Assembly: GCA_947561395.2 (NCBI GenBank)
Contig: OX387191.1
Coordinates: 1,252,501-1,316,500, forward strand
Source of the DNA: Buxus sempervirens
Taxonomy: Eukaryota; Streptophyta; Magnoliopsida; Buxales; Buxaceae
Direction of reading: 5' to 3'
DNA length: 64,000 nt
Part shown: positions 1 to 64,000 of the stretch, one piece after another
Position numbering within the stretch: the first letter of the stretch is position 1
Layout: each line of letters begins with the position of its first letter
Notes under the pieces: model-generated
The model's input: only the letters and a program-made list of their open reading frames with translations
The model's database searches: none
What the model was told of the DNA's origin: nothing
Made by a program: the position numbers and the translations under genes

Positions 1-238
1 TAAATATGTTGCTTTTTTTATTTCCCATGACTATGATCCTTGCATCATATGAACCTGATTTGAAGCTGCACGGGAGATTGCTACTGTAAGTCTAAGTCTT
101 TATCATCTCATCTTTTCAATCCCTTTCAATTGTATGGACCACTTTGCGGTTTGTGTCAGCAGAACAATTTATCAAAAAAAAAAAAATCAGCAGAACAAGG
201 TTCGGTTATAGTCAATTTGAAGGTCAGTCGTACACTGT
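1..238 (+). other. MAP70 downstream flank fragment
   Basis: This stretch matches the sequence that follows mini-MAP70 A (about 4,867-5,105), with only scattered differences. It includes the phrase TTGTATGGACCACTTTGCGG and an A-run. No coding content is supported. It joins directly to a HIPP gene tail near 239, so the boundary is a recombination junction rather than a gene border. Confidence 0.75.
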
Positions 239-377
239 CTATGGAAGGCCATTGCCATGGTATGACGGTGATTATGGAAGGCCATTGCCATGCTATTGTG
301 GTTGTGGAGGACGTAGGGGCCAGGGGAGTTGCGGTGACTACTTTACTGAAGAAAACCACTCATGCATCATCATGTGA
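239..377 (+). pseudogene. HIPP/Pi21-like gene, C-terminal remnant (CIIM type)
   Basis: Only the last part of exon 3 of a HIPP gene is present. The frame reads Gly/Cys-rich segments of the form GRPLPCY, then CGCGG, and ends in the CaaX box CIIM before a stop at 377. It closely matches the end of the whole gene at 39,489-40,625. Exons 1 and 2 and the HMA domain are absent. The upstream side is a MAP70 downstream flank, so the copy was cut by recombination within exon 3. It has no promoter of its own and is most likely dead. Confidence 0.8.
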
Positions 378-873
378 AATTGCTGTGGTCATGTATGTTC
401 TTTTCTATGCGTTGGCATATATGCAAAGGATGCCATGTGGTATTTGTTTACAGGTTTTATTGTGCCAAAGATAAAATAATGTTTGGTGATCCTGTTCCTA
501 TCTACTGTTCTGTGTCTTTGTGATTATTTTAATGAAGAAATAGCGACCGTGAAATTGCAACTCATCAAGTGGTTCTTACAAGGAGAAAATTTATTGAGCA
601 TGGGGGATGGGTTAGTGGTGCAACTTCTTATTGCTTCAATCAAATTTCCTCACTGCCCATATTGTGGAGCAAAGAAAGAAAATAAGATGGAAGATCGTTT
701 ATTAAGCACATTGATGGGTTATGAGAGATGAACCAGCTAAGATTAAAACTTGAAAGATGTCCAACTTGGGGATCAAGCCAAGTTTATTTATTTATTTTTG
801 AAGAATTCTTCACATCTCCATGATGGCTTCAACTTTTCGACGGGGTGAGTACAACCAATATTTTGGTTCACAC
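378..873 (+). other. HIPP 3' flank
   Basis: This is the 3' untranslated and downstream region of a HIPP gene of the CIIM type. It is shared with about 40,626-41,150 and, in part, with 30,380-30,900 and 48,348-48,900. It has no open frame conserved between the copies. Confidence 0.7.
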
Positions 874-1166
874 CAAGATTTACAGTTTCGGCGGTACACC
901 GCGATTTTGGTCTTCAGCGATATTTTTCACGGGGGGAAATCTTCAGGGCAGGGGTGTATCGTTGGTGACTTAACGAAATTTCGACGATTTGTTATCAAAA
1001 TAGGACGGCGTGCTGACGAAATTTCCTCGAAATCTAAAAAAAAACCATTTTTTGCCTTTTTTTTTATATTTTTCCTCCGTTTCGTTGGCACACCGCCAGC
1101 GTGTTGTCGAAATTTGGTTTTGGCCAATGGGCAGCATGCTCACCGGCACCGAAATTGTAAACCTTG
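874..1166. mobile_element. Mutator-like MITE
   Basis: The ends are inverted repeats of the form CAAGRTTTACARTTTCGG. The flanking direct repeat GTTCACAC (up to 11 bp if TTG is counted on both sides) lies at 866-873 and 1,167-1,174. The related flank at about 41,140-41,150 lacks the insert, which confirms the boundaries. The interior has no transposase. A repeat of about 9 bp and imperfect TIRs fit a non-autonomous Mutator-like element; the family is inferred. Its ends resemble those of the element at 31,174-33,035. Confidence 0.65.
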
Positions 1167-2476
1167 GTTCACACAATCATTTGCACTTGGTTATTCTTCC
1201 TCATCAAACATATCAGCAAGCAATAATGAAAAAGTCCATTTTAGCTACTTTTCCACGTATGTGGACTCTTGTGAGACGAGTGCTGAGCCTCCTTCAGGCT
1301 GAAGTACTTGTACGTTAAGTTTGTCCATGTGGGTTGCACCATCCACCATTACACCATGGCCCATGGGTACTTAAAGTGACTAATCCATTACTTTTGACGG
1401 TCTTTTTACCAGTGGGATGGCTGTATCTTTAGCCCTTTGCTGATGGCGTATCGGCAAAGGAGTGGACAACCAATCAAGTCACGTCTATATCAATTGCTTT
1501 GCTGATGGCTTATCATACATAGAATTATTTAATCAAGTCACATCTATATCAATTGCTCACTTTAATCTCGAATGATCTTTGTGGAATCTGTCACCTTGTA
1601 CAATTTGATTAGACCTGTTTCTGAAGTCTCCTCAAGTCAAGCTCTTTTCTTTTAATCTCTCACCTTGCCTAATTTGTATGATCTGATTTTTTTTTGGTAA
1701 TGAATTTGTATGATCTGATTAAAAGACTATTTATCAAGCCATGCTATTTAATTATGTATCAAACTAATTTGTGTAATGACTTCTGGCAGCTTATATCCCC
1801 ATCACTAGAAGGCATGGCGCTAACTTCGCTTTTGAGAGGTGCAGGAATCAGATTAACATGAGTGAATATAATAAAATTATGGGGCAATTTCGGTAGCAAT
1901 TTTCTAGGAATATCTTAAGAGTTAGCTATATTTTATACTAGGGGACTACACCCGACTAGCAAAATTCTAATTTGTAATTATTTTTGTTGGTCTCATTTAG
2001 AAAAACACCCCACTATGTCGTTCTATTTGGTTAGTTATGCATATTAGGCATAACAAATCAAAATAGAGAAAAATCTGAGGACAATTTGAGCACAGATTAT
2101 TAGGCTATAATCTTGACAATTCTCTTTATAGATTAGTATAGATTAACATAGATATAGATGTATTTTCGAAGATACGGATATATTTAAACTGAATTTCGTT
2201 AAGATTTTGGTACTAGAAGAGATAATGACAAAGAAGAAGGAGATAATAACCAACGGTTAAAGAAGTCGATTTTTTTGAAATGTGCTTCTGGGTTTTGATT
2301 CTCTCAGCAAAGGAAGGCTCTCTCCCGCTCTTTGCGGTAAATTACTTCAAAGAATTGGCTCTTTAATTTCTCACATATCCGTAATAGATAGCTTCCGTCT
2401 CGTGTATTACTCGATAAATAGGGGTGTTTGTTGTTGGGCTTGTGCTCTCTCCTTCTTCCAGTAAAGATAAAGAAAA
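1167..2476 (+). other. Upstream region and leader of mini-MAP70 A
   Basis: Non-coding, and shared with the regions before the other + strand MAP70 copies (about 33,960-35,071, 41,200-41,901 and 51,190-52,080). From about 2,240 it matches the 5' leader of the complete MAP70 gene (61,137-61,370 on -), including the CTCTCTCCCGCTCTTTGCGG stretch. The promoter is therefore probably derived from MAP70, but no TATA box can be assigned with confidence. Confidence 0.6.
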
Positions 2477-4788
2477 ATGGTGGGCTTGGAGGAACTAGAT
2501 GATGGATACGTCATTCTTCATCAATCAGACCTTGATCCTGGTTATTTTCTCTTCTCAGCTTTATTTGGTGATGGGTTTTCTGCCAAAGCTTGATCGGGTG
2601 TTGTTATTCAACGCTTTTATTTTCTTTCGGATTAATTGTTGAGTTGAAATGGGTTCGAACTATTCTGGGTTTCTTTTATCTCTTTTCACTGTTTATTAAT
2701 GCAAGAGTTTTCAAAGTTGCTTGGTTTATTTGATTTACTGGATTGAAATTTGTCTTCTGCCTACATTGTCCTACAAAATTAACCTTGAACTGTTTATCAG
2801 AATGTAATATTTGCTAGGCACATTTGAAGAAAAAGGGTTATTAAACAGGGACACTTCATCCTATTAAATTAAGAGGAATAGAATTTGTATCTTGTGGGAC
2901 TTTGTATAAAATGGAATTGTTTCTATGCCTAAAATTTTTTTTCCAATACGAATCTGCAAGAAAGATAAAACATATACCACCACATGTGCAAAACATAAAT
3001 TTTAGCCCTCCATACTCTTAAGGAACCCCATCAAATGAGAAATAATGTTTTCTTCATCGTGTACAAATAATCTTTCTTTTTATTCAATTTCTTATCCAAA
3101 CAAACAAAAAATGAAAATTTTGAAGTTGAGTGCAAACACCTGATAAAGTTGTAGTCTTTATTTTATTTCATGTATCATCTTCAAATAATTACTGTTAGCA
3201 AATGGCACAAACTTGTACAATTGTGACATTCGAAGACAAAACCGTACGAGCTTAGACCCAGCGCGGACAATACCTCGCTGGGTTGTGGCAAAAATATTTT
3301 GTATCACACTCTAGAAAGAAGTGAACAAATGTAAATTGGATTTTGATTACATTACTGAAATCGAAAACTTCTGCCATGTTTTAATCTTTAATTAATACCA
3401 GAAAGGGAGCGGGAGATTGCAGTTGCCCATGGTGAAATAAAGGCTTTGAAAGTAACTGAAGCCCCCGCGGATATGACTGTTGAAGAGGTATGTAATATGT
3501 AAAGACAAACAGGGACCTCTATTTGTGGTTAGCTTTTTCTAGACATTATAACAAGTGCTAAGTGTCAAGATATTAAGTAATTAACCGGAATATGTCAACT
3601 CTTGCACTTTGTTTGCTGCTTCATCCAATTGCACTTTGTTTACTTTCTTAGTCTTCTTTTACCCAGCTCAGCAATAAACTTAAGAAGTTGGATGAGAAGC
3701 TTGGGGCCACTGAAAACCTCCTTGAACACAAGGTGCCTCACTCTCTTTAATGGAATTCATTTTATTTGATCTAATCTTGGTTTCAGTTGGTGAAGAGTAA
3801 GATACCCAATTCCTCTTAAATTCAACTACATATTGCAGAATCTTGAAATCAAGAAGCTAAATAATGAGAAGAAAGAAGCATTGGCTGCACAATTTGCTGC
3901 AGAAGCAGCTCTTAGAAGAGTCCATGCAAATCAAAAGGAAGATGTTTTCATACCGGTTGAGTCTATCATTGCCCCACTTGAGGCAGACATTAAAATGTAC
4001 AAGAATGAGGTATGTAGATGAAAAGTGATATTTTAAAACCATTTCTAAGATTTTGAAGTGAGAATGTTAACATGGATAGGCATGCTCATTCTGGAAACAC
4101 TTTTTCCATTTTTCAATTTTAGATTGCATCACTGCAAGAGAATAACAAGGATTTGGAATGTCTCGCTGAGTCAAAGGAGTCAGCTCTGCTTGAAGCGGAC
4201 AGAAATCTGAGAAGTGCTCTTGAAAGGGCTTTAATAGCAGAGGAGGTTATAAACCATAACTTTGAATTGAAGAAACAAATTGAAATCTGCCAGGTATGGT
4301 GCTGCTCGATTCTTTTCTGGGTATAAGCATTGTGAGTTTGAAATCTCCACCCAAACCTTTTTGAATATATAAACCAATAAATCTGCAGGAAAAGAACAGA
4401 ATCCTTGAAAATGCTAATCGTCAGAAGATTGTGGAGGTTGAGAAGCTTAGTAAAACCACAGATGTTTTGCATCTGCAGGCAGAAATTCAAGGGTTAGAAG
4501 TCAAGCTAGCTTTGTCAGATAGAAAAGCAAAGGCTGAAGCACAGATCAAGGTATAAATTCGACCATTAATGATTTTCCACCTGAGTAATTAACATCCTTC
4601 TACTCATTCAATTATTAAGAATTAAAGTTTATTTGATCATTTTACTTCAGGATAAAATGAGATTGAGGATAAAGACACTTGAGGAAGGCTTGAAGAGAGA
4701 AGCTGCAGCAAGGGAAAGAGAAGTGATCTCAAATAGACATTTTCTGCTAAAGCTTCAAGCCCATAGACTTCCATTTATTGTAACTTAA
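2477..4788 (+). CDS. Shortened MAP70-like protein A (285 aa, 7 exons)
   Basis: A reduced relative of the plant microtubule-associated protein MAP70. Exons: 2,477-2,540, 3,402-3,487, 3,667-3,732, 3,839-4,009, 4,123-4,293, 4,389-4,550 and 4,651-4,788. All borders are GT-AG and in phase, giving 858 nt. Exons 2-5 align with those of the complete gene at 56,863-61,136 (for example IIAPLEADIKMYKNE and NHNFELKKQIEICQ). Exon 1 keeps MVGLEELD but loses its second half. Exon 6 joins the start of parental exon 6 to exon 8, with a few codons from the old intron 7 between them (TDVLHLQ). The last exon joins the start of parental exon 9 to part of exon 10 (REAAAREREV) and ends in a new tail. The product would be coiled-coil and lack the conserved middle (EEAVLAGGAAANV, VMPVKQWLEERR) and the 187-codon exon. 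The frame is open throughout, unlike the decayed copies. Expression is unknown; it may still be a pseudogene. Confidence 0.6.
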
Positions 4789-5815
4789 ATTCTTTTACCG
4801 TATGTTTTATTTGGAAAAAATCTACTCATAAATATGTTTATTCTTACTCTTTGTTAAATCTTCGACATTGCATAAATATGTTGATTTTTTTATTTCCCAA
4901 GACTATGATCCTTGCATCATATGAACCTGATTTGAAGCTGCACGGGAGATTACTACTGTCAGTCTAAGTCTGTAACATCTCATCTTTTCAATCCCTTTCA
5001 ATTGTATGGACCACTTTGCGGTTTGTGTCAGCAGAACAATTTATCAAAAAAAAATCAGCAGAACAAGATTCGGTTATAGTCAATTTGAAGGTCAGTCGTA
5101 CACTGTCTACTTCAATTTGTGGACTGGCAGAATTATAGTATTGCCGTGAGAGGAGGAGAACGAATGGAAACTGTGGGGAGGAGAGGGCAACTTGGGGAAG
5201 AATGCCTTGGTTAAAAAGTGCAGAGTATGATAAGTTTCAGCTCTGAATTCCGGAGGAGAGAGGGAAGGATTTAATTTATCTACAGTTGAGCCCGTAAATG
5301 GGCTCAACTGTAGCCGATCGCTGCAGCAGTCCCTAAAATAGTGAAAATTAACATTTTCATTTTTTCAACGTAGGAGAGAGAAAGGATAGAACTACTGCTT
5401 GCTTATTTGGCAAGCAGACAGTTGAGCTTGTAAATGGGCTCAACTGTAAATGAATTGAATCTAAAAAGGAAAGATAAAAAAAAAAGTACCACAGTTGAGC
5501 CCATTTACAGGCTTAATTGTAAATTAATTGAATCTGATAAGGAAAGAGAGAAAAAAAAAAATTTTTTTTTTGGCAAAGAATCTTTTAAGGGCCTTCACAT
5601 CAGCCAGAGCCTTTTGCATGGAAGATCGATTGGAGCATCTACCAATCTTTGTCACGTGTCCCACTCATCAATCATGTCAACTTATCACGATGAAATGGGT
5701 TTTACCCAACCATGATAAGTTGTGTATTATTCAATGATGAGTTGAGTTGTACTTATGATGAACTGAAATGTAACAAATGATGTTGAATTGTATCCTATGA
5801 TAAGTGGGTTGTACC
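4789..5815. other. Spacer after mini-MAP70 A, with hairpin repeat block
   Basis: The first 300 bp recur after every MAP70-like + strand copy. The block from about 5,123 to 5,573 is present after mini-MAP70 A and B and after the copy ending at 44,502, but is missing after the copy ending at 37,460 (junction near 37,795). It holds a strong hairpin at 5,280-5,313 and partial repeats of its arm near 5,419 and 5,489. It is therefore probably an inserted or deleted repeat unit. No gene is seen. Confidence 0.55.
5280..5313. repeat. Perfect 14-bp hairpin
   Basis: The arm CTACAGTTGAGCCC, the loop GTAAAT and the exact reverse complement of the arm make a 34-bp palindrome. Partial copies of the arm follow at about 5,419-5,447 and 5,489-5,517. 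Slightly altered versions occur at about 12,538-12,571 and 45,000-45,033. Confidence 0.85.
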
Positions 5816-6046
5816 TAGTGGTGGAACCAAGACTCCAAATCTGAGGGGGCAAAAAAAAAAATTTCAATTAACACTTCTCATAAAATATAGAAATTTTAAT
5901 GAGTTAGGGGGGCAAACCAGAAATTTTAGAGGGGGCAAAACATAAATTTCAATTAAAACATATAGGACAAAATATATTTTAAATTAAAAAATAAAATTTT
6001 AGGAGGGACAATTGCCCCCTCTAGCTCTAAGGTGGTTCCGCCATTG
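5816..6046. mobile_element. hAT-type MITE
   Basis: The ends TAGTGGTGGAACCA and CAATGGCGGAACCA (reverse complement of the right end) are inverted repeats. An exact 8-bp target duplication, GTTGTACC, lies at 5,808-5,815 and 6,047-6,054. The 231-bp interior is A/T-rich with G-runs and has no coding potential. The 8-bp duplication and short TIRs fit the hAT superfamily. The longer copy at 13,075-13,343 sits at the same place in the duplicated unit, so the insertion predates that duplication. Confidence 0.8.
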
Positions 6047-6982
6047 GTTGTACCCAATGATGAATTTGGTTGTACCGAATAATAAATTAAGGACACATGG
6101 CGAAGATATGTGGACGCTTCAACCGATCTTCCAGCGTTAGGCTCCAACAGAAATGGGACCCGTTGACACCTACTTCTGGCCTCTCTTCCTTTCTACAGCT
6201 CTCTTCCTTGTTGCGGTCAAATTTTGCCGCCTGCACCTGAAGCTTCCGGTGAGAAAACGGAAGAAGGGATCTTAGACTTCATACCAGCCGGAAGAAATAG
6301 AGAAGCCGCATAAATTTGGCTAAACTAGTAGCCGTGTTTTGAGTTCTTAGATTTCCCTTCTTTTTATTTCAGTGGATTCAAACTCTTCACTTTCTTTTTT
6401 ATGGCTTCAGTCACTTCTTGTGAAGGACGTGAAACGACATGAAATGTAGTTTTGAGAAAACTCGGGACATTATTGGCATGTGTGTCCCTGATTTAGTACG
6501 TAACCAGGCAGAATACCCACACCCCACGTGTATGACGGGCTACACGCACCATCAATATACAAATGGGCATCGTTTACGGCGTATGCGGTAGACAGCCCCT
6601 CACATGAATGGTGTGGGGTCCCCCAAGTGAATGATGGGACTCCCAAATGAATGGTAGGCCCTCCCACTGAATGTGAGAGGGTGTATACAACGTATGCTGT
6701 AGAGGATACGAATCGTCAATATATAGATGGGCTGCACTCACTTGGATTCAAGATTGCAAGTCAAAAGGGATTGAAATCGTCTGCTACTTTTTACTGCACC
6801 TAAACCCGATGGAGCATGTCGTGGTTAGAGTTCTTTCCTACAAGTTTTCTGTTAGAAATATAATAAAATATATAAAATTCACCCTACTATCACCATAAGT
6901 TTTTAGTAGGATTGGTGTTCTATACAGTAGGCCCGCACGTAAGGAGAGTATTAATAATGGCCCGCACGTAACGAGAGTATTA
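6047..6982. other. Spacer upstream of HIPP remnant
   Basis: Non-coding spacer shared with 13,344-14,142, 38,100-38,967 and 54,004-54,475. It includes a short tandem duplication of about 32 bp ending near 6,982. No gene is supported. Confidence 0.5.
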
Positions 6983-7183
6983 ATAATGGCGTAGCTAGGA
7001 CTTCCATTTCATTTAGAGTGGGCAAAATAAATCTTTGATCTAAAGATGAAAGATGAACGGTTGTGATTAAAAGGATAGTGAGGGCAAATTAAAAATTTAG
7101 GGTAGGCAAAATTGTCTTTATATTAAATAAACAATAATTTTTTATAATTTTGGGCCACCCTAAGTTCTGTGTAACTCCACCCT
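6983..7183. mobile_element. hAT-like MITE, second family
   Basis: A 201-bp A/T-rich element bounded by GAGTATTA (6,975-6,982) and GAGTGTTA (7,184-7,191), an 8-bp duplication with one difference. The ends are imperfect inverted repeats around GGCGTAGC and GGTGGAGTTAC. Copies occur at equivalent places before other HIPP genes: 14,143-14,338, 38,968-39,168 and 54,476-54,677. The element therefore predates the amplification of this block. Confidence 0.55.
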
Positions 7184-7337
7184 GAGTGTTAAAAAAATAT
7201 ATTAAATATATAAAGTTCACTCCTTATTATCACCTTGAGCTGTTTGTAAGGGTGTTTTCTATTTGAGGAAAAACTATATCATGTGTGTAGGGAGTCATTT
7301 TAATATACCATGATTAGTTGTCTATACGTACAAATAA

Positions 7338-7415
7338 TGACGTCGACGTCAGGATCGTTACGTTGGGACTTTGGATCCTTAACGTAGTTGTCTACACGTA
7401 CAGATAATGACGTCA
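7338..7415 (+). promoter_or_regulatory. ACGT/TGACG cluster upstream of HIPP remnant
   Basis: A perfect 14-bp palindrome TGACGTCGACGTCA lies at 7,338-7,351 and a second TGACGTCA at 7,408-7,415, with several TACGTA cores nearby. Such cores are classical sites for plant bZIP (TGA-type) factors. The cluster lies about 160-240 bp before the HIPP start codon and recurs before two whole genes of the family. Binding is inferred. Confidence 0.5.
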
Positions 7416-7576
7416 GGATCCTTACGTAGTTGCAGTGAGGTGAGGGCACAGTCATGACAAGGTCGTGAGTGGAGTGTGTTAATTGTTATCATGACCTTAA
7501 ACCTCAGTGTACTACTGGCCCTGCATTTCTCTGCAATTCTTAGATTCATCTTCTGATTGTTGTCGGCACTTCGGTG

Positions 7577-8386
7577 ATGGCAGAAAAGGTATGCAGCTCC
7601 CCCTTCTATCTTTCTGACAATTAAGAACAGTTATTTTTTACTACTGTTATGATTGTCCTAGGGAAATATATTCTTGGTTTCTTTCTAAAACTGAGGCCAC
7701 CAATAATGTAATTCCCAATCCCAAAAGCAATTTATTAGAGCATCAATAATAATTGAAAATGGGTTTTTTTTTTTAATTTTAAAGGAAAGCCCACTAAGGC
7801 ATGAATAACCTTAGTGGCACTCCAGCGGTGAGAGGAGGGTTGAGGCAGCCCCTGACCTGTAGATTAATTCCAATAAAAGTACACCAAAAAAGGGGGACAT
7901 AAAACCATACCCCTACAAAACAATAATGAGAAAAATCTAATGCCTAAGGGCATACAAACCAGTTCTATCCTGAAACAAACAAGTTTTAACCTGAGATGAA
8001 GTGACGTTAAGAGACTCATAGGTAAACAGGGTATCCTCATGCATGGTAAACAGGGTTTATCTCATTCAATTTATATATCCTTTTTGTTTTTTTGTTTTCA
8101 CTATATAATCATGTCCTCTGCTTGGAATATTTCTATCAGGATCATCAATTCCGGTATTCCTTCTCTTCACGAAATGTTTCTGTCTTGATTTGGTTGCAGG
8201 TTTCAACATTGGTGCTGAACGTGGACCTTCAATGCTCTCGATGCTACAGGAAGGTCAAGAAGACACTCACCAAATTCCCTGGTGAGCGCGCTCTGTCTCT
8301 CTCTGTCTCTCAAAATATAACTATCCATTCTTATTCAGCCTTTCACTTCCATATCAAATTCTGTTACAAAAGTAAGAACTAATGAA
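7577..8386 (+). pseudogene. HIPP/Pi21-like gene lacking exon 3
   Basis: Exon 1 (7,577-7,588, MAEK) and exon 2 (8,200-8,281, with the CSRC metal-site motif) are intact, with normal splice sites. The sequence then leaves the HIPP pattern near 8,386, just before exon 3 would start, and runs into the leader of mini-MAP70 B. The second half of the HMA domain and the whole Cys-rich tail are therefore missing. Intron 1 is about 260 bp longer than in the other copies because of an insert at roughly 7,763-8,033. A transcript could in principle run into the MAP70-like gene, but no in-frame fusion is evident. Confidence 0.8.
7763..8033. repeat. Insert in intron 1 of HIPP remnant (SINE-like?)
   Basis: About 265 bp absent from the same intron in the other copies. 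It starts with a T-run, which on the - strand would be a poly-A end, and it contains a G/C-richer middle. No clear target duplication is seen. A minus-strand SINE is possible but unproven. Confidence 0.3.
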
Positions 8387-8649
8387 TAAAGAAGGAGGAG
8401 ACAATGACAAAGGAGATAATAACCAACGGTTAAAGAAGTCGATTTTTTTGAAATGTGCTTCTGGGTTTTGATTCTCTCAGCAAAGGAAGGCTCTCTCCCG
8501 CTCTTTGCGGTAAATTACTTCAAAGAATTGGCTCTTTAATTTCTCACATATCCGTAATAGATAGATTCCGTATCGTGTATTACTCGATAAATAGGGGTGT
8601 TTGTTGTTGGGCTTGTGCTCTCTGCTTCTTCCAGTAAAGATAAAGAAAA

Positions 8650-10956
8650 ATGGTGGGCTTGGAGGAACTAGATGATGGATACGTCATTCTTCATCAATCA
8701 GACCTTGATCCTGGTTATTTTTCTCTTCTCAGCTTTATATGGTGATGGGTTTTCTGCTTCTAATCGTGAAGCCAAAGCTTTATTTTATTTTCTTTCGGAT
8801 TAATTCTTGAGTTGAAATGGGTTCGAACTATTCTGGGTTTCTTTTATCTCTTTTTACTGTTTCTTAATGCAAGAGTTTTCAAAGTTGCTTGGTTTATTTG
8901 ATTTACTGGATTGAAATTTGTCTTCTGCCTACATTGTCCTACAAAATTAACCTTGAACTGTTTATCAGAATGTAATATTTGCTAGGCACATTTGAAGAGA
9001 AAGGGTTATTAAACAGGGACACTTCATCCTATTAAATTAAGAGGAATAGAATTTGTATCTTGTGGGACTTTGTATAAAATGGAATTGTTTCTATGCCTAA
9101 AATTTTTTTTCCAATACGAATCTGCAAGAAAGATAAAACATATACCACCACATTTGCAAAACATAAATTTTAGCCCTCCATACTCTTAAGGAACCCCATC
9201 AAATGAGAAATAATGTTTTCTTCATCGTGTACAAATAATCTTTCTTTTTATTCAATTTCTTATCCAAACAAACAAAAAATGAAAATTTTGAAGTTGAGTG
9301 CAAACACCTGATAAAGTTGTAGTCTTTATTTTATTTCATGTATCATCTTCAAATAATTACTGTTAGCAAATGGCACAAACTTGTACAATTGTGACATTCG
9401 AAGACAAAACCGTACGAGCTTAGACCCAGCGCGGACAATACCTCGCTGGGTTGTGGCAAAAATATTTTGTATCACACTCTAGAAAGAAGTGAACAAATGT
9501 AAATTGGATTTTGATTACATTACTGAAATCGAAAACTTCTGCCATGTTTTAATCTTTAATTAATACCAGAAAGGGAGCGGGAGATTGCAGTTGCCCATGG
9601 TGAAATAAAGGCTTTGAAAGTAACTGAAGCCCCCGCGGATATGACTGTTGAAGAGGTATGTAATATGTAAAGACAAACAGGGACCTCTATTTGTGGTTAG
9701 CTTTTTCTAGACATTATAACAAGTGCTAAGTGTCAAGATATTAAGTAATTAACCGGAATATGTCAACTCTTGCACTTTGTTTGCTGCTTCATCCAATTGC
9801 ACTTTGTTTACTTTCTTAGTCTTCTTTTACCCAGCTCAGCAATAAACTTAAGAAGTTGGATGAGAAGCTTGGGGCCACTGAAAACCTCCTTGAACACAAG
9901 GTGCCTCACTCTCTTTAATGGAATTCATTTTATTTGATCTAATCTTGGTTTCAGTTGGTGAAGAGTAAGATACCCAATTCCTCTTAAATTCAACTACATA
10001 TTGCAGAATCTTGAAATCAAGAAGCTAAATAATGAGAAGAAAGAAGCATTGGCTGCACAATTTGCTGCAGAAGCAGCTCTTAGAAGAGTCCATGCAAATC
10101 AAAAGGAAGATGTTTTCATACCGGTTGAGTCTATCATTGCCCCACTTGAGGCAGACATTAAAATGTACAAGAATGAGGTATGTAGATGAAAAGTGATATT
10201 TTAAAACCATTTCTAAGATTTTGAAGTGAGAATGTTAACATGGATAGGCATGCTCATTCTGGAAACACTTTTTCCATTTTTCAATTTTAGATTGCATCAC
10301 TGCAAGAGAATAACAAGGATTTGGAATGTCTCGCTGAGTCAAAGGAGTCAGCTCTGCTTGAAGCGGACAGAAATCTGAGAAGTGCTCTTGAAAGGGCTTT
10401 AATAGCAGAGGAGGTTATAAACCATAACTTTGAATTGAAGAAACAAATTGAAATCTGCCAGGTATGGTGCTGCTCGATTCTTTTCTGGGTATAAGCATTG
10501 TGAGTTTGAAATCTCCACCCAAACCTTTTTGAATATATAAACCAATAAATCTGCAGGAAAAGAACAGAATCCTTGAAAATGCTAATCGTCAGAAGATTGT
10601 GGAGGTTGAGAAGCTTAGTAAAACCACAGATGTTTTGCATCTGCAGGCAGAAATTCAAGGGTTAGAAGTCAAGCTAGCTTTGTCAGATAGAAAAGCAAAG
10701 GCTGAAGCACAGATCAAGGTATAAATTCGACCATTAATGATTTTCCACCTGAGTAATTAACATCCTTCTACTCATTCAATTATTAAGAATTAAAGTTTAT
10801 TTGATCATTTTACTTCAGGATAAAATGAGATTGAGGATAAAGACACTTGAGGAAGGCTTGAAGAGAGAAGCTGCAGCAAGGGAAAGAGAAGTGATCTCAA
10901 ATAGACATTTTCTGCTAAAGCTTCAAGCCCATAGACTTCCATTTATTGTAACTTAA
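8650..10956 (+). CDS. Shortened MAP70-like protein B (285 aa, 7 exons)
   Basis: A near-identical twin of the gene at 2,477-4,788, lying 6,168 bp downstream. Exons: 8,650-8,713, 9,570-9,655, 9,835-9,900, 10,007-10,177, 10,291-10,461, 10,557-10,718 and 10,819-10,956. By eye the exons match twin A and the introns differ at only a few sites, so the duplication is recent or the pair has been homogenised. The predicted product is the same coiled-coil MAP70 derivative without the conserved middle and the large exon. The gene starts 264 bp after the truncated HIPP copy, so its upstream DNA differs from that of twin A and contains HIPP intron 2 sequence. Whether it is transcribed is not visible. Confidence 0.58.
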
Positions 10957-11339
10957 ATTCTTTTACCGTATGTTTTATTTGGAAAAAATCTACTCATAAA
11001 TATGTTTATTCTTACTCTTTGTTAAATCTTCGACATTGCATAAATATGTTGCTTTTTTTATTTCCCAAGACTATGATCCTTGCATCATATGAACCTGGTT
11101 TGAAGCTGCACGGGAGATTACTACTGTAAGTCTAAGTCTGTAACATCTCATCTTTTCAATCCCTTTCAATTGTATGGACCACTTTGCGGTTTGTGTCAAC
11201 CGAACAATTTATCAAAAAAAAATCAGCAGAACAAGATTTGGTTATAGTCAATTTGAAGGTCAGTCGTACATTGTCTACTTCAATTTGTGGACTGGCAGAA
11301 TTATAGTATTGCCGTGAGAGGAGGAGAACGAATGGAAAC
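10957..11339. other. MAP70-like downstream flank
   Basis: This matches the flank after mini-MAP70 A (4,789-5,170) and is interrupted by a solo LTR at 11,340. No gene is seen. Confidence 0.6.
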
Positions 11340-12422
11340 TGAAAAACAGGGTTTTGACTCTAACAACACCTAGAGGGGGGTGAATAGGTGTAGCACAGCG
11401 GAATAAAATTTTTCTATCAATTAAAGACAAGTCCTTAATTAATAGGCATGAACAAATCTTCAAGGTAATTCCAGAAAATCAAATAACTAATCAAAAGCAA
11501 TTAACAAGCCACCCAAATTGCAAGCAAATAATTAAAGCATGTAAAGTAAGACAAAACAAGCAATTTGGTGATGAAGAGAAAACTCTATGAGAACTCTCAC
11601 TAGAGAAAAACCCTCCGGGCTATGCAGGAGCTACCTAAAAGATCCAATATGAAAAGAAGACTTACAACCTGTAGTTCAAACGACTCAACATCCCTATGCT
11701 AGACTCTGCAACTCACAGACTTGAAAGTATCTGAGGAACTCCTCAGATTTGCTCCACAGCAACACTTCAGAACTCTGAAGATCTTCTCACACGATCACCC
11801 AAACGAACTCGCCTGGTATCCGTAGGAACTCCCACGATCAATCTCCCCAACCCGGAACTCCAAGGTAGAGGAAGGAAGAAGAAAAGAAAGGTTTTATGGC
11901 TAAAAAGATGAAAACCTAGAAGAAGGGTTTTCAGAAGAGAAAAGGATATTTAGGGCTTCTAAAACGTAGCTCTCTTAGGTTTAGAAGGTCCCTAATCCTA
12001 TTTAAAGGTTCCCCAAAAAGTTTGAAGTCAATCCGAATTGAAACGAGTAAGTTATGTAATTTTTCGTAACTTTTCGGAAATTTTGTTGTTTGAACGTTCG
12101 AATGCTCAGCAAACGCCACCCTTTAAAAATTGAACGTTCGAACGGTCAGAGAATGTTGGTCTCACGATAGTCTCGGGTTTGTCTGCAGAACATGAACGTT
12201 CGAACGGCCAGAGAACGTTGGTCAAACGCCACTCTCCAGAAATTGAACGTTCGAACAGCCAGAGAACGTTGATCAAACGTTGGGCATAACTTCTTCAATT
12301 TGACTCCGATTTTGACGCCGTTTGAACCATGTTTTCTTGGACTCAAACTAAACATTCTAAATACACTTAAACACTTTCTTTTTGACACTGAATTAAGCCA
12401 AATTAAAATATTAAACCTTATA
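11340..12422 (-). mobile_element. Solo LTR, Copia-type family
   Basis: A 1,083-bp insertion flanked by the 5-bp duplication GAAAC (11,335-11,339 and 12,423-12,427). The matching spacer after mini-MAP70 A has no insert. On the - strand it starts TATAAGG and ends CTGTTTTTCA. It resembles the LTR at 16,904-17,864, which is followed by a Copia primer site and gag. There is no internal region, so it is a recombined fossil. It carries four copies of the palindrome GAACGTTC(GAA) between about 12,092 and 12,255. It is younger than the A/B duplication. Confidence 0.85.
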
Positions 12423-13074
12423 GAAACTGTGGGGAGGAGAGGGCAACTTGGGGAAGAATGCCTTGGTTAAAAATTGCAGAGTATGATAACTTTCAGCTCT
12501 GAATTCCAGAGGAGAGAGAGGGAAGGATTTAATTTATCTATAGTTGAGCCCGTAAATGGGCTCAACTGTAGCCGATCGCTGCAGCAATCCCTAAAATAGT
12601 GAAAATTAACATTTTCATTTTTCAACGTAGGAGAGAGAAAGGATAGAACTGCTGCTTGCTTATTTGGCAAGCACACACTTGAGCTTGTAAATGGGCTCAA
12701 CTGTAAATGAATTGAATCTAAAAAAGAAAGATAAAAAAAAAGTACTACAGTTGAGCCCATTTATAGGCTTAATTGTAAATTAATTGAATCTGATAAGGAA
12801 CGAGAAAAAAAAAAAAAAAATTTTTTTTTGGCAAAGAATCTTTTAAGGGCCTTCACATCAGCTAGAGCCTTTTGCATGGAAGATCGATTGAAGCATCTAC
12901 CGATCTTTGTCACGTATCCCACTCATCCATCATGCCAACTTATCACGATGAAATGGGTTTTACCCAACCATGATAAGTTGTGTATTATTCAATGATGAGT
13001 TGAGTTGTACCCTATGATGAACTAACAGGTAACAAATGATGTTGAATTGTATCCTATGATAAGTGGGTTGTACC
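12423..13074. other. Spacer, continuation of hairpin block
   Basis: Same order of sequence as 5,165-5,815, including a slightly altered hairpin near 12,538-12,571. No gene is seen. Confidence 0.55.
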
Positions 13075-13343
13075 CAGTGGTGGAACCAAGACTCCAAATT
13101 TTGGGGGGCAAAAAAAATTTTCAATTAACACTTCTCATAAAATATAGAAATTTTAATGAGTTGGGGGGGGGGGGGGGGGGCAAACCAGAAATTTTAGAGG
13201 GGCAAAGGGGCAAACCAGAAATTTTAGAGGGGTAAAACATAAATTTCAATTAAAACATATAGGAAAAAATATATTTTAAATTAAAAAATAAAATTTTAGG
13301 AGGGACAATTGCCCCCTCTAGCTCTAAGGTGGTTCCGCTACTG
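13075..13343. mobile_element. hAT-type MITE with G18 tract
   Basis: Orthologous by position to the MITE at 5,816-6,046. The ends are CAGTGGTGGAACCA and its complement, flanked by GTTGTACC at 13,067-13,074 and 13,344-13,351. It has grown internally: a run of 18 G at 13,163-13,180 and a partial tandem copy of the GGCAAACCAGAAATTTTAGA segment. Confidence 0.8.
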
Positions 13344-14142
13344 GTTGTACCCAATGATGAATTTGGTTGTACCCAATAATGAAATAATGATACGTGGCGA
13401 AGATATGTGGACGCTTCAACCGATCTTCCAACGCTAGGCTCCAACAGAAATGGGACCCGTTGACACCTACTTCTGGCCTCTCTTCCTTTCTACAGCTCTC
13501 TTCCTTGTTGAGGTCGGATATTGCCTCCTGCACCTGAAGCTTCCAGTGAGAAAACGGAAGAAGGGATCTTAGACTTCATACTTGCCGGAACAAATAGAGA
13601 AGCCGCATAAATCTGGCTAAACTAGTAGCCGTGTTTTGAGTTCTTAGATTTCCCTTCTTTTTATTTCAGTGGATTCAAACTCTTCAATTTCTTTTTTATG
13701 GCTTCAGTCACTTCTTGTGAAGGACATGAAATGTAGTTTTGAGAAAACTCAGGACATTATTGGCATGTGCGTCCCTGATTTAGTACGTAACCAGGCAGAA
13801 TACCCACACCCCACGTGTATGACGGGCTACACGCACCATCAATATACAAATGGGCATCGTTTACGGCGTATGCGGTAGACAGCCCCTCACATGAATGGTG
13901 TGGGGTCCCCCAAGTGAATGATGGGACCCCCTAATGAATGGTAGGCCCTCCCACTGAATGTGAGGGGATGTATACAATGTATGCTGTAGAGGATGCGATA
14001 GAGCATGTCGTGGTTAGAGTTTTTTCCAACAAGTTTTCTGTTAGGAATATAATAACATATATAAAATTCACCCTACTATCACCATAAGTTTTTAGTAGGA
14101 TTGGTGTTCCATACGGTAGGCCCGCATGTAAGGAGAGTATTA
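13344..14142. other. Spacer upstream of HIPP copy
   Basis: Same spacer as 6,047-6,982, with small gaps. No coding content is supported. Confidence 0.5.
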
Positions 14143-14338
14143 ATAATGGCGTAGCTAGGACTTCCATTTAGGGTGGGCAAAATAAATCTTTGATCTAAAG
14201 ATGAAAGATGAATGGTTGTGATTAAAAGGATAGTGAGGGCAAATTAAAAATTTAGGGTAGGCAAAATTGTCTTTATATTAAATAAACAATAATTTTTTAT
14301 AATTTTGGCCCACCCTAAGTTTTTTGTAACTCCACCCT
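14143..14338. mobile_element. hAT-like MITE, second family
   Basis: Positional copy of the element at 6,983-7,183, flanked by GAGTATTA and GAGTGTTA. Confidence 0.55.
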
Positions 14339-14449
14339 GAGTGTTAAAAATATATATTAAATATATAAAGTTCACTCCTTATTATCAGCTTGCGCTGTTG
14401 GTAAGGGTGTTTTCTATTTGAGGAAAAACTATATCATGTGTGTAGGGAG

Positions 14450-15690
14450 TAGAGGTGGCAACGGGTCGGGTTGGGTCGGGTTCAGGCGGGTCATAATCGG
14501 GTTGAGATATAATCGGGTTGGGTCGGGTTCAACCCGATTAGTGGCGGGTTGGGAAAACCCCAAACCGAACCCAACCCGCCACTAATCGGGTTCAACCCGC
14601 CAACCCGATTATCTTTTTTTTTTTTTTTTTCTCCTGCGTGAGACTTAAGAGAGGGAGAGGAAGCGAAGCGTTCAAGAACAATAAAACAAATCCCCAAAAT
14701 CAAGCACATCAAAATTTTTAAATTGCAAAACACCATTGAAGCCATTCGATGTATCAAAATCATTTGAACAATCGGAAGAAAGAACAGTAAGAAAAATTCC
14801 CTCAAATGAGATCCACGGGAAACAAACTAAAACCGTTAAATCATAGGATCGTCATCTTCAAAAATAACTTCAAAGCCAAAAATCTTCAAGCCAAATATTC
14901 ATAAATTCTTGTAACCTACCCATTTTAGTTTAGCAGATCTATCTATTACGATTTGGGGATGATCCAAAAGAAGCCGAAAATATTAATAACAGATGATCCA
15001 AAGAAATTGACGAAAATAGGGTTTCGGGATGAGAGTAAATCAAACTTACCTTTCCAAATGCTTCGGGATCAGAAGAGAAGAAATTAAGATTTTTTTGGTA
15101 ATGGCGAAGAAATGAAAATGGGATGCCATGAATCGGAACAATAAATTAAACTTTGCTTTCAAAACTCAAAATCTTCACAGAGGCTCTCACGACTTACGAG
15201 TAACAAATAAATACAGTCGAATGCGGCCTCTAATGGTAACCTCTGGCGGAGAATGCTCATGCTGGACGCATGATCCTTTGAAAACAAAGCTAACGCCGCC
15301 GAAGGCCTCTCCTCCGCTGGCTTCGGCACCTTCTCCGGTCACGAAGCCACCGGTCGCGGCTCCTGCTCTGACTGTGACTCCACCGGCGTCGTCTCCATCC
15401 AACTCTGCTATTTCTCCTCTCCGACGGCTCCAGGAGCTCTATATCACTCGGGAATCAGCACTCCTCCAAAAGCCCTTTTGGAACAGCAGCGGCTTTGATA
15501 ATGCGCAAGATGCTCAAATAGCAGCTTAATCGGGTAACCCGCTGGGTTACCTGTTTATAATCGGGTTGACCCGATTATTGGCGGGTTGAGAAAACACCAA
15601 CCCGCACCCAACCCAATTAATAAACGGATCAACCCAACCCGTTTATAATCGGATTGACCCGTCGGTTCGGTTCACTTTTTGCCGGCTCTA
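14450..15690. mobile_element. Non-autonomous hAT element, 1.24 kb
   Basis: The termini TAGAGGTGGCAA and TAGAGCCGGCAA are 12-bp inverted repeats with two differences. The flanks GTAGGGAG (14,442-14,449) and GTAGGAAG (15,691-15,698) are an 8-bp target duplication with one difference. The empty site is seen at about 7,286. Both ends are made of many degenerate GGGTCGGGTT / AACCCGACCC repeats. The middle (about 14,630-15,530) is unlike the ends and is relatively GC-rich at 15,290-15,450, which may be captured host sequence. No transposase is seen. Confidence 0.8.
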
Positions 15691-15742
15691 GTAGGAAGTC
15701 ATTTTAATATACCATGATTAGTTGTCTATATGTACAAATACC

Positions 15743-15755
15743 GACGTCGACGTCA
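15743..15755 (+). promoter_or_regulatory. ACGT palindrome upstream of broken HIPP copy
   Basis: GACGTCGACGTCA, the counterpart of the 14-bp palindrome at 7,338-7,351 with its first base changed. TACGTA cores follow. Confidence 0.4.
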
Positions 15756-16256
15756 GGATCGTTACGTTGGGACTTGGATCCTTACGTAGTTTTCTACACG
15801 TACAGATAACGACGTCAGGATCCTTACGTAGTTGTGGTGAGGTGAGGGCACAGTCATGACAAGGTCGTGAGTGGAGTGTGTTAATTGTTATCTTGACCTT
15901 AAATCTCAGTGTACTGGCCCTGCATTTCTCTGCAATTAAGAACAGTTATTTCTTACTACTGTTATGATTGTCCTTGGGAAATATATTCTTGTTTTCTTCC
16001 TAAAACTGAGGCCACCAATAATGTAATTCCCAATCCCAAAAGCAAATTACTAGAGCATCAATAATAATTGAAAATGGGTTTCTAGCGTATCCTCATGCAT
16101 GGTAAACAGGGTTTATCTCATTCAATTTATATATCCTTTTTTGTTTTTTTGTTTTCACTATATAATCATGTCCTCTGCTAGGAATATTTCTATCAAGATC
16201 ATGAATTCCGGTATTCCTTCTCTTCACGAAATGTTTCTGTCTTGATTTGGTTGCAG

Positions 16257-16903
16257 GTTTCAACATTGGTGCTGAACGTGGACCTTCAATGCTCTCGATG
16301 CTACAGGAAGGTCAAGAAGACACTCACCAAATTCCCTGGTGAGCGCTCTCTCTCTCTCTCAAAATATATCTATCCATTCTTATACAGCCTTTCACTTCCA
16401 CAAATTCTGTTACAAAACTAAGAACTAATGAATAAAACTGAGTTTCTATGGATTGTTAAATTTTGGGAACATTAGAGATCCAAGTCCAGATATTCGACGA
16501 GAAGCAAAACACCGTGAAGATCAGCGGTCCCTTTTGTTGTCCACACAAGTTCGCGAGGAAACTATGCTGTAAAGCTGGGAAATCGATCAAAAGCATCGAG
16601 ATCATTGAGGAAGAGAAGAAGAAAGATCAAGAGATTCAAGACAAGACAAATCAAAAGCAAACAGATACCGAAAACGAAAAGAAGAAGTCGACCGATAAAA
16701 TTACGCCTGATCACAAACCGACTGTAGAAAGCAAGCCTCCGATTTCGTGGTTGGAATATGTCATGGTCCATGTTGCCATGGAGGGGGGCCATGTTCTTGA
16801 GGTTGTGGAAGGCCGTTGCGATGCTATGATGATTGTAAAAGGCCATTGTCATGCTATGATGGTTGTAGAGGATGTAGCGGTCAAGGGGGTGGAAGGCCAT
16901 TGC
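16257..16903 (+). pseudogene. HIPP/Pi21-like gene, no exon 1, cut by Copia LTR
   Basis: Exon 2 (16,257-16,338, CSRC) and the start of exon 3 (from 16,476) are clear. Exon 1 has been deleted: near 15,940 the leader jumps straight into intron 1, with CAATT shared at the junction. In exon 3 the basic linker is longer than in the other copies (DQEIQDKTNQKQTDTE). A one-base loss at the PPI segment, relative to 19,911-19,925, puts the Cys-rich repeats in another frame that reads VEGHCHAMM-like. The copy is then interrupted at 16,904 by a Copia LTR within the GGCCATTGC repeats. Not expected to be functional. Confidence 0.85.
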
Positions 16904-18325
16904 TGTAAGGATTATTTTGTATTGGCTTTATTCGGTGTCAAAAAGGTCTTATTAAAGTGGTCAAAGCATTTGAGATAGGTTATAGGTATTGCGGTTCAAA
17001 CGGGGTTAAGGTCGGAGTAAAATTGATAAAGTTACGACCAACGTTTGATGAACGTTCACTGACCGTTCGACAGAGAAACCCGAGAGCAGTGTTCGCCTTA
17101 CGTTATCTGGCCGTTCGAACGAGAAGAGGAAAAGTGAGTTATTGTATTAAACGTTCGAGCCGCGTTCGCTGAGCGTTCGAACGTTCATTAACAAACTTCA
17201 GTTTTAGAAGTCCGATCTTTTCTGATTTGTTTCCTTTTCCACTTCTACCTTCTCCTAATCTATATAAAGAGTGTCTAGACTATTGTGAGGGTTACCCAAG
17301 ACGTTTTAGAAACCCTAAAACGTGTGTGAGAGCAAGAGTTCCTTCATCCTCTTCCTTCTCCTTCGTTGAGCCATCAAAACCTTTCTTCATCTTTCTTTTC
17401 TACCTTGGAGTTCCGGGTTGGAGAGTTTGCTTGTGGGAGTTCCTACGGTTGCTGAGCGAGTTTATTTGGCGCTTCACTAAGAAGATATTCAGAGTTCTGG
17501 ATCGTTGCAAGGATGCAAATGTGAAGAGTTCTTCAGATATTTACATTGTGAGTCAAAGTCAGTATTGGATCGTCTGAACCACTATTGTAAGTCTTCTTCT
17601 TATAGTGATTTTCAGAGGTGGCACCTTGTCGTCCGGAGGGTTTTTCTCTTTGAGAGTTCTCTTAGAGTTTTCCCTTCGCCATCAAAATTGCTTGTGTTGT
17701 CTCTTCGTTATTTTGCAATTTTGTGTGATGGATTGTTAATTGCTCAGACTTGTGCATGGCTATTAATTAAGAACTTGTTTTTAATTGATAGAAATTTTAT
17801 TCCACAATCGGTTTCACCTATTCACCCCCCTCTAGGTGATATAGAGTCTAAACTGTGTTTTTCAATTGGTATCAAAGTGGGTAACCAGATCCTTGACTCT
17901 GTTAGTCATGGACAAGTCCTCCACTGCCCCACCCTTCTTTGATGGCAGCAACTATGCCTACTGGAAAGTTAGAATGAGAGCCTATCTGAAGGCTATAGAT
18001 GAAAAAGTTTGAGGAAGTGTTGAAAGAGGATGGAATCCTCCAACTGTAATTATTGATAGTGAGACAAAACCCAAAGATCCAGATAACTATACTAGAGAAG
18101 AGTTAATTGATGTTAACTACAACTCTAAGGGTGTCAATGCACTTTTTAGTGCAATCTCTGCTGATGAATTCAAACAGGTGTCTACTTGTCAAACCAGTAA
18201 AGAAATTTGGGAAAATTTTCAAACCACTCATGAGGGAACTGTCCTTGTAAAGAATTCAAAATTACAGATGCTTATCACTAGGTTTGAAGAACTAAAAATG
18301 GGAAATGATGAGTCTTTTGATGAAC
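16904..18325 (+). mobile_element. Copia-type element, 5' part only
   Basis: LTR at 16,904-17,864 (starts TGTAAGG, ends TTTTTCA). An initiator-Met primer site TGGTATCAAAG follows at 17,867, then the beginning of a Copia gag region from about 17,908 (DGSNYAYWKVRM type). The element stops abruptly at about 18,325, where MAP70 downstream sequence begins. There is no integrase, reverse transcriptase or 3' LTR. It is a fossil that is truncated and also broken in gag. It belongs to the same LTR family as the solo LTR at 11,340-12,422. Confidence 0.85.
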
Positions 18326-18450
18326 CAAATGCTTCCAAGCTCCCCCTTCACTTCATAGGTTTCGGCGACTTCAAAACCCTGCAATTGTAGTTGATTGCAG
18401 TCCAACATTTTTAGCAACCAAAACAATTTCTTCTTTTTAAGTCTCAACAT
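18317..18450 (-). other. MAP70 3' flank fragment
   Basis: Matches the region just after the complete MAP70 gene (about 56,632-56,765). The join to the Copia fragment shares GATGAACC, a microhomology junction. The other side passes into HIPP downstream sequence at about 18,450. Confidence 0.75.
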
Positions 18451-19150
18451 TTGCACTTAGTTATTCTTCCTCAAACAAACATCAGCAAGCAATAATGAAA
18501 ATGTCCTTGTTACTTTAGGAAATCATCAATTGGAAAGAAATCCGGGCCATACTGTAACTTGGTGGTGATTGACCCGTTTAAATTAAAAAATTCAACTAAT
18601 AGCATTGACCCGTTCAAATTAAAAAATTTAACTAATAGCTGTATATTTAATTTATTTTTTATTTATTGATTTATTTATTTTTAACTTATCAATCACAACT
18701 TTGCTGCAACAAGTCGGCATGATTTTTATTGAAAAGGATGCGAGCTCATCTTTTGAAGAGCTATAAACATAAAGGTAGATCACCATCAGTGACTATTCAA
18801 ACAAAGGAAATAATAAAATTCCAGTCTCATGTTGATGATGTAGTAATTAAAATTCCACTCACTTCCACTTTTTCTTCATCTACACATGAAGAATAACTTC
18901 CAAGGCAATGTTGATGATCACACTCAGCTCTCCCTTTTCTGTTATTAGTTTCATACACTTTACCACCTCTCTACTCAAACTAGCTCTCAAAGTTACCCTC
19001 TGATAATTAGATTACTTGAGAAGGCAACCACCCACCTATAAGGGGATGTGAGGAAGAAACAGAATCCCAATACAAAGAACAGAAGAACATGGCCCTGCAT
19101 TTCTCTGCTATTCTTAGATTCAACTTCTGATTGTTGTCGGCTCTTCGGTG
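18451..19150. other. Unmatched sequence upstream of whole HIPP gene
   Basis: A short HIPP downstream piece (to about 18,515) is followed by DNA I do not see elsewhere in the window. HIPP leader similarity resumes at about 19,091. The ACGT promoter cluster of the other copies is absent. No gene is supported. Confidence 0.55.
18568..18639. repeat. 36-bp tandem duplication
   Basis: Two adjacent 36-bp units beginning ATTGACCCGTT, with two differences between them. Confidence 0.8.
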
Positions 19151-20357
19151 ATGGCAGAAAAGGTATGCAACTCCCCCTTCTATCTTTCTGACAATTAAGA
19201 ACATTATTTCTTACTACTGTTATGATTGTCCTTGGGAAATATATTCTTGGTTTCTTTCTAAAACTGAGGCCACCAATAATGTAATTCCCAATCCCAAATT
19301 ATTATAGCCTCAATATTAATTGAAAATGGGTTTCTAGCGTATCCTCATGCCTGGTAAACAGGGTTTATCTCATTCAATTTATATATCCATTTTGTTTTTT
19401 CGTTTTCACTATATAATCATGTCCTCTGCTTGGAATATTTCTATCAATATCATCAATTCCGGTATTCCTTCTCTTCACGAAATGTCTCTGTCTTGATTTG
19501 GTTGCAGGTTTCAACATTGGTGCTGAACGTGGACCTTCAATGCTCTCGATGCTACGGGAAGGTCAAGAAGACACTCACCAAATTCCCTGGTGAGCGCGCG
19601 CTCTCTCTCTCTCAAAATATATCTATCCATTCTTATTCAGCCTTTCACTTCCATATAAAATTCTGTTACAAAAGTAAGAACTAATGAATAAAACTGAGTT
19701 TCTATGGATTGTTAAATTTTGGGAACATTAGAGATCCAAGTCCAGATATTCGACGACAAGCAAAACACCGTGAAGATCAGTGGTCCCTTTTTTTGTCCAC
19801 ACAAGTTCGCGAAGAAACTGTGCTGTAAAGCTGGGAAATCGATCAAAAGTATCGAGATCATTGAGGACAAGAAGAAGCCTCCTGATCCCCCACCGCATGT
19901 AGAAAGCAAGCCTCCGATTTACGTGGTCGGAATATTTCATGGTCCATGTTGCCATGGAGGGGGGCCATGTTCTCGAGGTTGTGGAAGGCCATTGCCATGC
20001 TATGATGATTGTAAAAGGCCATTGCCATGCTATGATGGTTGTAGAGGATGTAGCGGTCAAGGGTGTGGAAGGCCATTGCCATTGCCATTGCCATGCTATG
20101 ATGATTGTAAAAGGCCATTGCCATGCTATGGTGGTTGTAGAGGATGTAGCGGTGAAGGGTGTGGAAGGCCATTGCCATTGCCATTGCCATGGCATGATGA
20201 TTGTGAAAGGCCATTGCCATGCTATGATGGTTGTAGAGGATGTAGCGGTGAAGGGTGTGGAAGGCCATTGCCATTGCCATGGCATGATGATTGTGGAGGA
20301 TGCAGGGGTCCCGGGTGTGGCTGTGGCTGTGAAGAAAACTCATGCAAAACGATGTGA
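19151..20357 (+). CDS. HIPP/Pi21-like protein, expanded Cys-rich tail (239 aa)
   Basis: Heavy-metal-associated isoprenylated plant protein. Exons 19,151-19,162, 19,508-19,589 and 19,732-20,357 join in phase at GT-AG borders. Residues 5 to about 75 form an HMA fold with the site C16-S-R-C19 and later a KLCCKAGKSIKSIEI strand, as in rice Pi21. A short Pro-rich linker (KKPPDPPPH) follows. The tail, from about residue 100, repeats a Cys/Gly/Pro unit about three and a half times (RPLPCYDDC, then CRGCSGEGCG). The last four residues, CKTM, form a CaaX box, so farnesylation and membrane attachment are likely. Family roles are metal or partner binding; Pi21 affects blast susceptibility in rice. The tail repeats are DNA repeats with unit lengths divisible by three, so other frames are also open. 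Residue 21 is G where the sister copies have R. The promoter differs from the other copies. It lies convergent to the MAP70 3' fragment at 21,050-22,066. Confidence 0.85.
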
Positions 20358-21049
20358 AATATCTATCGTCATGAATGTTCTTTTCTATGCGTATTGGCAT
20401 GGATCCCTAGTGGTTTTGTTGTCCAAGAGATAAACAAGGCCTCGTGGTCCTATGTATGTAAAGCTTACCTATATGCTTAAGCTTTTAGGTGTGGTTTGAA
20501 ATATAATTGTATTAGTTACGGCCTTACAGGGGCTACAGCTGCAAAAATGGGTTGTGTTTTGTTGCCTGATTAGTTAAGAAATCAGACCCAAGTATGAACA
20601 GGAGCAGCAATCATCAGATATATCTCAAGCATTTAATTTCTACATAAACACAAATTACATTATATTTCATTGATGTAAAAGGCAATCCGAGACTTCTTCG
20701 CCGCCAAACATTATTTATTATTCTCCCTATTTCCACATTCTCCCCACCACAAACATATTTTTAGCAACCATAACAAATCTTTTTCATATGTACAAGAGTG
20801 ATCTGAGACGGCATGGTTGATGAACCAAATGCTTCCAAGCTCCCCTTTCACTTCATAGGTTTCGGCGACTTCAAAACCCTGCAATTGTAGTTTAATGAAG
20901 TCCAACAATTTTAGCAACCATAACAATTTCTTCTTTTTAAGTCTCAACATTTTTAAGTCCAAAAATCTTACCGTAATATCCTAGATCAAGGTTTGTGAAG
21001 AATAAATATTTACACCATAGAGAAAATTAATAATTCTAAGGGCTTGAAG
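20358..21049. other. Region between convergent HIPP and MAP70 fragment
   Basis: The 3' flanks of the HIPP gene (+) and of the MAP70 fragment (-). It corresponds to 56,007-56,862, without the 62-bp tandem duplication found there. Confidence 0.6.
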
Positions 21050-22066
21050 CTAAGCTTTTCGCAGAGAATGTATATTTACAGACCTTTTTGATAATTTTGC
21101 ATTTCTTATTATTTGCTTTGACAACACTTCTCTTTCCCTTGCTGCAGCTTCTCCCTTCATCTTCTTAGACTCAACTTCTATGGACTTTGTCAGTGCATCA
21201 ACCTTCTTTATGAGCATCTGCCAAGATACATGAGCTCAAATACTCAATATACTTTGAAGAGAGAAACAAAGAAACAGAGAAAGAAGATACCGCCAATGGC
21301 ATATCTCTACCTTGATTTCTTCATCTTTTGCATTCAAACTTTCATCTTTCCCCTCACCAGATTTTCTCAAATTGATGACCTCTTTTTGAAGCCTATCATA
21401 CAGAAATCCTGAGACCATATCTTCACTGCCACCATCTGCACTTGCATTATTTTGCAACTCTGTCTCATTGCATCCCTTTGTTGTAATTTCTCCAGAGACT
21501 ACCACCTCATCAAAGTTCTCATTGGTGTTGGCCTTCACTTCTGTATTCACCTTTCCAACGTTTCCTAGCAACTTAATTCTCGATGCCCACAAATTCTTTT
21601 TTATCATGTTTTCTCCAGTTAAATATTTCATTTTTAAGGTACCTACTCGTTTCAATTTTTCCGTTTCGGTCTCCACATTAGGCTGATGCAAAGGATGGCC
21701 TCTGTTGCTGGTAACAGAAGCCCTTGGCTGAGACGTGGATCTCTTTCTAAATGACAGAGCGCCTGACTTCTCTGTTTTTTGTGATTCATAAGATACAGTG
21801 GGATGGACTGACAAACTTGATACATGCTTTAGGCCTTCTTCAAGCGTCTTTAGCCTCAATCTCAGTTTATCCTGCAGTATAATATGCAAATAAAATCTAA
21901 TTCTGCAGAATTGAATGAGAAAGATTTCAAAATTATCCAGGTGGAAGATTAGTGATCAAATTTGTACCTTGATCTGTGCTTCAGCCTTTATTGTTCTATC
22001 TGGCAAAACTAGCTTGTCTTTTAACCGTTGAATTTCGGCCTACAAATGCAAGATTGAATTAACATT
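21050..22066 (-). pseudogene. MAP70 gene, last three exons only
   Basis: Counterparts of exons 8 (21,968-22,039), 9 (21,311-21,871) and 10 (21,050-21,217) of the complete gene at 56,863-61,136. They have the same splice borders and a 561-nt exon 9 of equal length. The frames are still open. Exon 10 has an in-frame 18-nt loss that removes TKVEDT. Similarity stops at about 22,066, inside intron 7, so exons 1-7 and the promoter are gone. It is the shadow of a duplicated HIPP(+)/MAP70(-) pair and should not make a MAP70 protein. It could only be expressed as an exon donor to something upstream. Confidence 0.85.
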
Positions 22067-22774
22067 ATGAGTTGAACGGATCATTATCGGGTTTAATGGA
22101 TTATTATTGGGCTAGATTTGAGTTGATCCGAATACGAATGGGTTACTAAATCCCCAACCCGAAGCCGACCGAACTATTACACGGGTCAACTCGAACCCAT
22201 TTATTCGGGTTGGATTGGACATGATAGGTCAATTTTTTCCCGGTCTAATTTTGTGTCAAGGGTTTTAGAAACAAGAAAACAAATTTATGATTAAAGTGAA
22301 AATCAACATTTCTATGCTACTTTTACTTTTGAATTACTTTGAAAAATAAAAAAAACACTTTTGAAAAACGTTACCAAACGGTACCGAATCGTCTTCTCTG
22401 CTTGCTGCTCCTCCGATTCCTTCGTCTTCTACACTTCTTGACATCTAAATTATGAAGCACAAGAGTTTGCCCATCCCTTCACTTTGGTGTAACGACAACT
22501 CGCGTGTTTCAGTAAGAGAGAGAGAGATGGTAATGGACGGAGGTGCAAGGACACGTTGGTCGTAATCGAAAAGTCAAATTGTCCCCTTTGAAGTAGCTTC
22601 TTAGTTAAGAAGAGTTGAGACATCGTTCTCCCTTTTTTTTTCATCCGAGTCAGATGGTACACTTGTAAAAGAAGTGTCATGTTTGGTACCCCAGTGTTGG
22701 TTTGTGTTCATCCCATCGTATCAAAAGTCCATTCACTACTTTTCCATGTATTTGGAGTCTTGTGATGAGTCATC
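22067..22774. other. Spacer before Copia element
   Basis: Its first 200 bp contain degenerate CGGGTTG / CAACCCG runs like the ends of the hAT element at 14,450, so they may be a hAT remnant. The last 60 bp resemble HIPP downstream sequence near 1,225-1,275. No gene is seen. Confidence 0.4.
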
Positions 22775-25700
22775 TGTTGGCGTGAGTTGTCCTCCACGAG
22801 ATTGTAGGAGGGAATTTTGGGATACACTACCAATGTAATCAATTAAGCCGTGATAGATGTATAGCCATATTTAGAAGTAGCCATTGTTAGAAGTTTCTGT
22901 TCTTGTTCTGTTAAATACCCATTCATTCGTGTAAAGAGACATTTTGAAGAAAGTTGATATATTTTTGTCATGGTATCGGAGCCACCGATCCTCCTGTCAA
23001 CTTCCTAACCAATCTCGTTTCCCTCCATGGCTGGTACACCCTCCATGGCTGGTGCAGACACCTATACAGATGAATCGTCATCTTCCTCCATCCTAGCTGT
23101 TAGCACCTGATTTTTGCACCCCAAAAAAATGCAGAAAATGAAAATTTCAACTAAAAAGTCAAACCCTGAGGGGGCCAAAATTTGACTTTTTGATCCAAAG
23201 AGAATTGGCCATCAAACTTCCTCTCATTGAAAAAAGCATTTCAACACGGTTCTAATGCAACTGAGTTTGCTGGAATCGGAGTCCGGATGAGGAAGTTATG
23301 AGCCGGTCAAACTTTTGGGGGAGCGAAAGTTGACTTTTTGTTCGATCCCAATTCAACTGCCCAATTTGATCCCAGTGGATAGTATGTTCCGAGCTGATTC
23401 CAACGACACCAAATTTGCTAAAATCGGACATCAGACGAAGAAGTTATGGACAGTTGAAATTTCAGAGAAAGCTGCCCATGTGGCAAAACAGCAGTAAAAA
23501 AGCAGAAAATAATCTTTTAATATTATTTTAATAAGAGAATCTCGTTTTATAATAAAATAATCAAAAAATCGGATAAAAATCTTTAAATAAACCAAATTGA
23601 ATAAAGGTTTGAAATCCAAACATTTTAAAAACGTGCGGGACCGTATTTGAAGTACGGGCGAGGCATGCCCGTACTTCAACTACGGGCAAGCTTCTAGAAG
23701 GGGACGCGTGGCGGGACACGCGTCCCGTACGGAAGAATCTGCGATAATTGCAAATATTCGTTTTTCGCCCGTAATTGAATTACGGGCAAGGCACGCCCGT
23801 ACTTAAAGTACGGGCAAGGCATGCCCGTAGTTCAAATACGAGCACGAAAATTTTGCCTATAAATAGAGAGGCCACCCCCCTCATTTGAACAAGCTGGTCC
23901 CTTTGGCCTTCCCCCCTCTCCTTCCTTGCCATTTTTACGCCGAAGCCCTGCCTCCACTCCGTCAGCATCTATCCCAATGACCAAAATGCCCCTGGAGTGC
24001 TGCTCAACCTCCTATTTCACCCTTTTTACATCAAAAACCCAATGAACCCCTGTTCAAACCAATCCGTGAAATCCAACGGAGGTGCGGAAGCGCTGCCAAA
24101 ATCGTCCGGAAGAACTAACACACATCAAGAATAATCCAAAGGTTGCACTGTAAGCATCTCTACAATTTCAAGTAAATTTCTATTACTTTTGGCTATCTCC
24201 TAAAGTTCTTATCTGTTTTGTTTTTATTATGTCATATCTAACATATTTGTTGACTGCTGTATGTGGTGAGAAATTTGATCTAAAGTAATCATTCCCATGT
24301 CAAAAAAAGGAGGAAGTAACCAAAGATTATCAAAGGCGTCATAGGAATGAATATGAATTGATGTTTGGTTACCATTACAAGAGGAGCTATGAACCTAAGA
24401 TTCCCTGTAAATTCCCCCTTTCCCATCCTTGAATTTGGTTGCAAATAATCAAGAGAAAGTTTTGATGCTTCAAGAAAAACAAAAGGAAGAAGGAAAAATG
24501 GCCTTTTAGGCCAAATGAAGGAAATGAAGGATTCTGAAGGCCCTGGAATCATCACAGAAGTCATTGGAGTTCCCAGGAAGATGGCCGGACACATCCCAGG
24601 CGGAATTGGCAGCAAAAGTGCAGAAGAAGCTTCGCCCGTATACTCAGAGCGGTCCAAGCGTGCCCGTCATTAATATACGGTCTGGCCTGAACCGTAATAA
24701 AATTACGGTTCTGACCAGACCGTAACTTAAATACGATCAAGACTGTAAATAACTTAAAAATTAATTTTTCGGACCCGGTTGGACCCAATCCGACCCATTT
24801 AAACTTGACCCGACCAATTGGGCTTCTTGGATAATTCCAAGCCAATTCTTGAGACTGTGGGCCTAAGTGGGCCCACCAAGGCTTCTTGGGCCTTCCAATG
24901 GGGCCCATATCCCGTCTGGCCCAACCAAGGCCCATTTTAATAAATGGGTTAAAGGCCACTTGATTAAATTGCCCTTGGGCCAAGTCCAGGCCCAATGGGC
25001 CCTAAAAAACTCAAACCCACTAAATTGTGTAAATATAATTGAATCTTTAAACCAAATGGCCAAAATCCAATAAGGGTTACCCAATAACCCGGACTGGGCC
25101 TTGGGCTTGACTTAAGCCCAACATGGATTCCACTGGGCCCTCCAACAGGGCCCATACCAGACCCACTTCACCAACTTAATAAAAAGATAAAATCAAATAA
25201 AAAGGGGACCCACACCATCAACGGTCCCCACCAGACCAAATAAGTGTGCATTGGGTGAAAACTAAGTTGACTCAAGACCAAGGAGACCCACGGGACCTGT
25301 CAATCGACGGGGCGGGCTAGGGTGTCTTCGGGCTTCCCTAGACGTAACCGAGAACTTGCTCAGAACTCTAAAAAGCAGCAGACCAGAATAATTAGGCCCG
25401 AATAGGTGCCCCTTTTGTGTCTGCCTGCACATCTCAGGCAGTGGCGACTCCAAACTCCCAATCAGTCCCGAGGCGAGCATCACTTCTACATGCACCTCGT
25501 CGTGCGGCCCGAAACCCGAATCGGGGGGTGCGCACACTAGCCGAGTTGACCACGAAAATGACTGAAGTCTTCAACAAGGCTTCAGCACCAACCCAGACCT
25601 CCAATCTTGCTGCTGCACCGATAGGCATCAAGTTGGATGGCACCAACTATGCTCTTTGGTCCCAGGTGGTCGAGATGTATATCTCGGGCAAAGACAAACT

Positions 25701-28700
25701 GGGATACATACGGCGATCTACCTCAACCAACTCAAACGGACCCTACCTTTCGACGATGGCGCACTGACAACACTATTGTTAAAGGTTGGCTGATTAATTC
25801 CATGGACTCCTCTCTTATCAGTAACTTCATTCGGTTCCCAACAACCAAGTTGGTGTGGGATGCAATTGCTACTACATATTTTGACGGCAGCGACTCTTCC
25901 CAGGTATATGATCTCCGGAGACGTGTGACACGCCTTAAATAGGCTGGTGGCTCTCTTGAAAAATTCTACAATGATCTCCAAGGCCTTTGGCATGAAATCG
26001 ACTTCCGTCGTCCAAACCCGATGGAATGCCCAACCGATATTCAAACATTACCATACCCTAGTTCAGGAAGATTGGGTATATGTCTTCTTGGATGCTCTTG
26101 ATGATTGCTTAGACCACATCAGGAGTGATGTTTTGCAAATAAAGCCATTCCCAACAGTGGAGCAAGCCTATGCCCACGTTCGGAGGGAAGCTCTTCGTCA
26201 AGTTGTGATGACGACCAGTAGCCTTGGTGATATGCCAGGAGCGGGTCTGGCATCCAAGAGTTTCAAACATGGCTCACAGTCTCAAGCACCCTTCGGGTCT
26301 CTCTCTTTACATGGCAGCAAATCCGGCTCCAACACCAAATCCTGAGCCACCTATGATGGCAATAAATGCTCTCACTGTGGGAGTACAAAGCACAATCGTG
26401 AGACTTGTTTCAAGCTTCATGGGTATCCCGATTGGTGGCACGAACTCCAAGCTCAGAAGCACCGTAATGGAGGTGGGAATGAGGATAACACCGGCAAGGC
26501 TGCGGTGGCTGCAGCAGAACCACATCTGTCCCTTATTCCAACCGATATTTCAAACTCGAACCCAGGTAATGCTCTACTTGGTTCTAATCGGGATGCTGAC
26601 GGCAATGCTTGGATACTTGATTCTGGCGCAACGGACCATATGACATTTGACGTCAATGATTTTTCACAGCACTCCTCTCCTCGGCGAACTAGCATTGCCA
26701 CTGCTAATGGAGGCATTTCTTCGGTAACAGGGGCTGGAACTGTGATGCTGTCACCAGCCCTACCATCATCTAATACTTTGCTCGTGCCTTCTCTATCTCA
26801 CAAGTTACTATCTGTGAGTCAAGTTACTCAAGACTTGAATGCTCATTTATCCTGCGTTTTGTCTTGTTCAGGATATTCTCACCAAGGAGATCATTGGGCG
26901 TGGTACTAAGAAGGGGGGGCTCTATTATATGGAAGATTTCAGTGTTGGCCGAGCTCACCACATGCACCACTCAAGCAACCTCAAAGTGGAACAGATTCTA
27001 CTTTGGCACCGTCAGTTAGGCCATCCTTCGTTTGGATATCTGCAACATGTGTTTCCTGATTTATTTTCGGGTATGAAAAATTTTGATTTCAAATGTGAGA
27101 CTTGCATTTTAGCTAAAAGTCATCGAGTCACTTATCCGTTGAGTATGAATGAGAGTTATATTCCTTTTGCCTTGATTCACTCGGATGTTTGGGGTCCTTC
27201 CCCAAAGTCTACTCTGTCAGGTTTCCGCTGGTTTGTGATATTTGTTGATGATTGTACTCGAATGACTTGGATCTATCTATTGAAACATAAAGATGAGGTT
27301 GTTCGTGTCTTTCAATCATTTCATACAATGATTGAGACTCAGTTCTCTGCTAAGCTTTGAACACTTCGATCTGATAATGGTGGGGAGTACGTGAATCAAC
27401 AGTTACGTGACTATTTCCAACACCATGGACTATTCATGAGACCTCATGTCCCCAAACTCCACAGCAAAATGGTATTGCCGAGCGCAAGAATCATCACATC
27501 CTTGAAATTGCTCGAGCCTTGTTACTTGGAGCTCATGTACCCAGCCACCACTGGGCTGATGCTGTTGCTACGGCTGCCCATCTCATTAACCGCATGCCTT
27601 CAAAGGTTATTGGGTTCAAGACTCCGCTACAGACCTTGTCAACCTATGTGCCATTACCCACAGTACTAATGCTTCGGCCTCGAGTCTTTGGTTTTGTTGC
27701 GTTTGTTCACCGCCACAAGAACCAACGCATGAAGCTTGATCCCTGTGCCGTTCGGTGTCTTTTTTTGGGATACGGTATACACCAAAAAGGGTACCGCTGC
27801 TACGACCCAACTACTCGACACACCTATGTGACTATGGATGTCACGTTCCTTGAATCTGACACTCTCTACTCTCCTGCCACATCCGACTCCTCTCTTCAGG
27901 GGGAGACACAAGTAGAAGAGATGAATTGGTTGACATTTGACTGGGTCAAGGATACTGATACAACACCGAATGCTCCTCAGTCGATCTTTGAAGAACCTAG
28001 TCCAGAGATGAATGCTCCTCAGTCGATCATTGAAGAACCTAATCCAGAGATGACACCTTCAGACACTGATGTAGCAGTACCCCCCCACCCCACACGTTAG
28101 TATCCACAGACCCATCTCCGGAGAATATCATTGAGGTAAGCACCCCTATCGTACCTCACACTTCTAATAATGTGGATACTTTTGTTGGCTATGAGTTACC
28201 TTTCAGGAACAATCGGGGCAAACCCCCAAACAGATATTCTCCGGAACTAGAGGACCAAAGATCAAGATATCCGATTGTTAATTATGTTTCTACAAAGGAG
28301 TTGTCCGAACCTCTCAAGAACTTTCTGAATGAACTCTCCTCCCACCATATCCCCACAAGTGTTGAAGAGGCTTTGGAAGACCCTAGATGGATCCAAGCTA
28401 TGAAGGAAGAAATGGAGGCATTATTGAAAAATGAGACGTGGACTCTTGCTCCCTTACCAAAAGGCCAAAAAACAGTGGGGTGTAAGTGGGTATTCTCCAT
28501 CAAGTACAAAGCCGATGGATCAGTTGAAAGGTACAAAGCAAGACTGGTGGCAAAGGGCTATACGCAAACCTATGGCATAGACTATCAAGAAACGTTCTCG
28601 CCTGTGGCTAAGTTGAGTACTGTCAGGGTTCTACTATCTCTTGCAGCAAATCTCGATTGTCCATTACACCAGTTGGATGTTAAAAACGCCTTTCTCCATG

Positions 28701-30081
28701 GAGATCTTGAAGAAGAAATCTACATGGATGTCCCTCCAGGATATATGGCAAGCTCTAAAGCTAAGATGGTGTGCAAACTACAACGAACTATGTATGGCTT
28801 GAAGCAATCTCCTAAAGCGTGGTTTGGGCGCTTGAACTCGGCAATGAGGAAATATGGCTTTCAACAAAGCAACTCAGACCATACTCTATTCTTAAAGCAT
28901 CACCGGGGTAAGATAACAGCTTTGATAGTCTATGTAGATGATATGATCATTACAGGTGACAACTCAGAGGAAATAGCAAGACTTTAAGAGCAATTGGTCA
29001 CAGAATTTGAGATGAAAAATCTAGGACTCAAATATTTTCTGGGAATTGAAGTTGCTAGGTCAAAGCAAGGCATATTCCTTTCCCAACGAAAATATATCTT
29101 GGATTTATTATCAGAAGTTGGATTACTGGATTGTAAGCCTGCAGATACACCAATAATCCAAAATGACAAGCTTGGAGAATACTCGGACCAAGTGCCAACA
29201 GACAAGGGAAGGTACCAGATATTAGTTGGAAAACTTATTTATCTTTCTCATACACGGCCTGGCATCGCCTATTCAGTGAGTGTAGTAAGTCAATTCATGC
29301 ACTGTCCAAGTGAAGATCATATGAATGTGGTAATTCGGATTCTTCGATACCTAAAGTCCTCCCCCGGAAAAGGACTTATGTTTACAAGAAACAGTCACCT
29401 ACAAGTGGAAGGGTACACAGATGCTGATTGGGCGGGAAATATCTCCGATAGAAAATCCACCTCAGGGTATTTCACGTTTGTTGGAGGGAACCTGGTTACA
29501 TGGAGAAGTAAGAAACAAAAGGTGGTTGCATTATCAAGTGCCGAAGCCGAGTTTCGTGGGATGGCTAACGGTCTTTGTGAACTTCTCTGGCTTCGAAGGT
29601 TATTAACTGAAATTGGCTTTGCTCCTAGCTGTGAGATGGACCTATTCTGTGATAACAAGGCTGCAATTGACATTTCTCATAATCCAGTCCAGCATGACCG
29701 GACCAAGCACGTAGAAGTAGACCGGCACTTCATCAAACAAAATCTTGAAGCCAAGATAATTCGATTCCCGTTTGTTAAATTCGAAGATTAGTTGGCAGAC
29801 ATACTTACAAAAGCTGTATGTAGCAGAAGCTTCTACAACTCACTTGGCAAGTTGGGCATCCAAGATCTTTATGCACCAACTTGAGGGGGAGTGTTGGCGT
29901 GAGTTGTTCTCCATGAGATTGTAGGAGGGAATTTTGGGATACACCACCAATGTAATCAATTAAGCCGTGATAGATGTATAGCCATATTTAGAAGTAGCCA
30001 TAGTTAGAAGTTTCTGTTTTGTTAAATACCCATTCATTCGTGTAAAGAGACATTTTGAAGAAAGTTGATATATTTTTGTCA
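22775..30081 (+). mobile_element. Copia-type LTR retrotransposon, broken, with nested LTR
   Basis: 5' LTR 22,775-22,970 and 3' LTR 29,892-30,081, both TGTTGG to GTCA, flanked by the duplication TCATC (22,770-22,774 and 30,082-30,086). The primer site TGGTATCGGAG follows the 5' LTR, and the GAGGGGGAG polypurine tract precedes the 3' LTR. The Copia order is visible: gag (split by the nested LTR; continues about 25,540-26,500), protease about 26,600-26,900, integrase about 26,990-27,800, reverse transcriptase about 28,370-28,990, RNase H about 29,000-29,880. It is broken at roughly half a dozen or more points. The LTRs differ by about four substitutions and one small indel (about 2%), so the insertion is moderately young. 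Without the nested insert it is about 4.9 kb, a normal Copia length. Confidence 0.92.
23098..25536. mobile_element. Nested solo LTR, 2.4 kb, probably Ty3/Gypsy
   Basis: A 2,439-bp insertion in the Copia gag region. It starts TGTTAGCACCTG and ends GGTGCGCACA, with the 5-bp duplication CTAGC at 23,093-23,097 and 25,537-25,541. It has no internal retroelement genes. The great length and the GTGGCGACTCC motif near the right end suggest a Ty3/Gypsy family with long LTRs; the lineage is inferred. It is younger than the Copia insertion. Confidence 0.75.
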
Positions 30082-30152
30082 TCATCAGCTTGATCTTTTC
30101 CATCGTATTATGGTTTGTTGTATCTGGATTTCAGATCTTGAACTCCTCAACA

Positions 30153-30380
30153 ATGGCAGCGAAGGTATGCAACTCACCCTGTATCTTTCTGAGTTCATCA
30201 TTTGTTCTGTACAATTTTATGGCTGTTTTGATTTTCCTTGGGAAAACTATTCTTAGGTCGCTTTTTAGAACTGGGGTTCACCGGTAATGCAACTCCGATC
30301 AAAAAATACTAGAACAATAGAAATTGAAAATGCGTTTCTAGTTTTCAAGCAATAATCCTCATGCCTACGAAACAGGGTCT
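30153..30380 (+). pseudogene. HIPP exon 1 and partial intron 1, remnant
   Basis: ATGGCAGCGAAG followed by GTATGCAACTC reproduces HIPP exon 1 (here MAAK) and its splice donor, and the next 200 bp resemble intron 1 of the other copies. At about 30,380 the sequence jumps to the HIPP 3' untranslated region (compare 413), so exons 2 and 3 are deleted. It is more diverged than the other remnants, which suggests an older copy. The Copia element sits about 70 bp upstream, in what would be its promoter. Confidence 0.7.
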
Positions 30381-31173
30381 ATATGCAAAAGATGCCATGT
30401 GGTATTTGTTTATAGGTTTTATTGTGCCAAAGATAAAATAATGTTTGGTGATCCTGTTCCTATGTACTGTTCTGTGTCTTTGTGATTATTTTAATGAAGA
30501 AATAACGACCGTGCAATTGCAACTCATCAAATGGTTCTTACAAGGGGAAAATTGAGCATGGGGGATGGGTTAGTGGTGCAAGTTCTTATTGCTGCTTCAA
30601 TCAAATTTCCTCACTGCCCATATAGTGAAGCAAAGAAAGAAAATAAGACGGAAGATCATTTATTAAGCACATTGATGTGTTATGAGAGATGAACTAGCTA
30701 AGATTAAAACTTGAAAGATGTCCAACATGGGATCAAGCCAAGTTTATTTATTTTTGAGGTTTCATGTATTTCAGTTAGAAAAAGGGTTAGCAAAAGCCTC
30801 ATATGTTAGCTGAGCTAAGCTCTTTCTTGTTAGATGAAAACCTTGTTACAAGAGCTATGGCCACAACCCAATACAACCAATTAATATTTTGGTTCACACA
30901 ATCATTTGCACTTCGGTTTTTTTTTTGGGTGGAAATTTGCACTTGGTTATTCTTCCTCAACAAACATCAGCAAGCAATAATGAAAATGTCCTGGTGGCAG
31001 GTCTGATCTGATGGGCGTCATTGAAATCCCAATGAACCTCTGAATCACCGGATCTTGTTTCATTAGAGAACTTTTTGAAAGAATGGGTGACAGTCCAGTT
31101 CTAGGTCCAGCCCAATATAACACCCTCAGATTTTGGTTGTGGATTGTGAAGTTCGAGGTGTTATAGAGAAACC
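30381..31173 (+). other. HIPP 3' flank and spacer
   Basis: Shared with 40,680-41,200 and 48,348-49,143. No gene is seen. Confidence 0.6.
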
Positions 31174-33035
31174 AGCCTTTTCAGTTTTGGTAGCACGCCG
31201 CACGCTGCGGTAGGGATGAGCAACGGGTCGTGCCGGCCCGGCACGGCACGGCACGTGCACTGTAGCATGCAGTACACGTGCCGTGCCGGGCCGGGGGTCC
31301 TGGCCTCTCGGCCCGTTTGGGCACGGCCCGCCAGGGCACGCGGGCTCGCGTGCCGGCCCGGGCCCGCGCGTGCCTAAGCGGGCTGGCCCGCGCGCCCAGA
31401 CGGGCTGGCCTGCCGTGGGCCCGCTGGGCACGCTCCAACAGCCCAACTAGCTTAAATAGCCAAAAATTGTCCATAAGAAGATTCGAACCTTGTCCAAGGG
31501 ATTGAAAGTCTGTCTCTTTAACCATTAGGACAGATCAACTTCTTGCAACAATAGTATCATAATTAAAATATTTTACCTAAACATTAAGGATACCACATGA
31601 ATGTTGAAACTCTTATATAATCATTTAAAGCTAAGAAAATAACTAAGTATAAATAAACCCAAAAAACTGTTACAAAATCTCCAATTAAATATATTTGTTA
31701 AGTCCATAGTTTTAATTAGACTACTTTAAGTCTTTAATGGATGTAATTTATATTTTTTTGAGCAAAATATATCCAAATATGTGTAAAACAATTTTGTGAA
31801 TAATAAAAATATTTTTCAGAATTTTTTAATGATTTTTTTGGATTTTTTGGTGATTTTTTTGAATTTTTTCTTTATTTTTTTTAAAAAAATTAAGTTTAAT
31901 ATTAGCCCGCCGGCCCGGCGGGCTAGGCCCGACACGGCACGCCTGCTGGGGCGTGCCGTGCCGGGCTGGGGTAATGGGGCAAACGGGCCTGGCATGCCGC
32001 GGCCCGCCAGGCCCGCGGCACGTCAGGCCCGCGGCCCGCCCGAGCACGCCTTAGGCGTGCCGGGCTGGCCCGCCGCCCATACCTACGCTGCGGCGTGCAG
32101 CCGAAAAATCGATATTATTCGGCTAGCGGCACATTTCGCTAGCCGAACATCGCACCTCTTAGTTTCCCAAGAGGTGCCGAAGCGTTTCGACGAAAAACAT
32201 TGAAATTTCGATGCGTTTTGTTGAAATGCTTTTTTTTTTTTTAATTTTCAGTCGCACACACGTGCGCGTGAAACGAAGCCCTTAAGTCGTCGATTTGGGC
32301 AAAAATTTCGCCCAAATCAACAAGTTTTCGACATAAACGAAGGAGAATGCGATTTTCTTGATTTTTTCTTCAAATCTCAACCATTTCTTGTGAAATCAAA
32401 ACCAAACTTCATCTTTTCTCAAGATCTTCGTTCTACAAGCAAACTAGGCACGATTTGGAGTTGTATTGGAGGTCATACGACGTTCGTGCTCGATCCTAAA
32501 GAAGATAAACATTTATTTCTTCTATTTTATAGGCTTAAATTTATTAGATTAAGCTGAAATTAAGATATGTTATGCATCGGCACCCAATCTATCGATGGGT
32601 GTTGTTACCTATTATATATTTTTTTCAAAATTAATTTTTTTAATTATTTGTGACGAAATTAATTAAAAATAGGGAAAAATATAAAAAAAATACAAAAAAT
32701 TATGTTATAAATTAGTAAAAATTACTGTAAATGCCATGTATAATTATCTATAAATATTTGTTTGAAAATTAATTTATTGATTATTTGCGCATGTGCTTAT
32801 GTTATTCATGTATTATAAACTTCTAATTATCTTATTTATCAATAATCTTTGATTTTTAGCCAAAAAAACAAAAAATTGATTTCGGTTGAAATTTCGCAGC
32901 ATGTATTGGTGTGCCGACGAAATTTTGACCGAAATTGAAAATTGCCTATTTTTCCCCCGTTTCGTTGATATTTTGTCGGCGTACTGATTTTTTCAGGAAA
33001 CAGCACGCCCAGCGGTACCGATATTGAAAACCTTG
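31174..33035. mobile_element. Mutator-like element, non-autonomous, with nested hAT
   Basis: Flanks AGAGAAACC (31,165-31,173) and AGAGAAACG (33,036-33,044) look like a 9-bp target duplication with one change. The ends are degenerate inverted repeats (CCTTTTCAGTTTTGGTAGCA against AAGGTTTTCAATATCGGTAC). The interior has no clear transposase and is A/T-rich. The duplicate at 49,144-50,244 lacks the 875-bp hAT insert. The family is inferred from duplication length and end similarity to 874-1,166. Confidence 0.55.
31211..32085. mobile_element. GC-rich non-autonomous hAT element, 875 bp
   Basis: Exact 8-bp target duplication CGCTGCGG at 31,203-31,210 and 32,086-32,093. The ends TAGGGATGAGCAACGGG and TAGGTATGGGCGGCGGG are inverted repeats. 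Both ends carry many GGCCCG / GGCACG repeats, with an A/T-rich centre. The paralogous segment near 49,170 is empty, so the insertion followed the segmental duplication. A tRNA-like stretch lies at about 31,470-31,540 on -. Confidence 0.82.
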
Positions 33036-33043
33036 AGAGAAAC

Positions 33044-33801
33044 GAACCCATTTCCTCTATGGAGTCGGCATTTACGGTGCCTTTACTGCGTTCGTTTCAT
33101 GCTGACACGTGGAGAGCAAATGGGGTTGGGTACAAAGCAACGACCTTGACCCGGGTTCGTTTCATGCTCTCGATCTCTCTCCACTTAATCAAATCTCTCA
33201 AATCCAAACTTATTTGACCCGGGTTGGAAACTCGGTCGGCTTGATCACCCAGCCCGCGTCACCTTCAACCCCGACTTGTAACCATGCATGTGAGGATTTG
33301 TAATCAAGCATGCGTGGGTTTGTAACTAAACATGAAAGGATTTTTAACCAAGTATGAGTGAAATTGTAACCAAGCATGAGCATGGTTGAACTTGTAACCA
33401 TGCATATGAGGACTTGTAACCAAGCATGCGTGGACTTGTAACCAAGCATGGGTAGACTTCTAACCATGCATGTGACGATTTATAACCAAGCACGCGTGGA
33501 CTTGTAACCAAACATCAATGGACTTATAACTAAGCATCAGTGGACTTGTAACCAAGCATGAACATAAGTGGACTTGTAACCAAGCATGTGAGAACTTGTT
33601 ACCAAGTATAAGGGTTGGAGATAAAGCCGATTGGCCTTCATTGGTCGAGTTGGGGATAAAGCCGGGTCAAAACAATTGGGTGATCCGAAAAGTTGTGAAA
33701 GAAAAGCCCACCCCATTTGCTCTCCATGTGTCGGCATCAAACGGACGCAGTAAAGGGACCGTAAAAGCCGACACCGTAGAGGAAATGGGTGAAATGGGTT
33801 C
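33044..33801. mobile_element. Long-TIR element carrying a minisatellite
   Basis: Inverted repeats of about 80 bp at 33,044-33,125 and 33,711-33,801 share long exact runs such as CCCATTTCCTCTA, TTTACGGT, CTTTACTGCGT and GGAGAGCAAATGGGG. Possible 9-bp flanks are GAGAGAAAC and TAGAGAAAT. Long TIRs and flanks of this length fit Mutator-like elements. The interior is mostly the ACTTGTAACCAAGCATG minisatellite. It has no transposase. The paralogous copy is at 50,253-51,038. Confidence 0.7.
33273..33610. repeat. Minisatellite, about 23-27 bp period
   Basis: About 14 degenerate units of the form GTGGACTTGTAACCAAGCAT. Units vary at ACCATGC/ACCAAGC and in length. The paralogous array (50,482-50,848) is one unit longer. 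Confidence 0.9.
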
Positions 33802-35071
33802 TAGAGAAATAGTGGCAAGCGATACTAAAAACGAAAGCTTTTGTGAAAACGCCTTCCTGCGAGGAAAAATAGTAGAACAACCGAAATAAGAGGCTTCTTT
33901 CTTCGGTGGTCGCTAGTTGTGACGTCCTTTTCCCTTTGTCTTTGGCTTATGTCAACGACCAATATACTCCATGTGGGGTGCACCATCCACCACTACACCA
34001 TGGCCCATGGATGAGCGTAGAACTACGTATCTATGCTTAAATTGACTAATCCATTATTTCTGGTGACCCTTTTGCCAGTGCGATGGCTGTATCTTTAGCC
34101 CTTTGCTGATGGCTTATTGGCAAATTCGTGAACAGTTGAATCAAGTCACGTCTATATCAATTGCTTCCTGATGGCTTATCATACAATTATTTAATCAAGT
34201 CACGTCTATATCAATTGCTTACTTTAATCTCGAATGATCTTTGTGGAATCCATCACCTTGTACCATTTGATTGGACCTGTTTCTAAAGTCTCTTTAAGTC
34301 AAGCTCTTTTAATCTCTCACCTTGATTAATTTGTATGATCTGATTAAAAGACTATTTATCAAGCCATGCTACTCAATTACGTATCAAACTAATTTGTGTA
34401 ATGACTTCTGGCAGCTTATCTCCCCATCACTAAAAGGCATGGTGCTACCTTCGCCTTTGAGAGCTGCAGGAATCAGATTAACATGAGTGAATATAATAAA
34501 ATTACGGGGCAATTTCGGTAGCAACTTTTTAGGAAAATCTTTAAGAGTTAACTTTATCTTATCTGGGGACTACACCTAGGCAGCAAGATCCTAATTTACA
34601 ATTATTTTTGTGGGTCTCACTTAGAAAAACAACCCACCATGTCGTTCTATTTGGTTAATTATGTATATTTGACAAAACAAATCAAAATAGATTATCAAGT
34701 CAGAATCTTGACAATTTTCTTTATATATTAGTATAGATTAACATAGATATAGATATATTTTCAAAGAAACAGATATATTTAAACTGAATTTCGTTAAGAT
34801 TTTGGCACTAGAAGAGATAATGACAAAGAAGAAGGAGATAATAACCAACGGTTAAAGAAGTCGATTTTTTTGAAATGTGCTTCTGGGTTTTGATTCTCTC
34901 AGCAAAGGAAGTCTCTCTCCCGCTCTTTGCGGTAAATTACTTCAAAGAATTGGCTCTCTAATTTCTCACATATCCGTAATAGATAGATTCCGTATCGTGT
35001 ATTACTCGTTAAATAGGGGTGTTTGTTGTTGGGCTTGTGCTCTCTGCTTCTTCCAGTAAAGATAAAGAAAA
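33802..35071 (+). other. Upstream region of decayed MAP70 copy
   Basis: Spacer then MAP70 leader, matching 1,320-2,476 from about 33,975. No gene is seen. Confidence 0.55.
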
Positions 35072-37460
35072 ATGGTGGGCTTGGAGGAACTAGATGATGG
35101 ATACGTCATTCTACATCAATCAGACCTTGATCCTGGTTATTTTTCTCTTCTCAGCTTTATATGGTGATGGGTTTTCTGCTTCTAATCGTGAAGCCAAAGC
35201 TTTATTTTATTTTCTTTCGTATTAATTCTTGAGTTGAAATGGGTTCGAACTATTCTGGGTTTCTTTTATCTCTTTTTACTGTTTCTTAATGCAAGAGTTT
35301 TCAAAGTTGCTTGGTTTATTTGATTTACTGGAATGAAATTTGTCTTCTGCCTGCATTGTCCTACAAAATTTACCTTGAACTGTTTATCAAAATGTAATAT
35401 TTGCTAGGCGCATTTGAAGAAAAAGGGTTATCAAACAGGGACACTTCATCCTAATAAATTAAGAGGAATGAAATTTGCATCTTGTGGGACTTTTGTATAA
35501 AATGGAGTTGTTTCTATGCCTAAAGAATTTGTTCTAATATGAATCTGCAAGAAAGCTAAAACATATACCACGACATTTGCAAAACATAAATTTTAGCCCT
35601 CCATATTCTTAAGGAACCCCATCAAATGAGAAGTAATGTTTTCTTCATCGTGTACAAATAATCTATCTTTTCATTCAATTTCTTATCCAAACAAACAAAA
35701 ATGAAAATTTCGAAGTTGAGTGCAAACACTTGATAAAGTTGTAGTCTTTATATTATTTCATGTATCATCTTCAAATAACTACTTTTAGCAAAGGGCACAA
35801 ACTTTTACAATTGTGACATCCCTTCCTATATCGGAAACTTATGAATGTCCAGTATGATATAAGAGACATGGAGATCACTTAGCTTAGTGAGCCGCCATTC
35901 GAAGACAAAACCGTACGAACTTAGACCCAAACAAACAATACCTCACTGGATTGTGACAAAAATATTTTGTATCACACTCTAGAAAGAAGTGAACAAATGT
36001 AAATGGATCTTTGATTACATTACTGAAATCGAAAACTTCTGCCAATTTTTTAATCTTTAATTAATACCAGAAAGGGAGCGGGAGCTTGCAGTTGCCCATG
36101 GTTAAATAAAGGCTTTGAAAGTAACCAAAGCCCCCGCGGATATGGCTGTTGAAGAGGTATGTAATATGTAAAGACAAACAGGGACCTCTATTTGTGGTTT
36201 AGCTTTTTCTAGACATTATAACAAGTGCTAAATGTCAAGATATTAAGTAATTAACAGGAATACGTCAACTCTTGTACTTTGTTTACTGCTTCATCCAATT
36301 GCACTTTTGTTTATTTTCTTAGTCTTCTTTTACCCAGCTCAGCAATAAACTTAAGAAGTTGGATGAGAAAGCTTGGGGCCACTGAAAACCTCCTTGAACA
36401 CAAGGTGCCTCACTCTCTTTAGTGGAATTCATTTTATTTGATATAATCTTGGTTTTAGTTGGTGAAGAGTAAGATACCCAATTCCTCTTAAATTCAACTA
36501 CTTATTGCAGAATCTTGAAATCAAGAAGCTAAATAATGAGAAGAAAGAAGAATTGGCTGCACAATTTGCTGTAGAAGCAGCTCTTAGAAGAGTCCATGCA
36601 AATCAAAAGGAAGATGTTTTCATACCAGTTGAGTCTATCATTGCCCCACTTGAGGCAGACATTAAAATGTACAAGAATGAGGTATGTAGATGAAAAGTGG
36701 TATTTTAAAGCCATTTCTAAGATTTTGAAGTGAGCATGTTAACATGGTTAGGCATGCTCATTCTGGAAACACTTTTTTCCATTTTTCAATTTTAGATTGC
36801 ATCACTGCAAGAGAATAACAAGGATTTGGAATGTCTCGCTGAGTCAAAGGAGTCAGCTCTGCTTGAAGCAGAAAGAAATCTGAGAAGTGCTCTTGAAAGG
36901 GCTTTAATAGTAGAGGAGGTTATAAACCATAACTTTGAATTGAAGAAACAAATTGAAATCTGCCAGGTATGGTGCTGCTAGATTCTTTTCTGGGTTTATG
37001 CTTTGTGAGTTTGAAATCTCCACCCAAACCTTTTTGAATATATAAACCAATAAATCTGCAGGAAAAGAACAGAATCCTTGAAAATGCTAATCGTCAGAAG
37101 ATTGTGGAGGTTGAGAAGCTTAGTAAAACCACTGATGTTTTGCATCTACAGGCAGAAATTCGAGGGTTAAAAGTCAAGCTAGCTTTGTCAGATAGAAAAG
37201 TAAAGGCGAAGCACAGATCAAGGTACAAATTCGACCATTAATGATTTTCCACCTGAGCAATTAACATCCTTCTACTCATTCACTTATGAAGAATTAAAGT
37301 TTATTTGATCATTTTACTACAGGATAAGATGAGATTGAGGATAAAGACACTTGAAGAAGGCTTGAAGAGAGAAGCTGCAGCAAGGGAAATAGAAGTGATC
37401 TCAAATAGACATTTTCTGCTAAAGCTTCAAGCCCATAGACTTCCATTTATTGTAACTTAA
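35072..37460 (+). pseudogene. Shortened MAP70-like copy, decayed
   Basis: Same seven-exon plan as the mini-MAP70 genes at 2,477 and 8,650, including the internal exon fusions, so it descends from the same shortened ancestor. Exon 2 carries an in-frame stop (GGTTAAATA in place of GGTGAAATA, near 36,100). Exon 3 has an extra A (GAGAAAGCTTGG, near 36,366). The sixth exon has lost a base near 37,205. Introns and most exon sequence remain alignable; exon 4 at about 36,511-36,681 is fully open. Intron 1 carries about 60 bp (near 35,820-35,890) not present in the other copies. Confidence 0.88.
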
Positions 37461-38967
37461 ATTCTTTTACCGTATGTTTTATTTGGAAAAAATCTACTCG
37501 TAAATATGTTTATTCTTACTCTTTGTTAAATTTTCATTATCACATAAATATGTTGCTTTTTTTATTTCCCAAGACTATGATCCTTGCATCATATGAACCT
37601 GGTTTGAAGCTGCACGGGAGATTACTACTGTAAGACTAAGTCTGTAACATCTCATGTTTTCAATCCCTTTCAATTGTATGGACCACTTTGCGGTTTGTGT
37701 CAGCAGAACAATTTATCAAAAAAAAAATAGCAGAACAAGGTTCGATTATAGTCGATTTGAAGGTCAGTCGTACACTGTCTACTTCAATTTGTGGCAAAGA
37801 ATCTTTTAATGGCTCTCACATCAGTTAGAGCCTTTTGGATGGAAGATCGGTTTGAGCATCTACCTATTTTCGCCACGTGTCCTACTCATCCATCATGCCA
37901 ACTTATCACCATGAAATAGGTTTTTTTTTTTTTGATGGAACCATGAAATAGGTTTTACCCAACCATGATAAGAAGTGTATTATTCAATGATGAGTTGACT
38001 TGTACTATATGATGAATATATGATGAACCGACATGTAATAAATGATGTTGAATTCAATCATATGGTAAGTGGGTTGTGTGATGAATTTGATTGTACCCAA
38101 TAATGAATTAAGGACACGTGGCGAAGATTTGTGGACGCTTCAGCCGATCTTCCAGCGCTAGGCTCCAACAGAAATGGGGCCTGTTGTCACCTACTTCTGG
38201 CCTCTCTTCCTTTCTACAGCTCTCTTCCTTGTTGTAGTTGTCGTCTTTGGTCGGATTTAGCCGCTATACCTGAAGCTTCGGGCGAGAAAACGGAAGAAGG
38301 GCTCTTAGACTTCATACCAGCCGGAACAAATAGAGAAGCCGCATAAATCGGGTTAAACTAGTAGCCGTGTTTTTGAGTTCTTAGATTTCCCTTCTTTTTA
38401 TTTCAGTGGATTCAAACTCTTCACTTTCTTTTTTATGGCTTCAGTAACTTTTTGTGAAGTACGTGAAACGACATGAAATGTAGTTTTGAGAAAACTCCTG
38501 ACATTATTGGCATGTGCGTCCCTGATTTAGTAGGTAACCAGGTGGAATACCCACCCCACGTGTATGCTAGACGGGCTGCACGCACCATCAATATACGCAT
38601 GGGCATCGTCTACAGTGTATGCTGTGGACAGCCCCTCACATGAATGGTGTGGGGCCCCCAAGTGAATGGTAGACCCCCCACTAAATGTGAGGGTGTGTAT
38701 ACAGCGTATTCTGTAGAGGATGCAAATCGTCAACATACAGATGGGCTGCACTCACTTGGATTCAAGATTGCAAGTCAAAAGGGATTGAAATCGTCTACTA
38801 CTTTTTACTGCACCTAAACCCGATGGAGCATGTCGTGGTTAGAGTTCTTTCCGACAAGTTTTCTGTTAGGAATATAACAAAATATATAAAATTCACCCTA
38901 CTATCACCATAAGTTTTTAGTAGGATTGGTGTTCTATACAGTAGGCCCACACGTAAAGAGAGTATTA
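37461..38967. other. Spacer upstream of whole HIPP gene
   Basis: MAP70-like downstream flank to about 37,795, then directly the segment that starts at about 5,574 in the first unit, so the 451-bp hairpin block is absent. The hAT MITE of 5,816 is also absent. No gene is seen. Confidence 0.55.
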
Positions 38968-39168
38968 ATAATGGCATAGCTAGGACTTCCATTTCATTTA
39001 GGGTGGGAAAATAAATCTTTGATCCAAAGAAAAAAAATGAACGGTTGTGATTAAAAGGATAGTTGGGGCACATTAAAAATTTTAGGGTAGGCAAAATTGT
39101 CTTTATATTAAATAAACAATAATTTTTTACAATTTTGGCCCACCCTAAGTTCTGTACAACTTATCCCT
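38968..39168. mobile_element. hAT-like MITE, second family
   Basis: Positional copy of 6,983-7,183, preceded by GAGTATTA and followed by GAGTGTTA. Confidence 0.55.
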
Positions 39169-39275
39169 GAGTGTTAAATAAATATATTAAACATATATAA
39201 AGTTCACCCCCTAGTATCACCTTGAACTGTCGGTAAGGACGGTGTTCTACGTGAGAAAAAATATATCATGTGTAG

Positions 39276-39354
39276 GATCCTTACGTAGTTGTCTACACGT
39301 ACAAATAACGACGTCAGGATCCTTACGTCAGGATCCTTACGTAGTTGTAGTGAG
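39276..39354 (+). promoter_or_regulatory. ACGT cluster upstream of HIPP gene
   Basis: Three GGATCCTTACGTAG-like repeats with GACGTCAGG between them, about 140-210 bp before the start codon. Compared with 7,338-7,415, one palindrome half has been lost and the GGATCCTTACGT unit duplicated. Candidate bZIP sites; binding is inferred. Confidence 0.5.
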
Positions 39355-39488
39355 GTGAGCGCACAGTCATGACAAGGTCGTGAGTGGAGTGTGTTAATTG
39401 TTATCATGACCTTAAATCTCAGTGTACTGGCCCTGCATTTCTCTGCAATTCTTAGATTCATCCTCTGATTGTTGTCGGCACTTCGGTG

Positions 39489-39926
39489 ATGGCAGAAAAG
39501 GTATGCAACTCCCCCTTCTATCTTTCTGACAATTAAGAACAGTTATGATTGTCCTTGGGAAATATATTCTTGGTTTCTTTCTAAAACTGAGGCCACCAAT
39601 AATGTAATTCCCAATCCCAAAAGCAAATTACTAGAGCATCAATAATAATTGAAAATGGGTTTCTAGCGTATCCTCATGCATGGTAAACAGGGTTTATCTC
39701 ATTCAATTTATATATCCTTTTTTGTTTTTTCGTTTTCACCATATAATCATGTCCTCTGCTTGGAATATTTCTATCAGGATCATCAATTCCGGTATTCCTT
39801 CTCTTCACGAAATGTTTCTGTCTTGATTTGGGTTGCAGGTTTCAACATTGGTGCTGAACGTGGACCTTCAATGCTCTCGATGCTACAGGAAGGTCAAGAA
39901 GACACTCGCTAAATTCCCCGGTGAGC

Positions 39927-39980
<54 letters not shown>

Positions 39981-40625
39981 ATATATCTATCCATTCTTAT
40001 TCAGCCTTTCACTTCCATATCAAATTCTGTTACAAAAGTAAGAACAAATGAATAAAACTGAGTTTCTATGGATTGTTAAATTTTGGGAACATTAGAGATT
40101 CAAGTCCAGATATTCGACGAGAAGAAAAACACCGTGAGGATCAGCGGACCCTTTTGCTGTCCAGAAAAGTTCGCGAAGAAGCTGTGCTGTAAAGCTGGGA
40201 AATCGATCAAAAGCTGGGAAATTGAGCCGCAGAAAAAGCCTGACCCAACGCCTGACCCAAAGCCTAAGGATCCCAAACGCAAACCTGAACCAGTGCCAGT
40301 GTACATTACTAAACCAGTGCCAGTGTACATTACTAAACCAGTGCCAGTGTACATTCCTGAACCAGCGCGCCGACCGGGTTACCCGGTTGGCACATGTTGT
40401 GGTCCATGTTCTGAGGGCCGTGGAGGAGGGCCATGCTATGAGGGTTATGGAAGGCCATTGCCATGCTATTGTGGTCGTGGAGGACGTGGGGGCCATGGGA
40501 GTGGCAGTGACTGCTTTACTGAAGAAAACCCCTTATCATGCCATTGTGGTTGTGGAGGACGTGGGGGCCAGGGGAGTTGCGGTGACTACTTTACTGAAGA
40601 AAACCCCTCATGCATCATCATGTGA
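39489..40625 (+). CDS. HIPP/Pi21-like protein, CIIM type (207 aa)
   Basis: Exons 39,489-39,500, 39,839-39,920 and 40,096-40,625 join in phase at GT-AG borders. Residues 5 to about 75 are an HMA domain with C16-S-R-C19 and KLCCKAGKSIKS, like rice Pi21. The linker is Pro/Lys-rich and holds three copies of PVPVYITK/PVPVYIPE. The tail is Gly/Cys-rich with two related blocks (CGRGGRGGHGSG and CGCGGRGGQGSC, each followed by a FTEENP segment). The end CIIM is a typical CaaX box, so prenylation and membrane or nuclear attachment are expected. The 5' flank matches that of the CKTM-type gene at 54,981, whereas exon 3 and the 3' flank match the CIIM remnant at 239; the gene looks like a recombinant. Intron 2 has a long CT run just after the donor. 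All family hallmarks are intact. Confidence 0.87.
39932..39977. repeat. (CT)23 microsatellite in HIPP intron 2
   Basis: About 46 bp of pure CT starting 11 bases after the splice donor at 39,921. The other copies have only about 4-10 CT units here. Confidence 0.95.
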
Positions 40626-41901
40626 AATTGCTGTGGTCATGTATGTTATTTTCTATGCGTTGGCATATATGCAAAGGATGCCATGTGGTATTTGTTTACA
40701 GGTTTTATTGTGCCAAAGATAAAATAATGTTTGGTGATCCTGTTCCTATTTATTGGTCTGTGTCTTTGTGATTATTTTAATGAAGAAATAGCGACCGTGC
40801 AATTGCAACTCATCAACCGGTTCTTACAAGGGGAAAATTTATTGAGCATGGGGGATGGGTTAGTGGTGCAACTTCTTACTGCTTCACACTACCCAAAAAA
40901 AAAACTTCTTATTGCTTCAATCAAATTTCCTCACTGCCCATATTGTGAAGCAAAGAAAGGAAATAAGATGGAAGATCATTTATTAAGCACATTGATGGGT
41001 TATGAGAGATGAACTAGCTAAGATTAAAACTTGAAAAATGTCCAACTTGGGGATCAAGCCAAGTTTATTTATTTATTTATTTTTAAGATTTCTTCACATC
41101 TCCATGATAGTTTCAACTGGTGAGTACAGCCAATATTTTGGTTCACACAATCATTTGCACTTGGTTATTCTTCCTCAACAAACATCAGCAAGCAATAATG
41201 AAAAGTCCATTTATCTCCCCATCACTAAAAGGCATGGTGCTACCTTCGCCTTTGAGAGGTGCAGGAATCAGATTAACATGAGTGAATATAATAAAATTAC
41301 GGGGCAATTTCGGTAGCAGTTTTCTAGGAATATCTTAAGAGTTAGCTATATTTTATATTAGGGGATTACACCCGACTAGTAAAATCCTAATTTGCAATTA
41401 TTTTTGTGGGTCTCATTTAGAAAAACACCCCACCATGTCGTTGTATTTGGTTAGTTATTCATATTAGGCATAACAAATCAAAATAGAGAAAAATCTGAGA
41501 ACAATTTGGGCACAGATTATCAGACCATAATCTTGACAATTCTCTTTATAGATTAGTATAGATTAACATAGATATAGATGTATTTTCGAAGATACGGATA
41601 TACTTAAACTGAATTTCGTTAAGATTTTGGTACTAGAAGAGATAATGACAAAGAAGGAGGAGATAATAACCAACGGTGAAAAGAAGTCCGATTTTTTTGA
41701 AATGTGCTTCTGGGTTTTGATTCTCTCAGCAAAGGAAGGCTCTCTCCCGCTCTTTGCCGTAAATTACTTCAAAGAATTGGGTCTTTAATTTCTCACATAT
41801 CCGTAATAGATAGATTCCGTATCGTGTATTATTACTTGATAAATAGGGGTGTTTGTTGTTGGGCTTGTGCTCTCTGCTTCTTCCAGTAAAGATAAAGAAA
41901 A
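40626..41901 (+). other. HIPP 3' flank and MAP70-like upstream region
   Basis: Matches 378-873 and then about 1,790-2,476, without the Mutator-like insert. No gene is seen. Confidence 0.6.
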
Positions 41902-44502
41902 ATGGTGGGCTTGGAGGAACTAGATGATGGATACGTCATTCTTCATCAATCAGACCTTGATCCTGGTTATTTTCTCTTCTCAGCTTTATTTGGTGATGGG
42001 TTTTCTGCCAAAGCTTGATCGGGTGTTGTTATTCAACGCTTTTATTTTCTTTCGGATTAATTGTTGAGTTGAAATGCGTTCGAACTATTCTGGGTTTCTT
42101 TTATCTCTTTTCACTGTTTATTAATGCAAGAGTTTTCAAAGTTGCTTGGTTTATTTGATTTACTGGATTGAAATTTGTCTTCTGCCTACATTGTCCTACA
42201 AAATTAACCTTGAACTGTTTATCAGAATGTAATATTTGCTAGGCACATTTGAGGAAAAAGGGTTATTAAACAGGGACACTTCATCCTATTAAATTAAGAG
42301 GAATAGAATTTGTATCTTGTGGGACTTTGTATAAAATGGAATTGTTTCTATGCCTAAAAAATTTGTTCCAATACGAATCTGCAAGAAAGATAAAACATAT
42401 ACCACCACATTTGCAAAACATAAATTTTAGCCCTCCATACTCTTAAGGAACCCCATCAAATGAGAAGTAATGTTTTCTTCATCGTGTACAAATAATCTTT
42501 CTTTTTATTCAATTTCTTATCCGAACAAACAAAAATGAAAATTTTGAAGTTGTGTGCAAACACCTGATAAAGTTGTAGTGTTTATTTTATTTCATGTATC
42601 ATCTTCAAATAATTACTGTTAGCAAATGCCATAAACTTGTACAATTGTGACATTCGAAGACAAAACCGTACGAGCTTAGACCCAGCACGGACAATACCTC
42701 GCTGGGTTGTGGCAAAAATATTTTGTATCACACTCTAGAAAGAAGTGAACAAATGTAAATTGTATCACACTTCTGCCATGTTTTAATCTTTAATTAATAC
42801 CAGAAAGGGAGCGGGAGATTGCAGTTGCCCATGGTGAAATAAAGGCTTTGAAAGTAACTGAAGCCCCCGCGGATATGACTGTTGAAGAGGTATGTAATAT
42901 GTAAAGACAAACAGGGACCTCTATTTGTGGTTAACTTTTTCTAGACATTATAACAAGTGCTAAGTGTCAAGATATTAAGTAATTAACAGGAATATGTCAA
43001 CTCAGAAGAAAACTAAAAAACGATGGAATGAGAAATCTCACCCACACAAATGATGTGGTAGTTTGCTTTATTTATAGTAAAAGTGGAGCATCCATTTACA
43101 TGGTAATGTATTCAAACAAGGCAAGGATCAAGGAATACCCATTTACATGGTAATGTATTCAAACAAGGCAAGGATCAAGGAATACATCCAATAGTACTAA
43201 AAATTAGGAAAAAAATCAGCAAGGTGATTAGCTAAAATCATGCAGAATATCCAATAGGATCTGATCTGTTAATATCCCCCCGCAAACTATGCACGGTAGT
43301 GAGGCAAAGTTTGTGTTGCAGTTGCTCCAAATCAGACTGAGTTTGTGGCTTTGAGAAGACATGGTAGTGAGGCAAAGTTTGTGTTGTAGTTGCTCCAAAT
43401 CAGCCTGAGTTTGTGGCTTTGAGAAGACATGGTAGTGAGGCAAAGTTTGTGTTGTAGTTGCTCCAAATCAGCCTGAGTTTGTGGCTTTGAGAAGACATGG
43501 TAGTGAGTGTATGTTGGAGCAGTCGAACCCTCTGAAACTGGAAATACAGCAGCAGGAGCAGGAACATCACCATATAGATAGGCAACAAGCTCTTGGCTTT
43601 TGACTAAGACAAGAACCTGGTTACGCCAGAGAAGATAATGGAATGTGACAACATTGTCAACATTCAGTGCAGCGGAAGACATAGTTGCTCAGAGGAAAAG
43701 CCCCTCCTCACATGGCTTTGATACCAAGAAGAAAACTAAAAAACGATGGAATGAGAAATCTCACCCACACAAATGATGTGGTAGTTTGCTTTATTTATAG
43801 TAAAAGTGGAGCATCCATTTACATGGTAATGTATTCAAACAAGGCAAGGATCAAGGAATACCCATTTACATGGTAATGTATTCAAACAAGGCAAGGATCA
43901 AGGAATACATCCAATAGTACTAAAAATTAGGAAAAAAATCAGCAAGGTGATTAGCTAAAATCATGCAGAATATCCAATAGGATCTGATCTGTTAATAAAC
44001 TCTTGCACTTTGTTTGCTGCTTCATCCAATTGCACTTTGTTTACTTTCTTAGTCTTCTTTTACCCAGCTCAGCAATAAACTTAAGAAGTTGGATGAGAAG
44101 CTTGGGGCCACCTCCTTGAACACAAGGTGCCTCACTCTCTTTAGTGGAATTCATTTTATTTGATCTAATCTTGGTTTCAGTTGGTGAAGAGTAAGATACC
44201 CAATTCCTCTTAAATTCAACTACATATTGCAGAATCTTGAAATCAAGAAGCTAAATAATGAGAAGAAAGAAGCATTGGCTGCACAATTTTCCACCTGAGT
44301 AATTAACATCCTTCTACTCATTCAATTATTAAGAATTAAAGTTTATTTGATCATTTTACTTCAGGATAAAATGAGATTGAGGATAAAGACACTTGAGGAA
44401 GGCTTGAAGAGAGAAGCTGCAGCAAGGGAAAGAGAAGTGATCTCAAATAGACATTTTCTGCTAAAGCTTCAAGCCCATAGACTTCCATTTATTGTAACTT
44501 AA
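41902..44502 (+). pseudogene. Shortened MAP70-like copy, decayed and interrupted
   Basis: Same plan as the mini-MAP70 genes. Exon 1 (from 41,902) and exon 2 remain open. Intron 2 is interrupted by a 994-bp TRIM-like element (43,004-43,997). Exon 3 has lost seven bases (TGAAAAC, near 44,110). Exon 4 stops after GCACAATTT near 44,289 and jumps to the intron before the last exon, so the middle exons are gone. The last exon (about 44,365-44,502) is intact. Confidence 0.88.
43004..43997 (-). mobile_element. TRIM-like mini LTR retroelement, copy 1
   Basis: Two 271-bp terminal direct repeats (43,004-43,274 and 43,727-43,997) that look identical. They flank about 450 bp with a primer site (TGGTATCAAAGC on -) beside one LTR and a G-run polypurine tract beside the other. 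The target duplication AACTC lies at 42,999-43,003 and 43,998-44,002. The interior has a short Copia gag-like start (WRNQVLVLVKSQ) and about three 68-bp tandem units. It has no pol, so it is non-autonomous. Identical LTRs suggest a very recent insertion. Confidence 0.88.
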
Positions 44503-45460
44503 ATTCTTTTACCGTATGTTTTATTTGGAAAAAATCTACTCATAAATATGTTTATTCTTACTCTTTGTTAAATCTTCGACATTGCATAAATATGTTGCTT
44601 TTTTTATTTCCCAAGACTATGATCCTTGCATCATATGAACCTGGTTTGAAGCTGCACGGGAGATTACTACTGTAAGTCTAATTCTGTAACATCTCATCTT
44701 TTCAATCCCTTTCAATTGTATGGACCACTTTGCGGTTTGTGTCAGCAGAACAATTTATCAAAAAGAAATCAGCAGAACAAGATTCGGTTATAGTCAACTT
44801 GAAGGTCAGTCGTACACTGTCTACTTCAATTTGTGGACTGGCAGAATTATAGTATTGCCGTGAGAGGAGGAGAACGAATGGAAACTGTGGGGAGGAGAGG
44901 GCAACTTGGGGAAGAATGCCTTGGTTAAAAATTGCAGAGTATGATAAGTTTCAGGCTTTCAGCTCTGAATTCCGGAGGAGAGAGGGAAGGATTTAATTTA
45001 TCTACAGTTGAGCCCGTAAATGGGCTCAACTGTAGCCGATCGCTGCAGCAGTCCCTAAAATAGTGAAAATTAACATTTTCATTTTTTCAACGTAGGAGAG
45101 AGAAAGGATAGAACTACTGCTTGCTTATTTGGCAAGCAGACATTTGAGCTTGTAAATGGGCTCAATTGTAAATGAATTGAATCTAAAAAGGAAAGATAAA
45201 AAAAAGTACCACTCTTAATTGTAAATTAATTGAATCTAATAAGGAAAGAGAGAAAAAAAAATAAAAGCTTTTTTTGGCAAAGAATCTTTTAAGGGCCTTC
45301 ACATCAGCCAGAGCCTTTTGCATGGAAGATCGATTGGAGCATCTACCGATCTTTGTCACGTATCCCACTCATCCATCATGCCAACTTATCACGATGAAAT
45401 GGGTTTTACCCAACCATGATGAGTTGTGTATTATTCAATGATGAGTTGAGTTGTACCCTA
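44503..45460. other. Spacer after decayed MAP70 copy
   Basis: Same order as 4,789-5,750, including the hairpin (near 45,000-45,033). It ends at about 45,460. No gene is seen. Confidence 0.55.
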
Positions 45461-45674
45461 TTGTAAAACCCCGAATTTTCCTTAAATAATAAATTAAATT
45501 AGTAAATAATATTATTGAGAGTTAGGTTTGATGGAAATAATTTATTATTGTAGGGGGTGATCAATTTAGCGGAGATCCAGAATTAGATGCAGATCTGATC
45601 GTCCGATCGTGAGATATCGAGGTATGTATTCTAATTGGGCAAGGTGTATAGGAGAGTTTGCATGGGAGATGCAT
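45461..45674. mobile_element. LTR fragment of another retroelement (possible)
   Basis: About 214 bp unlike the rest of the locus, starting TGTAAAACCCCGAATTTTCC, a start common in plant Ty3/Gypsy-type LTRs. It lies exactly between the HIPP spacer and the truncated Copia copy. No other parts are seen. Confidence 0.35.
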
Positions 45675-48050
45675 GTTTGTTCACCGCCACAAGAACCAAC
45701 GCATGAAGCTTGATCCCTGTGCCGTTTGGTGTCTTTTTTTGGGATACGGTATACACCAAAAAGGGTACCGCTGCTACGACCCAACTACTCGGCACACCTA
45801 TGTGACTATGGATGTCATGTTCCTTGAATCTGACACTTTCTACTCTCCTGCCACATCCGACTCCTCTCTTCAGGGGGAGACACAAGTAGAAGAGATGAAT
45901 TGGTTGACATTTGACTGGGTCAAGGATACTGATACAACACAGAATGCTCCTCAGTCGATCTTTGAAGAACCTAGTCCAGAGATGAATGCTCCTCAGTCGA
46001 TCATTGAAGAACCTAATCCAGAGATTACACCTTTAGATGCTGATGTAGCAGTACCCCCCCACTCGTTAGTATCCACAGACCCATCTCCGGAGAATATCAT
46101 TGAGGTAAGCACCCCTATCGCACCTCACACTTCTAATAATGTGGATACTTCTGTTGGCTATGAGTTACCTTTCAGGAACAATCGGGGCAAACCCCCAAAC
46201 AGATATTCTCCGGAACTAGAGGACCAAAGATCAAGATATCCGATTGTTAATTATGTTTCTACAAAGGAGTTGTCCGAACCTCTCAAGAACTTTGTGAATG
46301 AACTCTCCTCCCACCATATCCCCACAAGTGTTGAAGAGGCTTTGGAAGACCCTAGATGGATCCAAGCTATGAAGGAAGAAATGGAGGCATTATTGAAAAA
46401 TGAGACGTGGACTCTTGCTCCCTTACCAAAAGGCCAAAAAACAGTGGGGTGTAAGTGGGTATTCTCCATCAAGTACAAAGCCGATGGATCAGTTGAAAGG
46501 TACAAAGCAAGACTGGTGTCAAAGGGCTATACGCAAGCCTATGGCATAGACTATCAAGAAACGTTCTCACCTGTGGCTAAGTTGAGTACTGTCAGGGTTC
46601 TACTATCTCTTACAGCAAATCTCGATTGGCCATTACACCAGTTGGATGTTAAAAACGCCTTTCTCCATGGAGATCTTGAAGAAGAAATCTAAATGGATGT
46701 CCCTCCAGGATATATGGCAAACTCTAAAGCTAAGATGGTGTGCAAACTACAACGAACTATGTATGGCTTGAAGCAATCTCCTAGAGCGTGGTTTGGGCGC
46801 TTGAACTCAACAATGAGGAAATATGGCTTTCAACAAAGCAACTCAGACCATACTCTATTCTTAAAGCATCACCGGGGTAAGATAACAGCTTTGATAGTCT
46901 ATGTAGATGATATGATCATTACAGGTGACAACTCAGAGGAAACAGCAAGACTTTAAGAGCAATTGGTCACAGAATTTGAGATGAAAAATCTAGGACTCAA
47001 ATATTTTCTGGGAATTGAAGTTGCTAGGTCAAAGCAAGGCATATTCCTTTCCCAACGAAAATATATCCTGGATTTATTATCAGAAGTTGGATTACTGGAT
47101 TGTAAGCCTGCAGATACACCAATAATCCAAAATGACAAGCTTGGAGAATACCCAGTCCAAGTGCCAACAGACAAGGGAAGGTACCAGAGATTAGTTGGAA
47201 AACTTATTTATCTTTCTCATACACGGCCTGACATCGCCTATTCAGTGAGTGTAGTAAGTCAATTCATGCACTGTCCAAGTGAAGATCATATGAATGTGGT
47301 AATTCGGATTCTTCGATACCTGAAGTCCTCCCCCGGAAAAGGACTTATGTTTACAAGAAACAATCACCTACAAGTGGAAGGGTACACAAATGCTGATTGG
47401 GCAGGAAATATCTCCGATAGAAAATCCACCTCAGGGTATTTCACGTTTGTTGGAGGGAACCTGGTTACATGGAGAAGTAAGAAACAAAAGGTGGTAGCAT
47501 TATCAAGTGCCGAAGCCGAGTTTCGTGGGATGGCTAAGGGTCTTTGTGAACTTCTCTGGCTTCGAAGGTTATTAACTGAAATTGGCTTTGCTCCTGGCTG
47601 TGAGATGGACCTATTCTATGATAACAAGGCTGCAATTGACATTTCTCATAATCTAGTCCAGCATGACCGGACCAAGCACGTAGAAGTAGACCGACACTTC
47701 ATCAAACAAAATCTTGAAGCCAAGATAATTCGATTCCCGTTTGTTAAATCCGAAGATCAGTTGGCAGACATACTTACAAAAGCTGTATGTAGCAGAAGCT
47801 TCTACAACTCACTTGGCAAGTTGGGCATCCGAGATCTTTATGCACCAACTTGAGGGGGAGTGTTGGCGTGAGTTGTTCTCCATGAGATTGTAGGAGGGAA
47901 TTTTGGGATACACCACCAATGTAATCAATTAAGCCGTGATAGATGTATAGCCATATTTAGAAGTAGCCATAGTTAGAAGTTTCTGTTCTGTTAAATACCC
48001 ATTCATTTGTGTAAAGAGACATTTTGAAGAAAGTTGATATATTTTTGTCA
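45675..48050 (+). mobile_element. Copia element, 3' half, segmental duplicate
   Basis: Corresponds to 27,701-30,081 of the larger Copia element and continues into the same flanking DNA. It is therefore a piece of a duplicated chromosome segment and not a separate insertion. It contains the end of integrase, reverse transcriptase, RNase H and the 3' LTR (47,861-48,050). The 5' half is absent. It is broken at a few points. It is very similar to its partner, so the duplication is recent. Confidence 0.9.
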
Positions 48051-48120
48051 TCATCAGCCTGATATTTTCCATCGTATTATGGTTTGTTGTATCTGGATTT
48101 CAGATCTTGAACCCTCAACA

Positions 48121-48347
48121 ATGGCAGCGAAGGTATGCAACTCACCCTGTATCTTTCTGAGTTCATCATTTGTTCTGTACAATTTTATGGCTGTTTTGAT
48201 TTTCCTTGGGAAAACTATTCTTAGGTCGCTTTTTAGAACTGGGGTTCACCGGTAATGCAACTCCGATCAAAAAATACTAGAACAATAGAAATTGAAAATG
48301 CGTTTCTAGTTTTCAAGCAATAATCCTCGTGCCTACGAAACAGGGTC
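48121..48347 (+). pseudogene. HIPP exon 1 remnant, duplicate
   Basis: Duplicate of 30,153-30,380: ATGGCAGCGAAG with its GT donor, part of intron 1, then a jump to the HIPP 3' untranslated region. Exons 2 and 3 are missing here too, so the deletion predates the segmental duplication. Confidence 0.7.
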
Positions 48348-49143
48348 TATATGCAAAAGATGCCATGTGGTATTTGTTTATAGGTTTTATTGTGCCAAAG
48401 ATAAAATAATGTTTGGTGATCCTGTTCCTATGTACTGTTCTGTGTCTTTGTGATTATTTTAATGAAGAAATAACGACCGTGCAATTGCAACTCATCAAAT
48501 GGTTCTTACAAGGGAAAAATTGAGCATGGGGGATGGGTTAGTGGTGCAAGTTCTTATTGCTGCTTCAATCAAATTTCCTCACTGCCCATATTGTGAAGCA
48601 AAGAAAGAAAATAAGACGGAAGATCATTTATTAAGCACATTGATGGGTTCTGAGAGATGAACTAGCTATGATTAAAACTTGAAAGATGTCCAACATGGGA
48701 TCAAGCCAAGTTTATTTATTTTTGAGGTTTCATGTATTTCAGTTAGAAAAAGGGTTAGCAAAAGCCTCATATGTTAGCTGAGCTAAGCTCTTTCTTCGTT
48801 AGATGAAAACCTTGTTACAAGAGCTATGGCCACAACCCAATACAACCAATTAATATTTTGGTTCACACAATCATTTGCACTTCGGTTTTTTTTTTGGGTG
48901 GAAATTTGCACTTGGTTATTCTTCCTCAACAAACATCAGCAAGCAATAATGAAAATGTCCTGGTGGCAGGCCTGATCTGATGGGCGTCATTGAAATCCCA
49001 ATGAACCTCTGAATCACGGGATCTTGTTTCATTAGAGAACTTTTTGAAAGATATGGGTGACAGTCCAGTTCTAGGTCCAGCCCAATATAACACCCTCAGA
49101 TTTTGGTTGTGGATTGTGAAGTTCGAGGTGTTATAGAGAAACC
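48348..49143 (+). other. HIPP 3' flank and spacer, duplicate
   Basis: Duplicate of 30,381-31,173. No gene is seen. Confidence 0.6.
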
Positions 49144-50244
49144 AGCCTTTTCAGTTTTGGTAGCACGCTGCAGCGTGCAGCCGAAAAATCGATATTATTC
49201 GGCTAGCGGCACATTTCGCTAGCCGAACATCGCACCTCTTAGTTTCCCAAGAGGTGCCGAAGCGTTTCGACGAAAAACAGTGAAATTTCGATGCGTTTTG
49301 TTGAAATGCTTTTTCTTTTTTTTTTTTAAATTTTCAGTCGCACACACGTGCGCATGAAACGTAGCCCTTAAGTCGTCGATTTGGGCAAAAATTTCGCCCA
49401 AATCAACAAGTTTTTGACAGAAACGAAGGAGAATGTGATTTTCGTGATTTTTTTTCAAATCTCAACCATTTCTTGTGAAAACAAAACCAAACTTCATCTT
49501 TTCTCAAGATCTTCGTTCTACAAGCAAACTAGGCACGATTTGGAGTTGTATTGGAGGTCATACGACATTCGTGCTCGATCCTAAAGAAGATAAACATTTA
49601 TTTCTTCTATTTTATAGGCTTAAATTTATTAGATTAAGCTGAAATTAAGATATGTTATGCATCGGCACCCGATCTATCGATGGGTGTTGTTACTTATAAT
49701 ATTTTTTTTTCTAAATTAATTTTTTTAATTATTTGTGACGAAATTAATTAAAAATAGGGAAAAATATAAAAAATACAAAAAATTATGTTATAAATTATTG
49801 TGAATGCCATGTATAATTATCTATAATTATTTGTACGAAAATAAACTTTTTTATTATTTCTCACGAAAATTAATTAAAAATAGAGAAAAATATACAAAAA
49901 TACAAAAAATTATCTTATAAATTAGTAAAAATTACTGTGAATGCCATATATAATTATCTATAAATATTTGTTTGAAAATTAATTTATTGATTATTTGCAC
50001 ATGTGCTTATGTTATTCATGTATTATAAACTTCTAATCATCTTATTTATCAATAATCTTTGATTTTTAGCCAAAAAAACAAAAATTGATTTCGGTTGAAA
50101 TTTCGCGGCATATATTGGTGTGCCGACGAAATTTTGACCAAAATTGAAAATTGCCTATTTTCCCCCTGTTTCGTTGATATTTTGTCGGCGTGCTGATTTT
50201 TTCAGGAAACAGCACGCCCAGCGGTACCGATATTCAAAACCTTG
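49144..50244. mobile_element. Mutator-like element, without the nested hAT
   Basis: Duplicate of 31,174-33,035, with the same 9-bp flanks at 49,135-49,143 and 50,245-50,253. It lacks the GC-rich hAT insert. An extra 120 bp near 49,800-49,920 repeats a neighbouring A/T-rich block. Confidence 0.55.
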
Positions 50245-50252
50245 AGAGAAAC

Positions 50253-51038
50253 GAACCCATTTCCTCTACGGAGTCGGCATTTACGGTGCCTTTACTACGT
50301 TCGTTTCATGCTGACACGTGGAGAGCAAATGGGGCTGGGTACAAAGCAACAACCTTGACCCGGGTTCGTTTCATGCTCTCGATCTCTCTCCACTCAATCA
50401 AATCTCTCAAATCCAAACTTATTTGACCCGGGTTGGAAACTCAGTCGGCTTGATCACCCAGCCCGCATCACCTTCAACCCCTACTTGTAACCATGCATGT
50501 GAGGATTTGTAACCAAGTATGCGTGGGCTTGTAACCAAACATGAAAGGATTTTTAACCAAGCATGAGTGAAATTGTAACCAAGCATGAGCATGGTTGAAC
50601 TTGTAACCATGCATATGAGGACTTGTAACCAAGCATGCGTGGACTTGTAACCAAGCATGAGCATGGGCGGACTTGTAACCAAGCATGGGTGGACTTGTAA
50701 CCATGCATGTGACGATTTATAACCAAGCACGCGTGGACTTGTAACCAAACATCAATGGACTTATAACTAAGCATCAGTGGACTTGTAACCAAGCATGAAC
50801 ATAAGTGGACTTGTAACCAAGCATGTGAGAACTTGTTACCAAGTATAAGGGTTGGAGATAAAGCCGATTGGCCTTCATTGGTCGAGTTGGGGATAAAACC
50901 GGGTCAAAACAATTGGGTGAGCCGAAAAGTTGTGAAAGAAGAGCCCACCCCATTTGCTCTCCATGTGTCGGCATGAAACGGACGGAGTAAAGGGACCGTA
51001 AAAGCCGACACCGTAGAGGAAATGGGTGAAATGGGTTC
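50253..51038. mobile_element. Long-TIR element carrying a minisatellite, duplicate
   Basis: Duplicate of 33,044-33,801, with the same inverted repeats of about 80 bp. Confidence 0.7.
50482..50848. repeat. Minisatellite, duplicate array
   Basis: Same ACTTGTAACCAAGCATG units as 33,273-33,610 plus one extra unit of about 27 bp near 50,650-50,690. Confidence 0.9.
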
Positions 51039-52080
51039 TAGAGAAATAGTGGCAAGCGATACTAAAAACGAAAGCTTTTGTGAAAACGCCTTCCTGCGAG
51101 GAAAAATAGTAGAACAACCGAAATAAGAGGCTTCTTTCTTCGGTGGTCGCTAGTTGTGACGTCCTTTTCCCTTTGTCTTTGGCTTATGTCAACGACCAAT
51201 ATACTCCATGTGGGGTGCACCATCCACCACTACACCATGGCCCATGGGTGAGTGTAGAACTACGTATCTATGCTTAAATTGACTAATCCATTATTTCTGG
51301 CGACCTTTTTGCCAGTGCGATGGCTGTATCTTTAGCCATTTGCTGATGGCTTATTGGCAAATTCGTGAACAGTTGAATCAAGTCACGTCTATATCAATTG
51401 CTTCCTGATGGCTTATCATACAATTCTTTAATCAAGTCACGTCTATATCAATTGCTTACTTTAATCTCGAATGATCTTTGTGGAATCCATCACCTTGTAC
51501 CATTTGATTAGACCTGATTCTAAAGTCTCTTTAAGTCAAGCTCTTTTAATCTCTCACCTTGATTAATTTGTATGATCTGATTAAAAGACTATTTATCAAG
51601 CCATGCTACTCAATTACGTATCAAACTAATTTGTGTAATGACTTCTGGCAGCTTATCTCCCCATCACTAAAAGGCATGGTGCTACCTTCTCCTTTGAGAG
51701 GTGCAGGAATCAGATTAACATGAGTGAATATAATAAAATTACAGGGCAATTTCGGTGGCAATTTTTTAGGAAAATCTTTAAGAGTTAACTTTATCTTATA
51801 CTGGGGACTACACCTAGGCAGCAACATCCTAATTTACAATTATTTTTGTAGGTCTCACTTAGAAAAACAACCCACCATGTCGTTCTATTTGGTTAATTAT
51901 GCATATTTGACAAAACAAATCAAAATAGATTATCAAGTCAGAATCTTGACAATTTTCTTTATATATTAGTATAGATTAACATAGATATAGATATATTTTC
52001 AAAGATACAGATATATTTAAACTGAATTTCGTTAAGATTTTGGCACTAGAAGAGATAATGACAAAGAAGAAGGAGATAAT
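51039..52080 (+). other. Upstream region of truncated MAP70 copy
   Basis: Duplicate of 33,802-34,835. It is cut by a TRIM-like element inside the leader. No gene is seen. Confidence 0.55.
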
Positions 52081-53076
52081 AGAAGAAAACTAAAAAAAAC
52101 GATGGAATGAGAAATCTCACCCACACAAATGATGTGGTAGTTTGCTTTATTTATAGTAAAAGTGGAGCATCCATTTACATGGTAATGTATTCAAACAAGG
52201 CAAGGATCAAGGAATACCCATTTACATGGTAATGTATTCAAACAAGGCAAGGATCAAGGAATACATCCAATAGTACTAAAAATTAGGAGAAAAATCAGCA
52301 AGGTGATTTCTAAAATCATGTAGAATATCCAATAGGATCTGATCTGTTAATATCCCCCCGCAAACTATGCACGGTAGTGAGGCAAAGTTTGTGTTGCAGT
52401 TGCTCCAAATCAGCCTAAGTTTGTGGCTTTGAGAAGACATGGTAGTGAGGCAAAGTTTGTGTTGTAGTTGCTCCAAATCAGCCTGAGTTTGTGGCTTTGA
52501 GAAGACATGGTAGTGAGGCAAAGTTTGTGTTGTAGTTGCTCCAAATCAGCCTGAGTTTGTGGCTTTGAGAAGACATGGTAGTGAGTGTATGTTGGAGCAT
52601 TCGAACCCTCTGAAACTGGAAATACAGCAGCAGGAGCAGGAACATCACCATATAGATAGGCAACAAGCTCTTGGCTTTTGACTAAGACAAGAACCTGGTT
52701 ACGCCAGAGAAGATAATGGAATGTGACAACATTGCCAACATTCAGTGCAGCGGAAGACATAGTTGCTCAGAGGAAAAGCCCCTCCTCACATGGCTTTGAT
52801 ACCAAGAAGAAAACTAAAAAAAACGATGGAATGAGAAATCTCACCCACACAAATGATGTGGTAGTTTGCTTTATTTATAGTAAAAGTGGAGCATCCATTT
52901 ACATGGTAATGTATTCAAACAAGGCAAGGATCAAGGAATACCCATTTACATGGTAATGTATTCAAACAAGGCAAGGATCAAGGAATAAATCCAATAGTAC
53001 TAAAAATTAGGAGAAAAATCAGCAAGGTGATTTCTAAAATCATGTAGAATATCCAATAGGATCTGATCTGTTAATA
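52081..53076 (-). mobile_element. TRIM-like mini LTR retroelement, copy 2
   Basis: Same family as 43,004-43,997. LTRs of 272 bp lie at 52,081-52,352 and 52,805-53,076 and differ at about one site. The target duplication ATAAT lies at 52,076-52,080 and 53,077-53,081. The insertion point differs from copy 1, so the two are independent insertions. It sits in the leader of the truncated MAP70 copy. Confidence 0.88.
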
Positions 53077-53310
53077 ATAATAACCAACGGTTAAAGAAGT
53101 CGATTTTTTTGAAATGTGCTTCTGGGTTTTGATTCTCTCAGCAAAGGAAGTCTCTCTCCCGCTCTTTGCGGTAAATTACTTCAAAGAATTGGCTCTCTAA
53201 TTTCTCACATATCCGTAATAGATAGATTCCGTATCGTGTATTACTCGATAAATAGGGGTGTTTGTTGTTGGGCTTGTGCTCTCTGCTTCTTCCAGTAAAG
53301 ATAAAGAAAA

Positions 53311-54003
53311 ATGGTGGGCTTGGAGGAACTAGATGATGGATACGTCATTCTACATCAATCAGACCTTGATCCTGGTTATTTTTCTCTTCTCAGCTTTATA
53401 TGGTGATGGGTTTTCTGCTTCTAATCGTGAAGCCAAAGCTTTATTTTATTTTCTTTCGGATTAATTCTTGAGTTGAAATGGGTTCGAACTATTCTGGGTT
53501 TCTTTTATCTCTTTTTACTGTTTCTTAATGCACGAGTTTTCAAAGTTGCTTGGTTTATTTGATTTACTGGATTAAAATTTGTCTTCTGCCTACATTGTCC
53601 TACAAAATTAACCTTGAACTGTTTATCAAAATGTAATATTTGCTAGGCACATTTGAAGAAAAAGGGTTATGAAATAGGGACACTTCATCCTAATAAATTA
53701 AGAGGAATGAAATTTGCATCTTGTGGGACTTTTGTATAAAATGGAGTTGTTTCTATGCCTAAAGAATTTGTTCTAATATGAATCTGCAAGAAAGATAAAA
53801 CATATACCACCACATTTGCAAATCATAAATTTTAGCCCTCCATACTCTTTAAGGAACCCCATCAAATGAGAAGTAATGTTTTCTTCATCGTGTACAAATA
53901 TTCTTTCTTTTCATTCAATTTCTTATCCAAACAAACAAAAATGAAAATTTCGAAGTTGAGTGCAAACACTTGATAAAGTTGTAGTTTTTATATTATTTCA
54001 TGT
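53311..54003 (+). pseudogene. Shortened MAP70-like copy, exon 1 only
   Basis: Exon 1 (MVGLEELD, from 53,311) and the first part of intron 1 match 35,072-35,763. At about 54,003 the sequence jumps to the spacer that starts at 38,516 in the partner segment, sharing TTTCATG/CATGTGCG around the join. All later exons were deleted together with about 2.75 kb. Confidence 0.85.
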
Positions 54004-54475
54004 GCGTCCCTGATTTAGTAGGTAACCAGGTGGAATACCCACCCCACGTGTATGCTAGACGGGCTGCACACACCATTAATATACGCATGGGCATCGTCTA
54101 CAGTGTATGCTATGGACAGCCCCTCACATGAATGGTGTGGGGCCCCCCCAAGTGAATAGTGGGACCCCAAATGAATGGTAGACCCCCCACTGAATGTGAG
54201 GGTGTACATACAGCGTATTCTCTAGAGGATGCGAATAGTCAATATACAGATGGGCTGCACTCACTTGGATTCAAGATTGCAAGTCAAAAGGGATTGAAAT
54301 CGTCTGCTACTTTTTACTGTACCTAAACCCGATGGAGCATGCCGTGGTTAGAGTTCTTTCCGACAAGTTTTCTGTTAGGAATATAACAAAATATATAAAA
54401 TTCACCCTACTATCACCATAAGTTTTTAGTAGGATTGGTGTTCTATATAGTAGGCCCGCACTAAGGAGAGTATTA
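54004..54475. other. Spacer upstream of HIPP gene
   Basis: Duplicate of 38,516-38,967. No gene is seen. Confidence 0.5.
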
Positions 54476-54677
54476 ATAATGGCGCAACTAGGACTTCCAT
54501 TTCATTTAGGGTGGGAAAATAAATCTTTGATCTAAAGAAAAAAGATGAACGGTTGTGATTAAAAGGATAGTTGGGGCAAATTAAAAATTTTAGGGTAGGC
54601 AAAATTGTCTTTATATTAAATAAACAATAATTTTTTACAATTTTGGCCCACCCTAAGTTCTGTACAACTCTATCCCT
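54476..54677. mobile_element. hAT-like MITE, second family
   Basis: Positional copy of 38,968-39,168, with the same GAGTATTA / GAGTGTTA flanks. Confidence 0.55.
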
Positions 54678-54781
54678 GAGTGTTAAATAAATATATTAAA
54701 TATATATAAAGTTCACCCCTTAGTATTACCTTGAGCTGTCGGTAAGGACGGTGTTCTACGTGAGAAAAATATATCATGTGT

Positions 54782-54842
54782 AGGATCCTTACGTAGTTGT
54801 CTACACGTACAAATAACGACGTCACGATCCTTACGTAGTTGT
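54782..54842 (+). promoter_or_regulatory. ACGT cluster upstream of HIPP gene
   Basis: GGATCCTTACGTAG, then CTACACGTACA, then ACGACGTCACGATCC and TTACGTAG. It is the counterpart of 39,276-39,354 with one repeat fewer. Candidate bZIP sites about 140-200 bp before the start codon. Confidence 0.5.
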
Positions 54843-54980
54843 AGTTAGGTGAGGGCACAGTCATGACAAGGTCGTGAGTGGAGTGTGTTAATTTATCATG
54901 ACCTTAAATCTCAGTGTACTGGCCCTGCATTTCTCTGCAATTCTTAGATTCATCTTCTGATTGTTATCGGAACTTCGGTG

Positions 54981-56006
54981 ATGGCAGAAAAGGCATGCAA
55001 CTCCCCCTTCTATCTTTCTGACAATTAAGAACAGTTATTTCTTACTACTGTTATGATTGTCCTAGGGAAATATATTCTTGGTTTCTTTCGAAAACTGAGG
55101 CCACCAATAATGTAATTCCCATCCCAAAAGCAATTTATTAGAGCATCAATAATAATTGAAAATGGGTTTCTAGCGTATCCTCATGCATGGTAAACAGGGT
55201 TTATCTCATTCAATTTATATATCCTTTTTTGTTTTTTTGTTTTCACTATATAATCATGTCCTCTGCTAGGAATATTTCTATCAAGATCATGAATTCCGGT
55301 ATTCCTTCTCTTCACGAAATGTTTCTGTCTTGATTTGGGTTGCAGGTTTCAACATTGGTGCTGAACGTGGACCTTCAATGCTCTCAATGCTACAGGAAGG
55401 TCAAGAAGACACTCACCAAATTCCCTGGTGAGCGCGCTCTCTCTCAAAATATAACTATCCATTCTTATTCAGCCTTTCACTTCCATATAAAATTCTGTTA
55501 CAAAAGTAAGAACTAATGAATAAAACTGAGTTTCTATGGATTGTTAAATTTTGGGAACATTAGAGATCCAAGTCCAGATATTCGACGAGAAGCTAAACAC
55601 CGTGAAGATCAGCGGTCCCTTTTGTTGTCCACACAAGTTCGCGAAGAAACTGTGCTGTAAAGCTGGGAAATCGATCAAAAGTATCGAGATCATTGAGGAC
55701 AAGAAGAAGCCTCCTGATCCCCCACCGCCTGATACCAAACCCGACAAGATCATCGAGATCATTGAGATCACCGAGATCACCGAGATCATCGAGATCATCG
55801 AGGTTGGAATATGTCATGGTCCATGTTGCTATGGAGGGGGGCCATGTGGAAGGCCATTGCCATGCTATGATGGTTGTAGAGGATGTAGCGGTGAAGGGTG
55901 TGGAAGGCCATTGCCATTGCCATGGCATGATGATTGTGGAGGATGCAGGGGTCCCCGGTGTGGGTGTGGCTGTGGCTGTGAAGAAAACTCATGCAAAACG
56001 ATGTGA
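54981..56006 (+). CDS. HIPP/Pi21-like protein, CKTM type, GC splice donor (178 aa)
   Basis: Exons 54,981-54,992, 55,346-55,427 and 55,564-56,006. The HMA domain has C16-S-R-C19 and KLCCKAGKSIKSIEI, as in rice Pi21. A Pro linker (KKPPDPPPPDTKPDK) is followed by a simple run of Ile/Glu/Thr (IIEIIEITEITEIIEIIE) not seen in the other copies. Then comes one Cys-rich unit (CYDGCRGCSGEGCG) and the end CKTM, a CaaX box. The tail is much shorter than in the gene at 19,151. The donor of intron 1 is GC (AAG|GCATGC), where all other copies have GT. GC-AG introns exist in plants, but this one lacks the strong +5 G context, so splicing may be weaker or fail. If intron 1 is not removed, the reading frame ends early. 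The gene is convergent to the complete MAP70 gene, with 856 bp between the stop codons. Confidence 0.8.
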
Positions 56007-56862
56007 AATATCTATCGTCATGAATGTTCTTTTCTATGCGTATTGGCATGGATCCCTAGTGGTTTTGTTGTCCAAGAGATAAACAAGGCCTCGTGGTCCT
56101 ATGTATGTAAAGCTTACCTATATGCTTAAGCTTTAAGGTGTGGTTTGAAATAAAATTGTATTAGTTACGGCCTTACAGAGCTGCAACGACATGCTACTTT
56201 CGCAAATGGGTTGTGTAAAGTTGCCTTGAGTTTGAAGCTGTCGATTCAAGTGTAACATATAGTCACCAATAAGCTTTGTACCTATATGCTTAAGCTTTTA
56301 GGTGTGGTTTGAAATAAAATTGTATTAGTTACGGCCTTACAGGGGCTACAGCTGCAAAAATGGGTTGTGTTTTGTTGCCTGATTAGTTAAGAAATCAGAC
56401 CCAAGTATGAACAGGAGCAGCAATCATCAGATATATCTAAAGCATTTAATTTCTACATAAACACAAATTACATTATATTTCATTGATGTAAAAGGCAATC
56501 CAAGACTTCTTCGCCGCCAAACATTATTTATTATTCTCCCTATTTCCACATTCTCCCCACCACAAACATATTTTTAGCAACCATAACAAATCTTTTTCAT
56601 ACGTACAAGAGTGAACTGAGACGGCATGGTTGATGAACCAAATGCTTCCAAGCTCCCCCTTCACTTCATAGGTTTCGGCGACTTCAAAACCCTGCAATTG
56701 TAGTTGATTGAAGTCCAACATTTTTAGCAACCATAACAATTTCTTCTTTTTAAGTCTCAACATTTTTAAGTCCAAAAATCTTACCGTAATATCCTAGCTC
56801 AAGGTTTGTGAAGAATAAATATTTACACCATAGAGAAAATTAATAATTCTAAGGGCTTGAAG
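56007..56862. other. Shared 3' region of convergent HIPP and MAP70
   Basis: Contains both 3' flanks. A 62-bp direct repeat at 56,117-56,178 and 56,281-56,342 (CCTATATGCTTAAGCTTT to GGCCTTACAG) is single-copy in the counterpart at 20,358-21,049. No gene is seen. Confidence 0.6.
56117..56342. repeat. 62-bp direct repeat with 102-bp spacer
   Basis: Two nearly identical 62-bp units at 56,117-56,178 and 56,281-56,342 in the HIPP 3' flank. Confidence 0.85.
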
Positions 56863-59800
56863 CTAAGCTTTTCGCAGAGAATGTACATTTACAGACCTTT
56901 TTGATAATTTTGCATTTCTTATGGTTTGCTTGGTATCCTCCACCTTAGTCGACAACACTTCTCTTTCCCTTGCTGCAGCTTCTCTCTTCATCTTCTTAGA
57001 CTCAACTTCCATGGACTTTGTCAGTGCATCAACCTTCTTTATGAGCATCTGCCAAGATATATGAGCTCAAATACTCAATATACTTAGAAGAGAGAAACAA
57101 AGAAACAGAGAAAGAAGATACTGCCAACGACATATCTCTACCTTGATTTCTTCATCTTTTGCATTCAAACTTTCATCTTTCCCCTCACCAGATTTTCTTA
57201 AATTGATGACCTCTTTTTGAAGCCTATCATACAGAAATCCTGAGACCATATCTTCACTGCCACCATCTGCACTTGCATTATTTTGCAACTCTGTCTCATT
57301 GCATCCCTTTGTTGTAATTTCTCCAGAGACTACCACCTCATCAAAATTCTCATTGGTGTTGGCCTTCACTTCTGTATTCTCCTTTCCAATGTTTTCTAGC
57401 AACTTAATTCTCGATGCCCACAAATTCTTTTTTATCATGTTTTCTCCAGTTAAATATTTCATTTTTAAGCTACCTACTCGTTTCAATTTTTCCGTTTCGG
57501 TCTCCACATTAGGCTGATGCAAAGGATGGCCTCTGTTGCTGGTAACAGAAGCCCTTGGCTGAGACGTGGATCTCTTTCTAAATGACAGAGCGCCTGACTT
57601 CTCTGTTTTTTGTGATTCATAAGATACAGTGGGATGGACTGACAAACTTGATACATGCTTTAGGCCTTCTTCAAGCGTCTTTAGCCTCAATCTCAGTTTA
57701 TCCTGAAGTAGAATAAGCAAATAACATCTAATTCTGCAGAATTGAATGAGAAAGATTTCAAAATTATCCAGTTGGAAGATTAGTGATCAAATTTGTACCT
57801 TGATCTGTGCTTCAGCCTTTATTGTTCTATCTGACAAAGCTAGCTTGTCTTTTAACCGTTGAATTTCGGCCTACAGATGCAAGATTGAATTAACAGTATA
57901 GGAAACACACTGGGGTTTTGTACCACCTTTTTGGTTTTTTCTCCTTTCAGTTTTATGATCCAATAGCTGTCATTTCATGATCAGAATCCTTTTTTGTAAC
58001 ATTATCACCCAGAATTAATTCGATTCGCTTTATAAAACATTATATTTTATTTTGTTGTGCTTTAACCCATGAATATGTACAGTCTGTCAGAAATAAACTG
58101 CATATCTAGTGGCTTGTAACAGGAGATCTCTAGAATTTGCCTGAAAAAAGAAGAAATGGTAAAATACCTGCAACAGCCGACGTTCTTCCAGCCATTGCTT
58201 GACCGGCATGACTTTCTCACTATCATCCTTCCACTCATTTGCAACCACAGTTGCTACTCTATTTGCTGAAACTTTCACTCTTGAAAGCTCCCTCTCCAAA
58301 GTCCTCTTCTCCTCCTTCAAATTTATGCAAGACTACAGTTAGAAGCTTGGCCATATTTCATCCCCTGTCCAACACTCTAGATATTTCAATAATGGCTACT
58401 CAAGTCGTCAAGCACAATATTTCTTACATTTAACTCTGAAATTTGACGCTGATAGTCACGTATAACATTGGCAGCAGCACCACCAGCTAGAACGGCCTCT
58501 TCAAGTTCCTGAATGGTTTGGCTGAGCTTCTCAACCTCCACAACCTTTTGACGATTAGTTTTATCGAGGATTCTGTTCTCTTCCTGCATGATTATTGGTT
58601 TGTATATTCAAACTGGGGAGAGATGCCTCAAATTCCAAAACATAAACCAGAAAATAATCTGCGGGGACCATACCTGGCATATCTCAATTTGTCTCTTCAA
58701 TTCAAAGTTATGGTTTTGAACCTCCTCTACTATTAAAGCCCGTTCAAGAGCACTTCTCAAAATGCTTTCTGCTTCAAGCAGAGCTGACTCCTTTGACTTA
58801 CTGAGACGTTCCAAAGCCTTGTTATTCTCTTGCAGTGATGCAATCTAAAATTAAAAAAATGGAATTGAGTATTTTCAGAATGGGCATTTAGACATTCTCA
58901 CTTCAAATTTTAGGAAAGGTGTTAAAATATCACTTTTTAACTACATACCTCATTTTTGTACATTTTAATATCTGCCTCAAGCGGGGCAACAATAGACTCC
59001 ATTGGTAAGAAATCATCATCTTTTTGATTGGCATGCACTCTTCTCAGAGTTGCTTCTGCAGCAAATTGTGCAGCCAATGCCTCTTTTTTCTCATTCTTTA
59101 GCTTCTTGACTTCCAGATTCTGCAAAAATTTAAATTTAAAAGGGATTGTGTATCTGGCCAATCTAACCCATATTTATATGAAATAAAAGGAATTCCACAA
59201 AAGACAGTGGCCTACCTTGTGCTCAAGAAGGTTTTCAGTGGCCCCAAGCTTCTCATCCAACTTCTTAAGTTCATTTCTGAGCTGAGGACAAGAAGACCAA
59301 AAACTAAATAAAGTGCAATTGGATGACGCAGTAAACAAATAGCATTCCAGTGTTGACATATTCCCGTTCATGCCTCAATGTCCTGACACTTTATCACTTG
59401 TTTGAGTCTATAATATAAGAAGTCCATCTAATATTTTTGTCACATTAAACTCCAAGCAGAAAATCATCATGATCAGACAAAACCATATAATCAGGCCCTC
59501 AAATTGTTGAACAATTCAAAAATCAATACCTCATACTCTAATGGGCACTGTAGCAAATGCCATAGTCATAAATTTAACAACTTCATCAAAGCTTCAGGTG
59601 TCTGAGAGAAGTTGATGTGGCAAAAATGTTAGATGGACTCAAGTTCAATATGTTGATATACTGAGATAATATGCTGCCAATGTACATATATAAATTTATG
59701 TATATTGCACACACGCAATGGCATGTCGTAATGAAATCACCATTCTACATATATAAATAACAAAAATAAAATCCCAAATGAATTTAGTATATATAAAAGA

Positions 59801-61136
59801 CAAAAGTACCAATTGCTTAATACTAGAAGAGAAAGAGCATGGTTCAAATATTTATGACAGCATATTCATAAAAGTATATGCATCACATGTTTTCAAAAAT
59901 AATATGGTCTTATAAGGTCTAGGAAAAGATAAGCACAAGTAGAGGTCCCTGTTTGTCTTCACATATCACATACCTCTTCAATAGCCTTATCCTTGAGGGC
60001 TTCAGTTACTTTCAAAGCCTTGATTTCACCATTGGCAACTCCAAGCTCCCGCTCCTTTTCTGGTATTAATTAAATATCAAAAAATGGCAAAAGTTTTTGG
60101 CTTCAGTAATGTCATCAAAGCTCCAATTTACATTTTGTTCACTTTTTTCAACAGGAGAATATTGTACAAGTTTGTGCCCTTTGCTACAAGTGGTAATTTT
60201 AAAATGATACAAGAAATGATATAAATACTACAAATTTATCAGGTTTCTACACTTACACCCGAATTTGCAATTCCTTCTCCTTCTTTTTTTGGTGTGTGCT
60301 TGGTAAGCATGTGAATAAAAAGATAAGAGTATTTGTACAAGATGTAGAAAAGGTTAATTCCCATTTGATTAGCTTCCTTAAGAACATGGGAGCTAAACAT
60401 TTTGTCTTGGATATGTGATAATGTATGTTTTATCTTTCTCGCAGATTCACTCTTTCTCAGACATGGAAATAATACCATTTTATACAGAGTCCCTCAACAT
60501 ATAAATCTATATATATATATATAGCTCTTAAGCTATAAACATATCTATGCTCTTCCATAGGACTCAATTATTCTGTCAAAGGATCTTCTAACATGGTGCC
60601 CCTGTTTCAGAACATTTTTCAATTGTGCCTGCTAGCAAATATTACACTCTGATATCATGCTAACATATTTTCGTCAATAAGTTTACGATTTCAACGCAAT
60701 CATGTAAAATAATGAATGATACAGGCTTATATGAATTCTTATTTTCAAGGAAAAAATATGAATAATGGAAGATACATATATAAATAGTCATTAATTTTTA
60801 CGGACACATAAGAAACGTCCAAAAATACATAAATACATGTACATATATATATGTAAATACATTCTAAAGGATTTGACAGACCATAAAAGAGCTAAAAGAA
60901 ACCCAACAGAGTTCGAACCCATTTCAACTTAATGGTCCGAAAGAATGGTTAATAAAGGCAGTGAAAATAACAGTCTGAGTTTGATGAGAAGTAGGAAACC
61001 CCTTCACCAAATAAAGCTGAGAAGAGAAAACAGCCAGACCTTTGAGTTGGTTCTGCAACCGATTGAGTTCTAAAACAATAGGGTCTGATTGACAATGAAG
61101 GAGGTATTCTTCATCTAGTTCCTCCAAGCCCACCAT
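56863..61136 (-). CDS. MAP70: Microtubule-associated protein 70 (complete, 570 aa, 10 exons)
   Basis: Plant-specific MAP70, which binds cortical microtubules through coiled coils and shapes wall patterning. Exons on -: 61,136-61,040, 60,059-59,974, 59,281-59,216, 59,119-58,949, 58,844-58,674, 58,583-58,428, 58,314-58,168, 57,870-57,799, 57,702-57,142 and 57,048-56,863. All are GT-AG and in phase, total 1,713 nt. Family motifs occur in order: DPIVLELNRLQNQLK, EKERELG, AAQFAAEATLRRVHANQK, APLEADIKMYKNE, RQIEICQ-type, LEEAVLAGGAAANV, RVATVVANEWKD and VMPVKQWLEERR. Then come a variable Ser/Thr/Lys-rich part and the C-terminal MEVESKKMKREAAARER. The length is close to the smaller family members (MAP70-5 type); the exact orthology is inferred. 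The start follows the motif MVGLEELDEE. This is the parent of all MAP70-like copies in the window. An A/G-rich leader lies upstream to about 61,400. Confidence 0.93.
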
Positions 61137-62880
61137 TTTTCTTTGCTGGAAAATGGCAGAGAACACAAACATAACAACAAACACGCGGATTCATCGAGTA
61201 ATATAAGATTTGGGATATGCGAGAAAGAGGCCATTCTTTGAAGTAATTGACCGCAAAGAGCGGGAGAGAGAGCCTTCCCTTGCTGAGAAGCAAAACCCAG
61301 AATCACAATACTAAAAGCCGGCTTGGCCGGCTTCTTTTGATAGCAACCGTTATTATCTCCTTCTTCTTCTCTGTCATTATCTCCTCTACTGCCAAAATCT
61401 AAACTAAATCCATTCCAGCTATGTCTCAAAAAATATATGAAATCATTCTTCGGACGCGGATGGTGACCATTTAAAGCGCTTTTTGATGGATTAAGGTGTG
61501 GCTTTACACGATAGACGCATCTGTACTTTCTTCTTGAACCTTACATGAATCCTCCAACCTATGGATCAGCATGTGTCCGATTTCTTAGCTCCATCGCAAC
61601 TTAACAGTCTTAACCCATTTGAAGATGAGTTTGAAATATATATATAAAAATATTTTAAAAATAAAAATTTAAAGATTTGTATGATAGGAGCAGCAGCATT
61701 TTCTCCCTTTCTATTGGATGGTCATGTAACTTCAATGACTCCTACTTGTCTTGTTTGTTTTACCTGACATTAACTTGAACACTATGCGGTAGTACGAAGT
61801 CATTTGTTTTCAACTTTCGCTATTACTGAAAAGGTTCTAGAGAAAGAGGGAATGACAAGCACTCTTAGGTAATGGGAAGCTCTGATTGGGGGATACTCAG
61901 TTGCTTAAGCTTTAAACCCTCCTTGAACCATGCCTTGCCATTCTTAGTGGGAGTGTGCACTAGGAAAGTGGGGATTGGTAAGTTTGAATTGAAAGGGTGT
62001 TGAATTGAGGTGGCTTCAAAAACAAATAAAACGAAAATACAACCAAGCATACATCTTTGCTTTGAAGTATGATTGGAGTTGAGAAGATTTTCTCTTTCTG
62101 ACACCTAGCCATTTGGCACCTTTCAACTCGTTTAGTGTTTTGGTTAAGCGACAAACGGAAGGCTCCACCATCCCTACCAACACCCCTAACAAGGAAAGGC
62201 CATGACCAAACCCTATCCAATTGAAAATTCAAAGCTTTTGTCCAATAAGATGATGTGGGGTTGACGTCTGAGGACGAGCTAGTCAACCTTTAGTGGGCTC
62301 TTCAACAAATTATGTTTTTGAAAGGTAAAATGAAGTGGGATCAAGCTAAGATAAATTTGTTGTTATTCTCATCAAGTCTCTCTGATTGGTTTGAGTAGGT
62401 AAATTGTTATTCTCATCTAGGATTGTCAAAGAGGCCGGGCTCGTCACTACTGAAGTGTCCTGTGCTTCGGCACGGCCTATGCACTGTATCCTTACCGTGT
62501 CCATCGGGCCATTGGTACGATGCGTACAGCCTGTGAATCAGCACGACATGGCACGCTGGGCTTGCCATATGCGCACGACCCATAACCCACTGCCCGGCCT
62601 ACCAAGCCTTTTTCTTTGGAATGAAATCTTCTGCTATGTGTTTACGTGAATTTGCATTTGCTTTGGGTGTGAGATGCTGCAAGTAGAACATACTACACTG
62701 AAAAACACAAGGTTCGTGAGATGCTCCACATGATAGCATCCCACGGGCAAAGCAGGTGCCAATTCAAGTAAACATAACAGAAGATTTCACCCCCTTTCCT
62801 TTGTGGAAGTTAGGCATGCACAACAGAAGAGACAGAGAGAAAAAGGGAGCATACATTCATTTTGTATTTCCCTAACCCAT
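61137..62880. other. Leader and upstream region of MAP70
   Basis: 61,137-61,400 is the leader shared with the shortened copies. Beyond that I see no gene. Around 62,430-62,600 a GC-richer patch with GGCCGGGCTCG and GGCACGGCC resembles the ends of the hAT element at 31,211 and may be a remnant. Confidence 0.5.
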
Positions 62881-63200
62881 TGGGATGGCAACAAAGTGGG
62901 TTCGGAGGGTTAAGCCAATACCAAACCTTAACGTGACCCTATCAGGTTGGTAACAAAGGAGGTTGGGAGTTGATCCAGTTGTATAAAAAAAATGTAAAAA
63001 AAATTTTGTGCTTTAAAAATAAAATATATCAATTACTAATATATTTGTTTATTAAAAGAGTATTTTAGACATATAAAATTAATACTTTACAAAAAGATCT
63101 TTGGGCTAAACCTAACCTCATTTTAGAAATATCAAACCGTAACCATTATGGCCGAGACAGTGCGGCTTACCCATATAAAGCCCGCCCCATTGCCATCCCA
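62881..63200. mobile_element. Small hAT-like element
   Basis: Perfect 11-bp inverted termini TGGGATGGCAA at both ends of a 320-bp A/T-rich segment. No convincing target duplication can be seen. GATGGCAAC-type ends are common in plant non-autonomous hAT elements. Confidence 0.5.
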
Positions 63201-63612
63201 AGTCCCAACCCCATGTTGTTACCTTCTGGGCTTCAATCATTGCACCGCCATTTCAAAAGTTTAAGAAAGAGAAATAAAAAAGGAAAAGGAAATAATAATA
63301 AAAAAAATTGGCTAGGTCTTGAAGAGCCCATCTGAAAAGTCAGAGCATGGGGACAAATGATGGGTTCATACGGAAAATTCCTTAGGTTTTGTAACGAATA
63401 GATCCGTTCATTTTCTTCTTCCCCAAACAACCAAACCAAGCTGTCCCATATTTTCCGATAATGTTCACTAACTGGGAGTATTGCAAGTGACTTAATACAT
63501 TTGCAGACGAGTGAACATCGACGAATTTATTTCTGCATTAACATCTGATCCGTATGATCTAATTAAACGAGCAACGTCTCCATTAACGAAACAAGCGCCT
63601 CTACTCCATTGA
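63201..63612. other. Non-coding
   Basis: No gene or repeat is recognised. Confidence 0.4.
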
Positions 63613-64000
63613 TGTTAAGAAACGTGAAGATGAAAGAGTCTAATACTCAAAAGAAGAATTCCTTTCATATATTTAATATACCTGTACACTGTATTTAAAG
63701 CAAAGAAATGTCTATAACAGTATCCTAAATCTCTCCTAGAATTATGTATTACATAAAGAAATATTCTAATTCCTACAACTCTATTTTGTACAAGGAAACA
63801 CTTTCCTATAACGTAGTGGGTGAGAATCTTGACAAATTAGGAACATGGTGAGTTTCTAAACTTGAAACATTCTAAAACTGTAATACTCCCCCTCAAGTTG
63901 GAGCATGAAGATCCGTAATGCCCAACTTGCGAACAAAATGATGAAAAGACTCACGACCAAGAGCTTTAGTAAAGATATCAGCAAGTTGATGTGTGCTAGG
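63613..64000 (-). mobile_element. Copia-type element, 3' end, runs out of the window
   Basis: On - the last 100 bp read a Copia RNase H C-terminus (LADIFTKAL and KLGITDLHAPT), then the polypurine tract TTGAGGGGGAG, then an LTR of about 273 bp (63,885 down to 63,613). The rest lies beyond 64,000. It is a different family from the element at 22,775. Whether it is whole cannot be judged. Confidence 0.8.

Follow-up and report, generated by a model that had tools for sequence, protein, structure and literature searches.

MAP70 proteins form a family unique to plants (PMC10643555), and engineered deletions of one member, MAP70-5, are among the described systems closest to the locus analysed here. 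According to the passages of PMC10643555 that deal with these deletions, MAP70-5 without coils 3 and 4 (delta-CC34) still binds and bends microtubules in leaf cells. Without coils 1 and 2, microtubule binding is kept and bending is absent, and in partial deletions of coil 2 binding also remains and bending is abolished. MAP70-5 and MAP70-1 are named there as interacting paralogues. A second comparison is with microProteins, described in parts of PMC7534434 and PMC5381583 as small single-domain relatives of larger proteins with which they form non-productive complexes.

In Buxus sempervirens, naturally shortened MAP70-like genes are found at a single locus on contig C14. The window is the whole 64,000-nucleotide stretch analysed (G000:C14:1252501-1316500), and the genome searched comprises 676.5 Mb on 247 contigs. 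Six copies of the short design, U, A, B, C, D and E, are present at the locus. Five had been reported in an earlier note on this DNA; the sixth, U, lies upstream of the window and is also open. Copy A (2477-4788, plus strand) is a shortened MAP70-like gene with seven exons (2477-2540, 3402-3487, 3667-3732, 3839-4009, 4123-4293, 4389-4550 and 4651-4788) that total 858 nt, or 285 codons and a stop. Copy B (8650-10956, plus strand) displays the same frame in exons 8650-8713, 9570-9655, 9835-9900, 10007-10177, 10291-10461, 10557-10718 and 10819-10956. Exon lengths in both copies are 64, 86, 66, 171, 171, 162 and 138 nt. As had been claimed, phase is kept at every junction and the two predicted proteins are identical; all six introns in each copy are GT..AG.

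The 285-aa product scores 299.6 bits against the Pfam MAP70 profile (PF07058), where the cut-off for membership is 27. Two stretches match the 554-position profile, the best being 26-215, and the full architecture of ∼70 kDa is not present. A search of Protein Data Bank chains with the 285-aa protein gave no match at E up to 0.01. The gene model is least certain at the splicing of intron 1, because the exon-1 donor, CTG/GTTATT in all six copies, departs from what we take to be the usual plant consensus; judged by its letters this donor looks weak and is doubtful. The corresponding donor in P, the full-length neighbour described below, is AAG/GTCTGG, which is no textbook site either. Within intron 1 of A, positions 3229-3285 are the remnant of a repeat present on many contigs. 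U and C carry a longer form of this repeat (+79 nt), a difference that separates them from A, B and D.

The two open copies had been presented as twins. Both are open, but they do not amount to double evidence: A and B differ at 0 of 858 exon positions and 0 of 593 positions in introns 2-6, and since the coding parts are identical, their common open frame is one observation. The absence of any exon difference rules out two independent open copies. Mismatch-free alignment to B extends from 2987 to 4883 in A, about 1.9 kb. In the first stretch (A 2248-2630), differences number 3/378 between B and E, 5/378 between B and C, and 23/377 between A and B, so that up to ∼8800 B is closer to C and E than to A. 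From A 2631 onward B is nearest to A (5/370 differences, then 0). Because its start follows C and E and its remainder follows A, B is a composite formed by recent duplication or conversion. The mismatch-free ∼1.9 kb is also what an assembly duplication artefact with only one real copy would produce. Such an artefact is, however, scarcely credible: the alignable stretch of A and B is bounded on both sides by different flanks, the two copies diverge in its first part (25/855 in intron 1, plus indels), and U, C and D show that copying at this locus is real.

The second independent observation of the open frame, A (=B) being the first, is provided by U. Its exons lie at G000:C14:1250031-1252416, just upstream of the window, and only its 3′ flank (window 1-241, plus strand) falls inside. 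U is open across 858 nt with no indel or stop. It differs from A at 21/858 exon positions; GT/AG sites are intact and there is no exon indel in either copy. The odds of an open frame were obtained as a Poisson expectation of stops, indels and splice losses calibrated on introns, U being assigned half of the A-U intron indels. By luck alone, U would have remained open with a probability of 0.08 with introns 2-6 (one indel) or 0.02 with all introns (seven indels), and for the whole A-U path the value is 0.014 (introns 2-6) or 0.0003 (all introns). These values speak for an open frame that is more than chance, and the diverged U strengthens the case.

No full-length gene found in this genome is closer to the short copies than P (61136-56863, minus strand), a MAP70-like gene at the right end of the window with 10 exons, GT/AG borders and a 570-aa open frame that scores 737.4 bits against Pfam MAP70. 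Comparison with P bears out the claim that the conserved centre and the largest exon are missing from the short copies. Exon 1 of A is 64 nt long versus 97 in P, i.e. 33 nt shorter. Exon 6 of A (4389-4550, plus strand) is fused: what remains of P exon 6 runs into the final bases of P intron 7 and then into P exon 8. Codon 216, at the exon 6/8 joint, is CAG in A, B, U and C where P has the acceptor TAG, and because of this substitution the frame is not ended at the joint. The last exon of A (4651-4788, plus strand) is also fused. It joins the first 45 nt of P exon 9, all that the short copies keep of this largest exon (561 nt in P), to P exon 10. P's stop is lost, and a new C-terminal tail of 18 aa (counted by eye) extends into the former 3′ UTR. 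A thus retains the N-terminal half of P (residues 33-219), part of its middle (299-337) and a short remainder close to the C-terminus (531-542, the last range by eye) and is without residues 220-298 and 338-530 (the last residues by eye).

These differences amount to four losses from a P-like ancestor. One removed 33 nt of exon 1; a second sets in late in exon 6 and takes in almost the whole of intron 7, a third covers the bulk of exon 9 and the beginning of exon 10, and a fourth took part of the 3′ end of exon 10, including the stop. The first three were frame-preserving. The short gene would then have multiplied, the six copies being partly overwritten among themselves via segmental duplication or conversion. 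We infer this order of deletion and copying events from comparison of the copies. A retro-copy (processed pseudogene) origin is ruled out by the six introns kept in A, B, U and C. Among copies of the short design dS is 0.046-0.064, and between the short copies and P it is 0.21-0.24. Judged by these distances, the design is not brand new, and the suggestion of a newly formed gene type holds only in a relative sense.

P also has a recent partial duplicate, F (20466-22068, minus strand), which covers its 3′ part (exons 8-10) with 1567 of 1603 aligned bases identical and the exons open. F has an in-frame loss of 18 nt in the last exon, and the remainder of the P gene is absent.

Three further copies have decayed, in agreement with the earlier note. 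Copy C (35072-37460, plus strand) is of the short design and retains all six introns, and is broken by a stop (E33*) and two frameshifts (exon 3, +1; exon 6, -1). Copy D (41902-44502, plus strand) carries an insert in intron 2 and has a deletion that begins late in exon 4, removes exons 5 and 6 and reaches into intron 6. Copy E (53077-54003, plus strand) has only the 5′ region, exon 1 and part of intron 1, where it ends. The insert in D (43004-43997) and a similar element in the 5′ region of E (52081-53076) are ∼1 kb each and 98% alike, with terminal direct repeats of 271-272 nt and 5-nt target duplications (AACTC and ATAAT, respectively); we take them to be TRIM-like.

Other repeats are interspersed at the locus. 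A 3.5-kb stretch is duplicated between MAP70 copies (27701-31202 and 45675-49172, 98% identical). An exon found in seven copies interspersed with the short MAP70 copies (8200-8280, 16257-16337, 19508-19588, 39839-39919 and 55346-55426, plus two upstream of the window) presumably resembles an exon of heavy-metal-associated-domain proteins. The unit containing copy B begins at ∼8400, just past the copy of this exon at 8200-8280.

Over the whole genome, 44 exon-sized matches to Pfam MAP70 (PF07058) were found (44/44 candidates scored), all on contigs C1, C6, C10 and C14; the first three of these contigs hold three other MAP70s. A nucleotide search with window positions 3839-4788 gave 13 matches (11/11 candidates scored). 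C14 holds 11 of them, and C1 and C6 have a single match apiece. With positions 2243-3487 there were at least 68 matches (40 of 372 candidates scored); off C14, those scored consist of a ∼150-nt stretch on C8 and the repeat within intron 1. Five places on C8 (L015, L016, L017; C8:9734956-9875200) carry ∼150 nt of the 5′ region of the short copies. Four of the C8 stretches are 89-92% identical to A and less so to P, and the match stops 10 nt into exon 1. These nucleotide searches, with 40/372 candidates scored for 2243-3487, gave no further short-design copy in this genome beyond U and A-E. A, B and U most likely belong to a small family of MAP70 genes with internal deletions that is confined to this one locus. 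Among the matches listed in a literature search there was no title on a short MAP70 gene, which is weak evidence.

Selection on the short copies is relaxed, with a point estimate of dN/dS below 1. By the Nei-Gojobori method with all codons, A and U display dN 0.018 and dS 0.052, a ratio of 0.35 (one-sided Fisher p=0.019), and the ratios are 0.40 for A-C and 0.33 for U-C. Ratios versus P are 0.58 (A-P), 0.52 (U-P) and 0.60 (C-P). With core codons only, values are 0.44 for A-U (p=0.078), 0.58 for A-C (p=0.23) and 0.42 for U-C (p=0.05). A codon likelihood model with its own transition bias was fitted to four sequences, and omega of the A, U and C tips was tested against 1. This omega is 0.42 over 285 codons (2dlnL 5.27, p=0.022) and 0.49 over the codons shared with P (p=0.072); for the A and U tips alone, p is 0.072 with all codons and 0.074 with shared codons. 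A comparison with the decayed copies had been proposed. C alone has an omega of 0.40 (all codons) or 0.66 (shared codons), which is inseparable from A and U; C is therefore not a clean neutral control, and the use of decayed copies for that purpose was rejected.

A seven-sequence codon model over 226 codons includes three full-length paralogues (L012-L014). In this model omega is 0.53 for the short-copy tips (p=0.13 versus 1) and 0.05 for the full-length paralogues, and equality of the two values is rejected at ∼1e-7. Constraint on the short copies is thus about tenfold weaker than in full MAP70. The model distinguishes omega of P neither from that of the paralogues (p=0.19) nor from unity (p=0.098). 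For the stem of the short copies an omega of 1 fits (p=0.58), unlike 0.05 (p ∼1e-9), although this stem value is ill-determined: the stem and the P branch trade off, the paralogues are distant, and as a shortcut the L014 branch was tied to half of the root branch.

Exon changes were also compared with those in introns, comparisons that are blurred by conversion among the copies and by uneven divergence along the unit. Synonymous changes make up 14/33 of exon changes, against the 24.5% predicted by the mutation spectrum of the introns (p=0.018), and 9/21 for A and U together (p=0.05). By branch none is significant (A 3/8, p=0.31; U 6/13, p=0.07; C 5/12, p=0.15). Exons are less diverged (33/857) than introns 2-6 (37/585, p=0.034); against all introns (123/1426) p is 7e-6, but intron 1 holds high-divergence patches. 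Over all these tests, the short copies are probably under genuine but weak constraint, or were so until not long ago, with strict neutrality also plausible.

The main alternative is a neutrally decaying array of unprocessed MAP70 pseudogenes, in which the copies are young and homogenised by conversion and duplication, and A, B and U have so far escaped damage. Like unprocessed (duplicated) pseudogenes, the short copies are clustered, intron-bearing and partly deleted, and half of them are disabled. A disabling change is present in C, and D and E have lost exons; unlike unprocessed pseudogenes, A, B and U have no disabling frame change. Such pseudogenes would show a dN/dS of ∼1 since truncation. 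The observed values, 0.42-0.53 with p of 0.02-0.13 depending on codons and tree, are neither near 1 nor clearly below it. Decay is consistent with the breakage already present in three of six copies, with a shared-codon omega not significantly below 1, with a stem that fits neutrality rather than the omega of full MAP70 (stem and P branch separating poorly), and with A and B being a single survivor; the leftover low omega could date from a function that has ended, as may hold for C. Evidence to the contrary comes from the all-codon tests (p ∼0.02) and from U and A, which are both open across 2.4% exon divergence, with a chance of 0.014 or less. Taken together, a decaying array falls somewhat short of an even chance. 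The first choice, at about one half, is a short MAP70 under weak selection, with the decaying array close behind.

A further possibility is that the locus works through RNA, be it antisense, an siRNA source or a decoy for P, and that the frame is incidental. The short copies and P are encoded on opposite strands, and ten inverted pairs of stretches between them and P, 173-224 nt in length, are 85-90% complementary. Under an RNA-only role, however, the excess of synonymous changes in A and U and the lack of exon indels are unexpected, and such a role is very improbable.

On the preferred reading, which is about evenly poised, the intact copies would remain coding for a coiled-coil protein of 285 aa, kept by weak purifying selection, as a family of internally deleted MAP70s whose product would compete by binding without bending. 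The short copies would be transcribed, spliced and translated, and the mechanism is modelled on MAP70-5. The predicted protein would attach to microtubules and/or pair with full MAP70 via its retained coils. Binding without bending is proposed because the end of the second coiled coil is probably missing. By a heptad proxy, a rough hint not clearly above shuffles, coil 2 of P extends to about residue 275; as A is without P residues 220-298, it probably lacks the end of this coil. The heptad maximum of P (0.34) passes only the 95th percentile of shuffles and that of A (0.31) does not, which leaves the coil borders unfixed. By analogy, the short MAP70 may therefore bind microtubules or full MAP70 without bending, and would act as a mild competitor of the full protein. 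A stronger form of the proposal appears possible but doubtful: a lineage-specific, functioning short MAP70 that would serve as a bind-without-bend partner or competitor, would have arisen as one in-frame deletion followed another, with reading through the tail of an intron among these changes, and would be selected in at least two diverged copies. The observation made in the earlier note is confirmed, and its interpretation is partly supported.

A shares exon borders, the coiled-coil N-terminal half and the Pfam match with the MAP70 family (PF07058) and with P, its nearest member. It differs in its length (285 aa versus 570), the new 18-aa tail and an omega of ∼0.5 versus ∼0.05. As in the MAP70-5 deletions delta-CC34 and delta-CC2c, to the extent that PMC10643555 describes them, the N-terminal half is kept and middle or C-terminal parts are removed. 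Unlike these constructs, A is natural and combines several deletions at once, and its coil borders are not exactly mapped. A resembles microProteins, as outlined in PMC7534434 and PMC5381583, in being a shortened relative that could form non-productive complexes with a larger protein. It is larger than these, however (285 aa); a rough count gives it more than one coil region in place of a single domain, and its pairing with MAP70 is putative.

If the short copies are untranslated, the locus is an ordinary duplicate array in decay. If they are translated, they would represent a plant microtubule-bending protein shortened by natural deletion, in which constraint is roughly ten times weaker than in full-length relatives in the same genome, and the conversion of a coiled-coil microtubule protein into a regulator of its parent would become directly testable.
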